64,000 nt of DNA. Source: Tetradesmus obliquus. Lineage: Eukaryota; Chlorophyta; Chlorophyceae; Sphaeropleales; Scenedesmaceae. Shown piece by piece: positions 1 through 64,000 of this stretch. The position numbers and the translations under genes are program-made. Every line of letters begins with the position of its first letter. Position 1 is the stretch's first letter. The DNA lies in the NCBI GenBank assembly GCA_030272155.1, contig CP126194.1, positions 2,223,501 to 2,287,500 on the forward strand, given 5' to 3'. The notes beneath the pieces are model-generated. The model saw only the letters and a list, made by a program, of their open reading frames with translations, was not told the DNA's origin and did no database searches.

Positions 1-2
1 AG

Positions 3-546
3 CCGGCGCGCAAGCGCACCACCCTGTCTTACTCTGAACGCATTCAATATGAGGTGAGCGTGTGCCCCAAAATGCTCCCCGGCTGTGCCCCGCGGCGTTC
101 ACAACCGCCCTGACCTCTCACCGCGCACAAATGCAGCTCGCGCCAAATGCCAGCGCTGCTTGTGCATGTGCTGCCAATGTGCGCAGTACCTGCATCCTGC
201 GTCCTCCACCGTGCCGTGCACCTTGATGGCTTGTTTCCGGAATGAAGACATATGTGCATGCAACAATCTAGCTACCTCCTGGGTGACAGCTTCGAGCCTT
301 ATACCCAAGACTCTTCTGCCTGCTGACTGCTTGTTTTGTGATCTGCAGAAGCTGTGTGGTGAGCTGGAGCAGCTGAATCAGCAGCGCGCATCACTGGAGG
401 CACAAGTGGCCAAGCTGGCGCAGGGTGGTGCCAGCCAGCTGTCTGCGCTGGAGGCTGCCAGCAGCCAGCTGGCTGCTGTTGCTGGGCGGGCCGAGGAGGC
501 TGAGCTGCAGTGGCTGGAGCTGGCTGAGCTGGCGGGGGACCTGTGA
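3..546 (+). CDS. ABC-F family ATPase, C-terminal end (partial gene)
   Basis: These are the last two exons of a gene that begins left of the window. Exon 3-53 ends at a gtgagc donor, exon 349-546 starts after a ctgcag acceptor, and both join in phase 0. The joined text has the LSYSERIQYE motif followed by a coiled coil (KLCGELEQLNQQRASLEAQ) and ends WLELAELAGDL. This matches the C-terminal extension of Uup/ABC-F proteins, where a (K)LSYKE-type linker leads into an antiparallel coiled coil ending in E-WLELSE-like residues. ABC-F proteins are soluble twin-ATPase proteins, usually acting on ribosomes; the ATPase domains are outside the window, so the subfamily cannot be fixed. Assignment rests on the short C-terminal region only. 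Confidence 0.72.
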
Positions 547-619
547 AGCATGGATTTTGCTGCGGTTATTGATGTTACATGCCCTGGTTTGGAGTGGTAT
601 TTGTTCAGCTTTGAGCTGT

Positions 620-800
620 ACAGTGGCGACTGGAGCTGGCTCAGCTGGCAGGGGACCTGTGAGCATGAGGTTTTTCGGGTTTGAATCACAAAGCTTGCTA
701 TGGTTCGGGATGTTGCAGGTGTATGTGGAGTGCGTGCCTACAGAGTGATGAGTTGTGCTGCAGTGGCTCGATCTGGCTGAGCCGGCAGGGGACCTGTCAA
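620..800 (+). repeat. Two decayed copies of the ABC-F gene's 3' coding end
   Basis: The last ~36 bases of the ABC-F coding region, ending ggggacctgtga at 546, recur at about 624-662 and 760-799. Both copies keep the tggagctggct and aggggacctgt cores. Spacing is 116 and then 137 bases. The copies lie beyond the stop codon, so they are presumably 3' UTR. They look like tandem duplications of the gene's end that then diverged. Confidence 0.75.
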
Positions 801-1618
801 CTATTAATGTTGGTTTGATTCGGTCAGCATGCTGTAGGATGTCAGGGATCACAGAAGCTGCCTGAGCGGATGGTGTCGGGCTGCAGAGGACTGACGCCAG
901 CGGGAGACGTGTTGAGTGTGCAGAAATGGTGAGCAGATAACGGCATACACTGTCATGGCATGGCTGTGTCTTTCATAAACCTCGAGAGCACCATGGTTGC
1001 AGGATGTGTGTTGCGGTGATGTATTGTTACGATGGACGGGCAGTTGTTTATTTTTTTCAGGAACAGCAATGTTTATGGCTGTGGCGACAGCAGAGGGCAT
1101 TCATGCGTTCGGTTACAGGGAGAGAACATCAGCCCCATGCCCTAACCGTGGGTTAGGAGTGCCCCCTGGCAACAGCGCCCAACAATGAACTCCCAAGTAG
1201 TTTGGTGCTGCTGGATGCTGTGCTGCAGCCCCACATATGATAAACCTGACACACCAAGGTTTGAAACCGCCACAATTCGCCAAATCAGCGCTTTGCGAGC
1301 CACGGGTGGCCGCTGCAGCAGTTTCATCAATACAAAACAGTTGGAACGCACCCAAAAAGTGTGTACTGCACACGCATGTGTTGCCTTTGAGGCAGCCACA
1401 TGGACAGTGACGCATCTGCATCATCAAACAACAGTGCTCCTAATCGTTGCTGAACAGATAGGCGTGAAAGCTGCTTTGCACAGCTGCATACGCTGTGAGC
1501 CCTCAGAAGTTCAGCCACACCATGTTTGCTCACAAAAAAAGGTGTTCACGCCAAGGTATGGCATCCAGTAGCCACCACACCCACATGCTGACATGATCAC
1601 CTGCTGCAAAATATCTTC
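801..1618. other. Intergenic region between convergent 3' ends
   Basis: No exon with family resemblance or consistent splice phases is visible. Short open frames on both strands look like chance. It probably holds the 3' UTRs of the ABC-F gene (plus) and the surface-protein gene (minus). Confidence 0.5.
1113..1117 (-). terminator. Possible TGTAA poly(A) signal for the surface-protein gene
   Basis: The minus strand reads TGTAA about 500 bases past the stop codon at 1619. TGTAA is the usual chlorophyte poly(A) signal. The pentamer is short, so a chance match is possible. Confidence 0.25.
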
Positions 1619-4600
1619 CTAGCTCCAGGCTGGAGGGGACCTTGGGGATCCCAGCTGCTGCCGCCGGGCCCCTGTGGGGCTGTTCAAACTCACATTCAAA
1701 CTCACCCTGGACCGCGACGGCAGCAGAAACGTGGAGCCGCCCACCACCTCCCCAGCTTCATCTTCCTGCAAGTCGTAACTGCCATAACCGCCAGGCCCCG
1801 CTGCTGCTGCTGCTCTAGGTGAGCCCCTGCTGCTTGGCTGCAGCCCGCCTGCAACGCCCCAGTCGGCAGCAGCACCAGGATGCCTCCCTGATGGGGCTGC
1901 TGTTGGCAGCAGCCACATTGCCGGTACCGCTGCTGGCTGGACTGTGGCCATAGTAGCGGCCTTGACCGGCTCCTGCCTGCTGCTGCTGCTGCTGCTGACT
2001 TGCTTCGCCAGCTGCGCTGCCTCTGCAGCTGGCATCAGCACAGATGCAGCCCTTGCGCCTGGCAGAGTAGGGCCCCTCTCTCCTGCAGGCACTGCCAGGT
2101 CCAAGCTGCCCCTGTTTCCTCCTCTAGCAGCTGCTGCCTCGAGCCCAGGCACCTTGTATGCTGCGCCAGCTTGCGAGAATCTCAGACGGCTGCCGATTGC
2201 GGCAGCCACAGTGCTTGCCATGCCAGCAACAGAGCCTGCCCATGAGCCCAGCTTGCCCTGCTTGCTGCTGCTGTGTGGCACAGGTGACCCTGGTTCGGGG
2301 ACTGATGCCATGTCAAGGCTGTCACGGCATGGCACATGCCGCAAGCTGTAGCCGCCATCACTGCTGGTAGTTGACCGCTGGAAGTCAGACGGATCTAGAA
2401 ACTCGATGCGTGATGCAGTCACCGCACCTACATGATCATGTGTGTGGTCTCTGTTGCTGTTGCTGTTACCGTTGTAGCGCCCTTGGGGTTCAGACAAGTA
2501 GCCGCCGCTACTGCTGTTTTCAAGGCTTGGAGAGCTTGGTTGTGCTGCGACCGCCTTGCGATGTTTCCTTGACTTGTTCTTCTTGTTGGTGTTTCTGCTG
2601 TTGGAGTGGGGTGGACTGCTGTTTGTAGTTGGAGTTGTCGCCTCATCGCTGCCTGGGGCACCAATATGATCCACAGAAGCTGACATGGACTGGCTGTTGC
2701 TGCTGCTGCTGCTGCTGCCATTCATGTGGCTGCCAGCACCACTTGGTAACCTCCTACGCACTTTGCTGGACAGTTTCTGGTTGCTGTTGCCTTCTGGGCC
2801 GCCGCCACCAGGCTCACGCGCTCCACCAACCTGCTGCTGCTGCTGCTGCCGCTGCTCCTGGTCCTGCCGCTTGCGCCGCTTGTAAATCACCCCAGCAGCA
2901 ATGCACACAGCGCACAGCGCCGCACAGCTTGGTGCGGCAATGGCTGCCAGCACGATCAGCAACTTTGGCCTCACCGCCAAACTGGGCAGGTCAACTGTTG
3001 GAAGGGGTGCTGGGGAGGCCTGTGCACTGCCGTCACTTGGGCCTTGTGGCGGCGGGGTGGGTGTTTGGACTTTGCCTGACCCATCGCCAGTGCTGCTGTT
3101 ACTGTCATTTGGGTTGATCTGGGGTGGTAGCGACGTATTGGGATCAGCAGGGGGGCCGCCAACAACCACAATGTCTCCAGAGTTATCCAGGGCTGTGGTG
3201 TCATTGCTGGTGCTGCTGCTGCTGCTGCCAGCATCAAATGCCGACTCCCTGATGCTCACCCTGCCCTGCACAGGCACCTGGCCAGTACCGCCTGCAGCAC
3301 TTTGCAGCAGCTGCCGGCTGGTTCCTGCCATGCCGTATGGCAGCAATTCGCTGCTGCTGGCTAAGAACCCTTCAAGCAGTGCCCGGCGCAGGCTGCTGCT
3401 GTTGTTGCCGCTGCTGTTAGTGCTGCTGTTGGGCGTCAGCAGTGTTGCTGCGTCTGCCCAAACTGCAAAGGGGTCGGGGTTCAGGTCAAGCCAGCCTCCC
3501 CAGTCGTGTGTGCCAGTAAAGCCAGGGCCAGCAGGCCTGGCACGGCTGTAGATGCTCAACGCTCCTGCAACACTGGAGTCGAGGGTCTGTGTATTAACCT
3601 GCAGAACCATAACACCGCAGCACTCGAAGACAGCAATCTCGGAGACAGCAATCAGAGGATAGTCTAGCTGCACATAACACCACACAGACCATGCTTGCAG
3701 TAACCAACAATGCCACTTGCGCAGCATGCTGCCATGAGTGATGAGAAAAGTAAGCGGACACTGGCATCTCAACTCACCACAAGGCCATTTACCAGCTCGT
3801 CTCTAGTAAGCCGAAAGGCACCCTTCATTGAAACAGCCGTAGTCCAGCAGTCAAACCTTGCGTCATAATGCCACGCCATGGTGCGCTGCAGTGTGAAGTC
3901 ACCGAGCACTTGCAGGCTCAACCCCAGCGTGAAGAATCCTAGGGTTCCATTGAACGCTGCACGCCTGGGCTTGAGAGGCTGCAGCGCACCGTTGCTGCTG
4001 CTGTTACTGCTGCTGTTGCTGCTGTCTGACATGGCGGTGTCATTGGTGACGATATTCACTGACACGCTGCTGGTGCTGCTGTCTGACACAGCCTGGAAGC
4101 CAGAGTTGGCGTCCAGCTGAACTGCTGCGATTGATATGTTGCCGCCCCGGACCACAATGCCTCTGTCTTGCATGTCAGGTGGCAGCGGCGGCAGCACTGG
4201 TGGGCTGTCTACAAAAGGTGGCAGGCCCGGCAGGGATGAGATGTTTGCTGGTGCAGGGGCGGGGCTGGTGGTTGTAGAGTTCAAGGGTGCTGGGGTTGGT
4301 GATGGGCTGGGAACAGCTGGCAACAGTGATGGTGATGGGCTGCCAGATGCAGGTGCCGGTGATGGGCTAGTCGCAGCTGGTGGTGATGGTGCGGGGCTGT
4401 CAAGGGTTGGTGAGGGTGACAACGTTGGCGGTGGTGATGCTGAGGGTGACGGGCTGTCAGGTGCAGGGGTTGGTGATGGGCTTGACTCAACTGAAGGAGC
4501 GGGGCTTGCATCGGGTGATGGTGATGTGGTGGGGAGTCCAGGTGATGGTGATGATGTATTAGATGGGCTGGCTGGTTCTGGTGATGGAAATGGGCTGTCA

Positions 4601-7600
4601 GCCGCGGGTGCAACTGATGGTGATGGTGACGGGCTTGCAGGACCAGGCGATGGGCTTGCAGGATCAGGCGATGGGCTTGCAGGGTCAGGCGATGGGCTTG
4701 CAGGATCAGGCGATGCGCTTGCAGGGTCAGGCGATGGGCTTGCAGGATCAGGCGATGGGCTTGCAGGATCAGGCGATGGGCTTGCAGGGTCAGGCGATGG
4801 GCTTGCAGGATCAGGCGATGGGCTTGCAGGGTCAGGCGATGGGCTTGCAGGATCAGGCGATGGGCTTGCAGGATCAGGCGACGGGCTTGCAGGATCAGGC
4901 GATGGGCTTGCAGGATCAGGCGACGGGCTTGCAGGATCAGGCGATGGGCTTGCAGGATCAGGCGATGCGCTTGCAGGATCAGGCGACGGGCTTGCAGGAT
5001 CAGGCGATGCGCTTGCAGGATCAGGCGACGGGCTTGCAGGATCAGGCGATGGGCTTGCAGGATCAGGCAACGGGCTTGCAGGATCAGGCGATGGGCTTGC
5101 AGGGTCAGGTGATGGGCTTGCAGGATCAGGCGATGTGCTTGCAGGATCTGGGGAGAGGCTTGCAGGGTCAGGTGACGGGCTTGGTGTTGTGGCTGCTGTT
5201 GGGGAGGGTGATGGCAAGGGTGAAGGGGATGGACATGGTCCCACAAAACAGGCTCGGCTGCGAACTGCACCATGAGCAGCTTCGCAAGCTGTGCCGTTTC
5301 CAACAGCTGGCGTTGCGACAGTGTAGGTGGATGTCTGTGTGCCGTTGCCGCAGGCACCGTCGCAGCTTCCCCATGCACTCCAAGCTCCCGTGCAATTCAC
5401 GGGGCAGGGGTGTGTGTTGCATGCTGTATGGTTGACTGTCCCATTGGCAAACGCGCATGCTGCACCACCATTTGCAGCAGGTGTGGTCACAACGAACGTC
5501 TGGGCATTAATGCCTCCGTTGCAGCTTGCGTTGCAGGGGGTGGGGGTGCTCCAGCTCCCCACACAGTTGACCGGGCAGGCCTGCAATTGCAAGCAGAAGT
5601 GCAGCATGGCAAAATGCAGGTTGTCCGCCTGCCAGCTGGCGTCCCTTGTGCTGCTTACAGGTACGGGAAGGCTGGCAGGTTCGCGTCACATTGCCATCCA
5701 CTGCAGCGCACAAATGTCAGCGGCAGCCTGAAGCAAAGTTGTATGTCCACAGGTTGCATTGCCAAATCAAACAGCTGCGCAATGCAGTGCTTGCAAGCCC
5801 CAAAGTACACGCACACCATACCTGTGTGTTACACGTCCGGTTGGCCACTGTGCCATTAGCCACTGCATCGCAGGCCACGCCACTGCCACTCCCTTGCGTT
5901 GTTACGATGTACGTAGACAGCTGCAGCCCGCCCCCACAGGGTACTGAGCAGTTGCTCCAAGGTATCCAAGAAGCCACGCAGTCAACAGCAAATGTCACTG
6001 AGCCTGCTCGTATCCACACCACTGAGTCAAATTTTGCGTCAAAACCATCGCCTGCAGCACAACCAGCGCACGCACATCAGTGTCAGCACCAACAAGACCA
6101 GTCTTGCTGTTAATCACTGCATTGCAAAGCAGCCGGAGTGTTTCCGCAACACAGTGCACTGCTGGGTGTTCAAGTTGCATGTTTGGAAGCAACAGAAAAC
6201 TTGCTGTCCAGCATGCATAGATCGCTTGCAAGCAGCTGTGCCACACCCGTCAATGGGATGGCAACACATGTGTTCGGCTGCATTGTGCCACTGCTTCACA
6301 AGGCCACTCACTGATAGCAAGCTTCAGGCGATAGGTTGTCCCTGCTACAACATCATATGCCTCTGTTGTCAGCAGCTTGGTCAATCCATCAAGCTCTGTG
6401 GCATGGGCAGACTGACTCGGCCTCCGGATGTTTGAAATGTAGTAAGTGTTTTGTGCTTGATTCACTGTATTGATGCCAACTGGGCTTGTGCTGCTGGGTA
6501 GCTTGGCAACATTGACAGACGTGCTGCTGCCTGCCGGCGTGATGAAGAACCCAAACAAATCGTTGTATGTGCTGGTGGAAGTAACTGCAAGGTCACAACA
6601 GCACACAATGAGCAGCACACGGGCATAGCATGTTCGACCACCCCCTGTTGCGCAAGCCACACCGCACGGTTGGCTCTCAAGGGGCGGCACTGGCACTTTC
6701 CACATAATGAGCTCAATCACATGGCAGCAAAGCAAACAGCTGTGTTGCAGCTTCAAGTAGCTGGTGCTGCTGCTGCTTGCTTGCTTCTCTGGGAAGCAAC
6801 CTTGTGCAGCATGCTCCGCACCAACAAGTAGTTTGTGCTGTGTCGGGTGCACTTACTGGTTTTGGGGGAGTATTCCTCATACTCTTCGCTGCCAAATACA
6901 TAGGAGAATGTAATCTTGCCAGACACTGCCGGGCGGATGTCGAATGACAGGATGTTGACGTCATACAGCTTCTGGTTGTAGCCCATGTCAGTGGACAGCT
7001 TGGTAAGATCAGAATCAGTGCTAAATGTTGCACTGTTTTGCTGGTTAGAGGTGTTGTTTTGGTTGTTTGTGTGGTTGGCCGCAGCCCTGGCATCACCATT
7101 GCTCAGCACAACCGCCCCTGCAGGACAAGCAGCATGCGCGCGCGGTGTTGACACTCTGCAGCAGCCACGCTGCTGCAGCGCTAGCCTGTGATGCCAAAGG
7201 GCCGCTAGCTTGCAAGAAAACCATATGCATAGTATGCAAGATGTCCTCGCTGTGCACAGCAATCTTGGTAAATGTGAACACTGCAGGCGCTGCTGCGCTT
7301 CCCTCATCAGCATGAATCATGATGGGAGTGTGCTGCCAACATCTTATGCACCACACTGCTGCGCTGTTTATCACCCGCACCTGTTGACATGTTCTGCCCC
7401 AAGTAATGGCAAGGGTTGCTGCCAAAGGAGGTGATAATCAGCAGCCCAACTTTGCTGTTTGTGGTGTTGCAGCCTGATGGTGTGGTGAAAACTGCGTTGC
7501 TGATTGGCAGCAATGAGCTGTTGCCAGTGAGCACTTGTGCTGCTGCCAGCGCAGAAGGGCAGGCTGTGAAGACTGCTGAGTCACATGCCTGGGCTGCTGC

Positions 7601-7636
7601 AGGCTGCTGCACGGTTGCGACCAGTAGCAGCAGCAT
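1619..7636 (-). CDS. Type I membrane surface protein with choice-of-anchor L and TSP1-like domains
   Basis: Six exons (plus coordinates): 7636-7381, 7117-6857, 6584-6312, 6051-5822, 5580-3778, 3598-1619; all phases join, giving about 1600 residues. Start at ATG 7636 gives a hydrophobic signal peptide ending AAAQA. An upstream exon could add an n-region, as a tag acceptor lies at 7661-7660. Residues from about 25 to 280 match a choice-of-anchor L domain: VVLSNGDA, FSYVFGSEEYEEYSP, NDLFGFFITP, YRLKLAIS-DG and FDSVVWIRAGS, spread over four exons. Three TSP1-like units follow (W-x-x-W, CNxSCNGG, CNTHPC), then a long PSPDPAS stalk, an N-glycosylation-rich region, a single transmembrane helix (LLIVLAAIAAPSCAALC, codons near 2920-2990) followed by KRRKRQ, and a Ser/Gln-rich cytosolic tail. 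It is likely a cell-surface or wall adhesion or sensor protein; ligand unknown. The domain calls are firm, the function is inferred. Confidence 0.8.
4636..5190 (-). repeat. 21-bp tandem array coding for the PSPDPAS stalk
   Basis: About 26 near-identical 21-base units lie inside exon 5 of the surface-protein gene. Each codes PSPDPAS on the minus strand, with variants ASPDPAS and LPDPAS. Because 21 is a multiple of three and the unit has no stop in several frames, long spurious frames also run along both strands here. Pro/Ser stalks of this kind are typical of hydroxyproline-rich algal wall proteins. Confidence 0.9.
5662..5712 (-). other. Relic or cassette of a TSP1-like exon inside intron 5
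   Basis: Within the 241-base intron between exons 6051-5822 and 5580-3778, the minus strand codes CAAVDGNVTRTCQPSRTC. This resembles the end of the flanking TSP1-like units (CDAVANGTVANRTCNTQ and CAFANGTVNHTACNTHPC). A gtaagc follows it and ctgcag sits inside it. The phase does not fit the neighbouring exons, so it is more likely a decaying exon than a used one. Confidence 0.4.
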
Positions 7637-7801
7637 CAAGGCCAGCAGGGCTGTCTTAGCTACAACGGCATAAAAGGTGCGGGAAACAAGCAGGCAGTTG
7701 TGGGTAAAAGTAGTGGTTTGATGTACCTCTTCAGCGGATCTATACGTTGCTATAATCTGCAAAACATATGTCAGGCAGCAGGCTGCAAAGTTGTAGTGCA
7801 C

Positions 7802-8499
7802 CCGGCTGCATTTGATGGCATGTAATGCAGAACAGCAAGCCAGGCTGCCTGGCAGTGCCAGGTCAACACGCTGACAACCTCTGCTGATTACTGCTGCGAT
7901 GCTTCCAGCAGCATATTATTTTATCGTTGCTGTCATATGAACCTTCATTATTCATTCATCAGCACTCTTCAAGGTGTTCCCACCTTCATCTCGCCAAGGA
8001 CTTGCTCGTATCCTTCTTCGACCAAGCCCACCACCATGTACGCGTCGCGTCATACGCGCGCAGCTGCCGGGGTTATTGTTTCAACAGAAAAACATAACCG
8101 AAGTCGTGCAAGCAGCAACTCAGTCGAGCGTCTGCTGCACGTGCAGTAGTAGTCAGGCCAGTTGGCTGTCCATCGTCTGTGGTGCCAAGAACACTGGATA
8201 ACAGCACCAAATCAATCAAGAAAGGCTACGAAGTCAAGTGCCTGGATGCACTCAACCACAAATGTATATACCGCATCATATGCATGACACAATGTCGTGG
8301 CATTAGCTCCACGTTGGACAAGCCATTTACGACAAGACCCCAGGCTACACCGCTGCGCTAGGCACTATCCAGCACATCCAGCATGTAATCAAACAAGAAG
8401 TGCAGCATGAAGCTTGAAACTTGACTGAGCACTGTGTCTGGGGGGGGGGCGTCCACCTGACATCCCACCCAATATTTAACTGCTGCTATGAGGGGCCAG
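7802..8499. other. No gene recognised
   Basis: This is upstream of the surface-protein gene and contains its promoter and possibly a 5' exon. A run of nine G residues lies near 8440. No exon passes both splice and family checks. Confidence 0.4.
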
Positions 8500-9060
8500 C
8501 ACCTGGGAGGCTGGGCTACTGTTCAAAGCAAACATCAGCGCCAGATGGAACTTATGCCTGGCAAAGCAGGCTGCAGTTGACAGCATGTTGGCAAGCGATG
8601 GCTTCATCAGCACGACATCATCTTGATACGCTCACCTGCTGACTCTCGCTAGCGTAGGGCAGCAGTGCAACGTACATGTGCTTCGCCCGATCTGTGCTTT
8701 CTGATGTAGTGTTCGCATCAAGTGGTGTGTTCCTTGCCTTCAGAAACATCAAGGGCACGTGAGTTGCAGCTGCAGGTTGCTGCCATGGATGGCCCAGCCA
8801 GCTGGCTGCCTGCAGTGGTGCACACCAGCAGCTTGCTGATCCTTGCAGCGCCTGCATTGGGCACTCCTTTCAACCCTCTGGGGTATCAAGCAGAGTTAGT
8901 AAGCGGCTGGTGCACAACACGTGAATCACATCAAGGTTCAGTTGCACATCCATCAAGCGCCTTGTGCATGTTCACTGTACTACTGGACAAGGTGGGCAGG
9001 GCTAGCAGCACCTTGCTGCCATCGTCTCCAGAAACAGGCAGGTTTACAGTCGGTGTCTGT
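8500..9060 (-). CDS. Exon-like segments of an unidentified gene
   Basis: Three minus-strand stretches look coding and sit beside good splice sites, but I cannot join their phases. One at about 9050-8960 follows a ttttcacag acceptor and reads TPTVNLPVSGDDGSKVLLAL and on. A second, about 8760-8638, reads VPLMFLKARNTPLDA, then AKHMYVALLPYASESQQ, and ends at a gtgagc donor. A third, after a ctgcag near 8573, reads either PALPGISSIWR-stop or FARHKFHLALMFALN. I recognise no family. The block would be divergent from the TMEM50-like gene, whose ATG is at 9339. Low confidence. Confidence 0.3.
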
Positions 9061-9338
9061 GAAAATCTTGCCACGTACGCAAACGCACCGTGCAGCTCCT
9101 GCTATTTGAATTCAGACGTGGACCCTCGAGCTTTTGGCCGAGGGACAAGCCAAGGGAAGCGATCACCAAGCATTGTCAATTGGCGAGAGGCAAGTTATTA
9201 CGTAAAATCACAGCTTCGTTCTGTTTGAGGCGGCTCAAAAACCCCGCAACTGCCTGCGAGTCAGGCGACACCACCCTGCTGCTGCTGTTGCTTGTGCCTT
9301 GTGCTGTGCTGGCCTTGTACACACACCCACACAGCAGC

Positions 9339-10460
9339 ATGGAGCACCTGATTGAGCCTATTCGCCCGTATGGCATGCTGTTAGCTGGTGGCCTGTTTGG
9401 AGCAGGCTGGTGGGCGTGGTGTGATGTGCTGCTGCGCAGCTCCTTGGTGCTGCACAGCAAAGTGTCGCCACTGTATTGCATACCTGGCATTGTTGCTACC
9501 ATAGCAGTCATTCTTATGGCAGTCATCAGCAGAGAAGATACAGACAGCTACATAGGCTATGGAGATGATGGGGAAGAGGTGAGGGAAGCAGCAGGCTGCC
9601 AACCATGCTGCTTCAGCAGCTGCGTGTGGGTGAACTGCCATGCAAGCGGCATTACTAGCGCTATGCTGGTCAGCTGAGTAGCGGAGTTATAGAGCAATGC
9701 TGCTGGCAGTTTGAGCTAGCAGCAGCACCGCCATCAACAGCAGCAGCACCACTGGGCAGCATGTAATAACACCGCGGCGCTCGTCATGCAAACCGCGCAT
9801 TGCTGCTGCCCCTTTGTGCTTGCTTGCCTCCTGCAGTGCCGCACAAAGTGTGGGCTGTTCATAGCATACGTGGCTGCATTTGGCAGTATAGCAGGCGCGG
9901 TGGTTATCTTGCTGCTGCTGAAGCAGCAAGGAGGGGATCTCATGATAGGAGTGGTGAGCGTGCAGGCCGACCTGAAGCAGCAGAGTTACAGTACCAGCTG
10001 CCTTTACACAACACAACAACAGCAGCAGCACCTGCCGTGGTTGGTTCACCCTTAAGCAGTGAGAGTCATGCTGATTAGTAAGCTCTACCTTCTGTGCCCA
10101 GCAGCCGCAAGCTCCGTCAGAGAGGTGCAGTGCATCCCGGCTGCACGTGTGCTGCAAGTCAGCAGCAGTGGCTTGTAGTTTAGTACTGCAAGTAGTGCAA
10201 GGCATTGCCACAGTTTATGCACCAGCGGCGTGTTTGATCTACTGTGCAATCCTGCGCGGGCCCAGCATCAAAACCCAAAGCAACAGAGTGCTTCTCACCG
10301 CTACGAGCAAGGTTTCATGTGCTGTGCTGCCTGTGTCCTGCAAACCTTCACTTGCCTGCAGGGTGCTGTGTGCCAGACCGCCATCATCTGCCTGTCTGGG
10401 CTGCTGACGTGGCTGTGCAAGTCCAGCGAAGGCTCAGTCTACTCTCTGCTGGGGTGGTGA
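9339..10460 (+). CDS. TMEM50 (UPF0220)-family membrane protein
   Basis: Three exons, 9339-9578, 9837-9953 and 10362-10460, all in phase 0, encode 151 residues, close to the ~158 of animal TMEM50A. Four hydrophobic segments are seen: GMLLAGGLFGAGWWAWCDVL in exon 1 (residues ~13-33), YCIPGIVATIAVILMAVIS (~45-65), GLFIAYVAAFGSIAGAVVILL in exon 2 and VCQTAIICLSGLLTWL in exon 3. The GWW motif in helix 1 and the order of helices fit the TMEM50/UPF0220 family, four-helix proteins of the endoplasmic reticulum with poorly known function. ATG 9339 is chosen because it starts just before the family's conserved N-terminus; the frame is open further upstream. Confidence 0.75.
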
Positions 10461-10976
10461 CGTGGCAGCAGCACCTGCTGCTGCTGCTGCTGCCACTCTA
10501 GGGCTTCGATGATCAGTCGCAGCTGCAGGGGCAGCGCTGTCGTATATCCATGTTGCAGCATTGCACCCCCGTCAGACAGCTCCAGACGTTACGCTGAGCT
10601 CACTTCACATGTGGCTGTGCCTCACGCATAGTTTGGCATTTGGAAGAGCCAGCCTGCTGTTGGAACAGGTTGTTGCAGCTGCACTGTTGGCTGCCTGCTG
10701 TGGCGCTTGCAGCTTTGGCAACATGACATGAGAGTTGTACATCTTTGACACCGTATTGTACAGTAGAACTGGTAACATGGCGTTTTCCTTCTCTTGCGAG
10801 AGCTCCTTGCACCTTCAATCTCGTTGAGCAATGAGGCTGAGTGCTGCTGGCTCATGCCAGCTGGTTGTGCGCTGCGCAGGTCGTGTCAGGGTACAAAATC
10901 AACTCACCAGCTGTGGCATACCAGGAGTTGAGTAACTTTTCCAGGTCAGGAACACTTGTTTGTTTGACCAATCAAT

Positions 10977-10981
10977 TGTAA
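10977..10981 (+). terminator. Possible TGTAA poly(A) signal for the TMEM50-like gene
   Basis: TGTAA lies 517 bases after the stop codon, a usual distance for long algal 3' UTRs. Chance occurrence cannot be excluded. Confidence 0.3.
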
Positions 10982-11042
10982 TATTGCAGCATGCTCCTCA
11001 CAAGGAGTCACTCTGGACAGCTCATAACTTAACTGAGGATAG

Positions 11043-11047
11043 TTACA
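11043..11047 (-). terminator. Possible TGTAA poly(A) signal for the HemW-like gene
   Basis: The minus strand reads TGTAA about 50 bases past the stop codon at 11094. This would give a short 3' UTR. Confidence 0.25.
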
Positions 11048-11093
11048 AGCGGGTCCTGGCACCATCTTTGATGATTAAGCTGAAATGGACAGC

Positions 11094-14000
11094 TCATAAC
11101 GCTTTGCTCAACGTGCGAGAGTCCAACTGCGCAAACAACTCAGAAATGACGTCATTTGAAAGCAAAATCCCAGCTGGGTCAGTCAACCGCACGCTGACAT
11201 CTTTCCCTCGCTGCAGTCGATCACACAGCTGCATGTATGCTGCATCAGCATCCACTTCAACAGTGCCACTACTACCACTCAAGCCTGGTACAAGTGCATC
11301 TCTAGCTTGCTGCACGTCTTGTGCATCACATGGCAGCACCTGCATCAGGCCCTGCTGCAGGAAGCCTTGGATTGTTGGGAGGAGCGCAGCCACTGTCTCC
11401 TGCCCATACTGCTGCTGCAGCTGCTGCAGCGCCAAGCCATCACTCAGCCTCAAACTCAGCATGATCACATCCAGCAGCTGCTCCTCCTGCAAGCAGCAGC
11501 ACGCACACAACAGCAGCAGCAGCCATACACAATGTCAACAATTGTGCGCTACAGCAAAATGTCTGCACGGTTGCTGGAATTGGAATTGGACAGATGCCAT
11601 GCACCAATACACCTGTGGTGGGACAAACATGTGGTGACACAAGCATGCAGTAGTACGCAACGTGCATTGATGCCTGCTCGATGAACCCAAAAGCTTGCAT
11701 TCCGACACGACCTTGAAGCCGTATCCCACCTTGCTTTCGACCGGCAGCTCTGCAGCAGGGCAGCCAGCGCCGCCCTGCACAAAGCGCTGCACCCATGCCT
11801 CATACTCCTGCATGCCACGCGGGCGGCTGAAGCGGCGCCCCCGCGTGTACGAGGCGGCTCCCAGGCCAAACGCATAGTAGGGCTGGCACTGCCAGTACAC
11901 CTGGTTGTGCTTGCTGCGATGACCTGGCTTGGCATAGTTGCTGATCTGCAGGCAGCACCATTGCAGCACCAGCAGCACCAGCAGCAGTAATAGCAGTGAC
12001 AGCAGTTTAGGCCGATCAATACAACAAAGTTTGCTGGTGAACTGAACATTTCACGGCCTGAACACAGTAGCAGCTAGCACTGGGTTGTGATAATCAAAAC
12101 AGGCTGCCATGCTCCACAGTGATAGTCACAGTGCACCTCATAATGCTCATATCCCGCGGCTGTGAGGGTGGCTGATGCTGCTTCAAACATGGCCACTGCC
12201 TCAGGCTCCTTGGGCAAGGGGCTGCCCTCGCCGCTGAACCAGCGCGCAAACGGCGTGCCCTCCTCAACCTGGCAGCAGCAGCACAGAGGCAGTACAGCAA
12301 GAAGGTCATGGCAGCCAGCCGGTGATCTTGCCATCAAGACAGGTTCTGCACATGCCTAGGCACCGGTGGGCAGCGCTTTGGCGACATCTCTGGTGCTAGC
12401 AGCACGCACAGGTTTTGACAAAGACGTTGCCGCAGCAGCGAACACAAGACCACAGGCTGCCCAGAAGCACTGCGCAGACCGCACCTCGTTGAGCGCTCCT
12501 TGCTTGATAGGCACCCACGCACACAAGATGGATGGTACGTCAGCAGCGACAAAATGCCAGCTTCACAGCTGTGGTGTCAGCTTCCAACTGCAGCAACAGC
12601 TCCAAGCGGCAGCATCTCACCTGCAAGTCATACACCGATATGTGATCAGGCCCTGCCGCCACTGCCTGCTGCACGCTGTGCTGCCAGCCCTGCAGGCTGA
12701 GGCCAGGCAGGCCTGAGATCAAGTCCAGGCTCCAGCTAGGCAGCCCAGCAGCAGTGACAGCTTCTATGGCTGCATACACATCAGCCAGGCTGTGGCTGCG
12801 CCCGCAGGCCTTCAGCAGATCCTGCAAGGCAGCAAGCAGGCAAAGAGGCATCACATCAAGCACCCATAGCAGGGCCACAGAAAGGGGGAGAGTGTGCTGC
12901 AGCTGCCCTGCTGCCTAATGATGACCAGGGTCGTCTGTGTGGCAGCTGCCGTCTGCTTGGGCCTATGTCTTCAACACCTCACATAGTTTGGCTCCCGTCA
13001 TCTTTCCGCATATACACAATCATTCAATCACCCTTGCACAGATGGGCTGCAGAAGCTGCGGCCGCTGCTGCAAGTCGGCTGCTGCATCATCACAGAAGGA
13101 CGTTTCAAGGCTCAACCCCAGACCCCCACCTCTTGGAAGCTCTGCATGCTCATGCTGATCATGCTGCTGCTTCCTGTTGCTGCTTGCTGCCATAGTTCCT
13201 GCTGCTGCTGCTGCTGCTGCTGCTGCCATCCATCCCCCAACAACCTTGAGCCGCACCCTCACCTCTTGGAGGCTCTGCACGCCCATGCTGACCTGCAGAT
13301 CCTGCTGCTGCTGCTGCCTCTGCGGTTTTCAAAACTATTTCTAGGTCATCCCCACACCCTCACCTCCTGAAAACTCTGCACGCCCATGCTAACTCGTGTA
13401 ACGCCCAGCGCCTTGTACTGCAGCAGCCGCTGCAGGTCAAACGTGCCGGGGTCTGCCTCAATGGACACCTCTGCGCCCGCTGCGATGCCAAACTGCTGCT
13501 GCAGAGCTGACAGAATGGACTCCAGCAGCTGGGGAGGCACCAGGGATGGCGTCTTCGGTTGCAGGAGTTTGCAGGAAAGGTTGCAGCACAGGTCGGTGAG
13601 CCAAGAGCAACAGCAAGGAAGGCAGCTGGATACATGCGTGCTCGGCACAGGCGCGACGCTGGTGTGTCAGCCAATTTCACGAAACACAGCAGACAGTGTC
13701 CTGCAAGCGCTGCTGCTGCCTTTGCTGCCACTGCTGCTGTCAAAAAACTTCCAAACGCTCACCCCTCCACCAAAGGACACAGTTGTGAGCGGCGCATCAA
13801 TCAAAGACCTTGTGGCTTTCACTTCTGCACACACCAAGTCGACATATGCCTGCATCCTGTCCTGTGTTCCTGCAAGCAACAGCGCCAGGAACGTGTATGA
13901 AACCCCTCAGCTGGTAAGCTAAGTTGTTGGGACAAGTCACTGTCATCAGGTGGATGGTATGTGTGCAGGCTTGCTGGCTGTGTCTGCTTTTTGTGTTGCT

Positions 14001-14500
14001 GGGGTTGTGAACGCTTGCCAGTGAGACATGTGACAGCCTCAACCATTGCTGCTGGCTGTGGTCTGCTTCGCTAACTTGTTGACAGCCCATCACCTGCTGA
14101 TCACCTGCCGATCAAGTGAACTGCTACTCACTAGGTTTCTCTGTGTTGAGGCCTACTGCCTCAACAGGGAAATCACAGTAGAAGCACTTGCGCTTGCAGA
14201 AGGGCAGGTGCACTGCGGCAGAAGGACGGCAAGGCACAGAACTCAGATATTTTGAGTAGACTTGAAGCAAGTGTGAAACGTTTGCATGCGCGGCATGGGT
14301 TCAAGTGATCATCAGGCAGTTGTGCGGTTGCTGCTGCAAGCATGCGCCATGAAGTTGTGTGGCAGCACTGCCAGCTGCCACTGCTGCTCACCATACGCTG
14401 CAGTAGGTCCTGCTGCTGCCCGCGCTACTGTTGTCAGACCCCGTTTGCTCCTGAGCGCAGTGAAGCATCTAAAGCCGCTCGCTGTTTGGCTGCATGCCAT
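11094..14500 (-). CDS. HemW-like radical SAM protein (coproporphyrinogen III oxidase-like)
   Basis: Eight exons (plus coordinates): 14500-14392, 14212-14132, 13869-13763, 13552-13364, 12821-12621, 12268-12137, 11945-11730, 11486-11094; all phases join, giving 475 residues. After an Arg/Ala-rich organelle presequence, AYVHLPFCKRKCFYCDF (residues ~35-51) carries the CxxxCxxC motif that binds the radical SAM 4Fe-4S cluster. Further motifs in order are VSFGGGTPSLVP, EVSIEADPGTFD, RVSMGVQSFQE, LDLISGLPG, ISVYDLQVEEGTPFARW, YEHYEISNYAKPGHRSKHN and a C-terminal winged-helix-like region (LLDVIMLSLRLSDGL). The CxYCDF form rather than CxYCGC points to HemW/RSAD1, a haem-binding chaperone-like protein, not a true HemN oxidase. 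Likely mitochondrial or plastid. It shares a 249-base upstream region with the isopropylmalate dehydrogenase gene. Confidence 0.88.
13127..13306 (-). repeat. Two intronic copies of the end of HemW-like exon 4
   Basis: Exon 4 ends VSMGVQSFQE followed by gtgagg (ending at 13364). Its end, donor included, recurs in the next intron at about 13258-13299 (VSMGVQSLQE, then gtgagg) and more diverged at about 13127-13160. The copies cannot extend the protein because they lack the rest of the exon, but they offer competing donors. Confidence 0.75.
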
Positions 14501-14749
14501 TTTCCTTGCAACAGCAGCAGCACAGGTCAGCCTGTAGCACACAGCAGACGATGGAACCAACAGTCACGCAGCGAATCAGCCCTTCACTTAAAAACCATTG
14601 AAGAATAAGTTGCAAACGAACATAATTGAACAGAATGTGATGTTACAGACCTGGGGCTAGGGCTTGCAGTGACGCTCACGACACATCTATCCGTCAGCAG
14701 ACGCTGCGATCTCGACAGAATTGTTTTTGTTACAGCTCAAATACTCAAG
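14501..14749. promoter_or_regulatory. Shared divergent upstream region
   Basis: Only 249 bases separate the ATG of the HemW-like gene (minus) from the ATG of the isopropylmalate dehydrogenase gene (plus). Both promoters and 5' UTRs must lie here or overlap. No TATA box is obvious. Confidence 0.55.
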
Positions 14750-18233
<3,484 letters not shown>

Positions 18234-20310
18234 TGCAACGGATGGTTGGTTGATTGGTCATTGATACCCTACTCGGATTGAGTGCTGTGCTCTTTGTTCT
18301 TGTCTGGCGAGGGCTGCAGCCAGCCTGACGCGACTGCTGGTATGTCCTGGATGGCGTTCGCATCCCGCATCCGCACTGCAAGGCTGCTGTGTGTGCCGTT
18401 CAGCTGCTTTTGTGTGCAGGAGGTACAGCAGCCAATGCGGCTGTCAGTGCTGTAGGCCGTATACAGCCAGCAGCTGCAGCTGCACAGTTATGGCCTTGTA
18501 GGTCATTTGTTCGAGGTATGTGAACGTGTTGCGTATCGTGTGCTGAGTTTGTTGTTCCTTGTGTGCCTGTTTCACTCAGTGCTGCAAGCGGCACCTGTAT
18601 GCATCTGCTGTTACGTGATGTGTGTTCAGCTACTCGGTGGCACTCAGTGAGTTGGGACTGGCCAACTATCGTGCTGTGTCCTGGCAGGCATGGTTCCTTG
18701 CACTGCTGTCCTGCTGCTGGCGCAGCTGTTAATGTGCCTGTGACTGACCCCTCTTGGATGTGCATGGGTATGCTGAAGCATCTCTGTTGGCTGGTGACTA
18801 AAGTTGCCAACAGGCCAACCTACCAAGGGCGCTGCCAGCGGCATTGTGTCCAGTGTTGCGCAGCAGCAACAGCAGCAGCAGAAGCAGTGTGCGTGGTGAA
18901 CAGTGGTGCCATTGTTCCAGCCTCACATGTGCCTTGTGCGAGGAGCAGGCTGCGTGTGGCCTGGCAGGCGATTGTTTGACATGGCATAGCTATCTTTCGA
19001 TGTGCTCAACAAAAGTCACCTGGCTGAGCATGACTAAGCTGTCCTGGATGCTCTGCTCGGCATGTGTCCCGCGCTAAGGCACACTGTGGTGCAGGATACC
19101 AGTTGGAGCATGGTATTACACTGTACCGCAGTGGTCCCACCATATCGCAGTGTGGGGTCTGTGGGCAGCAGCATCGTGGCTGGGCGGGCTGCCGTTTGCT
19201 GAGTGCCTAAAGCTATCATAAGCTGCAGCCCGCAGTGGCACGGCATGAAGTTGTTTGACCGTGTGGCAGTGGTGTCGGCGGCAACCTGTAACAAGATACG
19301 AAACAGTGTTACACACCAGCAGTTACATTCCAGTATAGTTTGTCTGCACCACGTGCACGTGTCTGCCAGCAGCTCCTACACCAAGTTGACTCAGAGGCAA
19401 AAAATACAGACAAGCAGACACCGACGCACCGCATTCATGTACACATGTTACGTAACATCACATGCTCACATGCTGTACAAATGTATGTGCCCAGTATTGT
19501 ACTGCTATTTCAAGCTATGTTAGCGGCTACCGACACATGATACCCACTACAACTCAATCAAGTGCCATGCCAGTTTAACCAAGTGCCATGTTCAGCTACA
19601 ACTTGCTAGGCTGCGGAGGAGTGCATCCGGCTGGATGGAAGTAGCTGCAGCTACTTAGGACAATGCGAATGCAGCCTTGAATTAGTTGCGGGCGCTGCAG
19701 CACTGCAACTTGCACTAGCTAAGGTTAGCAACCAACTATACTCCTGCACAATACTGCATAGTACTATACTATATATATTAGTATAACCAACTTAGCCCTA
19801 ACTCCACCTCTATTTGGTCCCACTGCACTGCACTATGTATGTTGAACAACACTATGTATGCTAAATTATGGCACAAAGACCCAGAATACTAGACCTGCTG
19901 AGTTGGCCGCCAAGCAAAGCTATTTCTTGTTTCAACTAGCCAATGTGGTTACATGCTCTCAGCAGCTGCATCAAATATGTGTGGTGACTAGAACGCATAT
20001 TCTGACTCTCACAACATCATCCTGAAGGGTATGATGCTCCTAACGCTTACGTGCATGCGCACCACCAGCAAGAACATCAAAGTGGGGTCGTGCACACGCA
20101 GCAAGCCATGTACTGCGCTTGCACAGCGCACATGAGCTGTCAACAGTCCCAGGATGCTCAGCGCCAGCTGCTTTAACCAGGCCAGCTACAAATGCACAGT
20201 GTGCTGATAAATCATTACCCACATGCTGTTCGGCACGTGACACAGCATGTCAAGTGTGCCGGCAACTTGTTATGCATCAGTGGCTCCGTCCCTATGCTGC
20301 CATAGCCTGG
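18234..20310. other. Intergenic region, no gene recognised
   Basis: The first kilobase is probably the 3' UTR of the dehydrogenase gene. Around 19700-19880 the sequence is clearly more AT-rich (ctatactatatatattag). On the minus strand at 20243-20040 a frame ending ARKR-stop looks mildly coding and could be a further exon of the next gene, but I find no phase-consistent join. Confidence 0.4.
19287..19291 (+). terminator. Possible TGTAA poly(A) signal for isopropylmalate dehydrogenase
   Basis: First clear plus-strand TGTAA after the stop codon, about 1.05 kb downstream. Plausible but weak. Confidence 0.22.
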
Positions 20311-21418
20311 TCACTGCCTCAAGTATGCACCGCCCATGCCAGGCACTGTTGCGGAGGGGTTCCGGCAAGCCAGCGACATGCCCTGCCACACTGCATGCGC
20401 CACTCTGCGCAGCCTCTGCCCCACCTTTTTCCTTGTCTCATGCGTGCTGCTGCTGCTGCTGCCGCCGCCGCCGCTGCTGCTGCTGCTGCTGCTGGGGGCG
20501 GTGGTGTCAGTGCTTCTGCCAGTGCCTGTGTAGACCATCCTGGTGGAGGCTGCAGTGTGCACCTTGCAGCCCTGCTTGCCGCAGTATGTGTGGCATGAGC
20601 AGGCCTGCACTTCAGGTGCTGCAAATGGAGAAGGAGGTCTCACAGCGTGTATTGTGACATCTGCATCAGCAGCTGCCTGCTGGTGCTGCTGCATGGGCTC
20701 TGCTACAGCGGGTGCTGCAGCTGCCTGCAGCTGCTGCTGGTCGTGCCTGCTGCTGCTGCCTGTTGCATCCCGCCTGATGCTGCTGATGTTACTGCTGCAG
20801 ATGGTGTCGGTGTATGTGCTGGTGTTGGCCGAAGCAACGCTGCTGAAAGATGTTCCATCTGGCAGCTTGCTGTCCAGGGTCCAGCTCTGCTTCAGCTGCC
20901 ATCCTGGACTGTGCTGCTCCGCCAGCGTGCCATGGCACGACCTGCGGCGCCTTTGGTGAACTTCTACAGCTGAATTAGTTTGCTTACGCTGCTGCAACAG
21001 GCTCTGCTTAGTCGGAGACGCCAGCGCCTTCGGAGAAGATACGTCCAGTACCGGCCTGCCTGGGCTAGCGTCGATGCATGCCGTCGCATCGACCTGCACA
21101 AATGGGACCGTAATTGATAGATTTTTTCTTTCGGCCTGGCTCCTGTACGCCATCGGAGACAGAACGCTCCCAGACGGTGAAAGGAACTAGAAGGTTGGCA
21201 CGAACGTGTTCGTTTTGGTGGAGCAGTAGAAAAAATAAGATGTGGCTTGCATTCGGCACCATCAACAGGCAACTTGTATGGATCGGTTCGTCAAAGAGGA
21301 CCAGGTCACACAGCAGGTCACACAGAAGGTGATGAAGCTGGCACACCTTCCTCCCATCAAAAGCTGATTGCGGCTAAAAAAAGACATCACTTACAGTTCT
21401 AGCTTCTGTGCTTGCCAT
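20311..21418 (-). CDS. Unidentified Ser/Gln/Ala-rich protein
   Basis: Two exons are proposed: 21418-21395 (MASTEART, then a gtaagt donor) and 21093-20311 after a gtgcag acceptor, both phase 0, giving 268 residues. The protein begins VDATACIDASPGRPVLDVSS after the first exon, has poly-Ser, poly-Gly and poly-Gln runs, a small Cys/His cluster (CSCHTYCGKQGCKVH) and a basic stretch (ETRKKVGQRLRR). I recognise no family. The long low-complexity frame is also open on other frames, so the reading rests on the first-exon splice and composition. Further 3' exons are possible. Confidence 0.4.
21278..21367 (+). CDS. Small ORF, 29 residues
   Basis: The frame begins MDRFVKEDQVTQQVTQKVM and ends PPIKS-stop. 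It has no low-complexity and its amino-acid make-up looks like real protein. It lies antisense within the proposed first intron of the minus-strand gene, so one of the two models may be wrong. It could be a terminal exon of a plus-strand gene. Confidence 0.25.
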   Translation: MDRFVKEDQVTQQVTQKVMKLAHLPPIKS

Positions 21419-21720
21419 GATGCCGCGTCGCAAGCCCGTGTGCAGAGGTTACGCACATGGGCGGGCTTACGCACTCGGAAGGTCTCACAGTGGGTGGTCA
21501 GCACGGATAAAATGGGCTGATCGATGCCCAGTGGACACCCGCAGATACGATATTCCTCTATTCTTACGGTTCTATACCCTGCTGCATACATCACACGGTC
21601 TAGGGGAGTGTGCTCGCTTGGCACCTGTGCAAGAGCAAGAGCACCCTCCGAACATCTGCTCGTGCTGCAGCAAGCCCTTCAGAGATAGCAACAAGCGACA
21701 CTCCAAGATCAGCTTTGATC

Positions 21721-22314
21721 ATGCTCATCAAGAGGCGCCTTAATACCACAGTAGGCTTTGAGGCTGGTACCGGTGACAGTCCTCTCGGCCTGCAGGTGCA
21801 GGCTACACAGGCGTTGGAAGGACTCCTACGGCCGATCAACAGGTGCCTCTCAGCACTTCAGATCATAAACCACAGTAGTAACACCGGGATTTGTGCTCGA
21901 CGCAGCAGCTGGAGCGGCAGGCGCCTGGCAGTACTTAATGACAGCAGCAGCAGCGCCAGTCCCTGTTTTAGCCTGAATAGCAGCGGCCACCGCAAGCACA
22001 AGCCCCGAAGCTCCTTCCGAGCGACAGGGCGGGAAAACCTGCGCGTGATGCTGGAAGGCTGCCATGGGGGATCCGTAAATCAGTTCAAGCTGCTGCTGTT
22101 GAACGAGCTGGCGCACGAGGCGTCACTGCAGGCGCTGCTGCACCTGCAGCCAGAAGATGAGGTGATGCAGTTTGCTGTGGCAGCGGCAGACCCAGCTTGG
22201 ACTGAGGACTTCTCGACCCTCAGCCGCAGCTATGCACGCAGGGTGCGGCAGCGACTGCTCTGGGTTGGCAGCTGCTTGCACCAGCTGGATTCAGCAAGCA
22301 TGCAAGATGATTGA
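21721..22314 (+). CDS. Unidentified protein
   Basis: An uninterrupted frame from ATG 21721 gives 197 residues; it is open about 110 bases further upstream without an ATG. The C-terminal half, roughly residues 105-197, has a regular helical make-up (VNQFKLLLLNELAHEASLQA, then RSYARRVRQRLLWVGSCL) and lacks the simple repeats common here. No family recognised. It may be the last exon of a gene starting near 21420 on the plus strand, divergent from the minus-strand gene. Confidence 0.4.
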   Translation: MLIKRRLNTTVGFEAGTGDSPLGLQVQATQALEGLLRPINRCLSALQIINHSSNTGICARRSSWSGRRLAVLNDSSSSASPCFSLNSSGHRKHKPRSSFRATGRENLRVMLEGCHGGSVNQFKLLLLNELAHEASLQALLHLQPEDEVMQFAVAAADPAWTEDFSTLSRSYARRVRQRLLWVGSCLHQLDSASMQDD

Positions 22315-24637
22315 GATGCAGAGGCGCAGAGTTCGCCTAGCTGAGCTGCCGCCCTGAAGCTGCATTGATGTATGGGTGACTGACTAGAGGGTTGCATCAA
22401 ACAGTTGAAGGATATCATTGTCCTTTTGCCAGCTGGCCATTGGCTCAGTTCATGGCTGGTGTCCCTGGTGGATGGTTCAAGCGTAATCTGCTGTTGACAC
22501 GGTTGCCTGACTGTATGTGCAGTCATGCAAACAGTGCCAATGCCAGCACCGCCGTTCCCGCACATTATTGCAGCTGTTGTCTGTTGTCTCCCAGCGTGGC
22601 TTCCGCTTGAAGTAGATGTGCGGTGCGTTAATGCACCTGTGATGTTACAAGCATATATCAAAAATAAAGGTTGCAATTGCTTCATAAGCTGGCCAGGTGT
22701 GCATGCGGTAGAGTCAAAATGGCCATGGCTGCCACCTCTTACTTCAACTTGAGCTTATACTACCATTCTGAGAGCAATTGTGTTCAGCCTGAGATCCATT
22801 GTACTCTAGCCTAGCCTGAAAATTGTATGATGTTCTGTCGCGGAGACCTTGCACTATTGTTTGCAAGTAGGAGTGGGTTTACTTTCGCTTCTGCTGCCTT
22901 GAGCAGCTAGGTCCCTGGAGCAATAGCGGCCAGGGCAGTGTGGCTCTTGCTGCTGTGTAGAATCGCATGTATTTTGTGCGCGTGATGCTTGGGCAGCGGG
23001 AGAAGTGGCCCTGCATAAGGTGCCTTGCTGGAGAAGGTATGGGCAGATAGTTTGAGCAGGCCAGATGTGCTTCTGTGGACTGCATTGGCGCATTCTTGGT
23101 GGCACATCGCAGTGTGCAGCAACTAGGGGCTTGCCACTGAGCATGTTGACGAATTTGAAAATGCAGTACTGTGCAAAGCCCTACCTCATCCGTAAATCTG
23201 GTTTGCTTGTGTCATCTTGCTTGTGCCGGTGGTGGCAGCTGATTGGCAGGAAGCAGCCGCTGCTGCGTGGTGCGGGGCTACAGCTGCGAATGATAATGGC
23301 AGCAGTTGCACTTAGATGACATCATGCAGCTGCACACACTTGCAGTTGAGGTGCAGTTGAGTGCTCTATACATAAGCACACAAGTTTGTATTCTTGTTGA
23401 ACGAAAGTTGAAAGTGTCTACGCTCTCTTTTCAGGGAGCGGAATCAACAAAGAGCAAAGATCAGGGCCGTAACACCATGTAACAGTGTTATGCAACTCCC
23501 GCCCTTTCCCTATGACGTCCTCGTAGATGCCTCAGTTGGTGCTGTTGCAACAGATACCTGACGTGATGGCTCAGTCAAGTACGCGCCTGGCTTGCTTGGC
23601 AAGCATGCTGTTTGGAAGTCGAGATAGACAGCATAAGGATTGCTTGCCTCTATTTCTGCAACAATGTATGTAATGGGTCTTCCCCTACTGGGAATTAGCA
23701 CCCCCCTCTTTGCCCAGTGGGCATCGAGATCCCATGGCGGTCGATTGCAGCAATCAACATGTGTGGCACATGAGACTTTAGCGACTAACAGGAGTCTGGA
23801 CCAAGATTATGACTGAGCCAGGGTTTTGCTTGTAAGATGGCTGTGCTCAGCACTGTTTGACACTGCGATAGATGAATGATGCACAAGTCACAATGCTGAA
23901 AGTATATGGCACTGCGACTACAAACTTACTACGCGTGCACGATTGACAACAAAACTGTTGACACAGTTACACAGCGTTCACTTCCTTTCATCGCCATTTC
24001 GAACATTAAAAGAGGTACAAGAGTAAACGAAAACGCAAATTGATGCCTTTGCAGGCCTGCTGAGCTGCTGTGAACCCTTTTGTGACACACGCCAGACATG
24101 TACCACGTCTGCACGCGCAGAGCAGCGAGTGTGCTTGCACAACGATTTTCCTGCACTATTTCCGCAGTACGTAAAGTTTCTGTCGACGGCATCAGGGTCC
24201 TGGCTCTCAGCTCCAAGCAGCAGCAACAAGCAGTAGCACACACTGGGCTGTGACAGCACCAAGCATCCAGACAAGACGCAGCCAGCAGCAGTCGACAAGC
24301 CAGCTGCATGGTCACATAACGAGGAGAACATACTGACGCAACATATGCTGGTAAGTTCTTGATGGCATGTTTTGGTGCCAAACACATGCAGCACGCTTGT
24401 TGGCAAGTCACAGCTGTTCTAGATGTAATGCTTCGCCCATGTGGCCTGCAGTAAAGGGCTGCTTGCATCTCTGCTGTGCGCAAATATAACGTATGGCAGG
24501 CTATCTCCACGTCTCTTGACCTTTTCTGCACTGCGCCAGCTACTCATCGCTGCACCTGACTCTTTTCATTGATGCAGGCCTGAAGTCGGTGTGATAGCTG
24601 CAGCTTGCTTCGCTCTTTCAATACAACAGGCGCAGGC
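22315..24637. other. Intergenic region with one exon-like patch
   Basis: No gene is supported. On the minus strand, 23757-23510 is open for about 80 codons; it contains GVLIPSRGRPITYIVAEIEA and AVYLDFQTACLPSKPGAYL before its stop. It reads like protein but I recognise no family and see no partner exons. The rest shows nothing. Confidence 0.35.
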
Positions 24638-26602
24638 ATGCACAGCACGGTACACCAACAGCAGCAGCAGCCGGTAGAACACAACGCAGCAGCCTCAAAT
24701 CCCATGCATGGCAGCTACAGCCGGAGCAGCAGCACACGCAGAGCCGCATCACGTGCAGGCCGCTTGCAGGAAACACCTACAATGCCTAGCAGACCTCACA
24801 GCAGGCTGGCACAGCAGCAGCAGCATTGGTCAGCAGGAGCTGCACACTACAGCTGCAGCAGCACTGCGGATGAGCAAGCGTACATGCCTGGCCAGATGCA
24901 CCGCCCAAGTTCAAGGATGGGGCACCGCACAGACGTGCACAGCCGACAGCAGAAGCAGCAGCAGCAGATGTGTCATGATGCCATGCATGCAAGCTCTGGG
25001 ATGAGTTCACCAGCAGCAGCAGAGCACTGCCCTGCAGCTGGCGCGTGTGCCGCAGCAACCCCAGGCTATGCCAGCAGGCAGCACAGCAGCACAGGGCCAC
25101 GTGCCAGCATCAGCTGCTGCAACAGCGAGGGCACCCCCTGCAGCCCCTGCAGCCCCACCAGCCCTGGCACAAACAGCAGCAGCAGCAGCTGGAGGGCCAG
25201 CAGCAGGCCAGGCAGCGTCAGGCAGCAGCAACAGCAGCAGCACAGTCACCCTGCGGCAGGCTGTGATGTGTTCAGTGAAGGCGCACACATGGCAGCCATA
25301 CTGGAGCAGCCAGGCGGCCGCGTGTATAGTCAAGGGCAGTCCCTGCTGTTGCAGCAGCACACCGCAGCTGCGCGCTGCGCAAACCCGCTGCTGGCCAACA
25401 GCGGCAGCGCGGCTGCGCTGCTGACCGGCAGTACAGCTGCGCCAGTGGGGACAGCCTCCAGAGCAACATCTGCTGCTGCTGGCACCTTGCGCGACCGCAG
25501 TAGCCCTATGAGCACACCACGGCAACAGGCAGCCGGCAGCTACTTGGCTGCTGCTGCTGCTGTTGCAGCAGCAGCATCAAGGCAAGGCAACAGGCCAAGC
25601 TCCAGCACTGGAAGGCCCAGCAGCCGACAGCAGCAGCAGCAACAGCAGAATCAGCAGGCAAGCTGGAACACATCCAAGCTGCTGCCAGCCGGCGTGCTGT
25701 CTCAAAACCCTGCACCTGCGGCAGCCAGGCTGGGGGCAGCGTACCTACGCAGCAGCAGCAGCAGCAACAGCAGCAGCATGAGCAGAAGCAGGCCTAGCAG
25801 CGCTGCAAAGCAGCCAGCAGCAGGCGAAGTTGCTGCTGAGCTGCGCAGCCCCTCACGACAGCAGCAGCAGCAGCTATCCTACAGGCAGCGGCAGCAGAGT
25901 GCAGTGGGAGCAGCAGCAGCAGCAGCAGTGCCGCTGGCCTCTGTGCTGGCAGCAACTCCTAGAAACAGGCCCAGGAGCACCAGCAGCAGGCGGCCTGTCA
26001 GTGCAGCAGCCAGACCCAGCAGCCAACAGCAGCAGCAGCATGGTGCGGCACAGGGGCCTCTGCTGTCTGAGTACTTCCGGCCGCCGTCTGCTGCTGCTCC
26101 TGGCAGCATCAGCATGTTTGGCCTGCCAGGCATGGAGCCGCCTGGGGGCCTGGGCGCTGCTGTTCCCTCGGTGAAAGTGCCGAGTGTGCATGCCAGCTGG
26201 GATGCTGCAGTAGGGGGCCTCCTGAGCACCAGCAGCAGCAGCAGCTGCGCTGTGGTCAGTCCGAGAACAGGCACTGCTGGTGCAAGTGGTGCAGCTGCAG
26301 CTGCTGCAGCCTGCAGTCAGCTGTCTAATGCAGCAACCGGGGCAGTGCCGCAGCAGAAGCAGCAAGGGCTGAGGCCAGGATGCACTCCAGCAGCAACAGC
26401 AGTAAATGACCCGAACAGCCATGGGCCTGCTGATGGTGCAGTTGGGCCTGACAGCAGCAGGCATGCCAGGCGGCCTGGCTCTGCTGCAGCTGCCAGCAGG
26501 GACACTAGTGATGCTGCTGGTGTGCAGCAGCTGCTGCTGTGGAGTGCCGCGCATGAGATTGATGGCCGGCCAGTTACACGCAATGGGGAGCGGGCACGGT
26601 GA
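24638..26602 (+). CDS. Gln/Ser/Ala-rich protein with repeated RPSS/RPxS motifs
   Basis: A single open frame from ATG 24638 encodes 654 residues, mostly disordered. Poly-Gln (CAG) runs alternate with short basic RPSS, RPSSR, SRPSSAA, RRPVSAA and RPGS motifs. There are no folded-domain signatures or membrane segments. Basic Ser/Pro motifs in disordered chains often bind microtubules or are kinase sites, but that is only a suggestion. The stop codon overlaps a good donor (gggcacg followed by gtgaga), so the frame could continue by splicing. The coding frame is chosen for its ATG and length; CAG repeats keep other frames open too. Confidence 0.55.
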   Translation: MHSTVHQQQQQPVEHNAAASNPMHGSYSRSSSTRRAASRAGRLQETPTMPSRPHSRLAQQQQHWSAGAAHYSCSSTADEQAYMPGQMHRPSSRMGHRTDVHSRQQKQQQQMCHDAMHASSGMSSPAAAEHCPAAGACAAATPGYASRQHSSTGPRASISCCNSEGTPCSPCSPTSPGTNSSSSSWRASSRPGSVRQQQQQQHSHPAAGCDVFSEGAHMAAILEQPGGRVYSQGQSLLLQQHTAAARCANPLLANSGSAAALLTGSTAAPVGTASRATSAAAGTLRDRSSPMSTPRQQAAGSYLAAAAAVAAAASRQGNRPSSSTGRPSSRQQQQQQQNQQASWNTSKLLPAGVLSQNPAPAAARLGAAYLRSSSSSNSSSMSRSRPSSAAKQPAAGEVAAELRSPSRQQQQQLSYRQRQQSAVGAAAAAAVPLASVLAATPRNRPRSTSSRRPVSAAARPSSQQQQQHGAAQGPLLSEYFRPPSAAAPGSISMFGLPGMEPPGGLGAAVPSVKVPSVHASWDAAVGGLLSTSSSSSCAVVSPRTGTAGASGAAAAAAACSQLSNAATGAVPQQKQQGLRPGCTPAATAVNDPNSHGPADGAVGPDSSRHARRPGSAAAASRDTSDAAGVQQLLLWSAAHEIDGRPVTRNGERAR

Positions 26603-28083
26603 GATTCAGCTCGGCCTGTGGTGTGTGTCGTGTTTGGTTTGATCAAAGCGTGGTTGGAAAGGCTCTGCTGTGGCGCCTTGCTGGTAGGGCGTATGGCAGC
26701 ACCGCCTGGCAGGTTGCTGCATGATGCTTTTCTGCTGCTGCTGCTGCTGCCTGTTGATGTTGCATGCCTGGCTATCAGTGCGGCAACTTGCGACGTCGAA
26801 CGTCAGACAGGCACGCAGCCGAGGCCTGGGTTGCGAAAGACAATGTCAGGCTACACACTGCAACAATATGCCACACACAACACTTCAAGAACCCCTGCTT
26901 CTGACTGCTGCATGAGTGCTGCAGGTCCTAGATGTTGGGCGTAATAGCAGAGTGCTTTTGCATTGGCCAATGCATGCGCCATGGTGCCAGCAGCAGCTAG
27001 ACTGAGCAACGCTGGGGAAAGATCGGCGGCATCTTGCCACCACAAGGTGTCAAGTGTATGCTTGCTCACAAATGATTATGGGCTTGTGCCATTGTTGGCG
27101 CCTGCTGGGCCTGCAGCGGCTTTGCCTTTTGTTGTATGTCTGTCTTGTCCATTGCGTCAGTGTGCATGTACATGCACATGTGAATGGCTTTGACTGGTGG
27201 TTCACTGGCCTCCTGTCTTTGAGGAGGGCTGAACCGAATTGCAAGGGGCATTTTATGAGTTACATGTACAGGCCTTTGAGTGTGCCTTGCTGGACTGCTG
27301 GTCCAACAAGCCCCGGCTGCTGCATGGTCACCGTGCGGTCGCCATAATGAACAGTTCCAGTGTTTTGGAAAGGGCTCAAGTTAATAGGACTGAGGGTGTC
27401 CTGTGTTGCATCCTGCATGCTATACCAGCCTCCCACGTGCATTTCATGTCTGTATCCTTCGTTGGCTGCAGTATCGCTGCTTCAGGTGTGCCAGGTGTCG
27501 ACCTGGGCAGGCCCTGAGGGAGGGGTGTGGGGTCAGGTCATGTTTGTGCGGTCGTGACACACTCAAAGGAAGTGACAACAGGTGCATTGTGCATGTACGT
27601 GTCGTTAAGGCGTATTATGATCGTAGATGAATCCTGCGGTTGGGTTGCAAGATACTGGAGCACTGTGGCACAAGGCATGCACCTTCCTTGGCAACTGATC
27701 AGTCGTGACAGGCATCAGTGACCGCCGCGAGCAGCGAAGCGAACAGGAGCAAGTGGTGGTGTTGCTGGTATGTTTATAATGTTGAACCATCTTTATTAGA
27801 AGGTGCGGGGCGTACCAGGGTGGCGCGTCGTCAGGAGGCAATTCAAAACCTACACACAACCCTCAACTGCCTGGGTGTCTCATCGGCGCGCAGGCATTGC
27901 TAAGGGACACGGCAACGCTTGCACAGTGCCGCGTACATTCACTCGGACGCCAATCATCAACAGCAAATAGCCTGTCACTAGCCCTAAGCACTTCTGCTCC
28001 CAGTTGCACGCTTGCCCAGCAGACGTCATTAGGCCGATACAAGCAGCAGATCTGGGGCATTTAACTTGATTGCAGTTGCCGAG
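26603..28083. other. Intergenic region, no gene recognised
   Basis: Either the 3' UTR of the RPSS-rich gene or introns and small exons of it. Short frames on both strands show no family resemblance. The last few hundred bases must hold the TMEM65-like promoter. Confidence 0.4.
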
Positions 28084-29224
28084 ATGCTCCTGAGTTCCTG
28101 CAGGCATCTCAGCTGCCTGCCTGTCCTGCTCACGCAACTACAGCCCTATAGCACGGCTGAGCAGCACCAGCCCGACATTAAAGCAGCTCATCCGGAGCAG
28201 ACATCGCACGCGCAGCGTCTGACCAAGCAGCAGAAGGAGGAGGTCAGGACAGTGTTGGGAAAGTGCTTTAAGCAGGACACTGCAGGCACAGCTGGCTTGT
28301 TAGCCAAGTCACTAGACGATGATGCAAAGAAGCAGCTGCTGCTGGCACTGGAAGCAGCACTGGAGCCACCGGAGCTATCTAGGTGAGGCAGATGGTAGCG
28401 GTGACTGTGTGTGCTGCCTTCACAAGACAGAATGCCTACTGCAGAACGGCAATGCTGGTGTGTCTGAGACAGCCTGTGTCCAGCATCCTGTGTTGTCTCA
28501 GTTGGATGAGCAGTCCATGCCTGTCTGAATGTGCTTCTTGCTGTGGTGGCATGACCAACAATGGTTGTCAGCAGCAAACACGCCCCATGCTGCTGGTTCT
28601 GCACCTGCAGGGCGGCAATGGCGGGTGGCATTGCAGCAGCAGATGTGTCTGAGCCACCTCAGCAGCAGCAGCAGCAGCTGCTCAGCATGCAGGCATCCGC
28701 ACCAGTGCCAGCAGTCAAGGACGCAGAGGTGCCAGAGCCCACGACCCAGCAGCTGCTGCGTGTGGGTGTCGTCAAGGGCATCCCCTTTGTAGCCTTTGGC
28801 TTCTTTGACAACATGATCATGGTGAGGTGTAGCCGCTACAGCACTGAAGCACGCAGCAGCAGCGCTAAGCAGCGTCAGCAGCAGTGACTGTTTCATCCAG
28901 ATTATCTGCCCGCTGTCTAGTGCACAAGCTGTGCTGCGCTGATACACGTGTCACATGCTGAAATGCTGCAGTCAGGGAACAGCTTGCTGCAGCCGTGTGC
29001 TGCCCATCTCTGCTGCCCTGCAATACACGCTCTTGGCGGTTGCTGACATTGTTACCTCTGTCTTTTGCTGCAGATCACCGCTGGCGAGCAGATAGACCTT
29101 ATGTTTGGCGCCAAGCTGGGCCTGTCCAGCATGGCAGCAGCAGGCCTAGGCAACACAATTGCAGACGTAGTAGGCATCAACATCAGCCACACCATTGAGG
29201 TGAGAAGCAAGGGCGCACGCGCTC

Positions 29225-29256
<32 letters not shown>

Positions 29257-30221
29257 TAGGCTTGTGATGCATTGGGGTGGACTGCTGTTGTAGCAAAGGT
29301 GTGGCAGCGGCATTGGTGGTGGCAACAGCATGTTTTTGCACTCGCTTCCGTGAAAGCAGCAAAGAGCGCAACACACAGCAGCATGTGAAGAGTTGTGGGA
29401 GGAGGGAGATGTCGCTCATGGGACATATGACATGGCCAATGACTCATGGCACGTGTGCCAGAGCTCAGCAGTGGGATTGAGGGTTTCACGGGGCTGGGTT
29501 TTTCTGTGGCTGATGCCGGGGTCTCTGCGTCGACCAAACCGCTGCCACTGTAATTGCTGCTGCTCGCACATCAATTCGCTGCTTGTCCATGTCTTGTTTG
29601 TAGAAACTTTACTCTGTGGTGATCATCAGTGTCTGCCTGCCACCCGTGTGGTTGCTGTCTGTGCCTGTAGCAAAAGTTCAAAGGCATGCAGCACATGGCG
29701 CCGCAGCTCACCAAGGCGCAAATGAAGCTGCCGCAGACAAAACGTGAGGCACGCAGCAGCTGCTGAGCGTTCACTGTGTGTGTTGATGTCCAAGTAGCAG
29801 TGCCTGTAAAGTCTTTAGAAAAGGTAGACCTGCCAGCACACTGTTGCTAAGGTAGTGCCTGCGTGGCAGCCAATCAAGCTGCGTACTCTGTTTAACATTG
29901 ACAATTGTTATGCCACAGCCAGTGGCCGGCAGGCACCCAGCAGGCTGCTATCAAAGTTACACTGCCGTATGCTGCTATCTCTGACACACAGCTGCCTGCT
30001 ACTGCTGACTAGCCGGATCTAGCACATGATTCATTACCTTTGCTTGACCTGTTGCTGCTCCTGCAGGCGCGGCGTGGCTGGGCTGTGCACTAGGTATGGC
30101 TGTAGGCTGCTTGTTGGGCCTGACCCCGCTGCTGTTCTTCACTGAGGGCCATCATCCCCAACAGCAGCGGCCAGAGGCAGCAGAGCCGAGCAGCAGACAG
30201 CCAGCAGCAGCTGCTGGTTGA
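28084..30221 (+). CDS. TMEM65-family mitochondrial membrane protein
   Basis: Five exons, 28084-28382, 28611-28821, 29074-29199, 29671-29743 and 30067-30221, join in phase to give 287 residues. Residues ~1-100 form a presequence-like and helical N-terminal part (QKEEVRTVLGKCF, LLAKSLDDDAKKQLLLALEA). The conserved core follows: GIPFVAFGFFDNMIM, ITAGEQIDLMFGAKLG, MAAAGLGNTIADVVGI, then APQLTKAQMKLPQTK and CALGMAVGCLLGLTPLLFF. This matches TMEM65, whose animal member is a mitochondrial inner-membrane protein linked to sodium/calcium exchange. Three hydrophobic segments are visible. ATG 28084 is the first ATG in frame. A poly-Gln linker (residues ~120) is lineage-specific. Confidence 0.85.
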
Positions 30222-30851
30222 GCTTGCAGGAAAGTCAACAACGGTGCCAGCGGCTGTCGTGATGGTCCTGAGCGCGCCAAACCGCAGCGCTTGCAAGAGC
30301 AGGTGAACGAGAGACATGATGGCGTTTGCACGCAACTGCCGTTCTGTGGGCGATGTGGGCGAGACATGGCTGGCAGCTTTGATAGCACGGCTTCCCAAGC
30401 ACAGCTCACTGCAAAAATGTGAGCTGGCAGCGCGTGCTGTGTTGGCAGCAAGACTGGCGGCACATGCAGAGCATCGCAGCTGCAGAAAGCTCTTCAAGAG
30501 CAAGAGCAGGAAGTTCCTGCAATTGCGCAACGTAGTGCTTGCACAGCTGTTGCTGAGTGTCAGGTTAGGTTCGCCTGGTCGATACAGGCGTGGTTGTCCT
30601 GTGTGGTACACCACCATGCAGTGGACGAGGCTCTGCAGAGCAGCATTGGTTGTGTGCTAGCACATGCATGCATGCATGCATATGCTATGATGCAGATGGG
30701 CGTGTGGGGCAGTGCGTGCAATGCACATTGTGTGCCTGCCATTTGTTTCGTAAGGTTGCTTGCGCCAAACAGTGTTGAAGGGGTGGCGTGGATAACCATC
30801 AAAATCGTTTGCAGCATCATGGCTTTGGTTCAAAGCCGTTGTACACTTGGG

Positions 30852-30856
30852 TGTAA
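30852..30856 (+). terminator. Possible TGTAA poly(A) signal for the TMEM65-like gene
   Basis: TGTAAAAAG lies about 630 bases after the TMEM65-like stop, just before the composition changes. Confidence 0.3.
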
Positions 30857-31166
30857 AAAGTAAAGGTAACTATAGTAACGACCCTTAGCTTCAAGTATCG
30901 GGGGTAAAGGAATTTCCTTTGAGGAAATGCCATGCATACCCACCGGGTGTATGTGGTATGACTAGCATTTCAGCAATTTATGGGTTGCGTATGCTGCACG
31001 ACCTTAGTAAATCTATTTCCGCAACCGTTGGTGCAATTGAAGAGGCATCACGCTGCTGTACACGTCCACACTGCGTGCTGATTTCCCCGAAGATCGCCTT
31101 GCAGGTTTGTTGCGCTCATCAAGTTTCCTGCCGGGCGGACAAATACGTTAGATAAACTGTATAGAC

Positions 31167-31292
31167 ATGGTTCCATCAGAAGGTAGACCCACACCTCCGA
31201 TAATTGTTAAAACACGCAAGGCGGGAACACACCGCAACCCCACGGTTTATGACGCGCTTTCACTTATCAACCTGTTGGTTATCCTCGAATAG
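31167..31292 (+). CDS. Small ORF, 41 residues, in the AT-richer island
   Basis: The frame begins MVPSEGRPTPPIIVKTRKAG and ends LINLLVILE-stop. Codon use (ata, att, aaa, aca) differs from the GC-rich CAG-heavy neighbours. It might be an exon of a longer gene or a fragment inserted from elsewhere. No family recognised. Confidence 0.25.
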   Translation: MVPSEGRPTPPIIVKTRKAGTHRNPTVYDALSLINLLVILE

Positions 31293-31472
31293 CACTCCTA
31301 GACGATTAAGTACATATTTTGAGCGTTACATGCCTTGACGGTGATCTAGACCAACGCAGCTCAAGCCTCTCATTAGCCAATGTGCTGCACGATGGGTTCT
31401 GGGTCCTTTCAGTAGTGGCAGTTTGGCATATGTTCAGTTCAACCTGGGCGTCGCCCTGTGCTGGTGGACAGC

Positions 31473-32999
31473 ATGCCCTCCATGCTTCCTTGTTTGCACC
31501 AGAGCCACTGTGATGGACAGTTGCAGGACAATCAATGCCCCGATGAAGATTTCGAAGTGTTAGCTCGTAGCGATAGCAGCCTGTCTCCGTCGTCTGGTTC
31601 CTGGGCGTGTTCGTCAACCTTCGACTACTCCGAAGCCAAGGGAGTCCAGGAGGTAAGCTGCAGCACTGGAGCAATCAGAGCAAACCTGATATAGAACGCT
31701 TTGAAAGTTTTTTTGATTAGATCTGTCAAGCGTATCGCTGATCTCCTGCTGTTGGTCACGTTGCTCTTCCTGCTTTGACTGTCGTCCTCCGTCAGCCACG
31801 GCCACGCATGTACCTGACCAGCTAGATTATCTATAACTGGTTGCTTTTCCGCAGTAGTTGAAGCATCCACCTCGCTGGCTGTGTGCCTTCGCAGGTGCAG
31901 CAGTTCCAGCAGGAGCAGCCTCACCATGATACCGTGGCCTGCACCGGCCCCGTCACAGCAGCGGACCGTGCGTCAACAGTCGACAGCATGACGTGCGCAG
32001 TTGCCCTCCTGCAGCTGCCCAGCGACGCTCTCTTCCTGTCAGTGTCACTGCTTGACCGCTGCCTGGCGCGGCTACCCATGACAGCAGCAGCGGATGCTGA
32101 GGCCCTGAGCCTACTGTCCACTGCATGCTTGTGGATTGCAGCGAAGTTTGAGCAGTGCGTGGTGCCACCATCCAGCTGCCTCCTTGCAGCATCGCAGCAG
32201 TGCAGCTCACCGCACAACAGGCAGCTGCTGGTGGCGTGCGAAGCGCATGTGCTGCAGGTGCGCTAGAGCTGCAGTGCCTACGTGATACATTGGCGCTAGT
32301 GGCTTGCCTTGCGTCCCTACTGGTGGCGAGCAGTGTCGGTCTGGAGCAGCCTGCCCAGCGCAGGCCGTCTTGCTCGACATATGTCTGCTGCTTAGCAGGT
32401 GGCAGATGCCTGCTATATTGCATGCTGCTGCCAGTGGTGCATGCACCCTTCGGCATAGCTGGTTGCACTGAACATAGTTTTCACGTATGCTCTGCGCTCA
32501 TATGCTAACCTTGCATGGCTGCCACCCTGCACAGGCCCTGGACTACCGCGTCGTGCCGCGCCCCACCATCAAGGCCTGCCTGCACGCCATCTTTGCTGCG
32601 AGCGGCGCGTCAACCGCGACGCCAGAAAGCACGCAGATGACGCTGTGCGCAGCATACCTCTGCGAGATGTCGCTGCTTGAGGCCCGCCTGGTGCCATTCA
32701 TGCCCAGCCAGGTTGCTGCTGCTGCCTTTGCGGGGGCAAGCCTGCTGACAGGCTCACCCCTGGCGCATGGGCAGCTGCTGGCAGCGACCGGCTACAGCCT
32801 TGCGCAGCTCAAGCAGCCTCTGCAGCTGCTGCTGGCAGTCCACCATGTGCTGTATCAAGGCCGCGCGCTGCCGCCGGACTCCATGTATGCGACTGCGCGG
32901 CGCTACACGGCTGCTGACAAGGCGTGGATAGGCCTGCTACCGAGCATTGCGAGCACGGACGACTCGCGGTTGAAGCGCGCCGACATTGTAGAGGTTTAG
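31473..32999 (+). CDS. Cyclin (A/B-like cyclin fold)
   Basis: Three exons, 31473-31652, 31895-32257 and 32535-32999, all phase 0, give 335 residues. The cyclin N-domain spans residues ~75-180: DALFLSVSLLDRCLARLPM, then LSLLSTACLWIAAKFEQ, matching the fold's helices 2-3 (LFLTVNLIDRFL and LVGVTALLIASKYEE in classic cyclins). ALDYRVVPRPTIKACLHAIF starts the link to the C-domain, followed by AAYLCEMSLLEARLVPFMPS and AAAFAGASLL. The MRAILVDWL segment of A/B cyclins is poorly kept (STVDSMTCAVALLQ), and I see no clear RxxL destruction box, so class is uncertain. The start may lie in an earlier exon, since the first ATG follows an open frame. It would bind a cyclin-dependent kinase. Confidence 0.75.
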
Positions 33000-35900
33000 G
33001 GTGGGCTGCTGTTTAAGGGCCCAGGCTGGTGTTCATGGCTGTCAGCTGAATGTGGGGTCGGCCGCTGCTTTCCAGTTTGCTCTATATGTGCCCAGCCAGG
33101 GCTGCTGCTGTACTGCACAGCATCCGTGACAGCTGCGTGGCGTGCATGTGCAGCGTGTGCTGCAGCATTGCATCCTTCTGTATAGCACATCTAGTACGGC
33201 TACCATTTGTGTGTGGATGTTCCTGCGCAAACAGCGTGCATGCGGCTCCAACAGCATGCGGCCAATGTTTTCTTCGGCTGGCACTTGTGCTCTTAGAGCA
33301 CCGCTGCCACGGTTGGCTGAGATGCTGGAGAGGGCTGTGGCATCGCTAGCGGAGCTGCGCATGCACTCCTGTTGCACTGCAATCTGCTCTAGCTGCGTGC
33401 CATAGTGATGTGTGCGCGTGTGATATGCAGCTGTGATGCGTGAGGACGGGGTTCATAGCAACCTGAGAGCATCAGTAAGGCAGTATCCATATTGGACCGC
33501 CACGATTTATCTGTTTGGGGCGCTGAGGAGGTCTGGCTCCTCACCCCTGACTGCATCTTCATGCCTCACATGTGCCTGGCTGCAAAGCCAGCTCACTTCG
33601 CATGCTTTCATGCTGATGTGGCAGACGCAAGGGCTGCATTTCAGGGCACATTGCATGCTGAAGTGCATTGGCGGTGCACATCGCATCACCAAGCCTGCTG
33701 CCTGAGTGTGTGGCATCAGGCAGCTGGGCCCTTTGTAGTCTACGTTGACGCGGCATTGCAGTGATTGTTAACGGCGGTAGCTCTGTAGCAACCCCGCTCA
33801 GCTCACGTGGCTTCCAGCTCAGCTGGCCAGGTGGCATGCATTTCACAATAGGTCGGGTCATAAACACTGTCAAATGGGTCTTAATGGAGAGCCTCTGCCG
33901 CATCTGAGCCTGGACAGGCAATTGCCTGGTGCCATTGACAGTTAAGTACTTACAGCATTCTGTTGCGAGGCGGCGCACGCGGGGGCGGCTGCTGCCTCGT
34001 GTGTGATGTGTGGTGGGTGCAGGGCGTGTGCTGGCCCTGTTTGCAACAGGTGCATGCATGTCATCCGCATCAGGTACCATGTATCTGTCGCCGCTTCGCT
34101 TGGCAGTGAGATGCGCCAGTGATGGTGTTGTGCAAGTTGCACGACTGTCAGCACCTACTGCATTGCCCAGCATATGTGTGTTAGCTGTTATGTATCTCCT
34201 ATTGGTATCATCCTTCCTTCGCTTACGTCAAGTATATAGGTGGTGTGCGCCGTGGTCACCAGGCCATCGCAGCTGCCATGCGTGGGCTGACGGTTGCGTA
34301 CATACGTTCGGTGTGCGCGTGCTTGATCTGTCAGCCACAGACATGCTGCATGTTATTGTGCCGCTGGGCTGTGGTGGTGTACAAAGTTTGGGTGTAGCTG
34401 GCATTTCACGTGTGGAGGCCATCAAACATCACACACCTTCCACGCTTTTGTCAAGCGACATTGTGGTTGTTGACCAGCATTCTCAATTCACGCAGCGACA
34501 AAGTACCCTGAGCTGTATGCATGTGCCTGCATTGGCTGTGATCCAGCAACGCACACCCAGCAGGGCCTGCTTGCGGTCAGGAGGCGTCCTGTTTGGCCCT
34601 TAGCAGGAAGCTGCTGCGGTTGTTGCTGCTTCTGTGCTTTGCAGACACATTGTGGGTTTGCGGTGCTATAAGGGCATGTTGGCTGCCGCTCTACATGCTG
34701 ATGGCAGGACACCTGCCCCCATCTTGGTGAGCAGGTGCACCAAAGAGCACATGCTATGTTTTTTTGCACCGTGAGCAAGCACTGGCAAGCATTTCAAAAT
34801 AGATTGCTACCTGCAAAAGTGTTTTTGTGTGTGTCTAAAGGTTTCAGCGTGTTTGCCGAGCACTGGGTGTTATCTTTTGAGGGACGAGGCGTTGATCGTT
34901 TTGTTGAGGGGTCATTCACTGACATATTTGCCCAGCGGTTCTTGCTGGCTGAGAGGGTTTACGCCTGTATTACAGATGGTCGTCATGCACGAGTGCATCC
35001 CATGCTTGCCTGCAGAGGGTCAGTGGGATGGTCTGCTAGACACAAGGGGTATTAATTATACTGCTACTAAAGTGTTGGTTGTGCCCCAAGGCTGTCTGAA
35101 GCATCAGACCCATGAGATGGATTGGAGGCAACTGGCTCAGCATGCATGCTTGCACCGCATGCATTGCAGTGATGTTGCAGGCATTTTTCAGTGCTATTGT
35201 GGTTTGGCTTTTGTGTAGTTCACTGCGCTGTCACAGACACTTACACGAGCAATCGCATGCATGCTGTGCATGTTGCAGCTGGCAATGGGTTGGACAAATG
35301 GGCTAAGCTCAGCTTTGCATGTCGGCTGCCTGCAGGTCGGATGTGTTGTGGCATTTGACAGCATCTACTGCATTGTTTTATGGCAAGTGAGTACATGACA
35401 AGTAAGTACACAACCAGGGTCTTCAGGGTTGAACATGGCAGGGCATGATGTTGACAGCTCAGAGATTCAGCTGGATGTGCGCTGTGGAACGCTGCTGCTG
35501 TGGTTTGTCAGGGCAGCGCTACAGCTGTCAATTACAGCTGCAGTAGTGCTAATGCTGTTAGATAGGTTTGACCCAATTACATATTCACAAAAGCTGTTGC
35601 TTGCACCTCGTGCAAGCCTTTTAGTATCACCTTGTTTTGAGTATGTGGGATACATGTGCTGGCGTGAAGTACACACTAGGGAAGCATAAACAGTGATGGC
35701 GGTTGGCATGAAGCTCTATGCAGCATCCAATCTACAGCTCCTTCCCAGTCTCCAGACAATAGGCAGGTCACTGCCAGTGGTATGTTGTCATGGCAGCACA
35801 ACAACCTCAGAAATACTGCCATGTCCATATTGTTTGTGTCCTGCTCACCTGCATCAGCTGCTGCTGCTGCTGCATTGAGGTCTTTGAGTGATGAAGCGCT

Positions 35901-38900
35901 TGCTGAGCCAGCTGGGCGGGCACGAGCGACTTGCAGCATTGAGGCATACAAGGGCCGGGTTGTCAAGTGGCAGCTGGACAGCTGGCGGTCACACAGCATC
36001 ATATGCACATATGCATGTGTGTTGTACATGCTGCCAGTTGCTGAGAAATCATTGTGCAAACAGGCTGCCGCCGGTGCGAGTGTGCTGCCAAGCACAGCAT
36101 CCGCCATTGCAGCACAGGCAGTGGAGAGCAGTTCGAACGTGTGAGTGTATGCCTGCTGTGCTTGGCCATACGAATATGCATGTCTGTGCAGCAGGATGTG
36201 GCCACATTACAGGCCAAGATTTGACATTTGCAGAGGGCTGCTTTGTTCGCTTGGTGTTGTTTCAGCACATGCATCCAGCACAGTGCATATGCGTCACAGG
36301 AGGCCGCTGGCAGAAGCTGGTGCTGCTGGTCGAGGCTGTTTACTGTTTGCTCAGAGTCACCCCTGCACCTGCAGGCGCCAAGAAGCCTCAACGCAGCTGC
36401 TGGTGCACTGTTGCAGGGTTCAGGGTGCAGCAGAGAGGGCCAGGTCTGGCCCTGCGCTTGTTGCCAGCTTGCACTGCGCTGCACTCACAATCGCACAGCC
36501 GATTCACAAGGAGGACCACAAACTGTGTGCTCTTCGTTGTTGTTGTGACAGTTGTATCGGCGTTGTGGCAGTTGTGATGATGTGCTCTCTCCTGGCGTGC
36601 AACTGGGCCGTCAAGGAAGTCAGCTGAGGATGCGCTTTCGTGCGGAGCCAAATGACCTTGAGGCTGGGTCATGGTGTTTGGCTGCACGCAGCTGCGTTGT
36701 GGCTCATGTGCAGCAGCTGGTGGGGCGTCCGACATGCATGCATCCATCTTCTGAAGCATAACTCGCAGGTTCTGTGTGTACTTGCAAGTGCATGAACAGG
36801 CAAAGACTCTACTGGATGTTTGGCAGTTCTGTGATGTTTCACGTGGACTTGCAGTGTTCCTTGTGTGGCTGCATGGCTCGTCTTGCCATCAGGCGCCAGA
36901 GGCTGTCTAATGCGGGGTTGGCAGCAACATCAACCTGAGGGCGTCCTGCACTTGCTGCTCAGACTCTGCAGTGCCCATAACCCTGTCTGTCGTCTCTCAT
37001 AAAGGCATAAGACGCTGCATGCATACACAATGTAGCATGTGCTCCAAGCTTGGCATGGCAGGGGTTGATGTTCTGCAGTGCACCTCATCCTGCATTCATG
37101 CATGCTGCAGGTGCAGCAAGCTACCAAGCTGTGGCATCCTTGTGCACTGATGTTGCATCCCAGCACACACGCCTCTATCACAGCTGTTGATGAGAGTGTT
37201 AGTCCAAAAGTACCGCGGTGTCGCTGTCAGTATCATGGTGTGCCTGTTGTATGCAGCCAACATCGGCGCTGCCGCACCAGGCTGGCAATGCTGCAGCACA
37301 CCCTGGACGTGACAGTCATGCAAATTTCCACCGTTCAACATGACCTTGCATCTTCCCACGTGCATGCTATGCGTGACGCACACCGCGGCGGCTGGCTGTG
37401 CGCATGCCTGCTAGGTAGCCAGCTGAGGTGATGCGTTCTGGCAGTGCACGCCCGACATAGTGGCTCTAGTTTACTCAGGAACACCAACACGATTGAGACT
37501 GCACTGCTTGGCCCGCTTGCTGTCAAACTGGCATTGGGCCTTTGCATGACCATGGCGTCATGGCACTGTGTGAGCTGATGCTGGCTGCGTTGAACATGAT
37601 GTGGCATTTGCTGCATGCCGTGCTCATGTCGAGCATTGCTCCTCATGGGCATTGACTGGTTGCTTGCACAGGGTGGTGGCACAGTACAGCTGCGTTCCCA
37701 TCACTGGATTACTACACACTGCAAGCAGCGCTCAGTCGCTGCGCATGTTGCTGCCGCGTGCCATTGAGGGACCCGCGCGGCAAAGCATTACACGCTTTTC
37801 TCATGCACGCTCGTGTTTGCCGCTGCAGTGCCTGCAGCGGCTTGACAACCCTTAATGGAACTGGTGCAGGGGCCCCAAGGGCTGTCAGACGCAATTGGCT
37901 GAGACTCCTTGGCCTCAATGGCACGTATACCTTGTGGTTGCAAGCGCTTGTGTCGGGCGTGCATAGTATCTGGTGACTGCGCAGGCGCTGCTTGATCAGA
38001 CGAGTCTCGGTGCAGTGCATGTGCTTTGCAGGCAATGCGTAGCACTTGCTGCCATTTGCGAGGCAGTGTTGCAGCTGAAGCAGTGCTGTGATATTACTGG
38101 CGGCAAGCGCTCTTGTCTAGCCTCTGCTGCTTACGCATGACAATTTTGTCTGTGATCAGTCAGGACGGTGTTTCTGTTGGGCAGACAGTGACGGCTGTTT
38201 GTTTGCACACACGATGTACTGTAGTAGCTTTATTGCACACACAATTTAAGGCTTTGTCTCAATATTGCTGCACATCATGCGCGCATCATCTTTCAATTAC
38301 TGCATGAAGTGGCTTGGGTGCTGGGCTGGTTTGCCTGTTATGTAGGGCCTGCACCACATGTCATGTTGCTGGTGGTGTGCCTGGCTGCGTCAGAGCAGCA
38401 TACGTAAGCAGATGTGTGATTGTCAAATCCTCAACCAACTGGGGCTGCAGCGAGAGCTTGTCTGTGCTTGCTGCAGCTGTTACCGCAGCCTCATGTATGT
38501 TCGTTGAGTGTGCTGTGTTGTGCCAATAACTGCTGATTTTGATTGCAGGACTGCCGGCAGTGTCACCAACTTGAGCCTTGCTTGATGCAAGCCATTCATT
38601 GTTGCACCGCATGCCTCTCGAAGTACTGGCGGTTTCACTTCCTTGGCGAGTTTCACAAGTGTGCTTCGTGCACACGTGCATGCATTGGACCAGCATATGC
38701 ACAGCGGTGCCAGTGACACTACCGCGCCTCGCGTGTTGTGAGTGATTAAATGGCATGTACTGTACCAGCATGCGCGACTGGGCTGCCGCAACTGCAGCGC
38801 CACGAGCTCTGCTGACTACCATGCTGGGCACGCTTCAAACGTCTACACGCACTCACAAAAGCACGCCTGCTGTCAGCTCAGCACAGCTGCTCTGTGCGCA

Positions 38901-39258
38901 GGTTGGCCCATCGTGGCGCGTGTGTGCGTCAGTGCTGCATGCGCTGCAAGCTTGCCACTGCGGCCAGCTCCTGTGGCGTCCTTCACAGCGCCTCCCCTTT
39001 CCTCCTTCCTCCCTTTCCCCTTCTTGAGGATGATCGTCTTCTGTCCAGTCGCCTTTTCAAGGCACTGGCACCATGTATGGCACGCAGCTGGGCTGCTGGC
39101 GCGCAGAGTGCTTGGTGCACTGCCGCCTGTTCTGGTGTGCTGCTGCAGCGCAGCTTCTGTATCCGCTGTCTCTGAGGACTTATGACCATCCGCTGCAGCG
39201 CTCCTGTTCCTGTATGTGTTGAGAGCAGCGCCTCCTGTTTGTGGCTGTTGCTGTTTGT
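33000..39258. other. 6.3-kb stretch without a supported gene
   Basis: It lies between two convergent 3' ends. Words like tgtgtg, tgcatgc and cagc are frequent. Several frames of 100-230 codons exist, for example 35891-36577 (+), 35676-36107 (-) and 33559-34173 (-), but frames overlap on both strands without family motifs. 35680-36100 is the least noise-like patch; minus-strand text there includes LAVTCLLSGDWEGAVDWML. Tiny exons as short as 66 bases occur in this genome, so a gene could be hidden here. Confidence 0.4.
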
Positions 39259-42007
39259 TCAGTCGATGATGCAGCTCATGATGTGCCTCTTGATCTCCTG
39301 GTGCCTCTCCAGCCCAGTGATCTCCTGTGTTGGCGGCAGAGCGTGTTGTGGGTTCAGTTGGCAGCGAGTCAGCAGTGAAAGGAGTGTTTGGAATGTTGTT
39401 GTTTGTGGGTGGCCTGCTTCCAGCGGTTGATTGCGGGCCCCGTTGTTTGGATTATTCTTGGGCAGTGCAAAAGCTGGCGTATGAACCAAGCGGACTGCGA
39501 TCGCTGTCAGACATGCCGCCCTCTGCTTGCTGCTTCAGCTAAACTGCGCGCTTTGCTTACGTACTGCAACAGCAAGCTGGTGTGCTTACGCGGCTTAGCG
39601 GAGGGTGATGCATGTTCAGTTGAAAGTGTTGGAGCATGTTCGGTTGGAATTGTGGAGGCTGGTAGTATCGGCGCAGAGCAGCATTGTCAGGCTGTCAGTT
39701 GCATGCAAGGATTGTGACACCGCGGTGTGCCGTTGGATGGCACAGCCACATATCAAATCAGTGCGTGCCGCGTGTCACATAATTTGTGTTGCTGTATTAG
39801 AAACACACAAGGTAAACCTCCCTCCCGTCAAAGAGTGCCTCATGCACAGGACTACAGTACATGTTCATAGCATCTGTTCAAGGCATGCACAACCCACACA
39901 TTGACTATGGGCCCAAAGCCTTGGCTCCAACATGCAAGCCAGCCACAGGGCCTGATGCATGCACAGCTGCAAGGCTCCCTGCAAGAGCAGTGCACTCACC
40001 AGTCTGTCGCCGTTCTTCAAAAATATGACACAGTCGCCCCACAAGCCGAACGCCCTCGGCGCAGTGCGCACCTCTGCTATCTGACTGTACGCTACCTCAA
40101 CCTGTCAGCGGCAGCAGCAGAGGCAGCAGCGCATTGTGTATTGCAACGCAGCATTTCAATCAAGCGTGCTCAGGATGCGTACATGCTTACATGCCACATG
40201 CAAACTCTCTGTCAGCAGCTGTCTGCGCACGCGCTGTAACATGTTGCAACCTGCCTTCTTCATGTAACATGACGTGATGCCTCTGAGCAACAACAAGCAG
40301 CACAACACAGAAGGCAAGGTTGCACAGCAACAGCAGCAGGCAACGGCGACAACCAGCTCGCCTAGTAGTTGAAAGACCCATAAGTCAGCCACAATGAAGC
40401 TTTCAGTGGACACAGCAGCTTCGCACAGCACAGCTGCCAGGCTGCGCTGTGCATATGGCAGCGATTCTGAGACTAGCAGTGCTGGCCTGCTGGCACCACG
40501 CAACTCAACAATTGACTCACACAACCGGCACACATAGCGTGGCATCATGGCCTAGTAGCTCCCGCACAAGCATTGACACCAGGTGCTCTGCTGTCCGACA
40601 GGCTGCCGCTGTGGGTCTGTACATGCCGGCATGCACACGTCCCATAACACGCACCGTCTTTGCAAACAGCGGGGAAGTGTTGATGATCGTCACACGCTTG
40701 TTGGTGAACCTGCAGGCGCAGCATGGCATCACATGGCCTTCAACGCACATGATGCAGCCTTGGCAAGCAGAGTAGCTGTGGCATCAGTGGCACGCCACGC
40801 ACCTTTTGACAGGGCATGGCACTAGCATGAAAAGCGCTTGTAAACCAGAGCCATGTGTGCCATTGACAGCATACGCAACCGCTGGTGCGTCCCCATAAAA
40901 TCGTGTTTGGTGTCAAGGCGCCACTGTGCACCTTGATTAAGAAGCACCACGCAGTGCACACATGGCAAGGGATGCGCACACACAGCGTGCTTCAGCTGGC
41001 ATTCAAATACTCGCAAGGCGGCACACAGCCTGACGGCTTGGTTGCTGACAGCTGCTGACCTGTACTTGATCCACAGGCGCTTGCCCACGATGGCAATGGT
41101 GATGGGGATGTACACCAAAGTGGCTGCCAGAATCAAGCTCAAAACGAGCTCTGCATTGCTGCCGCTGCCCTCATAGAACAACTCCTAGCACATGCAGCAG
41201 CGGCAGCAGCAGCAGCAGTGCACAGGTGGGCTGACACGTTGATGCTGTGGAGCCGCTACTGCTGGCGGCTGTGCACTGGAGCGTCTGCCGGGCGCACCCT
41301 CGCAACATCAAAGACGCAAGCCCAAAGCTAGCGCTGTGCACCTCTCTGCAATTTGGCCTGTACAGCTGTTGCTCAAGCACTTGAAAAGCTGTCAAAGTGC
41401 TGCTGCTAACTCCTAGCAACGGAGATTGCTAGCCGACTGCGTTTCACTGCGGCTGTTGCTGCTGCTCAGGCTGCCGTGCGCCAATGCTGGCTAGCGCTGT
41501 ACCGCTGCTGGTGATGTTGCTGCGTTCCAACAATGCTGAGCAACTGCCGCTCACCTCTGGAATGCTGTCGTTCACTGCTGCTGGGCCTCTGCTGGTGCGT
41601 GCTGGCGCTGCTGCAGGGACGCTGTCAGCACCCGTTGTAGAGGTGCTAGAGTCTGCAGCAGCAATGCACACACCGCATATACTGACCTTATGGCTTGACA
41701 GGCCAGGAGCAGCTGCGGCTGGTAGTCAGCATGATGCACAGGATCGGAACCGCATTATAGCTGAAGAAGCGCAACGTGAATGCACCGAGAATAAATAAGG
41801 GTGCCTACTGTGTATGCAGGCAAGTGACAGCCAGGCATCCTGTAGGCAAGAGAGCTCAGGCTCACCGCTGCTGTCTGCTTTGACAAGCCCAGCCTGCCGC
41901 CTGCTGCGTGCTCGCAATGCGCAAAGAGGTGCAGGACGCAGAGTTGGCTGCAATGTGCGTTGTTGCACTGTGCAGGATGCACTACGAGCTCTGCAGCTGA
42001 GCATCAT
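39259..42007 (-). CDS. Plastid-targeted membrane protein with a PH-like (bPH) domain
   Basis: Six exons (plus coordinates): 42007-41866, 41652-41555, 41184-41060, 40709-40655, 40101-40000, 39324-39259; all phases join, giving 195 residues. An Arg/Ser/Ala-rich transit peptide (residues 1 to ~60) is followed by ELFYEGSGSNAELVLSLILA and a second hydrophobic stretch to VGKRLWIKYR, then FTNKRVTIINTSPLFAKT, VEVAYSQIAEVRTAPRAFG, LWGDCVIFLKNGDRL and EITGLERHQEIKRHI. This is the bacterial-type PH domain found in plant and cyanobacterial membrane proteins, with its RFT-RR/KRV core, IxEVRxxPRAFGxWGD strand and terminal helix. Function in plants is not established to my knowledge. The last exon is only 66 bases, behind a 675-base intron; it completes the domain's final helix, which supports it strongly. 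Confidence 0.82.
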
Positions 42008-42604
42008 AATGTATTGGCAGCACTACAAGGGGATCACCAGCAGCAGCAAAGATGAGTTCACGAGCGAAAGCATCAAATCAAGCAGACAACAATGCACGAT
42101 CAAGCGTTACCATTGTCCCAGGTTGCAAGAGTCGCGTTCCAAATGGCAGGGTTTGGTTGCCCAACAGGCGTGAGCTACAAGGGATGCAACGATCACAATA
42201 TATAGCAGGAACCTGCAGCTAACATACACAGAGTTCGAGTGGTGCTGGTGAACCTTCTGCCGTGCAACTTTGAACTTGCTTCAACTGTGGCAAGTTGTGT
42301 CTTTCGTGAAGAACGGCCAAATCACAGTGATCACCTGAGCTTCCAGTGCACCTCCAACAAACTGAACTTTGACCAGACAGCTGCACAGCATCATAGCAAG
42401 TGCTATCAGCAACTGCCATTTGCAGCTTGTGCTACCACGCAGCAGTTCAGTTGCGACGTTGATCAGTTTCTGTGAAGCATCCAGCTGCCATGTAGCACTG
42501 AGATGCCACTCGGACAGCGTTTTATTCGCGAGGAGGGGTCTCAGCAGCGCAAGCCTGGGGCGTCAACCCAGCCTTAACCAGCAAGCCACTGCTGCAGCAG
42601 CATC
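42008..42604. promoter_or_regulatory. Divergent upstream region of the PH-like and SEC15 genes
   Basis: 597 bases separate the two ATGs. A TATA-like tatatatt on the minus strand at about 42195-42204 would suit the PH-like gene, 190 bases upstream of its ATG. No such element is obvious for SEC15. Confidence 0.4.
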
Positions 42605-44937
42605 ATGGCGCTGTATCTGAAGCAGGAGGCGGGAGGGGAGGAGGGGAACATCCGCGGCCTCGTGGAGAACTGTGCACACAATGACGACATCACGCCACTT
42701 GTTCGGCTGCTGTTTGAGGCACAGTCGCTGGCAGACTCGCCATCCATCATAGCAGGTGCGTGCATGTGTCATAAAACAACCCTGGCTGTGCTAGCAGCTG
42801 CAGCAGCGGCTGCATGACGTGTAGGGATGGATTGCCAGAGTTGCAGGAGCGTACACACACCCGCTGTGGCAGCATCTGCTGGCTGCGGATGGGCTTTGCG
42901 CAAAGCACGAAGCATCCTTGCACCGCTGCAGGCAGATGGTGTTCCTGCAAGTTGAGTGCACACACAACAGCCAGGCTGGGGTACTGGATTGATCATATGA
43001 TGCTGCGGCACCTGCCAGCAGCACAGTTCCTGCAAGTTAGCAAGCTGCGCTGCCTGCGGTGCATGAGCAGTAGTGTCTTCCTGCAGGAGCGCATGCGAGC
43101 TGCCTGTGCATGTATGCTCAACGGCGGTCCTTGTCATTGCTGTGGCTGTGCGCATGAGGCACACAACATGCAACATCGGCAGCAAATGAACAGCCTTGTG
43201 CTATTAATCGCCGCTTGTGTGAAACAGCGTGCTGTGCATTTTGCGGTTCTGCTGTGCAGCGGATGGTCAACAGATGGTGAGCATCATCTGCAGTGCGCTG
43301 CGGGCAGTGGCAGCAGACCAGGGAGCAGCCATCGACGACGTGTGCCACTCCAACGCAACAGCCATTGCACAGACAGTGGCAGAGCTTGAGCACATGCAGT
43401 CAACCGTGGAAGATGTGAAAGCGTCGCTGATGGGTGCCAACCAAACCATGCAGGTGAGGGAGGCTGGGTGCGGCTGTCCTGCAGAGTTTGTTCGGCTGAT
43501 GGCAGGTGTGGGAAGCACTGTGCACGCTTGCAGGAGGCATGTGGGTGTGGTTAGCAGGGCGAGGGGGAAGGTGCAGTGCATGACATTACGCGGGCGGGTG
43601 GTGCGGATGAGCCCTGGCATCAGCAAGGTTGCGAGCTGTCATGCAGCAGCAATTGTGCAGGTTCAGGTGCTTCTTGTTGAAGGCATGTAGCAGACACGCC
43701 GGGCGTATGCCCCGGACGACATGCGGCTATCGCGTATAGTGCTGGGCTGTCGTCGGTGTGTATCCCGTGTGAATATGCAGCTACTGCCACCTCTCAATCA
43801 CATACACCATGCGCACGATTGGCATGCTCCTGTGCCCCTGCCCTGCCATTGCCCACTCCTGCTGCTGCCGCTGCTGCTGCTACCTTCCGCGCAGCAAGTC
43901 GGGTCCAACCTTGTGACCAACGTACAGAATGTGAACAGGCTCGCAGAGGTGCAGGACAACCTGCAGCAGGCTGCCGCTGCTGTGCGTGCAGCGCAGGGTG
44001 TGCTTGAGCAGTGCATGGCTGCTGGGCAGCTGATCAATGAGCACCAGCTGTACCCGGCTCTGTGCATGCTGGATAAGATCCGGCGCAAACACCTGGGTGA
44101 GCTGTGTCACTGCATGCTTCAGATACGCATGTCAGGCAGTGGCTCTGCCCATGTTGCGTGACTGGAGATGTGCTGCTGACAGTAGGTTGCCCAAGCTCTT
44201 TGCAGCGTTCTAGCAAGTATTTGGGTGGTGGGAGCAGCGTGGGTGGTGGGCTAGACATAACACGCACAGCTGCGTGTGGTCAGCTTCGGAGCAGCAGGGT
44301 GTTCAGGGGCAGCATGCTGCACAGCAGATGCCTGGGGTGTTACTTTTGCATGCTTGTTGTTATGCTTCAGCACATGTTTTGCGCGTAACGTGCTGCGTAA
44401 TTGGAGGTTTAACAACACAGGGAGGTGCAGCAGTGGTGCTCTCATTACTGACTGTCTCTCTGCTGTACGCGTGCATCAAGTAAATAGTAACGTCAAGCAT
44501 GCTCTTTCATTTGCTGCTGCCTTTGCCTTCTACTGTCCTGATTTTCGTTCATGCAGCGTCCCTCCTCAGCATGCTGTCAAACAAGGGGGCGCCCCTCATA
44601 CCTAGCCGCCGCATCAGCAGCAGCAGTAGCAGCAGACACCACGTATCTGCTGCGCAGCAACAGCAGCAGCTGCAGGCGCAGCGTGCAGCGGCGGCTGCAT
44701 CTGCTGCTGCTGCCATGAAGCGGCTGAGTGGGCGGGACGTGGAGCATCTGCAGCAGCTGCATGCCTTTTTCAGCGGCCTGGTTGATGACATGGCTGCAGC
44801 TGTGCAGCGGCTGGCGCTGCAAGGGTTCAACCAATGGCTGGTGAGGCAAACAGGCAGGGATGGTGGTACCTTCAAGGTGCCTCCAGCACGCGTTCAGCTG
44901 GGGTGTAGCAAGAGCTCCGCTGCCTGTGTTGGTGCCA

Positions 44938-44971
<34 letters not shown>

Positions 44972-47900
44972 GCAAAGTCAAATAGTGTCTCTGTCTGCTG
45001 TCTCAACAGCAGCGCTTCATTCATGCTCGTCGCATTGCCTTGGATTGCATCCCCTAAGCAGCTGCAAGTGCGCAAGCACCAAGTAGTCTACATTCATTGT
45101 GAACGACTGCTGCAATCTCACTAACGAAGCATCTAAGTCTGCAACAATGCACTGCCTTACAACTTGCACGCTGCAACCCTGCTGCAAAACTACACCCCAG
45201 GTGTCCATGCGCGCGTGTGCGCGTGACGTGGGGCTGCTGGCCATCCAGGCAGCGCTTGTGGAGCGCTGCAGGGAGGAGGACTTGGGCGCTGAGCGCAAGG
45301 CACTGCTGGCGGCACTGGCTGCGCCAGGTGGCCGCAGCGTTCGCGACATTGCTGCAGGTGATGCATGCTGCTTGGATGCATGGCTGCAGGTGATGCATGC
45401 TGCTTGGATGCAGGTAATGCATTTGATGCATGCTGCTTGGATGCATTGCTGCAGGTGATGCATGCTGCTTGGATGCAATGCTGGGTGCTGCTGGTGGGAA
45501 CAGTAGTAGGTCTGCAGCAGCGGCTTGCTGCCTGGGTGTTTGCCAGTTGCATTGGCCAGCCAGGAAGGGTCCCAGCCTCTAACTTTGCAGCAAGCCTAGT
45601 TCGAGCACAGATGTACTGCAGCTTATTCACGTCAACTGGCCTGGGTCTTGTCACTGCTGTTGACAAGCTGCTACCATGAGACTGCTGTTGGTGTATCACT
45701 AGTTGTCAAAATGCTGTCACCTGCAATGGCTGCCTGCTGCCACATGCAGAGCTAGCCAAGTCGCCCTTCCGCCAAGACCTGCTAAAAGAGGCCAGCCCTG
45801 ATGCAGACAAGCAGCAGCAGGCGGTGCAGCAAGACAATAACAACAACGGCGGCAGCAGCAGCAGTGCCGCAGGCTTCAGCAGTGTGACGGGCAGCGGCAG
45901 CGGCAGCTTTACATCTGCTGATGCTTCCAGCCTCCGGGAGCTGCTCAAGTGAGAGCTGCGGCGGCTGGCGAAGAAACAGCTGCTGCACTGCATTTGGCGC
46001 ATGTCTGGCAGAACTAGTGGGAATAGATAGACACTGCTTGTGTGCGCATCCCGGCGGCGAACAAGTTTATTTGTGCATACTTTACAAGCACGTATGTGAA
46101 GGGAAGTGCTGACACAACCTTGCTGGGGTTCACACAAGTGGCGGTCAAAGCGCATTCGACCACGCGGCAATGCTCCTGCTGCTGCTGCTGCTGCTGTGCA
46201 GGCGGCCTAGCCGCAAGTGGGTGCCTGCAGCAGCCCCGCTGGCTGAGGTGTCATCGCTGCCGGGGCAGCTGCCCGACCTGGAGGAGCTCTTCCCTGGGGA
46301 GCCCCAGCGGGCGATACATGCACTGGTGCAGCAGCAGAAGCAGCGGCGCAGCAGCAGCGTTGCAGTGTCAGGTGTGTGTGTGTGCGCGGCCAGCTGGCAA
46401 GACGTGCTGAGGGTGTTAGTTGCGTGCCGCTTGTGCTGTTTGTTGTTGCTGCTGGCAACAGGAGATGCCATAGCTGCATTGTTGTGTTGATTACTCAGGG
46501 AGCTCCTAGAAACATGTTCACGTCCGCCCAAGCTGTTGACCTTCAACAGCAAAAAACAATCAAAAAACCTGCATGCTGCCTGCACGCCCACCCCCACCTG
46601 GCCAATCGTTCTTTCCCCTGCAGGCCGCTCCAGCACTCAGCGGCAGCAGCAGCAGCAGGAGCCGCCGCAGCGTCAGCCCATCTACAGCCTGCTGGACGTG
46701 GACATGGCTGGCTGCCATGCTGCTGTGCACGTGGCCAAGAGCCTCGGCTGCCTGGACGCATTCAGGCAGCACTACCTGGACCAGCGCCGGCTGCAGGTGT
46801 CGGCAGACCTGCAGCCGCCGCAGGACTTTTTGGAGTCGCACAGGGCCTACCTGGCGCAGGTTGGTGCGGCAAATGCAGGGTGTCTGTGGCAGTCGAAATC
46901 AGTTGGCGAAGCTGGGTGCAGGCTGTGTGCAATGCTAGAGTGGCCCGGAAGTTGCCCGATCGTGCCAAGTCCCTGCTCAGCTGCCGCCATGCCAGCTCTG
47001 TGAGCTGCCTGTGACCGGAGATGTAGTGCTGACTGTTTTGAGCGCACAGCTGGGTCAGCGCTGACTGTACGCGTGCTGACAAGTGTCGGCTCCGCGCAAC
47101 GGTAAGCGCACTGTGCAGGTGGCTGGCTTCTTCGTCATCGAGTCGTACGTGCAGCGCGTCACTGACGGCCTGGTGGGCCTGCAGAGGGTGCCGCGCTGTG
47201 TGTGCTGCCTTGATGAGCTGCCAATGAAGCGGCGCTGCGCAAAGCCTCTGTATATGAGCAGGTGGCTGGCTGCTCACCCCGTGCCACTTATGTGCATGCT
47301 GCCTATATGGGGAACCATCACCAATCAACAACCGTTTGCTCTGCACAACCGGCGTGCAGGTGGCTGGCTTCTTTGTCATCGAGTCATACGTGCAGCGCGT
47401 CACTGACGGCCTGGTCGGCCCTGCCGAGGGTGCTGCACTGTGGGCTGGCGCGCAGCGCTCCCTCAAGGCCACGCTGGAGGCTGCCTTTGATCAGCTGGGC
47501 ACTGCCAGCCTCATGCTGATGGTGAAGGACTTTGTGCTGCTGGTGTGCGTGGCGCTGGAGCGAGCTGGCTACCAGGTGCGTGGCTGAGGGGGCTGCTACG
47601 AGGCAAGGTATTGCTGCATGGCTGGTGCGTGGCCCACTCGGTGGAGTGCATGGACTGTATGCTCTACGCTGGAGTTGCGCGCGGACCTGCAGTGCTGCAG
47701 CGCACGGCACCGTGCTGCGCAGCGCAGCCAGCATTGCAATGAGCTCACCTGCTGTCGCTGCTCACCCTTCCGTCCCCATCCCTAATCCCTGTTCTGCTGC
47801 TGCCACTGGCATATGCATGCTACCTTTTTTATATGTACTGTATTCAGGTCGCACCGGTCATCGAGCTGCTGCAGGCCACGCAGGCACGCTACCATGAGCT

Positions 47901-50900
47901 GCTGTCAGCGCAGCTGCAGGGCCAGGTGGCTGCTGTGGTTGAGGCAGATGTGCTGAGTGAGCTGGAGATACGCAGTGAGGCGCAGCATGCGGCCACAGTG
48001 GCGGAGTATGGCCTGCCTTGGCAGCTGGAGGGCGCAGGTGGGTGCGGCTGAGGCTGGGGTCCTGCAGCAGCTGCATGCTTGTGGTCTGCCAAGCTACAGC
48101 GCAGTGCAAGGCGCATGCAGAAGCTGTGCGGTCGCGTGAACCGTGCTGCATCAACGACTGTAACTATCGAAGCACTGCAGGCTAGTGATTCTGTGTTGCA
48201 TTCTGCTACGTTACTGCGCAACACAAACGTCTCCCCATACATCTTGCAGCTGCGTGAAGCACCTCCCTCCCCTTCTTAGCTTTCCCGACACACCGCCTCA
48301 CCGTGCGGATGACCCTTCAGCACATCCCCTCACCTGACTACGCTTGCTCTTTCATTGTTCCCGCAAGCTTCACCCACTGCCACTCCTCCTTTGCACTGCC
48401 GCCCCCCAGGCACGGGCCGCCGCGTGCAGCTGAGCGCCAGCGGCGTGCCGCCACTGCCGTACATTGCGCCCTTCACCTGCTGCGTGCCGGAGGTGCTGAG
48501 CCTGGTGCGACGCTATGTCATTGACAGCCTGGCCTACCTGAGGGGGCTGCACAGCCCCCAGGAGCTGCTGCCTGCGGTGCTGCACCAGCGGGACAGGATG
48601 CTGGGCAAGGTGAGGCGGGTGATGCTGGGTGGCTTGTTTCAGGCTGGTTAGGGGTGTAAGCATAAGAATGCTTGTTACATCAGGCTGGTTTTGTGTTACA
48701 AGGGTGCTGCCTGCAGTGCTGCACCAGCGGGACCGTATGTTGGGCAAGGTGGGGGCAGAGGGTTTGTTTTGGGCGGTGGTGACGTTGCAATGTGGGTGTT
48801 GCTGCAGTAAAGGCATCTCACGTGCGTGTTTCCCGCAAGTGCGTGCCACAAACAAAACGCCATCACAACATGACATCCTTCAGGCAAGTTATGTTTTGCA
48901 CAAGTGCGTGAAGGTGGCGGCTAACGCATGCTGTGCACAACTGCTGCTGTACACCTGCAGGTGCTTGTGGAGGTGTTGTCGCTCAAGGCGAGCTTCGTGG
49001 CGAATGAGGAGATGCTGCGTGAGTGCATGAAGGTGCCGGCTAACGCATGCTGTGCACAACTGCTGTACATCTCTGCCGCGGTACACCTGCAGGTGCTTGT
49101 GGAGGTGTTGTCGCTCAAGGCGCGCTCCGTGGCGAGTGAGGAGATGCTGCGTGAGTGCATGAAGGTGGCTGCCAATGCCTGGGCGCTCTGCGCGGCCCTG
49201 GACGGCCTCGATGATTGGACCATACAGCAGGCACGGCCTGAGTGGGCGGCACCTCAGGTGTGTGGGGTGGGCTGTGAGGGCTGTAGATAGGCTTGAAGGG
49301 CTTGTGTTGTGGATGGTGCAGGCCACTTGGGTGAAAAGCTGATGAGCCTGGCGAGTGAAGCAGTAGTAAAGGGGCATTGCCTGAGGAACCCAGGAACCCA
49401 GGAACCCAGGAAGCTTGCCTCATCTGTGTCTTGCCTCATCTGTGTCTTGCCTCATCTGCGTCTTGCCTCATCTGTGTCTTGCCTCATCTGTGTCTTGCCT
49501 CATCTGTGTCTTGCCTCATCTGCGTCTTGCCTCATCTGTGTCTTGCCTCATCTGTGTCTTGCCTCATCTGTGTCTTGCCTCATCTGTGTCTTGCCTCATC
49601 TGCGTCTTGCCTCATCTGTGTCTTGCCTCATCTGCGTCTTGCCTCATCTGTGTCTTGCCTCATCTGTGTCTTGCCTCATCTGTGTCTTGCCTCATCTGTG
49701 TCTTGCCTCATCTGTGTCTTGCCTCATCTGTGTCTTGCCTCATCTGTGTCTTGCCTCATCTGTGTCTTGCCTCATCTGTGTTTTGCCTCATCTGTGTCTT
49801 GCCTCATCTGTGTCTTGCCTCATCTGTGTCTTGCCTCATCTGCGTCTTGCCTCATCTGTGTCTTGCCTCATCTGTGTCTTGCCTCATCTGTGTCTTGCCT
49901 CATCTGTGTCTTGCCTCATCTGTGTCTTGCCTCATCTGTGTCTTGCCTCATCTGTGTCTTGCCTCATCTGTGTCTTGCCTCATCTGCGTCTTGCCTCATC
50001 TGTGTCTTGCCTCATCTGTGTCTTGCCTCATCTGTGTCTTGCCTCATCTGTGTCTTGCCTCATCTGCGTCTTGCCTCATCTGTGTCTTGCCTCATCTGCG
50101 TCTTGCCTCATCTGTGTCTTGCCTCATCTGTGTCTTGCCTCATCTGTGTCTTGCCTCATCTGTGTCTTGCCTCATCTGTGTCTTGCCTCATCTGTGTCTT
50201 GCCTCATCTGTGTCTTGCCTCATCTGTGTTTTGCCTCATCTGTGTCTTGCCTCATCTGTGTCTTGCCTCATCTGTGCAAGCCTACATGGAGTGTTGCATA
50301 GTGGTAGTGGTTGTACTGTGGAGCTCCTGCGTGTGGTGTATGAACGCTGCGGATTTTGCCTGCGCTGCTGCTTGTCTCTGTGCTGCAGGTGGCAGCTCCA
50401 GCGCCAGACAGCAGCCAGGGCAGCAGCAGGGCTGGCCTGTCAGCTGCAGCAGCAGCGGCAGCCAAGCTGGCTCGCGCACGCAACCGCAAGGCGGCTGTTG
50501 CCAGCGGTGCACTCACCAACACTGTGCAGGCAGCACTGAGGGCGCTGCAGGTAGGTGCTGGCAGTTGCAGAATAGTGAGGCATGGTTTAGGGTTCTTCTT
50601 TCAGATGGGCTAGGGTGCATACTGGCCAGCACACCACTGTCTTCTTTGATGCAACAATAGACGTTGAACTACGACAACTGCAAGCATGGTGCACCTGTGA
50701 GGGGGCCTACCATGCTGAAAAGCCACATCAGCTGCAACTGGTGGCTCCTTCATGTCCTCCCCAAAGTGTATGACATCTCACAGCAGCAGCACCTGCAGTG
50801 GCTCACAGCAACGGCGCACACGCGCAACACTGCCACGCAGGATGCCTAGGCCCACAACAGCATCTTCTGCAGCTGATGACAGCAGCTGCACACTTGCACT

Positions 50901-53518
50901 TTCACAAACACACACTGCACTCCCGCAGGACGCGTCTGAGCGTGATGTGCTGCGGAGCCTTACGGGGCGCATTGAGCAGCTGCTGGAGGGCAGCCGCAAG
51001 GGCGACTGGTGCCCGGGCGAGGCGCTGCCGGCCAGCCAGAGCGGCTGGGTTGATGCGCTGCTGTCATACCTGCAGGTGAGATGCAGTTGCATGAGCTGTA
51101 GTTGCGTCAAGGTGCTCTGGTTGCTCTTTGCTGTCTGTTTCGTGTTGGCAGCGGCTGGGTGGACGCACTGCTGTCCTACGCGCAGGAGAATAGTATGAGC
51201 TGCAGCTGCACATGTTGCTTATGCTGTGTCGTGCTTTGTTGTGGGATGTGTTGGGCAGTGCGGCTGCGTGGGCGCGCTGACGTCATAACTCAAGTGAGCT
51301 GCAGAGGCACAACAAGGTGCAGCGGCGCTGGCTGCTCTTTGCGGCTAAAATAGATTTGACCTTGCGTTGGCAGTGGTGTGGGCGGCGGTGCGGCTTGCGC
51401 CCCCGGCTGGGAGCACTTTGGTTGGTGCATGTGCGCTGTGCTGAGGCAGGCACAGGCATTGTGCAGCATAGGCTTGGTGATGTTTAGTGCTCTTTTCAGC
51501 CACTTAAAACTAGTGTCTGACGGTCACTGCATTCAGGAGGGACTTTGTAAGACAAATGAAATGCTGTGCAATGCACTGTGTCGCCTCCTCATTCCTCCTC
51601 CTGCAGGACCTTGTGTGCGCTCAGGCCATCACGCCCTTTCGTCTTTTTCTTGCGTCCTTGCAGGACACGCTTGACGCCAGGGCTGAAACTGCTGCCGCGC
51701 TTCAGCGCGGTGTACCTCATACCTTTTTTGCACCCCATGATGTTACACACGTGTATCACAGCAGTCAGGGTGAACAGCAAAGGCTGTCGCTGCAACAGCA
51801 TGCAGTGCTCCACCATTTTGCCACCTCCCCCCCCCCCCAGCAGCAGCAAGCACGATCCTCCTCTCCCTGCCTCTCGCTGCTGCAGGAGACGTTTGATGCC
51901 GGGCTGAAGCTGCTGCCGCGCTTCAGCGTGGTGCACCTCATGCGCCTGGCGCTGCGCGCGACAGCCACTGCCGCCATGCGTGCGTTTGGGCCGGAGGGCG
52001 TCAAGGGCTTCAACCTGTATGCTGTGCAGAAACTGTCCATCAATGTGGCCACAATAGAGCGCTTCGCTGGCAGGTCGGTGGCTGCAACAGCAGCATGGGG
52101 CGGTGCGCCATGTGCTTCGTGGGTGGTGCTGTGGCGTTGCGTATAAAGGCATGTGTAGGTTCGCATGTGCGCAGCTACTTTGTGAGCTGTCTGCAGGAGC
52201 TGGATATGTGTGCTGTTCGAGAAACAACACTGCTGTTAGCTGTCAAGCTACGTAAGCGGGGTTTCCTGCCGCATCAGTCGACCAGCGCCAGAATGCAATC
52301 GAAGCACACCGCCGCACACATGTGCCTGGCACCTGGCTGGCTGTGATGCAGCACCCTGCTGCCGTTTCTGTCTTCGGTACATGAATGTGTTCTACAATGC
52401 TGATGCTGATGCTGCTGCGGCTGCTGCAGGTGGGGTGTTGCCAGCCTGGCTGATGAGCTGGCGGAGCCCAACCAGCTGTGCCGGCTGCTGCTGTCAAGCA
52501 AGGTGCGCACAGCCCGGTGCAGGCGCCGTCAGCGGCGGATGCAGTGTGCGTGCAGTCGATGCAGTGTGCGCGCAGTGGATGCAGTGTGCGTGCACTTGAT
52601 GCAGCGTGCGCGCAGTGGATGCAGTGTGCGTGCACTTGATGCAGCGTGCGCGCAGTGGATGCAGTGTGCGTGCACTTGATGCAGCGTGCGTGCACTTGAT
52701 GCAGCGTGCGCGCAGTGGATGCAGTGTGCGTGCACTTGATGCAGCGTGCGTGCAGTGGATGCAGTGTGCGTGCACTTGATGCAGTGTGCGTGCACTTGAT
52801 GCAGCGTGCGTGCAGTGGATGCAGCGTGTGCTGGTTTGCCCTGGGCTCGCTGGCTGTGTGCGAGCGGTGCAATTCAATGAAAGCCACAGTGCAGGGACAG
52901 CAGCAGCTACAATGAACAAAGGGTGTATTTCGCCTTCCTGCGAGCACTGACGGCGCAAGGTGCAAGCGTGTTGCACACCCCAACCTTAATCCTGTGAACA
53001 CAAACATCACATTAGCAAGACCAGCTGTGGCCGCGCATTGCAACGTCTGCCCTCAACTCCGTAACAGCATCGTATATAACAACATTGCATGCACTGCAGC
53101 TGGAGGACATCTTGTAGCCGCAGCTGCGCCGGTTGCAGCCGAGCAACAGCCGGAGTTGATTTGCTTGCAGCGCTGCAAGGGAAGCTAGCTCCTGCTCCAG
53201 CCAGGTGTCCATCCTTGCGCAGCTGCCCATAACACACCACTGCAATCCTTCACTTCTCTTGTCCCCTGGCCCCTGCTTTCAACACTGCATGCACTGCAGC
53301 TGGAGGACATCTTGGAGCCGCAGCTGCGCCGGCAGCGCTATTCGGCATTGGAGCTGTCAGCAGTGGCGCTGGCCCTGGACAAGTACCGCGAGCTGCCGCA
53401 GCAGGCGAAGCGGCGGCCCGAGTGGCCCACCAAAAAGGCGGTTGATGCAGTGGCGAAGCAGCTGCGGGCGCAGATGGTGTTGGGTGCGGCTGGCATGCGT
53501 GGCTTGGATGATGCGTGA
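42605..53518 (+). CDS. SEC15: Exocyst complex subunit SEC15 (EXOC6)
   Basis: Seventeen exons: 42605-42755, 43260-43453, 43895-44096, 44557-44840, 45201-45357, 45750-45948, 46202-46371, 46624-46859, 47360-47575, 47848-48037, 48410-48609, 49093-49257, 50389-50550, 50929-51075, 51886-52073, 52430-52502, 53300-53518. All phases join; about 1050 residues, longer than the ~790 of plants because of Gln/Ser inserts in exons 4, 6 and 13. SEC15 is the exocyst subunit that binds Rab GTPases to tether secretory vesicles. Family matches run in order: a coiled-coil N-terminus (NVNRLAEVQDNLQQA, LYPALCMLDKIRRKHL), FNQWL...CARDVGLLAI, PIYSLLDVDMAGCHAAVHVA, FRQHYLDQRRLQ, QDFLESHRAYLAQ, VAGFFVIESYVQRVTDGLVG, LMLMVKDFVLLVCVALERAG, PYIAPFTCCVPEV, and a C-terminus GFNLYAVQKLSINVATIERF then RYSALELSAVALALDKYRE. 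Exon 12 may start at 48961 instead, adding 44 residues. Confidence 0.9.
45346..45482 (+). repeat. Tandem copies of the SEC15 exon 5 donor region
   Basis: The end of exon 5 with its donor (gctgcag followed by gtgatg) begins a unit of about 30 bases rich in gatgcatgctgcttg. Four copies follow one another, several with gcaggtgatg or gcaggtaatg, so the intron starts with a row of possible donors. Confidence 0.8.
47119..47200 (+). repeat. Upstream partial copy of SEC15 exon 9
   Basis: A gtgcag acceptor followed by VAGFFVIESYVQRVTDGLVG repeats the start of exon 9 (47360) 241 bases earlier. The copy then diverges (LQRVPRC) and lacks the rest of the exon, so it is probably skipped. Confidence 0.8.
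48704..48752 (+). repeat. Intronic copy of the SEC15 exon 11 end
   Basis: The last ~45 bases of exon 11 (LPAVLHQRDRMLGK) and its donor recur about 140 bases downstream, with gtgggg where the true donor has gtgagg. Confidence 0.8.
48961..49092 (+). repeat. In-frame duplicate of SEC15 exon 12 start
   Basis: A 132-base tandem unit: VLVEVLSLKASFVANEEMLR at 48961 and VLVEVLSLKARSVASEEMLR at 49093, each behind acctgcag. The unit is 44 codons with no stop, so using the first acceptor lengthens the protein by 44 residues in frame. A third, partial unit (gaaggtggcggctaacgcatg) precedes it at about 48905-48960. Confidence 0.85.
49414..50277 (+). repeat. 16-bp minisatellite, about 54 copies
   Basis: The unit cttgcctcatctgtgt repeats head to tail with few changes, mainly gtgt to gcgt or gttt. 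It fills most of SEC15 intron 12. A short array of aggaaccc units sits just before it (49386-49412). All three plus frames are open because 16 is not a multiple of three and no frame of the unit has a stop; the encoded CLICVLPHL-type text is a by-product. Confidence 0.95.
51150..51185 (+). repeat. Intronic copy of the SEC15 exon 14 end
   Basis: The end of exon 14 (SGWVDALLSYLQ) recurs about 110 bases downstream as GWVDALLSYAQ, but its donor is changed (caggag instead of caggtg). Confidence 0.8.
51664..51721 (+). repeat. Upstream partial copy of SEC15 exon 15
   Basis: A cag acceptor followed by a diverged copy of the start of exon 15 (ETFDAGLKLLPRFSVVHLM, true start 51886) lies about 222 bases upstream. 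One extra base near its start shifts the frame. Confidence 0.78.
52538..52830 (+). repeat. 20-bp minisatellite, about 14 copies
   Basis: Units of the type gatgcagtgtgcgtgcactt alternate with a gcgcgcagtg variant, giving a 40-base higher-order period. The array begins about 35 bases after the donor of SEC15 exon 16 and fills the first part of that intron. Confidence 0.92.
53081..53138 (+). repeat. Upstream partial copy of the last SEC15 exon
   Basis: gcatgcactgcag followed by LEDIL, then a stop in place of Glu, then PQLRR repeats the start of exon 17 (53300) almost exactly 200 bases upstream. The stop makes it unusable as coding exon in this frame. Confidence 0.85.
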
Positions 53519-53677
53519 GGCGCGGCGGGTGGCTTGTCAGACGCACCAGCTGCTGTGTCCCTTTCACAGCAGCTGCCGGGAACTGCGCTGTACCCGCATT
53601 GCGCATGACATGCCTGTTGCGTTGTGCTGTGCTGTGTTCCTGGCACATTATTGGACGACAGCTACAGACATACTGGA

Positions 53678-53778
53678 ATGGCCCACCAACTTTTTGAAAA
53701 GGCGGTTGATGCAGTGGCAAAGCAGCTGCGTGCGCAGATGGTGTCAGGTGCAGCTGGCATGCGCGGCTTGGACGATGC
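53678..53778 (+). repeat. Copy of the SEC15 coding end beyond the stop codon
   Basis: About 100 bases matching the end of exon 17, from EWPTKKAVDAVAKQLRAQM to the GLDDA-stop, recur 160 to 260 bases past the real stop. The same thing is seen after the ABC-F gene at the left edge. Confidence 0.85.
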
Positions 53779-55046
53779 GTGAGGCACTACGCGAGGCTGG
53801 TGTATTGCATTGCGTTGTGTTGTGTTTGTTGCATGTTGTTGGGCCGTACTCATGGTTATAGCCATACATACAGCGGGTGCAGCCGCTGCGCAGCATGCTG
53901 TTGTGTTGGTGCTCTTTCCGGAGCCAGTGGCACAGGCGCAGAGTATCTGCGCAAATCCGTTGCTTGGGCGCAAGCAGCTGCAGCTGCGCTATGCAGCAGC
54001 AGTGCAACTGAGACGGCGTTGGCCATCCAGCAGAGCCCCTGATGAGTCAGCAGGTGCAACAAACCACAACGCATGAGTCTTCATAGAAGGCATTGCGTGC
54101 TTTGTCTACCGACAGTGTATATGTTGCATGGCGGCCACAGGATGCGGTGCCTGGGCGGCACTGCTTGTGTGCAGCCAGGCTGTGCAACCACTGCCGCACA
54201 CGTGATGATTGGCACCGAGCATAACCGTCCTGACACAAGTGACGCAAAAGCACACATGATGCAGAGTTGGTGTGCCTGCTGCTGCGCAGGCCTGTGCACA
54301 GGCCTAGCTAGGGGCTTGCTTTGCACACCAGGCAACTGCAGCAACAGCCCAAAGTTATGCATTTACACTGCCTATGATTGCGGCTCAATGCGCCTGCCGG
54401 TTGTGTATGGCAGGCGCTGGTGTGGAGCGTTGTCAACGCTCATAGCAGCAGTGCTGCTATATGACGTAGTTGGCAACATGCTGGTGACATGATGTGGATA
54501 TCATTCGGCCACCACTGCCTGCAGCTGACAAGTCGAGACAGCCACAAGCGCCGCACATGTTATGTATGTGAAGCTTGTTTGCGCAGCACGGCAGCAGCAT
54601 GCATGCATGGTCTTGGAAATGATGCACGTACTGCACTACTGCAACACACCAGCTGCTGCAGCAGAGATGTACTATGCATCATGCGCTGTGCAGCGTGGAT
54701 GCATGTCACGTGCGCATATTATGTTGAGCAAGTGTGCCTGGCTGGCAGGCACGGCATACAGCCAGCTTACATCCAGCCAGCATGCATGCATGCCAGGATG
54801 CATCACAAGAATGCCTCACTTTCAGAATCACGCTGATGGGCCACAACCTGCGTGTAACGATACAGGCACAGCGATGCCGGCAAAGAAGGTGGGAGAGTGC
54901 ACCATGGTGCATGGCCATGCCTCCAAGATGGCTGCACAGTGTGCGCACAATGATGCCACATGCGCACAATGATTGCAAAGCATTCGTTCAGAATGAACTT
55001 GCTGTCGACCTGGCCGAGTCATCGAAACTGAATGACACATCTGCCA
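53779..55046. other. Intergenic region between convergent 3' ends
   Basis: SEC15 (plus) and NECAP (minus) converge here. tgcatgcatgc words are common. No exon supported. A plus-strand TGTAA at 54853-54857 could serve SEC15. Confidence 0.45.
54767..54771 (-). terminator. Possible TGTAA poly(A) signal for the NECAP gene
   Basis: The minus strand reads TGTAA about 275 bases after the NECAP stop codon. Confidence 0.25.
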
Positions 55047-55420
55047 TCAGTCAAACTTCGCCCAGTTTTCCTCGCTAGAAGCAACTGTCACTGCAGCTGG
55101 GGCGGGGGCGGCTGCTGCAGCTCCAGGACTCGATAGCACACCTGCAGGAGCAAGGAAATGCCTTAAAACTGTGTCATGATAGGTCTCCAATGGATCACAA
55201 CTACCAGAATTCATGCACAAGCTGTGAAGGAGTTGCATCATGTATTGCTGCAGTCTGGAACACAGGCAGAAGCATATGGACAAGGCATTATCAATCACTG
55301 TGTACAAATTCGTGCAGCGCAATGCCTGAGCGATGCTGGGGACCCATGTGCACGCACCTCCTGGATATGCTTGCTGCGGCACGGGCGGTGGCGGCAAAAT
55401 TGCCGGCGGCAGCAACCCCT

Positions 55421-55458
<38 letters not shown>

Positions 55459-56084
55459 TCCTTTTCATGCTCAGTGTAAATGCTTTAAATCACGGCTATA
55501 ATAACCTGCTGCAGGGAACTGGTTGTGGCAACCTTCAAAGCAAGATGGCAGCAGCACATGCGCTTGTGCACAGCCTTGGTCTCTCAAGTAGAGCTCTAGC
55601 ACCCCAACCGACGATACTTCCTGCCTCTGCAGTAGCCTGAGCACAAACTGCAGTGACCGTTACTCTGCCGACACAGCAGCAGCTGCAGGCCGCACGACTG
55701 CATGGCTGGTAGGATGCGGCTGCTGCTGCTGCCGCCGCCTGCAGGCACTGCACCAGCTGCAGGCCTCACCCACCTTGCTGCTGCCGCCACCGCCGCCGCT
55801 GCTGCTGCTGCCAACTGCAGGGCCTGGCAGCTGTGCTGTGAAGGAGCCTGAGCCGCCAGCAGCACGTGACAGAAAGCCCCCAGGCTTGCTGGCCCCATGG
55901 TGCACATTGATGCTGTAGCGGCAGCGGTAACAGAACAAATGATAATGCAGTCGTAAGTTGCTGCTGAGGAAATCTATGACCATAGCATTGCATCAAGAGG
56001 CTTAGGGCGCTCTTCACAAGCAAATGTCCTGTTGCTGCACACTTCCTGTACTGCATGCTGCTGGCTCGCCCACCACACCAATCC

Positions 56085-56122
<38 letters not shown>

Positions 56123-58209
56123 AGCCACTCCCTCAACCCTTTCGCCATCTAATCTGCCACATCAAGCATCGCTCTTGCTGCTGCCGCTGTTCTCTGTGAG
56201 CTGCTAATGCTGCTCCTGCAGCTCACCGTATAGTCTGCCCTTCTCTCAAACTCAAGTCCCCTGGGTCTCTGTACAAAGATGCCAAAGCAGGATCCATGGC
56301 AACAGGCCGTGCTGCTGCTGCTGCACTGCTGCTGCCCCCACTGCTGCTGCTGCTTCCTGCTGCAAGTGCTGCTGCTGGAGGCCCCTGTGCAAGGATCTTG
56401 TCTCTTTGGCATTGCCTTACATGGTCGTCCTGCACGTCATACGAGAGAAGGGTTAAAAAGCGTAACTAACGATCAAAGTGCCGCGCACTCAACCACCAAA
56501 CCACAACTACATGCGCCGGTGATCCTTACCCAGAAACACATGCACACATCACCAGGCCATTGCTGACCCGCATATCAGCCGCCGTTCCAGCCACTGCTGC
56601 TGCTGCAGCGGCGACGGCGGCTCCTGATCCTGCTGCCGCTCTGCTGCTGCCGCTACTATTGCTTGCCAGTGCTCCGTTGATTGATCGAAGGCCTCGCCCT
56701 GCTCAGTAAACCTAGCCCCAGGAAGCCGCTGATAGCTGCTGCTGCTGCTGCTGCTGCTGCTGCCCCTGCCGCCACTGCTGCTGCCCCCGCCCGCCTCACC
56801 AGTGCCGCGTTGAAGTCGAAGGCTTCGCCCCGCTCAGCAAACCCCAGCCCCAGGAAGGCGTGGCGGCGAGTTGCTGGGTCTTCCACACGCAGCACGAAAT
56901 TGCTGCGGGGCACACAGCAATGATGCATGAAAGAGTTCGGCACAATGCTGCTGAGCAGCTTGAGAATATACTGCACACAGCAAGCACACATATGTGCTCA
57001 AAGCATGAGGCACGAGGCGCTTTGGTGCTCCTTCAGCGCAGCACATACATGCTGCGGGGCGTACGGCAAGGAATTCCACGCATTGAGGCAATGCATCAGA
57101 CGCTGCGGGGGGCAGGCAGGCCATGCCAGACTGTTCTGTTATGTAGGAGGAAAGCAAATCACAATGGCAATATGGTGTCAGCAGGCGACAAAGATTGAAC
57201 CTAGGCGATGGTTGTTGAGTCTCGTCATACGGCTTAGATGGTGCAGCACAAAGAGAGGTGCAGGTGGCTTGGCGGAATGCGCTGCAGGTGTTGTGGTGCT
57301 GCTGCTGCACGGTAGTGACAGCTGGCGGCAGGAGGACGGGGTCAACTCAGCTGATGTGTCAGCACTCCTGCTCCTGCTGCTGCTGCTCCTCTTTTGCTGG
57401 AGGGTGACATCATTTGTGCAAATTGTATCTGTGCCAGTGACATGCTCACCGGCTGCTATCGACTGCCGGCTCAATGGCTACTGCTTGCGTCTCCGGCGTA
57501 AAAGGGCACACTGCAAACAGCTCGCCCCTGCAAGCAGCATACATGCACAAACACAGCCGTGATCTTCTTGAATGTGTGAGGAACAACTGCTGCTGAGCGC
57601 TGTCCAAGTAGTGCCTGCTTGAACAGCACCCAGCTGGCACAAGTCAGGTGATGCGCCTATGATACGCAGCGATGGTGTACACAGTCGTGTCTAAGAGGCT
57701 GCTGCTGCTGCTGCTGCTACTGCCACCGCTGCTGGTGCAGAGACAGCATGTGATTGGTGGCTGCTGCTGGTGGTACATAGACACCAGGTTATGGCGGCGG
57801 CTGCTGCTGCTGCTGCCGCCGCAGATGCGGATGCAGTTGCTCACGTGCTGCCATCCTCCAGCCGCACTTCTGCATAAGAGCCCCTAGCAAGCACACGCAG
57901 CCGCCCTGCCATCATCCGCAACAGCAGCAGCAGAGTTGCATCAGCAGCGTGACGAGGACTATGGCAAGCGTTGCTGAGACCATCACTTGGTAGCACAGCT
58001 ACACAGTCGAGGGTCTTGATCATCTAGACGCAAGCAGCAGCGCGACGCAGCCGAAGCAGCTGCTGCATCACCAAATGCACACCTGCAAAGATCTGATCAG
58101 CAACCCTCCAGTTGCCTGAAATGTGTCCTGTTGAGGCAGGTCGTGGTGGTATTCTGTACAGCTTGACCTCCCTGTTGATGTGCAGTGTGCGCTCTATCTC
58201 CTCATCCAT
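55047..58209 (-). CDS. NECAP-like clathrin adaptor-ear-binding protein
   Basis: Seven exons (plus coordinates): 58209-58083, 57905-57845, 57527-57450, 56902-56800, 56429-56227, 55912-55770, 55141-55047; all phases join, giving 269 residues. NECAP proteins bind the ear of AP adaptors on clathrin-coated vesicles through a PH-like fold. Matches in order: [104 protein letters not shown], then [17 protein letters not shown]. The ordered domain ends near residue 150; poly-Ser, Gly and Ala linkers follow and the protein ends EENWAKFD, where W-x-x-F-like AP-binding motifs are typical. Exon 4 has a decayed tandem copy in the intron after it. Confidence 0.88.
56684..56740 (-). repeat. Intronic copy of NECAP exon 4
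   Basis: On the minus strand a diverged copy of [14 protein letters not shown] follows exon 4 by about 60-110 bases (reads [15 protein letters not shown] after small changes). A CTG/CAG run separates the two. Confidence 0.75.
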
Positions 58210-58909
58210 AACAGCTGCTGCTGTGTTGCTGCAGGAGCAGCGAGAGAGCTGCTGCTGAGCTGCAGTTGCTCGGCTGCGTTGTAAGGTTTGATTATGTATA
58301 TGTCTCGCACGTAAGTGCAGCTCAGTCGGTGGGAGGGCGCCCGCACGAGGATGGACACGCCCAAACTAGATGCAATGCCAAGCAGCAAGCAGCAGCAGCA
58401 GCAGCGAGATATGTTTGCTTGCAGTGCTGCCTTGTCAACAATTACAGACTTGCATTATGCGTTAGTTTGTGCTTTCGAACACTGCTGGAAGGGTGTGAGC
58501 TACATTTGGGGCAGACAACTGCCTTCATCCGTGTCCTCGTCAGAAAGAACCCTTGCAACTCAGCTGTTACTCACGCTGCGTCGATCCGTGTTTGCCAGTG
58601 ACACGGCTCTGTGTTTGAGCTATCGTGCTGGATCAAACAACTCGCACTTGGATATCCCTGCCGTGTCGTGGCCCGTCTCGGAGACAAATCGTCAGACCAC
58701 AGTGGAGCTAGAGACAAAGCTGAGAGCGGTGCCTTTGACAACTTAATGTTTGGCTGCACCTACAGGCGTGCCTTGCTCAGGCGTCCCTCGGTGCCAGTGC
58801 AGTGTCTGTCCAGGAGAAGCAGCTTTGCAGGGCTAACCGGCGCAGCGCTGCTGACCATTGCAGCGGCAGTCAGCATCGGTGAGCAACGTGCTCGGAGCAT
58901 CTAGGACGA
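58210..58909. promoter_or_regulatory. Divergent upstream region of NECAP and the isoaspartyl methyltransferase
   Basis: Both promoters must lie here. At 58746-58904 an ATG-started frame codes a basic, Ser/Ala-rich hydrophobic peptide (RRALLRRPSVPVQCLSRRSS) that could be a 5' exon with a targeting peptide, ending at gtgagc (58880). Its phase does not join the downstream frame at the acceptor I can see. Confidence 0.4.
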
Positions 58910-61900
58910 ATGTTCCGTTGCTTTGCCCAGCTACAGCACAGGCAAAAGCCCCAGCCCCAAAGCAGCCCAGGCAGCAGCAGCAGTAGCAGCGGCAGCAGTG
59001 CCAGGACTAGGAGGCGACGCAGCAACAGCAAAGCAGTGTCGCTAGAGTCCAATACAAAAGGTCTGTTGAAGCGCCCTGTGCACCAGCCACCCACTCTGCA
59101 GCCACCCCCACTGCCGCCTGATCCAGGTGCGGGCTCAGCACCACAGCAGCAGCAGCAAATCAGGCAGGCGCAGGCGCAGCAGCAGCTGCAGCAGGCAGCA
59201 CTACAGCACCAGAAGCAGCAGACCGCACAGATGGGCACAGTCAGCAAGCCCCTGGGGGGTGCAAGGACCAGCCAGGATGAGCTGGTGGATTATCTGATCC
59301 GCAGCAAGCTGGTCAAGAGTGCCAGAGTGGCGGATGCGCTGCGGGCAGTGGACAGGGGCAAGTACGTGAACACCGCGTATGCCTCGCGCACTGATGCCTA
59401 CCAGGTGCGTTGCTGAGCTGGTGTGTTACCAGATAGATGGGTGCGTGGAGGGGTCCATGCCATTTGCAGGGATGGCAGCAGGTGCTAAAGCTGTCTCCAG
59501 ATGCGCGTTTTGTGGCTTTGAAAGCTTAAAAAGCTGAGGTGTCCATCCAATGTATCCGCACAGCGTGCATGTGATAATTGCGCTGCTGGGGCATCAACAC
59601 CCCCGAGCAATGATGGCAAAGTGTACAGGCGACTTTGACATCTGTGCAACAGCGCTACTGGCTGAGTCCTGGGGGGACGCAGTGCACGCGCGGCACTGCG
59701 CAGAACGTGCATGCAGTGTCTGTGATGCTCATGCCTACCACACCACTGCATGTATCATCACGCAGGACCACCCGCTGGCCATCGGCGAGGGCCCGACCAT
59801 CAGCGCTGCATGTTTCAGGCATTGCCAGTGTGTGCCAGGCCGTCTGAGATTGATGTGATGCTGCGCCGCATTCCTGTCTGGTGCAGGATCACCTGCTGGC
59901 CATCGGGGAGGGCCAGGCCGCTTGACCCACTGCAGCGCTGCATGCCTGCGTCGCTGCAAGCCATCTGATGTAATGCTGCGCCGCATATTTGTTATCACGC
60001 AGGACCACCCGCTGGCCATTGGTGAGGGCCAGACTATCAGCGCGCCCCACATGCACGCCATCTGCCTGTCTGATGAGACGCCTATGTCCACCCTGCATTT
60101 CTGTTTCATTGCAGGACCACCCACTGGCCATTGGCGAGGGCCAGACCATCAGCGCGCCCCACATGCACGCCATCTGCTTGGAGCTGCTGGAGCCGCACCT
60201 GACACCCGGGGCACGCGTGCTGGACGTGGGCTCAGGTGCGGCAGCCCTCGAGCCTATATGCTGTTTGTGTGTTGCATGGTTGCAGCTGCTTTTGTTGTGT
60301 GCCTGGAGCTGCTGGAGCCGCACCTGACACCAGGGGCACGCGCGCTGGACGTGGGCTCAGGTGCGTGGCTTGTGGGCGTAGCGTGGTTTGTGTTTGTAGT
60401 GTGGTGTTGTGAGCACAGCGAGTAGCTGCAGCGTGGTTGGTGTCTGCATGTTTGCGCATAACACGCACATGGTGTGCGTGTGGTGGCTTGCAAATGCTTG
60501 CAGCAGGAGTGGTGCTGTGTCATGCTCGGGCGTGCCAATGTGCGCTGGGCTGCAGGCTTGAGGGTTCAACAGCCAAACCGATCCTGCTACATGCTTGAGC
60601 ATTGTGAGTGCAGCGCAGCACGCAGCAGCAGTAAGTGTCAGTGTCCACATGTAGCAGGCGCTGTGGGCACCACAGCACACCCGCTGGCTGGCTTGCTGGC
60701 CAACCTGTGGTGTTCATGTACCTCCCTCACATACTCTAGCCTGCTGTCGTGCCTGCTGCTGCTGCTGCTGCTGTTGTTTTGCAGGCTCCGGCTACCTGGC
60801 TGCAGCGATGGCCAAGATAGTGGCACCGGACGGCTTCGTGCTAGGAGTGGACAAGGTGTGTGTGCAGCTGCAGGGACTGCTGCAGGGACTGCAGATGCGT
60901 GCATGCATTTCCAAGCGTCAGGCGCTGCGCAGCGCTGCGGTGCCTCCGCTTGCCTTGCCCTGCAATCGTCACACATTGTACGCTGTCCTGTGCTGCTGCT
61001 CATCTCGCGCCTGCCCTGCTGCCAGCTGGTGCGGCAGCTGGTGCTGCAGCGCTGCCTTCGCCTGCCACACCACGATCACTTCATGTGCACCGTCGTTTGT
61101 GCCGCCAGCTGGTGCCGGAGCTGGTGCTGCAGCACTGCAGTCCGCATACACTTACCTCTCAACCATTGCATCATGTGATTGTTCTTTTGTGTGGCTGCAG
61201 GTGCCGGAGCTGGTGGTGCGCTCGCGCGCGTCGCTGCAGGCTGCCAACCCTGAGCTGCTGGCAGCGCAAGGAGGCCATGAACTGCTGCGCATCACACACG
61301 GCAACGCTCTGTCAGGTGCGCTGCTGCCCGGGGTATCTGTGTAATGAAGGCATGAAAGAGCATACGCTCAGCACAAGCAGATTTGCCTGCTGCTGCTCAT
61401 CATGCGCGGCAACACGCTGTAAGCTAGGGTCCAGGTTGCTGGCGAACCCTCTGAGCCCAGGGGCCCGAGAATATCGCTCTTGAACTGATACTTTGGCACC
61501 ACGAAGCATCCCTGCTGCTGCTTTGTGCACTCTATGGCTATACGTAACTGGTCACCAACTGTCACTGCCCACTTGCTGTTGCTGCTGCTGCTGCCGCATT
61601 GCTTCTGCTGCTGTCTCTCACTCGCCGCGCTGCAGACATGCTGGCGTCTGAGCCGCCGTTTGCGGCCATCCATGTGGGCGCTGCCGCTGATGAGATGCAC
61701 CAGGTGCTGCTGGACAAACTGGCTCCAGGCGGGCGCATGGTCATCCCTGTGGGGCCGCACTACTCCTATCAGGTGCGAGCACATCATTCTAAGCTTTAGT
61801 TGGTTAACGTGTACACATAATGGGATCGTGCAGGAATCGACTCAACATGGGCAGTTGGTGGTGTGATGTAAACGACACCAGCAGCCGCCCTGAGTGCTCA

Positions 61901-62143
61901 TGTGCTCTTTGTGCTGCCAGCGCCTCGTGACTCAGCAGCACTCCCCTGCTCACAAAGCATATTACAGAGCTACTGCCGCTGCCGCTGCCGCCAATCATCA
62001 CTGCTGCTTTTGCTGCCGATGTGCAGGTGCTGATGGCTGTGGACAAGGACGCTGCCGGCCATGTGACAACGCAGGCGCTCATGGATGTAGGCTATGTGCC
62101 GCTGACAAGACCCTCCGAGTATGAGGACGGCAGCCTCTTGTGA
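58910..62143 (+). CDS. Protein-L-isoaspartate O-methyltransferase
   Basis: Six exons, 58910-59404, 60115-60235, 60785-60855, 61201-61315, 61636-61772 and 62027-62143, join in phase to give 351 residues. The enzyme uses S-adenosylmethionine to methylate isoaspartyl residues, starting repair of aged proteins. A Ser/Arg/Gln-rich N-terminal extension (~residues 1-115, possible targeting) precedes [34 protein letters not shown], then [16 protein letters not shown] (the family's substrate-site motif), [17 protein letters not shown] (SAM-binding), [45 protein letters not shown] and a C-terminus [14 protein letters not shown]. Conserved-core length fits the family. Exon 2 is the last and only full copy of a four-fold duplicated segment. 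Confidence 0.9.
59766..60360 (+). repeat. Ladder of partial copies around methyltransferase exon 2
   Basis: The exon 2 start (gaccacccgctggccat, behind gcag) occurs at 59766, 59887, 60003 and, in the full exon, 60115, spaced 121, 116 and 112 bases. The copy at 60003 reaches as far as PHMHAICL before diverging. The exon's second half with its donor ([13 protein letters not shown] to the gtgcg) recurs at 60304-60360. So the exon has three partial upstream copies and one partial downstream copy. Confidence 0.88.
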
Positions 62144-62885
62144 TGGTGGTGACTCCTGCGGGGCCTTTCATAAGATGTTTGCACCGGCTGTGTGTGGGGC
62201 TCCTGTTGCGATGTGTGCTTGAAGGCCGTGTGTGCAGCTGTGTGGCGGTGTGGGTTACTGCAGCGTGGCGGCTGCATGTGCCATGCAAGTTGCAGCGTTG
62301 TGTCTGGTGTTGGTGTGGGCGGTGGCAGTATGGCATGTGGGGCTGGGCAGCTGCTGGTCGCAGTGGTGGGCAGCAGAATGTCTTGCATGGTGCGCTGTAC
62401 TCGTGGTCGCTTGCATGTCGTGGAGCACTGGCAGTTGCGCTTGCTGACAACGGCGTTGCTGTCGCATCTGCCGTGGGTGTGCATGAAATGCCTGAAGTGT
62501 GTGGCACGTGCGTTCCGCTGTGTGCATGCATGCGTGCACCTGTGTGTGTGATCGTCACCCTGTTCTGATCACATGTGCAACCACACCAGCAGTACAAGTG
62601 CCAAATGCAGGTGTGATACCAGATTGCGCCTGCTTCTGCTGCACCCTGTTTGTATGTTATGCAGCATATGTTTACTGCGTGGCTGCATTTTGGCGCACGC
62701 GCTCTGCATCGTTGCAATGTCTGGTTGTTACATTGTGTTGTCCGGCAGCAGCTTGTACAGCCCTGGCTGTCACACTTCTTGACTGTGGTGATGGCATTGG
62801 TAGTTGTTACCATTGGCTGCGGTGCAGATACAGCCTCAGCAGCTGCTTTGACTGTCTGCTTGTACAACATTGTATAGTGCAGCAG
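62144..62885. other. Intergenic region, no gene recognised
   Basis: Probably the 3' UTR of the methyltransferase gene and the upstream part of the next gene. gtgtgtg and ggtggcag words are frequent. No exon supported. Confidence 0.4.
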
Positions 62886-64000
62886 GAGAGCTGACAGCGG
62901 CCTTGAAAGTGATCAAAGTGTTTGAAGCAGCTGGGCTGCAAGGTCAGAATGCAGCTCTTGTGCTGCGCATTTGGAGCTTCGCAGGAGTCGTACTTTGTTC
63001 TGCAGCTGTTTCTGTTGTCAAAGTGGCTGGAGTGCACTGGTGTTTTGTGGGATGCCGTAATGCACATGTGTATTTGTTCGGCTGTCTGACTTGTGGAATG
63101 CGCGATGCATGCAGCTGCATCCAGAGCGTGGTTGTGTCAGGTGCGCGCATTTGTGTGCTTGCATAGCCATTTTTGTGCCGCAATGTCTCACCAGAAGGCA
63201 TTGCAATTGGCTTGCAATGATGCTATGTATATGGTGCCGGTGCGCCGGCTGCTGCAGTGGCAATGGTTCAAACAGCAGTGCAGCAAAGAGGCTGGTGCAG
63301 CCCCTCCTTTCATGTGCTGCGCCGCTGCACACGGCGTGTGTTGAACCCTGTCGGTGGTGACCAGGGTGAATCCGCGGGTGCTGTATGTACAATAAGGCGC
63401 CGCGCCCCTGTGCGGCACACCGTCGTTCAAGACAGATTGCAATCAGTTCCATGCACGTCGTGTTGTTGCCTACAGCAGCAGCTATGCTTGGAGGATCTCA
63501 AGAGGCTTTGGTGTGAGGGTGTAGGAATGTTGGGCAAGAAACCTTTACATGCATTGGTTCTGTGCTTGTTGCAACTTGCAATTGCCCTGTTGTGTTGCTG
63601 CGAGACGCCGTTGATGTGCAATTGCAACGGCTTTTCACTGGTAGGTTTCTGTAAAAGCCAGCTTCACCAGCGAGGAAAGGAGTCAGGGAACTGTGCCTAA
63701 GGGGGTGTCCAATTGCTGTACAGCGCATATGTGTGTGCTCAGCATCTGCATTGACACAGTACGGTGTCAACACAAAGGCGGACGGTCTTCTCACTGGCGC
63801 AGTGGGCTTGTACAGGCTGATCACTGCAGCTGCATATGCATGGCCCAGCCTACGACTGTGCCAGTTGAAGGCAACCACAGATGCGCCAGACACACCGCCT
63901 TCTGTTGCCAGAAAACCCAAAACCGTGGTAGAGCTGCAGCAGCTCGAGGCTGCGCATCACACTGTGGTGACACCACTGCACTGCAACACCGGACTGTTGA
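62886..64000 (+). CDS. Unidentified gene, cut by the right edge
   Basis: Three exon-like pieces are seen on the plus strand. 62886-62942 follows agcag and reads ELTAALKVIKVFEAAGLQ. About 63476-63518 follows cctacag and reads QQLCLEDLKRLWCE. The third starts at 63760 after ttgacacag and stays open to the window end, reading YGVNTKADGLLTGAVGLYRL, later KPKTVVELQQLEAAHHTVV. Phases of the first two do not join directly, so at least one more exon or a different splice is needed. No family recognised. Confidence 0.35.

Follow-up and report, generated by a model that had tools for sequence, protein, structure and literature searches.

Copies of coding edges in the adjoining introns and 3' flanks of several genes in one window of the Tetradesmus obliquus genome

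How do the ends of exons come to be repeated in the non-coding DNA beside them, and does such repetition give rise to new introns? These questions are raised by a 64,000-nucleotide stretch of Tetradesmus obliquus DNA (the window), a sample of one that was chosen for the pattern itself. Six genes were modelled here, with 82 coding edges and 39 introns, all of which (39/39) are of the GT-AG type, and the predicted gene models run straight through without using the copies.

Copied coding edges and their arrangement

The first-pass annotation had stated that exon edges are repeated in neighbouring introns, and the duplication of such edges in adjoining intronic or other non-coding DNA was confirmed by a masked self-comparison and by an adjacency control. 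According to a hand-compiled list, 15 of the 82 coding edges have copies in adjoining non-coding DNA. An edge-by-edge search placed 25 of 67 edges above a shuffle threshold, with near-threshold matches being excluded unless found by another comparison; the one exception is the end of methyltransferase exon 4, which was counted as copied on the edge search alone. All previously named cases were recovered, i.e., SEC15 exons 5, 9, 11, 12, 14, 15 and 17, methyltransferase exon 2, NECAP exon 4, the HemW-like gene and ABC-F, and their copies do exist beside the exons, although those of ABC-F and the 3' copy of SEC15 exon 17 follow a stop codon and are not intronic. Beyond this earlier list, SEC15 exon 17 and methyltransferase exon 2 were found to be copied on both sides, while methyltransferase exon 4 has weaker copies at both ends. 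The source edges and their copies are as follows (coordinates within the window, strand in brackets).

501..546 (+), ABC-F coding-sequence end with stop codon, source
613..660 (+), ABC-F coding end, first copy, 3' flank
753..799 (+), ABC-F coding end, second copy, 3' flank
13364..13393 (-), HemW-like exon end at donor, source
13263..13292 (-), HemW-like exon end, first copy, intron
13130..13159 (-), HemW-like exon end, second copy, intron
45347..45483 (+), SEC15 exon 5 donor, 32-bp tandem array of 4.2 copies
47360..47442 (+), SEC15 exon 9 start, source
47113..47200 (+), SEC15 exon 9 start, copy with acceptor, intron 8
47258..47271 (+), SEC15 exon 9 start, short middle copy; 14 bases common to three places only
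48566..48609 (+), SEC15 exon 11 end, source
48705..48748 (+), SEC15 exon 11 end, copy with donor, intron 11
49093..49181 (+), SEC15 exon 12 start, source
48903..49049 (+), SEC15 exon 12 start, tandem copy with intron flank, intron 11
51040..51075 (+), SEC15 exon 14 end, source
51150..51185 (+), SEC15 exon 14 end, first copy, intron 14
51254..51294 (+), SEC15 exon 14 end, second copy, intron 14
51886..51941 (+), SEC15 exon 15 start, source
51664..51722 (+), SEC15 exon 15 start, copy, intron 14
53280..53332 (+), SEC15 exon 17 start and 20 intron bases, source
53080..53132 (+), SEC15 exon 17 start, copy with intron flank, intron 16
53433..53518 (+), SEC15 coding end with stop codon, source
53697..53782 (+), SEC15 coding end, copy, 3' flank
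56800..56857 (-), NECAP exon 4 end, source
56667..56724 (-), NECAP exon 4 end, copy, intron 4
60115..60235 (+), methyltransferase exon 2, source for both ends
59766..59806 (+), methyltransferase exon 2 start, copy 1, intron 1
59887..59924 (+), methyltransferase exon 2 start, copy 2, intron 1
60003..60068 (+), methyltransferase exon 2 start, copy 3, intron 1
60300..60360 (+), methyltransferase exon 2 end, copy with donor, intron 2
61017..61130 (+), methyltransferase exon 4 start, two weak copies, intron 3
61375..61423 (+), methyltransferase exon 4 end, weak copy, intron 4

All copies are direct, and neighbours are spaced 83-264 bp apart with the exception of the one 32-bp array; in the methyltransferase array, copies lie as far as 349 bp from the exon. 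Masked self-comparison of the whole window at a score of at least 33 returned 24 direct pairs at 50-300 bp and one at 300-600 bp, and neither inverted pairs at less than 2.4 kb nor direct pairs at 600-2400 bp were present at this score; at score 30, three inverted pairs appeared, 300-2400 bp apart. Copies of coding-block ends, or copy-to-copy pairs within such an array, account for 22 of the 25 near direct pairs, the rest being two at window positions 4.3-4.6 kb, in a coding repeat region, and a weak one at position 16.3 kb, in an exon interior. In the adjacency control, matches at a score of at least 42 linked intron and exon in 11 of 82 adjacent combinations as opposed to 0 of 1853 non-adjacent ones, and in 0 of 82 when the intron was inverted; at the looser score of 34 the corresponding counts were 14/82 (adjacent) and 7/1853 (non-adjacent). 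The coding portion of the match spans 30-89 nt (13 pairs), and the clear matches comprise one exon end, never a whole exon with both splice sites. GT or AG is kept at 11 and lost at four of the 15 copied splice sites examined.

Tandem structure, decay and coding-side bias

The spacer between copies resembles the far flank at p<0.05 in eight of 17 pairs tested, with steps of 92-140 bp, and one further pair is an overlapping tandem; the likeness was not significant in nine of the 17, including all four pairs spaced at least 200 bp apart. The middle copy in SEC15 intron 8 (P 0.0004 by shuffling) implies that the 241-bp spacing there represents two steps. Intron flank was copied along in four of 15 cases at p 0.026 (combined p 0.0005), with p >0.1 in eight of 15. 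A direct local copy which includes both splice site and intron flank, as expected of tandem duplication across a boundary, was found for part of the copies.

Coding identity of the nearest copies ranges from 37/52 to 32/33, and some copies contain stop codons or indels or no longer have their splice site. In the four multi-copy arrays, changes confined to a single copy comprise six synonymous and 19 replacing ones, as compared to eight synonymous and no replacing differences from the exon that are common to all copies (Fisher p 0.0002), which points to neutral change of the copies in these arrays. Selection of the copies as coding DNA had been suspected from young pairs with synonymous differences only; the polarised arrays instead indicate neutral decay, while a difference between pairs remains, their synonymous share varying at P 0.003-0.013. 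Seven young pairs, chosen afterwards, exhibit 21 synonymous and eight replacing differences, above expectation (P 0.0006-0.03). Across 12 pairs without ABC-F, 35 of 62 differences are synonymous (P 0.05-0.46 for assumed shares of 0.45-0.55), and a count of the 13 nearest pairs in which the ABC-F frame was misassigned gave 36 synonymous to 28 replacing (P 0.007-0.35, depending on the assumed mutation bias).

The similarity extends over a median of 56 nt on the coding side versus 6 nt on the other side, the coding side being the longer in 13 of 13 pairs. Under a simple decay model in which linked copies are treated as independent, matched simulation of this geometry gave a combined p of 0.0004, with no single pair below 0.02, and random duplication followed by neutral decay was expected to leave 52-61% of detectable events wholly non-coding. 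By-eye reading identified one wholly non-coding duplication among 14 non-coding pairs. The coding-side geometry and this near absence of events restricted to non-coding DNA speak against random tandem duplication being the whole explanation.

We consider it moderately probable that recurrent local, direct and largely tandem duplication across coding edges has lengthened introns and 3' flanks without producing new introns. The duplicated unit would be a short stretch straddling an intron-exon border, an exon-intron border or a stop codon, and duplication would proceed in steps of ~83-143 bp. The copy attached to the exon body would stay in use, presumably being the one that is spliced, while the other copy, in the intron or 3' flank, would decay as non-coding DNA. 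An edge struck once would often be struck again, so that three or four copies accumulate in an array; the outcome would be growing introns and 3' flanks furnished with spare, decaying splice sites, and not new introns. We infer the event itself, i.e., unequal exchange or template switching, as we do any reason for its preference for coding edges. Local duplication leaves unexplained why similarity stops close to the coding edge and why duplications of non-coding DNA alone are nearly absent.

Alternative explanations and the question of intron birth

Both of these features would suit misaligned exchange between diverged alleles, which presumes a diploid with alleles that are alike in their exons but strongly different in their introns. 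Only coding DNA could then pair, and extra coding edges would be left next to exons when an exchange is aborted or shifted. The young pairs with almost exclusively synonymous differences (SEC15 exon 9, 5:0; SEC15 stop, 6:1; methyltransferase copy 3, 4:0) are consistent with such exchange, and a Scenedesmus strain is described as probably diploid and as having contigs of an alternate haplotype (PMC7955037). However, other young pairs look plainly neutral (SEC15 exon 12, 1:4; SEC15 exon 15, 2:5), intron flank is copied in some cases, and the SEC15 stop copy carries a frame-breaking insertion; this explanation is considered unlikely. A long-running, coding-guided process, in which diverged alleles exchange misaligned, pair through coding DNA only and drop edge copies in the adjoining intron or 3' flank, is tentatively entertained as possible, if improbable, and would, if true, act as a ratchet by which introns lengthen and spare splice sites are supplied.

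The youngest copies could be explained by diverged-allele exchange or, alternatively, by an assembly in which two diverged haplotypes were joined and coding edges doubled at overlaps where only coding DNA is alike. The expected geometry of such a mosaic is identical to that of allele exchange. In the methyltransferase, the downstream copy shares with copy 3 a CTG codon where the exon has TTG, and the two adjoin at TGCCTG, as though a single exon copy had been interrupted by a second. Nevertheless, the N count across the whole window is 0, and a long genomic history is needed for copies that have decayed neutrally or lost their splice sites and for arrays reaching four copies; a mosaic is regarded as distinctly unlikely.

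It is very improbable that the copies function as alternative exon ends or splice decoys under selection: GT or AG is intact at 11/15 copied sites, and if the SEC15 exon 12 copy (132 nt) or exon 15 copy (222 nt) were used, 44 or 74 residues, respectively, would be added in frame, but five of seven read-through lengths examined are not divisible by three, each copy has one exon edge rather than both, the multi-copy arrays change neutrally, and copies past stop codons cannot be splice decoys.

Equally remote is the birth of introns through AGGT-bearing coding DNA being duplicated in tandem, to which the first-pass annotation had attributed the pattern. Coding-edge duplicates do adjoin introns, and a potato intron did arise via a boundary-crossing duplication (PMC4974935). 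Under the AGGT model, an intron should open with sequence duplicated from the beginning of the following exon and close with sequence duplicated from the end of the preceding one, yet in all 39 introns the likeness at either end stayed within the 99th percentile of mismatched pairs. What is repeated is an existing border; some copies include intron flank, and the intron concerned therefore predates the copy; furthermore, two of the copied edges are stop codons, with copies lying downstream of them. Of the earlier interpretation, local direct duplication, often tandem and covering a range of ages, is supported, whereas the making of new introns thereby is not. The copying lengthens introns, and there is no sign here that would support new ones having been made. 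Median intron length is 500 bp with copies (n=11) versus 322 bp without (n=28; p 0.003), partly because a copy adds its own length.

Relation to known systems

Among the titles and abstract beginnings listed by searches of an open-access library, none described exon edges being copied into introns in this algal group. A Sec15 protein pattern search of genome contigs returned 253 matches and a methyltransferase pattern search of viral contigs returned five, none of them from relatives. In tandem exon duplication, exon sequence is directly repeated beside the exon; the window shares this adjacent direct repeat, but here a single exon end is copied and the second splice site is absent.

In the potato RdRp gene, as outlined in PMC4974935, a tandem duplication over an intron-exon border led to use of the cryptic donor of the upstream copy and splicing of a new intron, a case backed by relatives and reads, and a second, 83-bp duplication lies inside an intron. 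The local tandem duplications of the window likewise cross an intron-exon border and copy acceptor and exon start, whereas no new intron is seen and many edges in several genes, stop codons included, are involved. The AGGT route to intron gain (Rogers, Hellsten, according to PMC4974935 and PMC3443670) similarly duplicates coding DNA locally in intron-bearing genes, but here the intron is older than the copy and the intron ends do not reproduce the opposite exon edges (0/39). Introners, described as one element dispersed through many genes (PMC9860276), also alter the introns of many genes, whereas each copy here matches its own adjoining exon; introner-like repeats were rejected, as among the listed pairs at a score of at least 40 none were more than 600 bp apart or showed likeness between genes.

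If real and genome-wide, such copying would give introns a route of growth linked to coding edges and would provide a stock of copied splice sites. New introns or alternative splicing could draw on this stock, a step that is commonly pieced together from individual cases. According to one table in PMC5966456, introns average 462 bp in Tetradesmus obliquus versus 230-302 bp in the other Sphaeropleales listed there, and with introns that are long by this comparison, such a process is open to direct search in this species.

Exon-edge duplication among six gene models

Six gene models were predicted, with splice sites and frames taken from the DNA sequence alone, and all 39 predicted introns possess GT-AG borders. 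A Pfam scan was performed on four of the models, among which the DUF1681 gene is taken to be NECAP, a name stemming from the first-pass annotation. The fifth gene is presumably an isopropylmalate dehydrogenase, named from its predicted protein, while the sixth model represents only the end of the gene previously annotated as ABC-F.

Gene models, Pfam matches and coding edges with copies (hand count)
SEC15: Sec15_C, E 3.7e-32; 8/33 edges
Methyltransferase: PCMT, E 6.1e-59; 4/11 edges
HemW-like gene: Radical_SAM, E 5.7e-18; 1/10 edges
NECAP: DUF1681, E 2.4e-47; 1/10 edges
Dehydrogenase: 0/15 edges, plus one weak interior piece
ABC-F (end only): 1/3 edges

The self-alignment proposed in the first-pass annotation, performed after masking of tandem and triplet repeats, returned 24 direct pairs at 50-300 bp and one at 300-600 bp with a score of at least 33, while across the whole window no direct pair at 600-2400 bp and no inverted pair below 2.4 kb reached this score. 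Near pairs are direct and short-range. Furthermore, when all intron-exon combinations of the six genes were compared, 11 of the 82 adjacent comparisons scored at least 42, as opposed to none of the 1853 non-adjacent ones and none of the 82 adjacent ones with the intron inverted; at a score of at least 34 the counts were 14/82 and 7/1853, respectively. The repeats of exon edges that had been reported are present, and such duplication in this sequence is real and dense. Copies were counted at 15 of the 82 coding edges, which is no genome rate because the window was picked for a pattern that a reader had spotted.

Anatomy and divergence of the copies

An edge search was conducted using the 80 coding bases adjoining each edge as query. 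In clear matches the copy extends to the coding edge, acceptor-side copies being located upstream and containing the exon start, and donor-side and stop-side copies downstream and containing the exon end. The previous description of copies as intronic and as including the splice site holds for splice borders in the first respect, and for 11 of the 15 copied splice sites examined, at which GT or AG is retained, in the second; it fails at the remaining sites and at two stop-codon edges (ABC-F and SEC15), whose copies lie in the 3' flank. Three to four copies, including the exon's own, are found for HemW-like, ABC-F, SEC15 exon 14, SEC15 exon 9 (counting its short middle copy) and methyltransferase exon 2.

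Tandem duplication predicts a spacer resembling the flank beyond the copy. Such likeness (p<0.05) was observed for 8 of 17 pairs, whose steps measure 92-140 bp; an additional pair forms an overlapping tandem. Nine of the 17, including all four spaced at least 200 bp, fell short of this threshold. At least one of these, in SEC15 intron 8, represents two steps around a decayed middle copy, since a 14-base word occurs only at 47115, 47258 and 47356 in the whole window.

In four arrays, each comprising two or three copies, differences from the exon were divided into those confined to one copy and those common to all copies, two ambiguous columns being excluded. Single-copy changes comprised 6 synonymous and 19 replacing, close to the neutral share of 0.30 (p 0.66), and those in which all copies agree against the exon 8 and 0, a sorting that does not separate changes in the exon from those in the copies' shared ancestor. 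This is the pattern expected for decaying copies next to a working exon. The synonymous:replacing mix nevertheless differs between pairs (P 0.003-0.013): SEC15 exon 9 (5:0), the SEC15 stop (6:1) and methyltransferase copy 3 (4:0) resemble diverged working sequences, while SEC15 exons 12 (1:4) and 15 (2:5), NECAP (2:5) and methyltransferase exon 4 (2:6) resemble decay.

Across 18 copy-exon pairs, ABC-F included, differences are lopsided: exon T/copy C occurs 26 times versus 9 for the reverse, and exon G/copy A 19 times versus 10. Copy 3 of the methyltransferase exon 2 start (intron 1) and the downstream copy of its end (intron 2), together spanning 60003-60360, share CTG versus TTG in the exon and join at TGCCTG, like one exon copy split by another. 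The copy of SEC15 exon 12 together with its spacer (48961-49092) is open in frame over 132 nt, or 44 residues, so that the copied acceptor could yield a longer protein. In dehydrogenase exon 5, a weak interior piece is repeated 135 bp upstream in the intron (16344-16511, score 33.7); this could represent an older instance of such copying.

Coding-edge bias and the origin of the copies

The aspect deserving pursuit is the bias towards coding edges. Simulations of random local duplication followed by neutral decay predict that 52-61% of the events that can be detected are wholly non-coding, while of the 14 short non-coding matches in five genes with lags of no more than 300, 13 lie, by our reading, inside edge arrays, the sole other being at 53615 (lag 188). 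In 13 pairs similarity extends over a median of 56 nt on the coding side versus 6 nt on the non-coding side, the former being longer in all 13. In simulations matched to each pair, the short non-coding side gave a combined p of 0.0004 (lowest single value 0.024), with SEC15 exon 12 compatible with plain tandem duplication (0.49). The near-absence of wholly non-coding events and the coding-side similarity do not fit random duplication with neutral decay.

Two processes may be mixed, namely older, plain, decaying tandem duplications and a younger set shaped by coding similarity. As diverged alleles have similar coding parts and dissimilar introns, exchange between alleles in the cell could account for the younger set, as could the joining of two haplotypes during assembly; in one report, a Scenedesmus strain is described as probably diploid and as having alternate haplotype contigs (PMC7955037). 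Assembly is unlikely to be the sole cause, given the decayed copies and the arrays reaching four members.

The copies had been interpreted as a sign of active or recent intron gain through tandem duplication of AGGT-bearing coding DNA, which predicts that the intron start copies the next exon's start and the intron end the previous exon's end. This interpretation is unsupported and was rejected: none of the 39 introns exceeded the 99th percentile of mismatched pairs in either test, and the copies repeat an already existing boundary, sometimes with intron flank. Such flank was copied along (p 0.026 each) at SEC15 exons 12 and 17, one HemW-like and one methyltransferase copy, with p above 0.1 in 8 of 15 and a combined p of 0.0005. 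In an account of the potato RdRp gene, a boundary-crossing duplication can produce a new intron (PMC4974935), by analogy with which the present copies could plausibly be raw material for new introns; unlike in potato, no such intron was seen among those modelled.

Median intron length is 500 with copies versus 322 without, a difference partly due to the copies themselves. A 16-bp tandem array (~54 copies, 97% matches) occupies most of SEC15 intron 12 (49414-50276), and a 20-bp array (~15 copies) is present in intron 16 (52538-52828). A 21-bp tandem array (~26 copies, 4631-5183) lies within a long minus-strand open frame reading as a PSPDPAS-type repeat.
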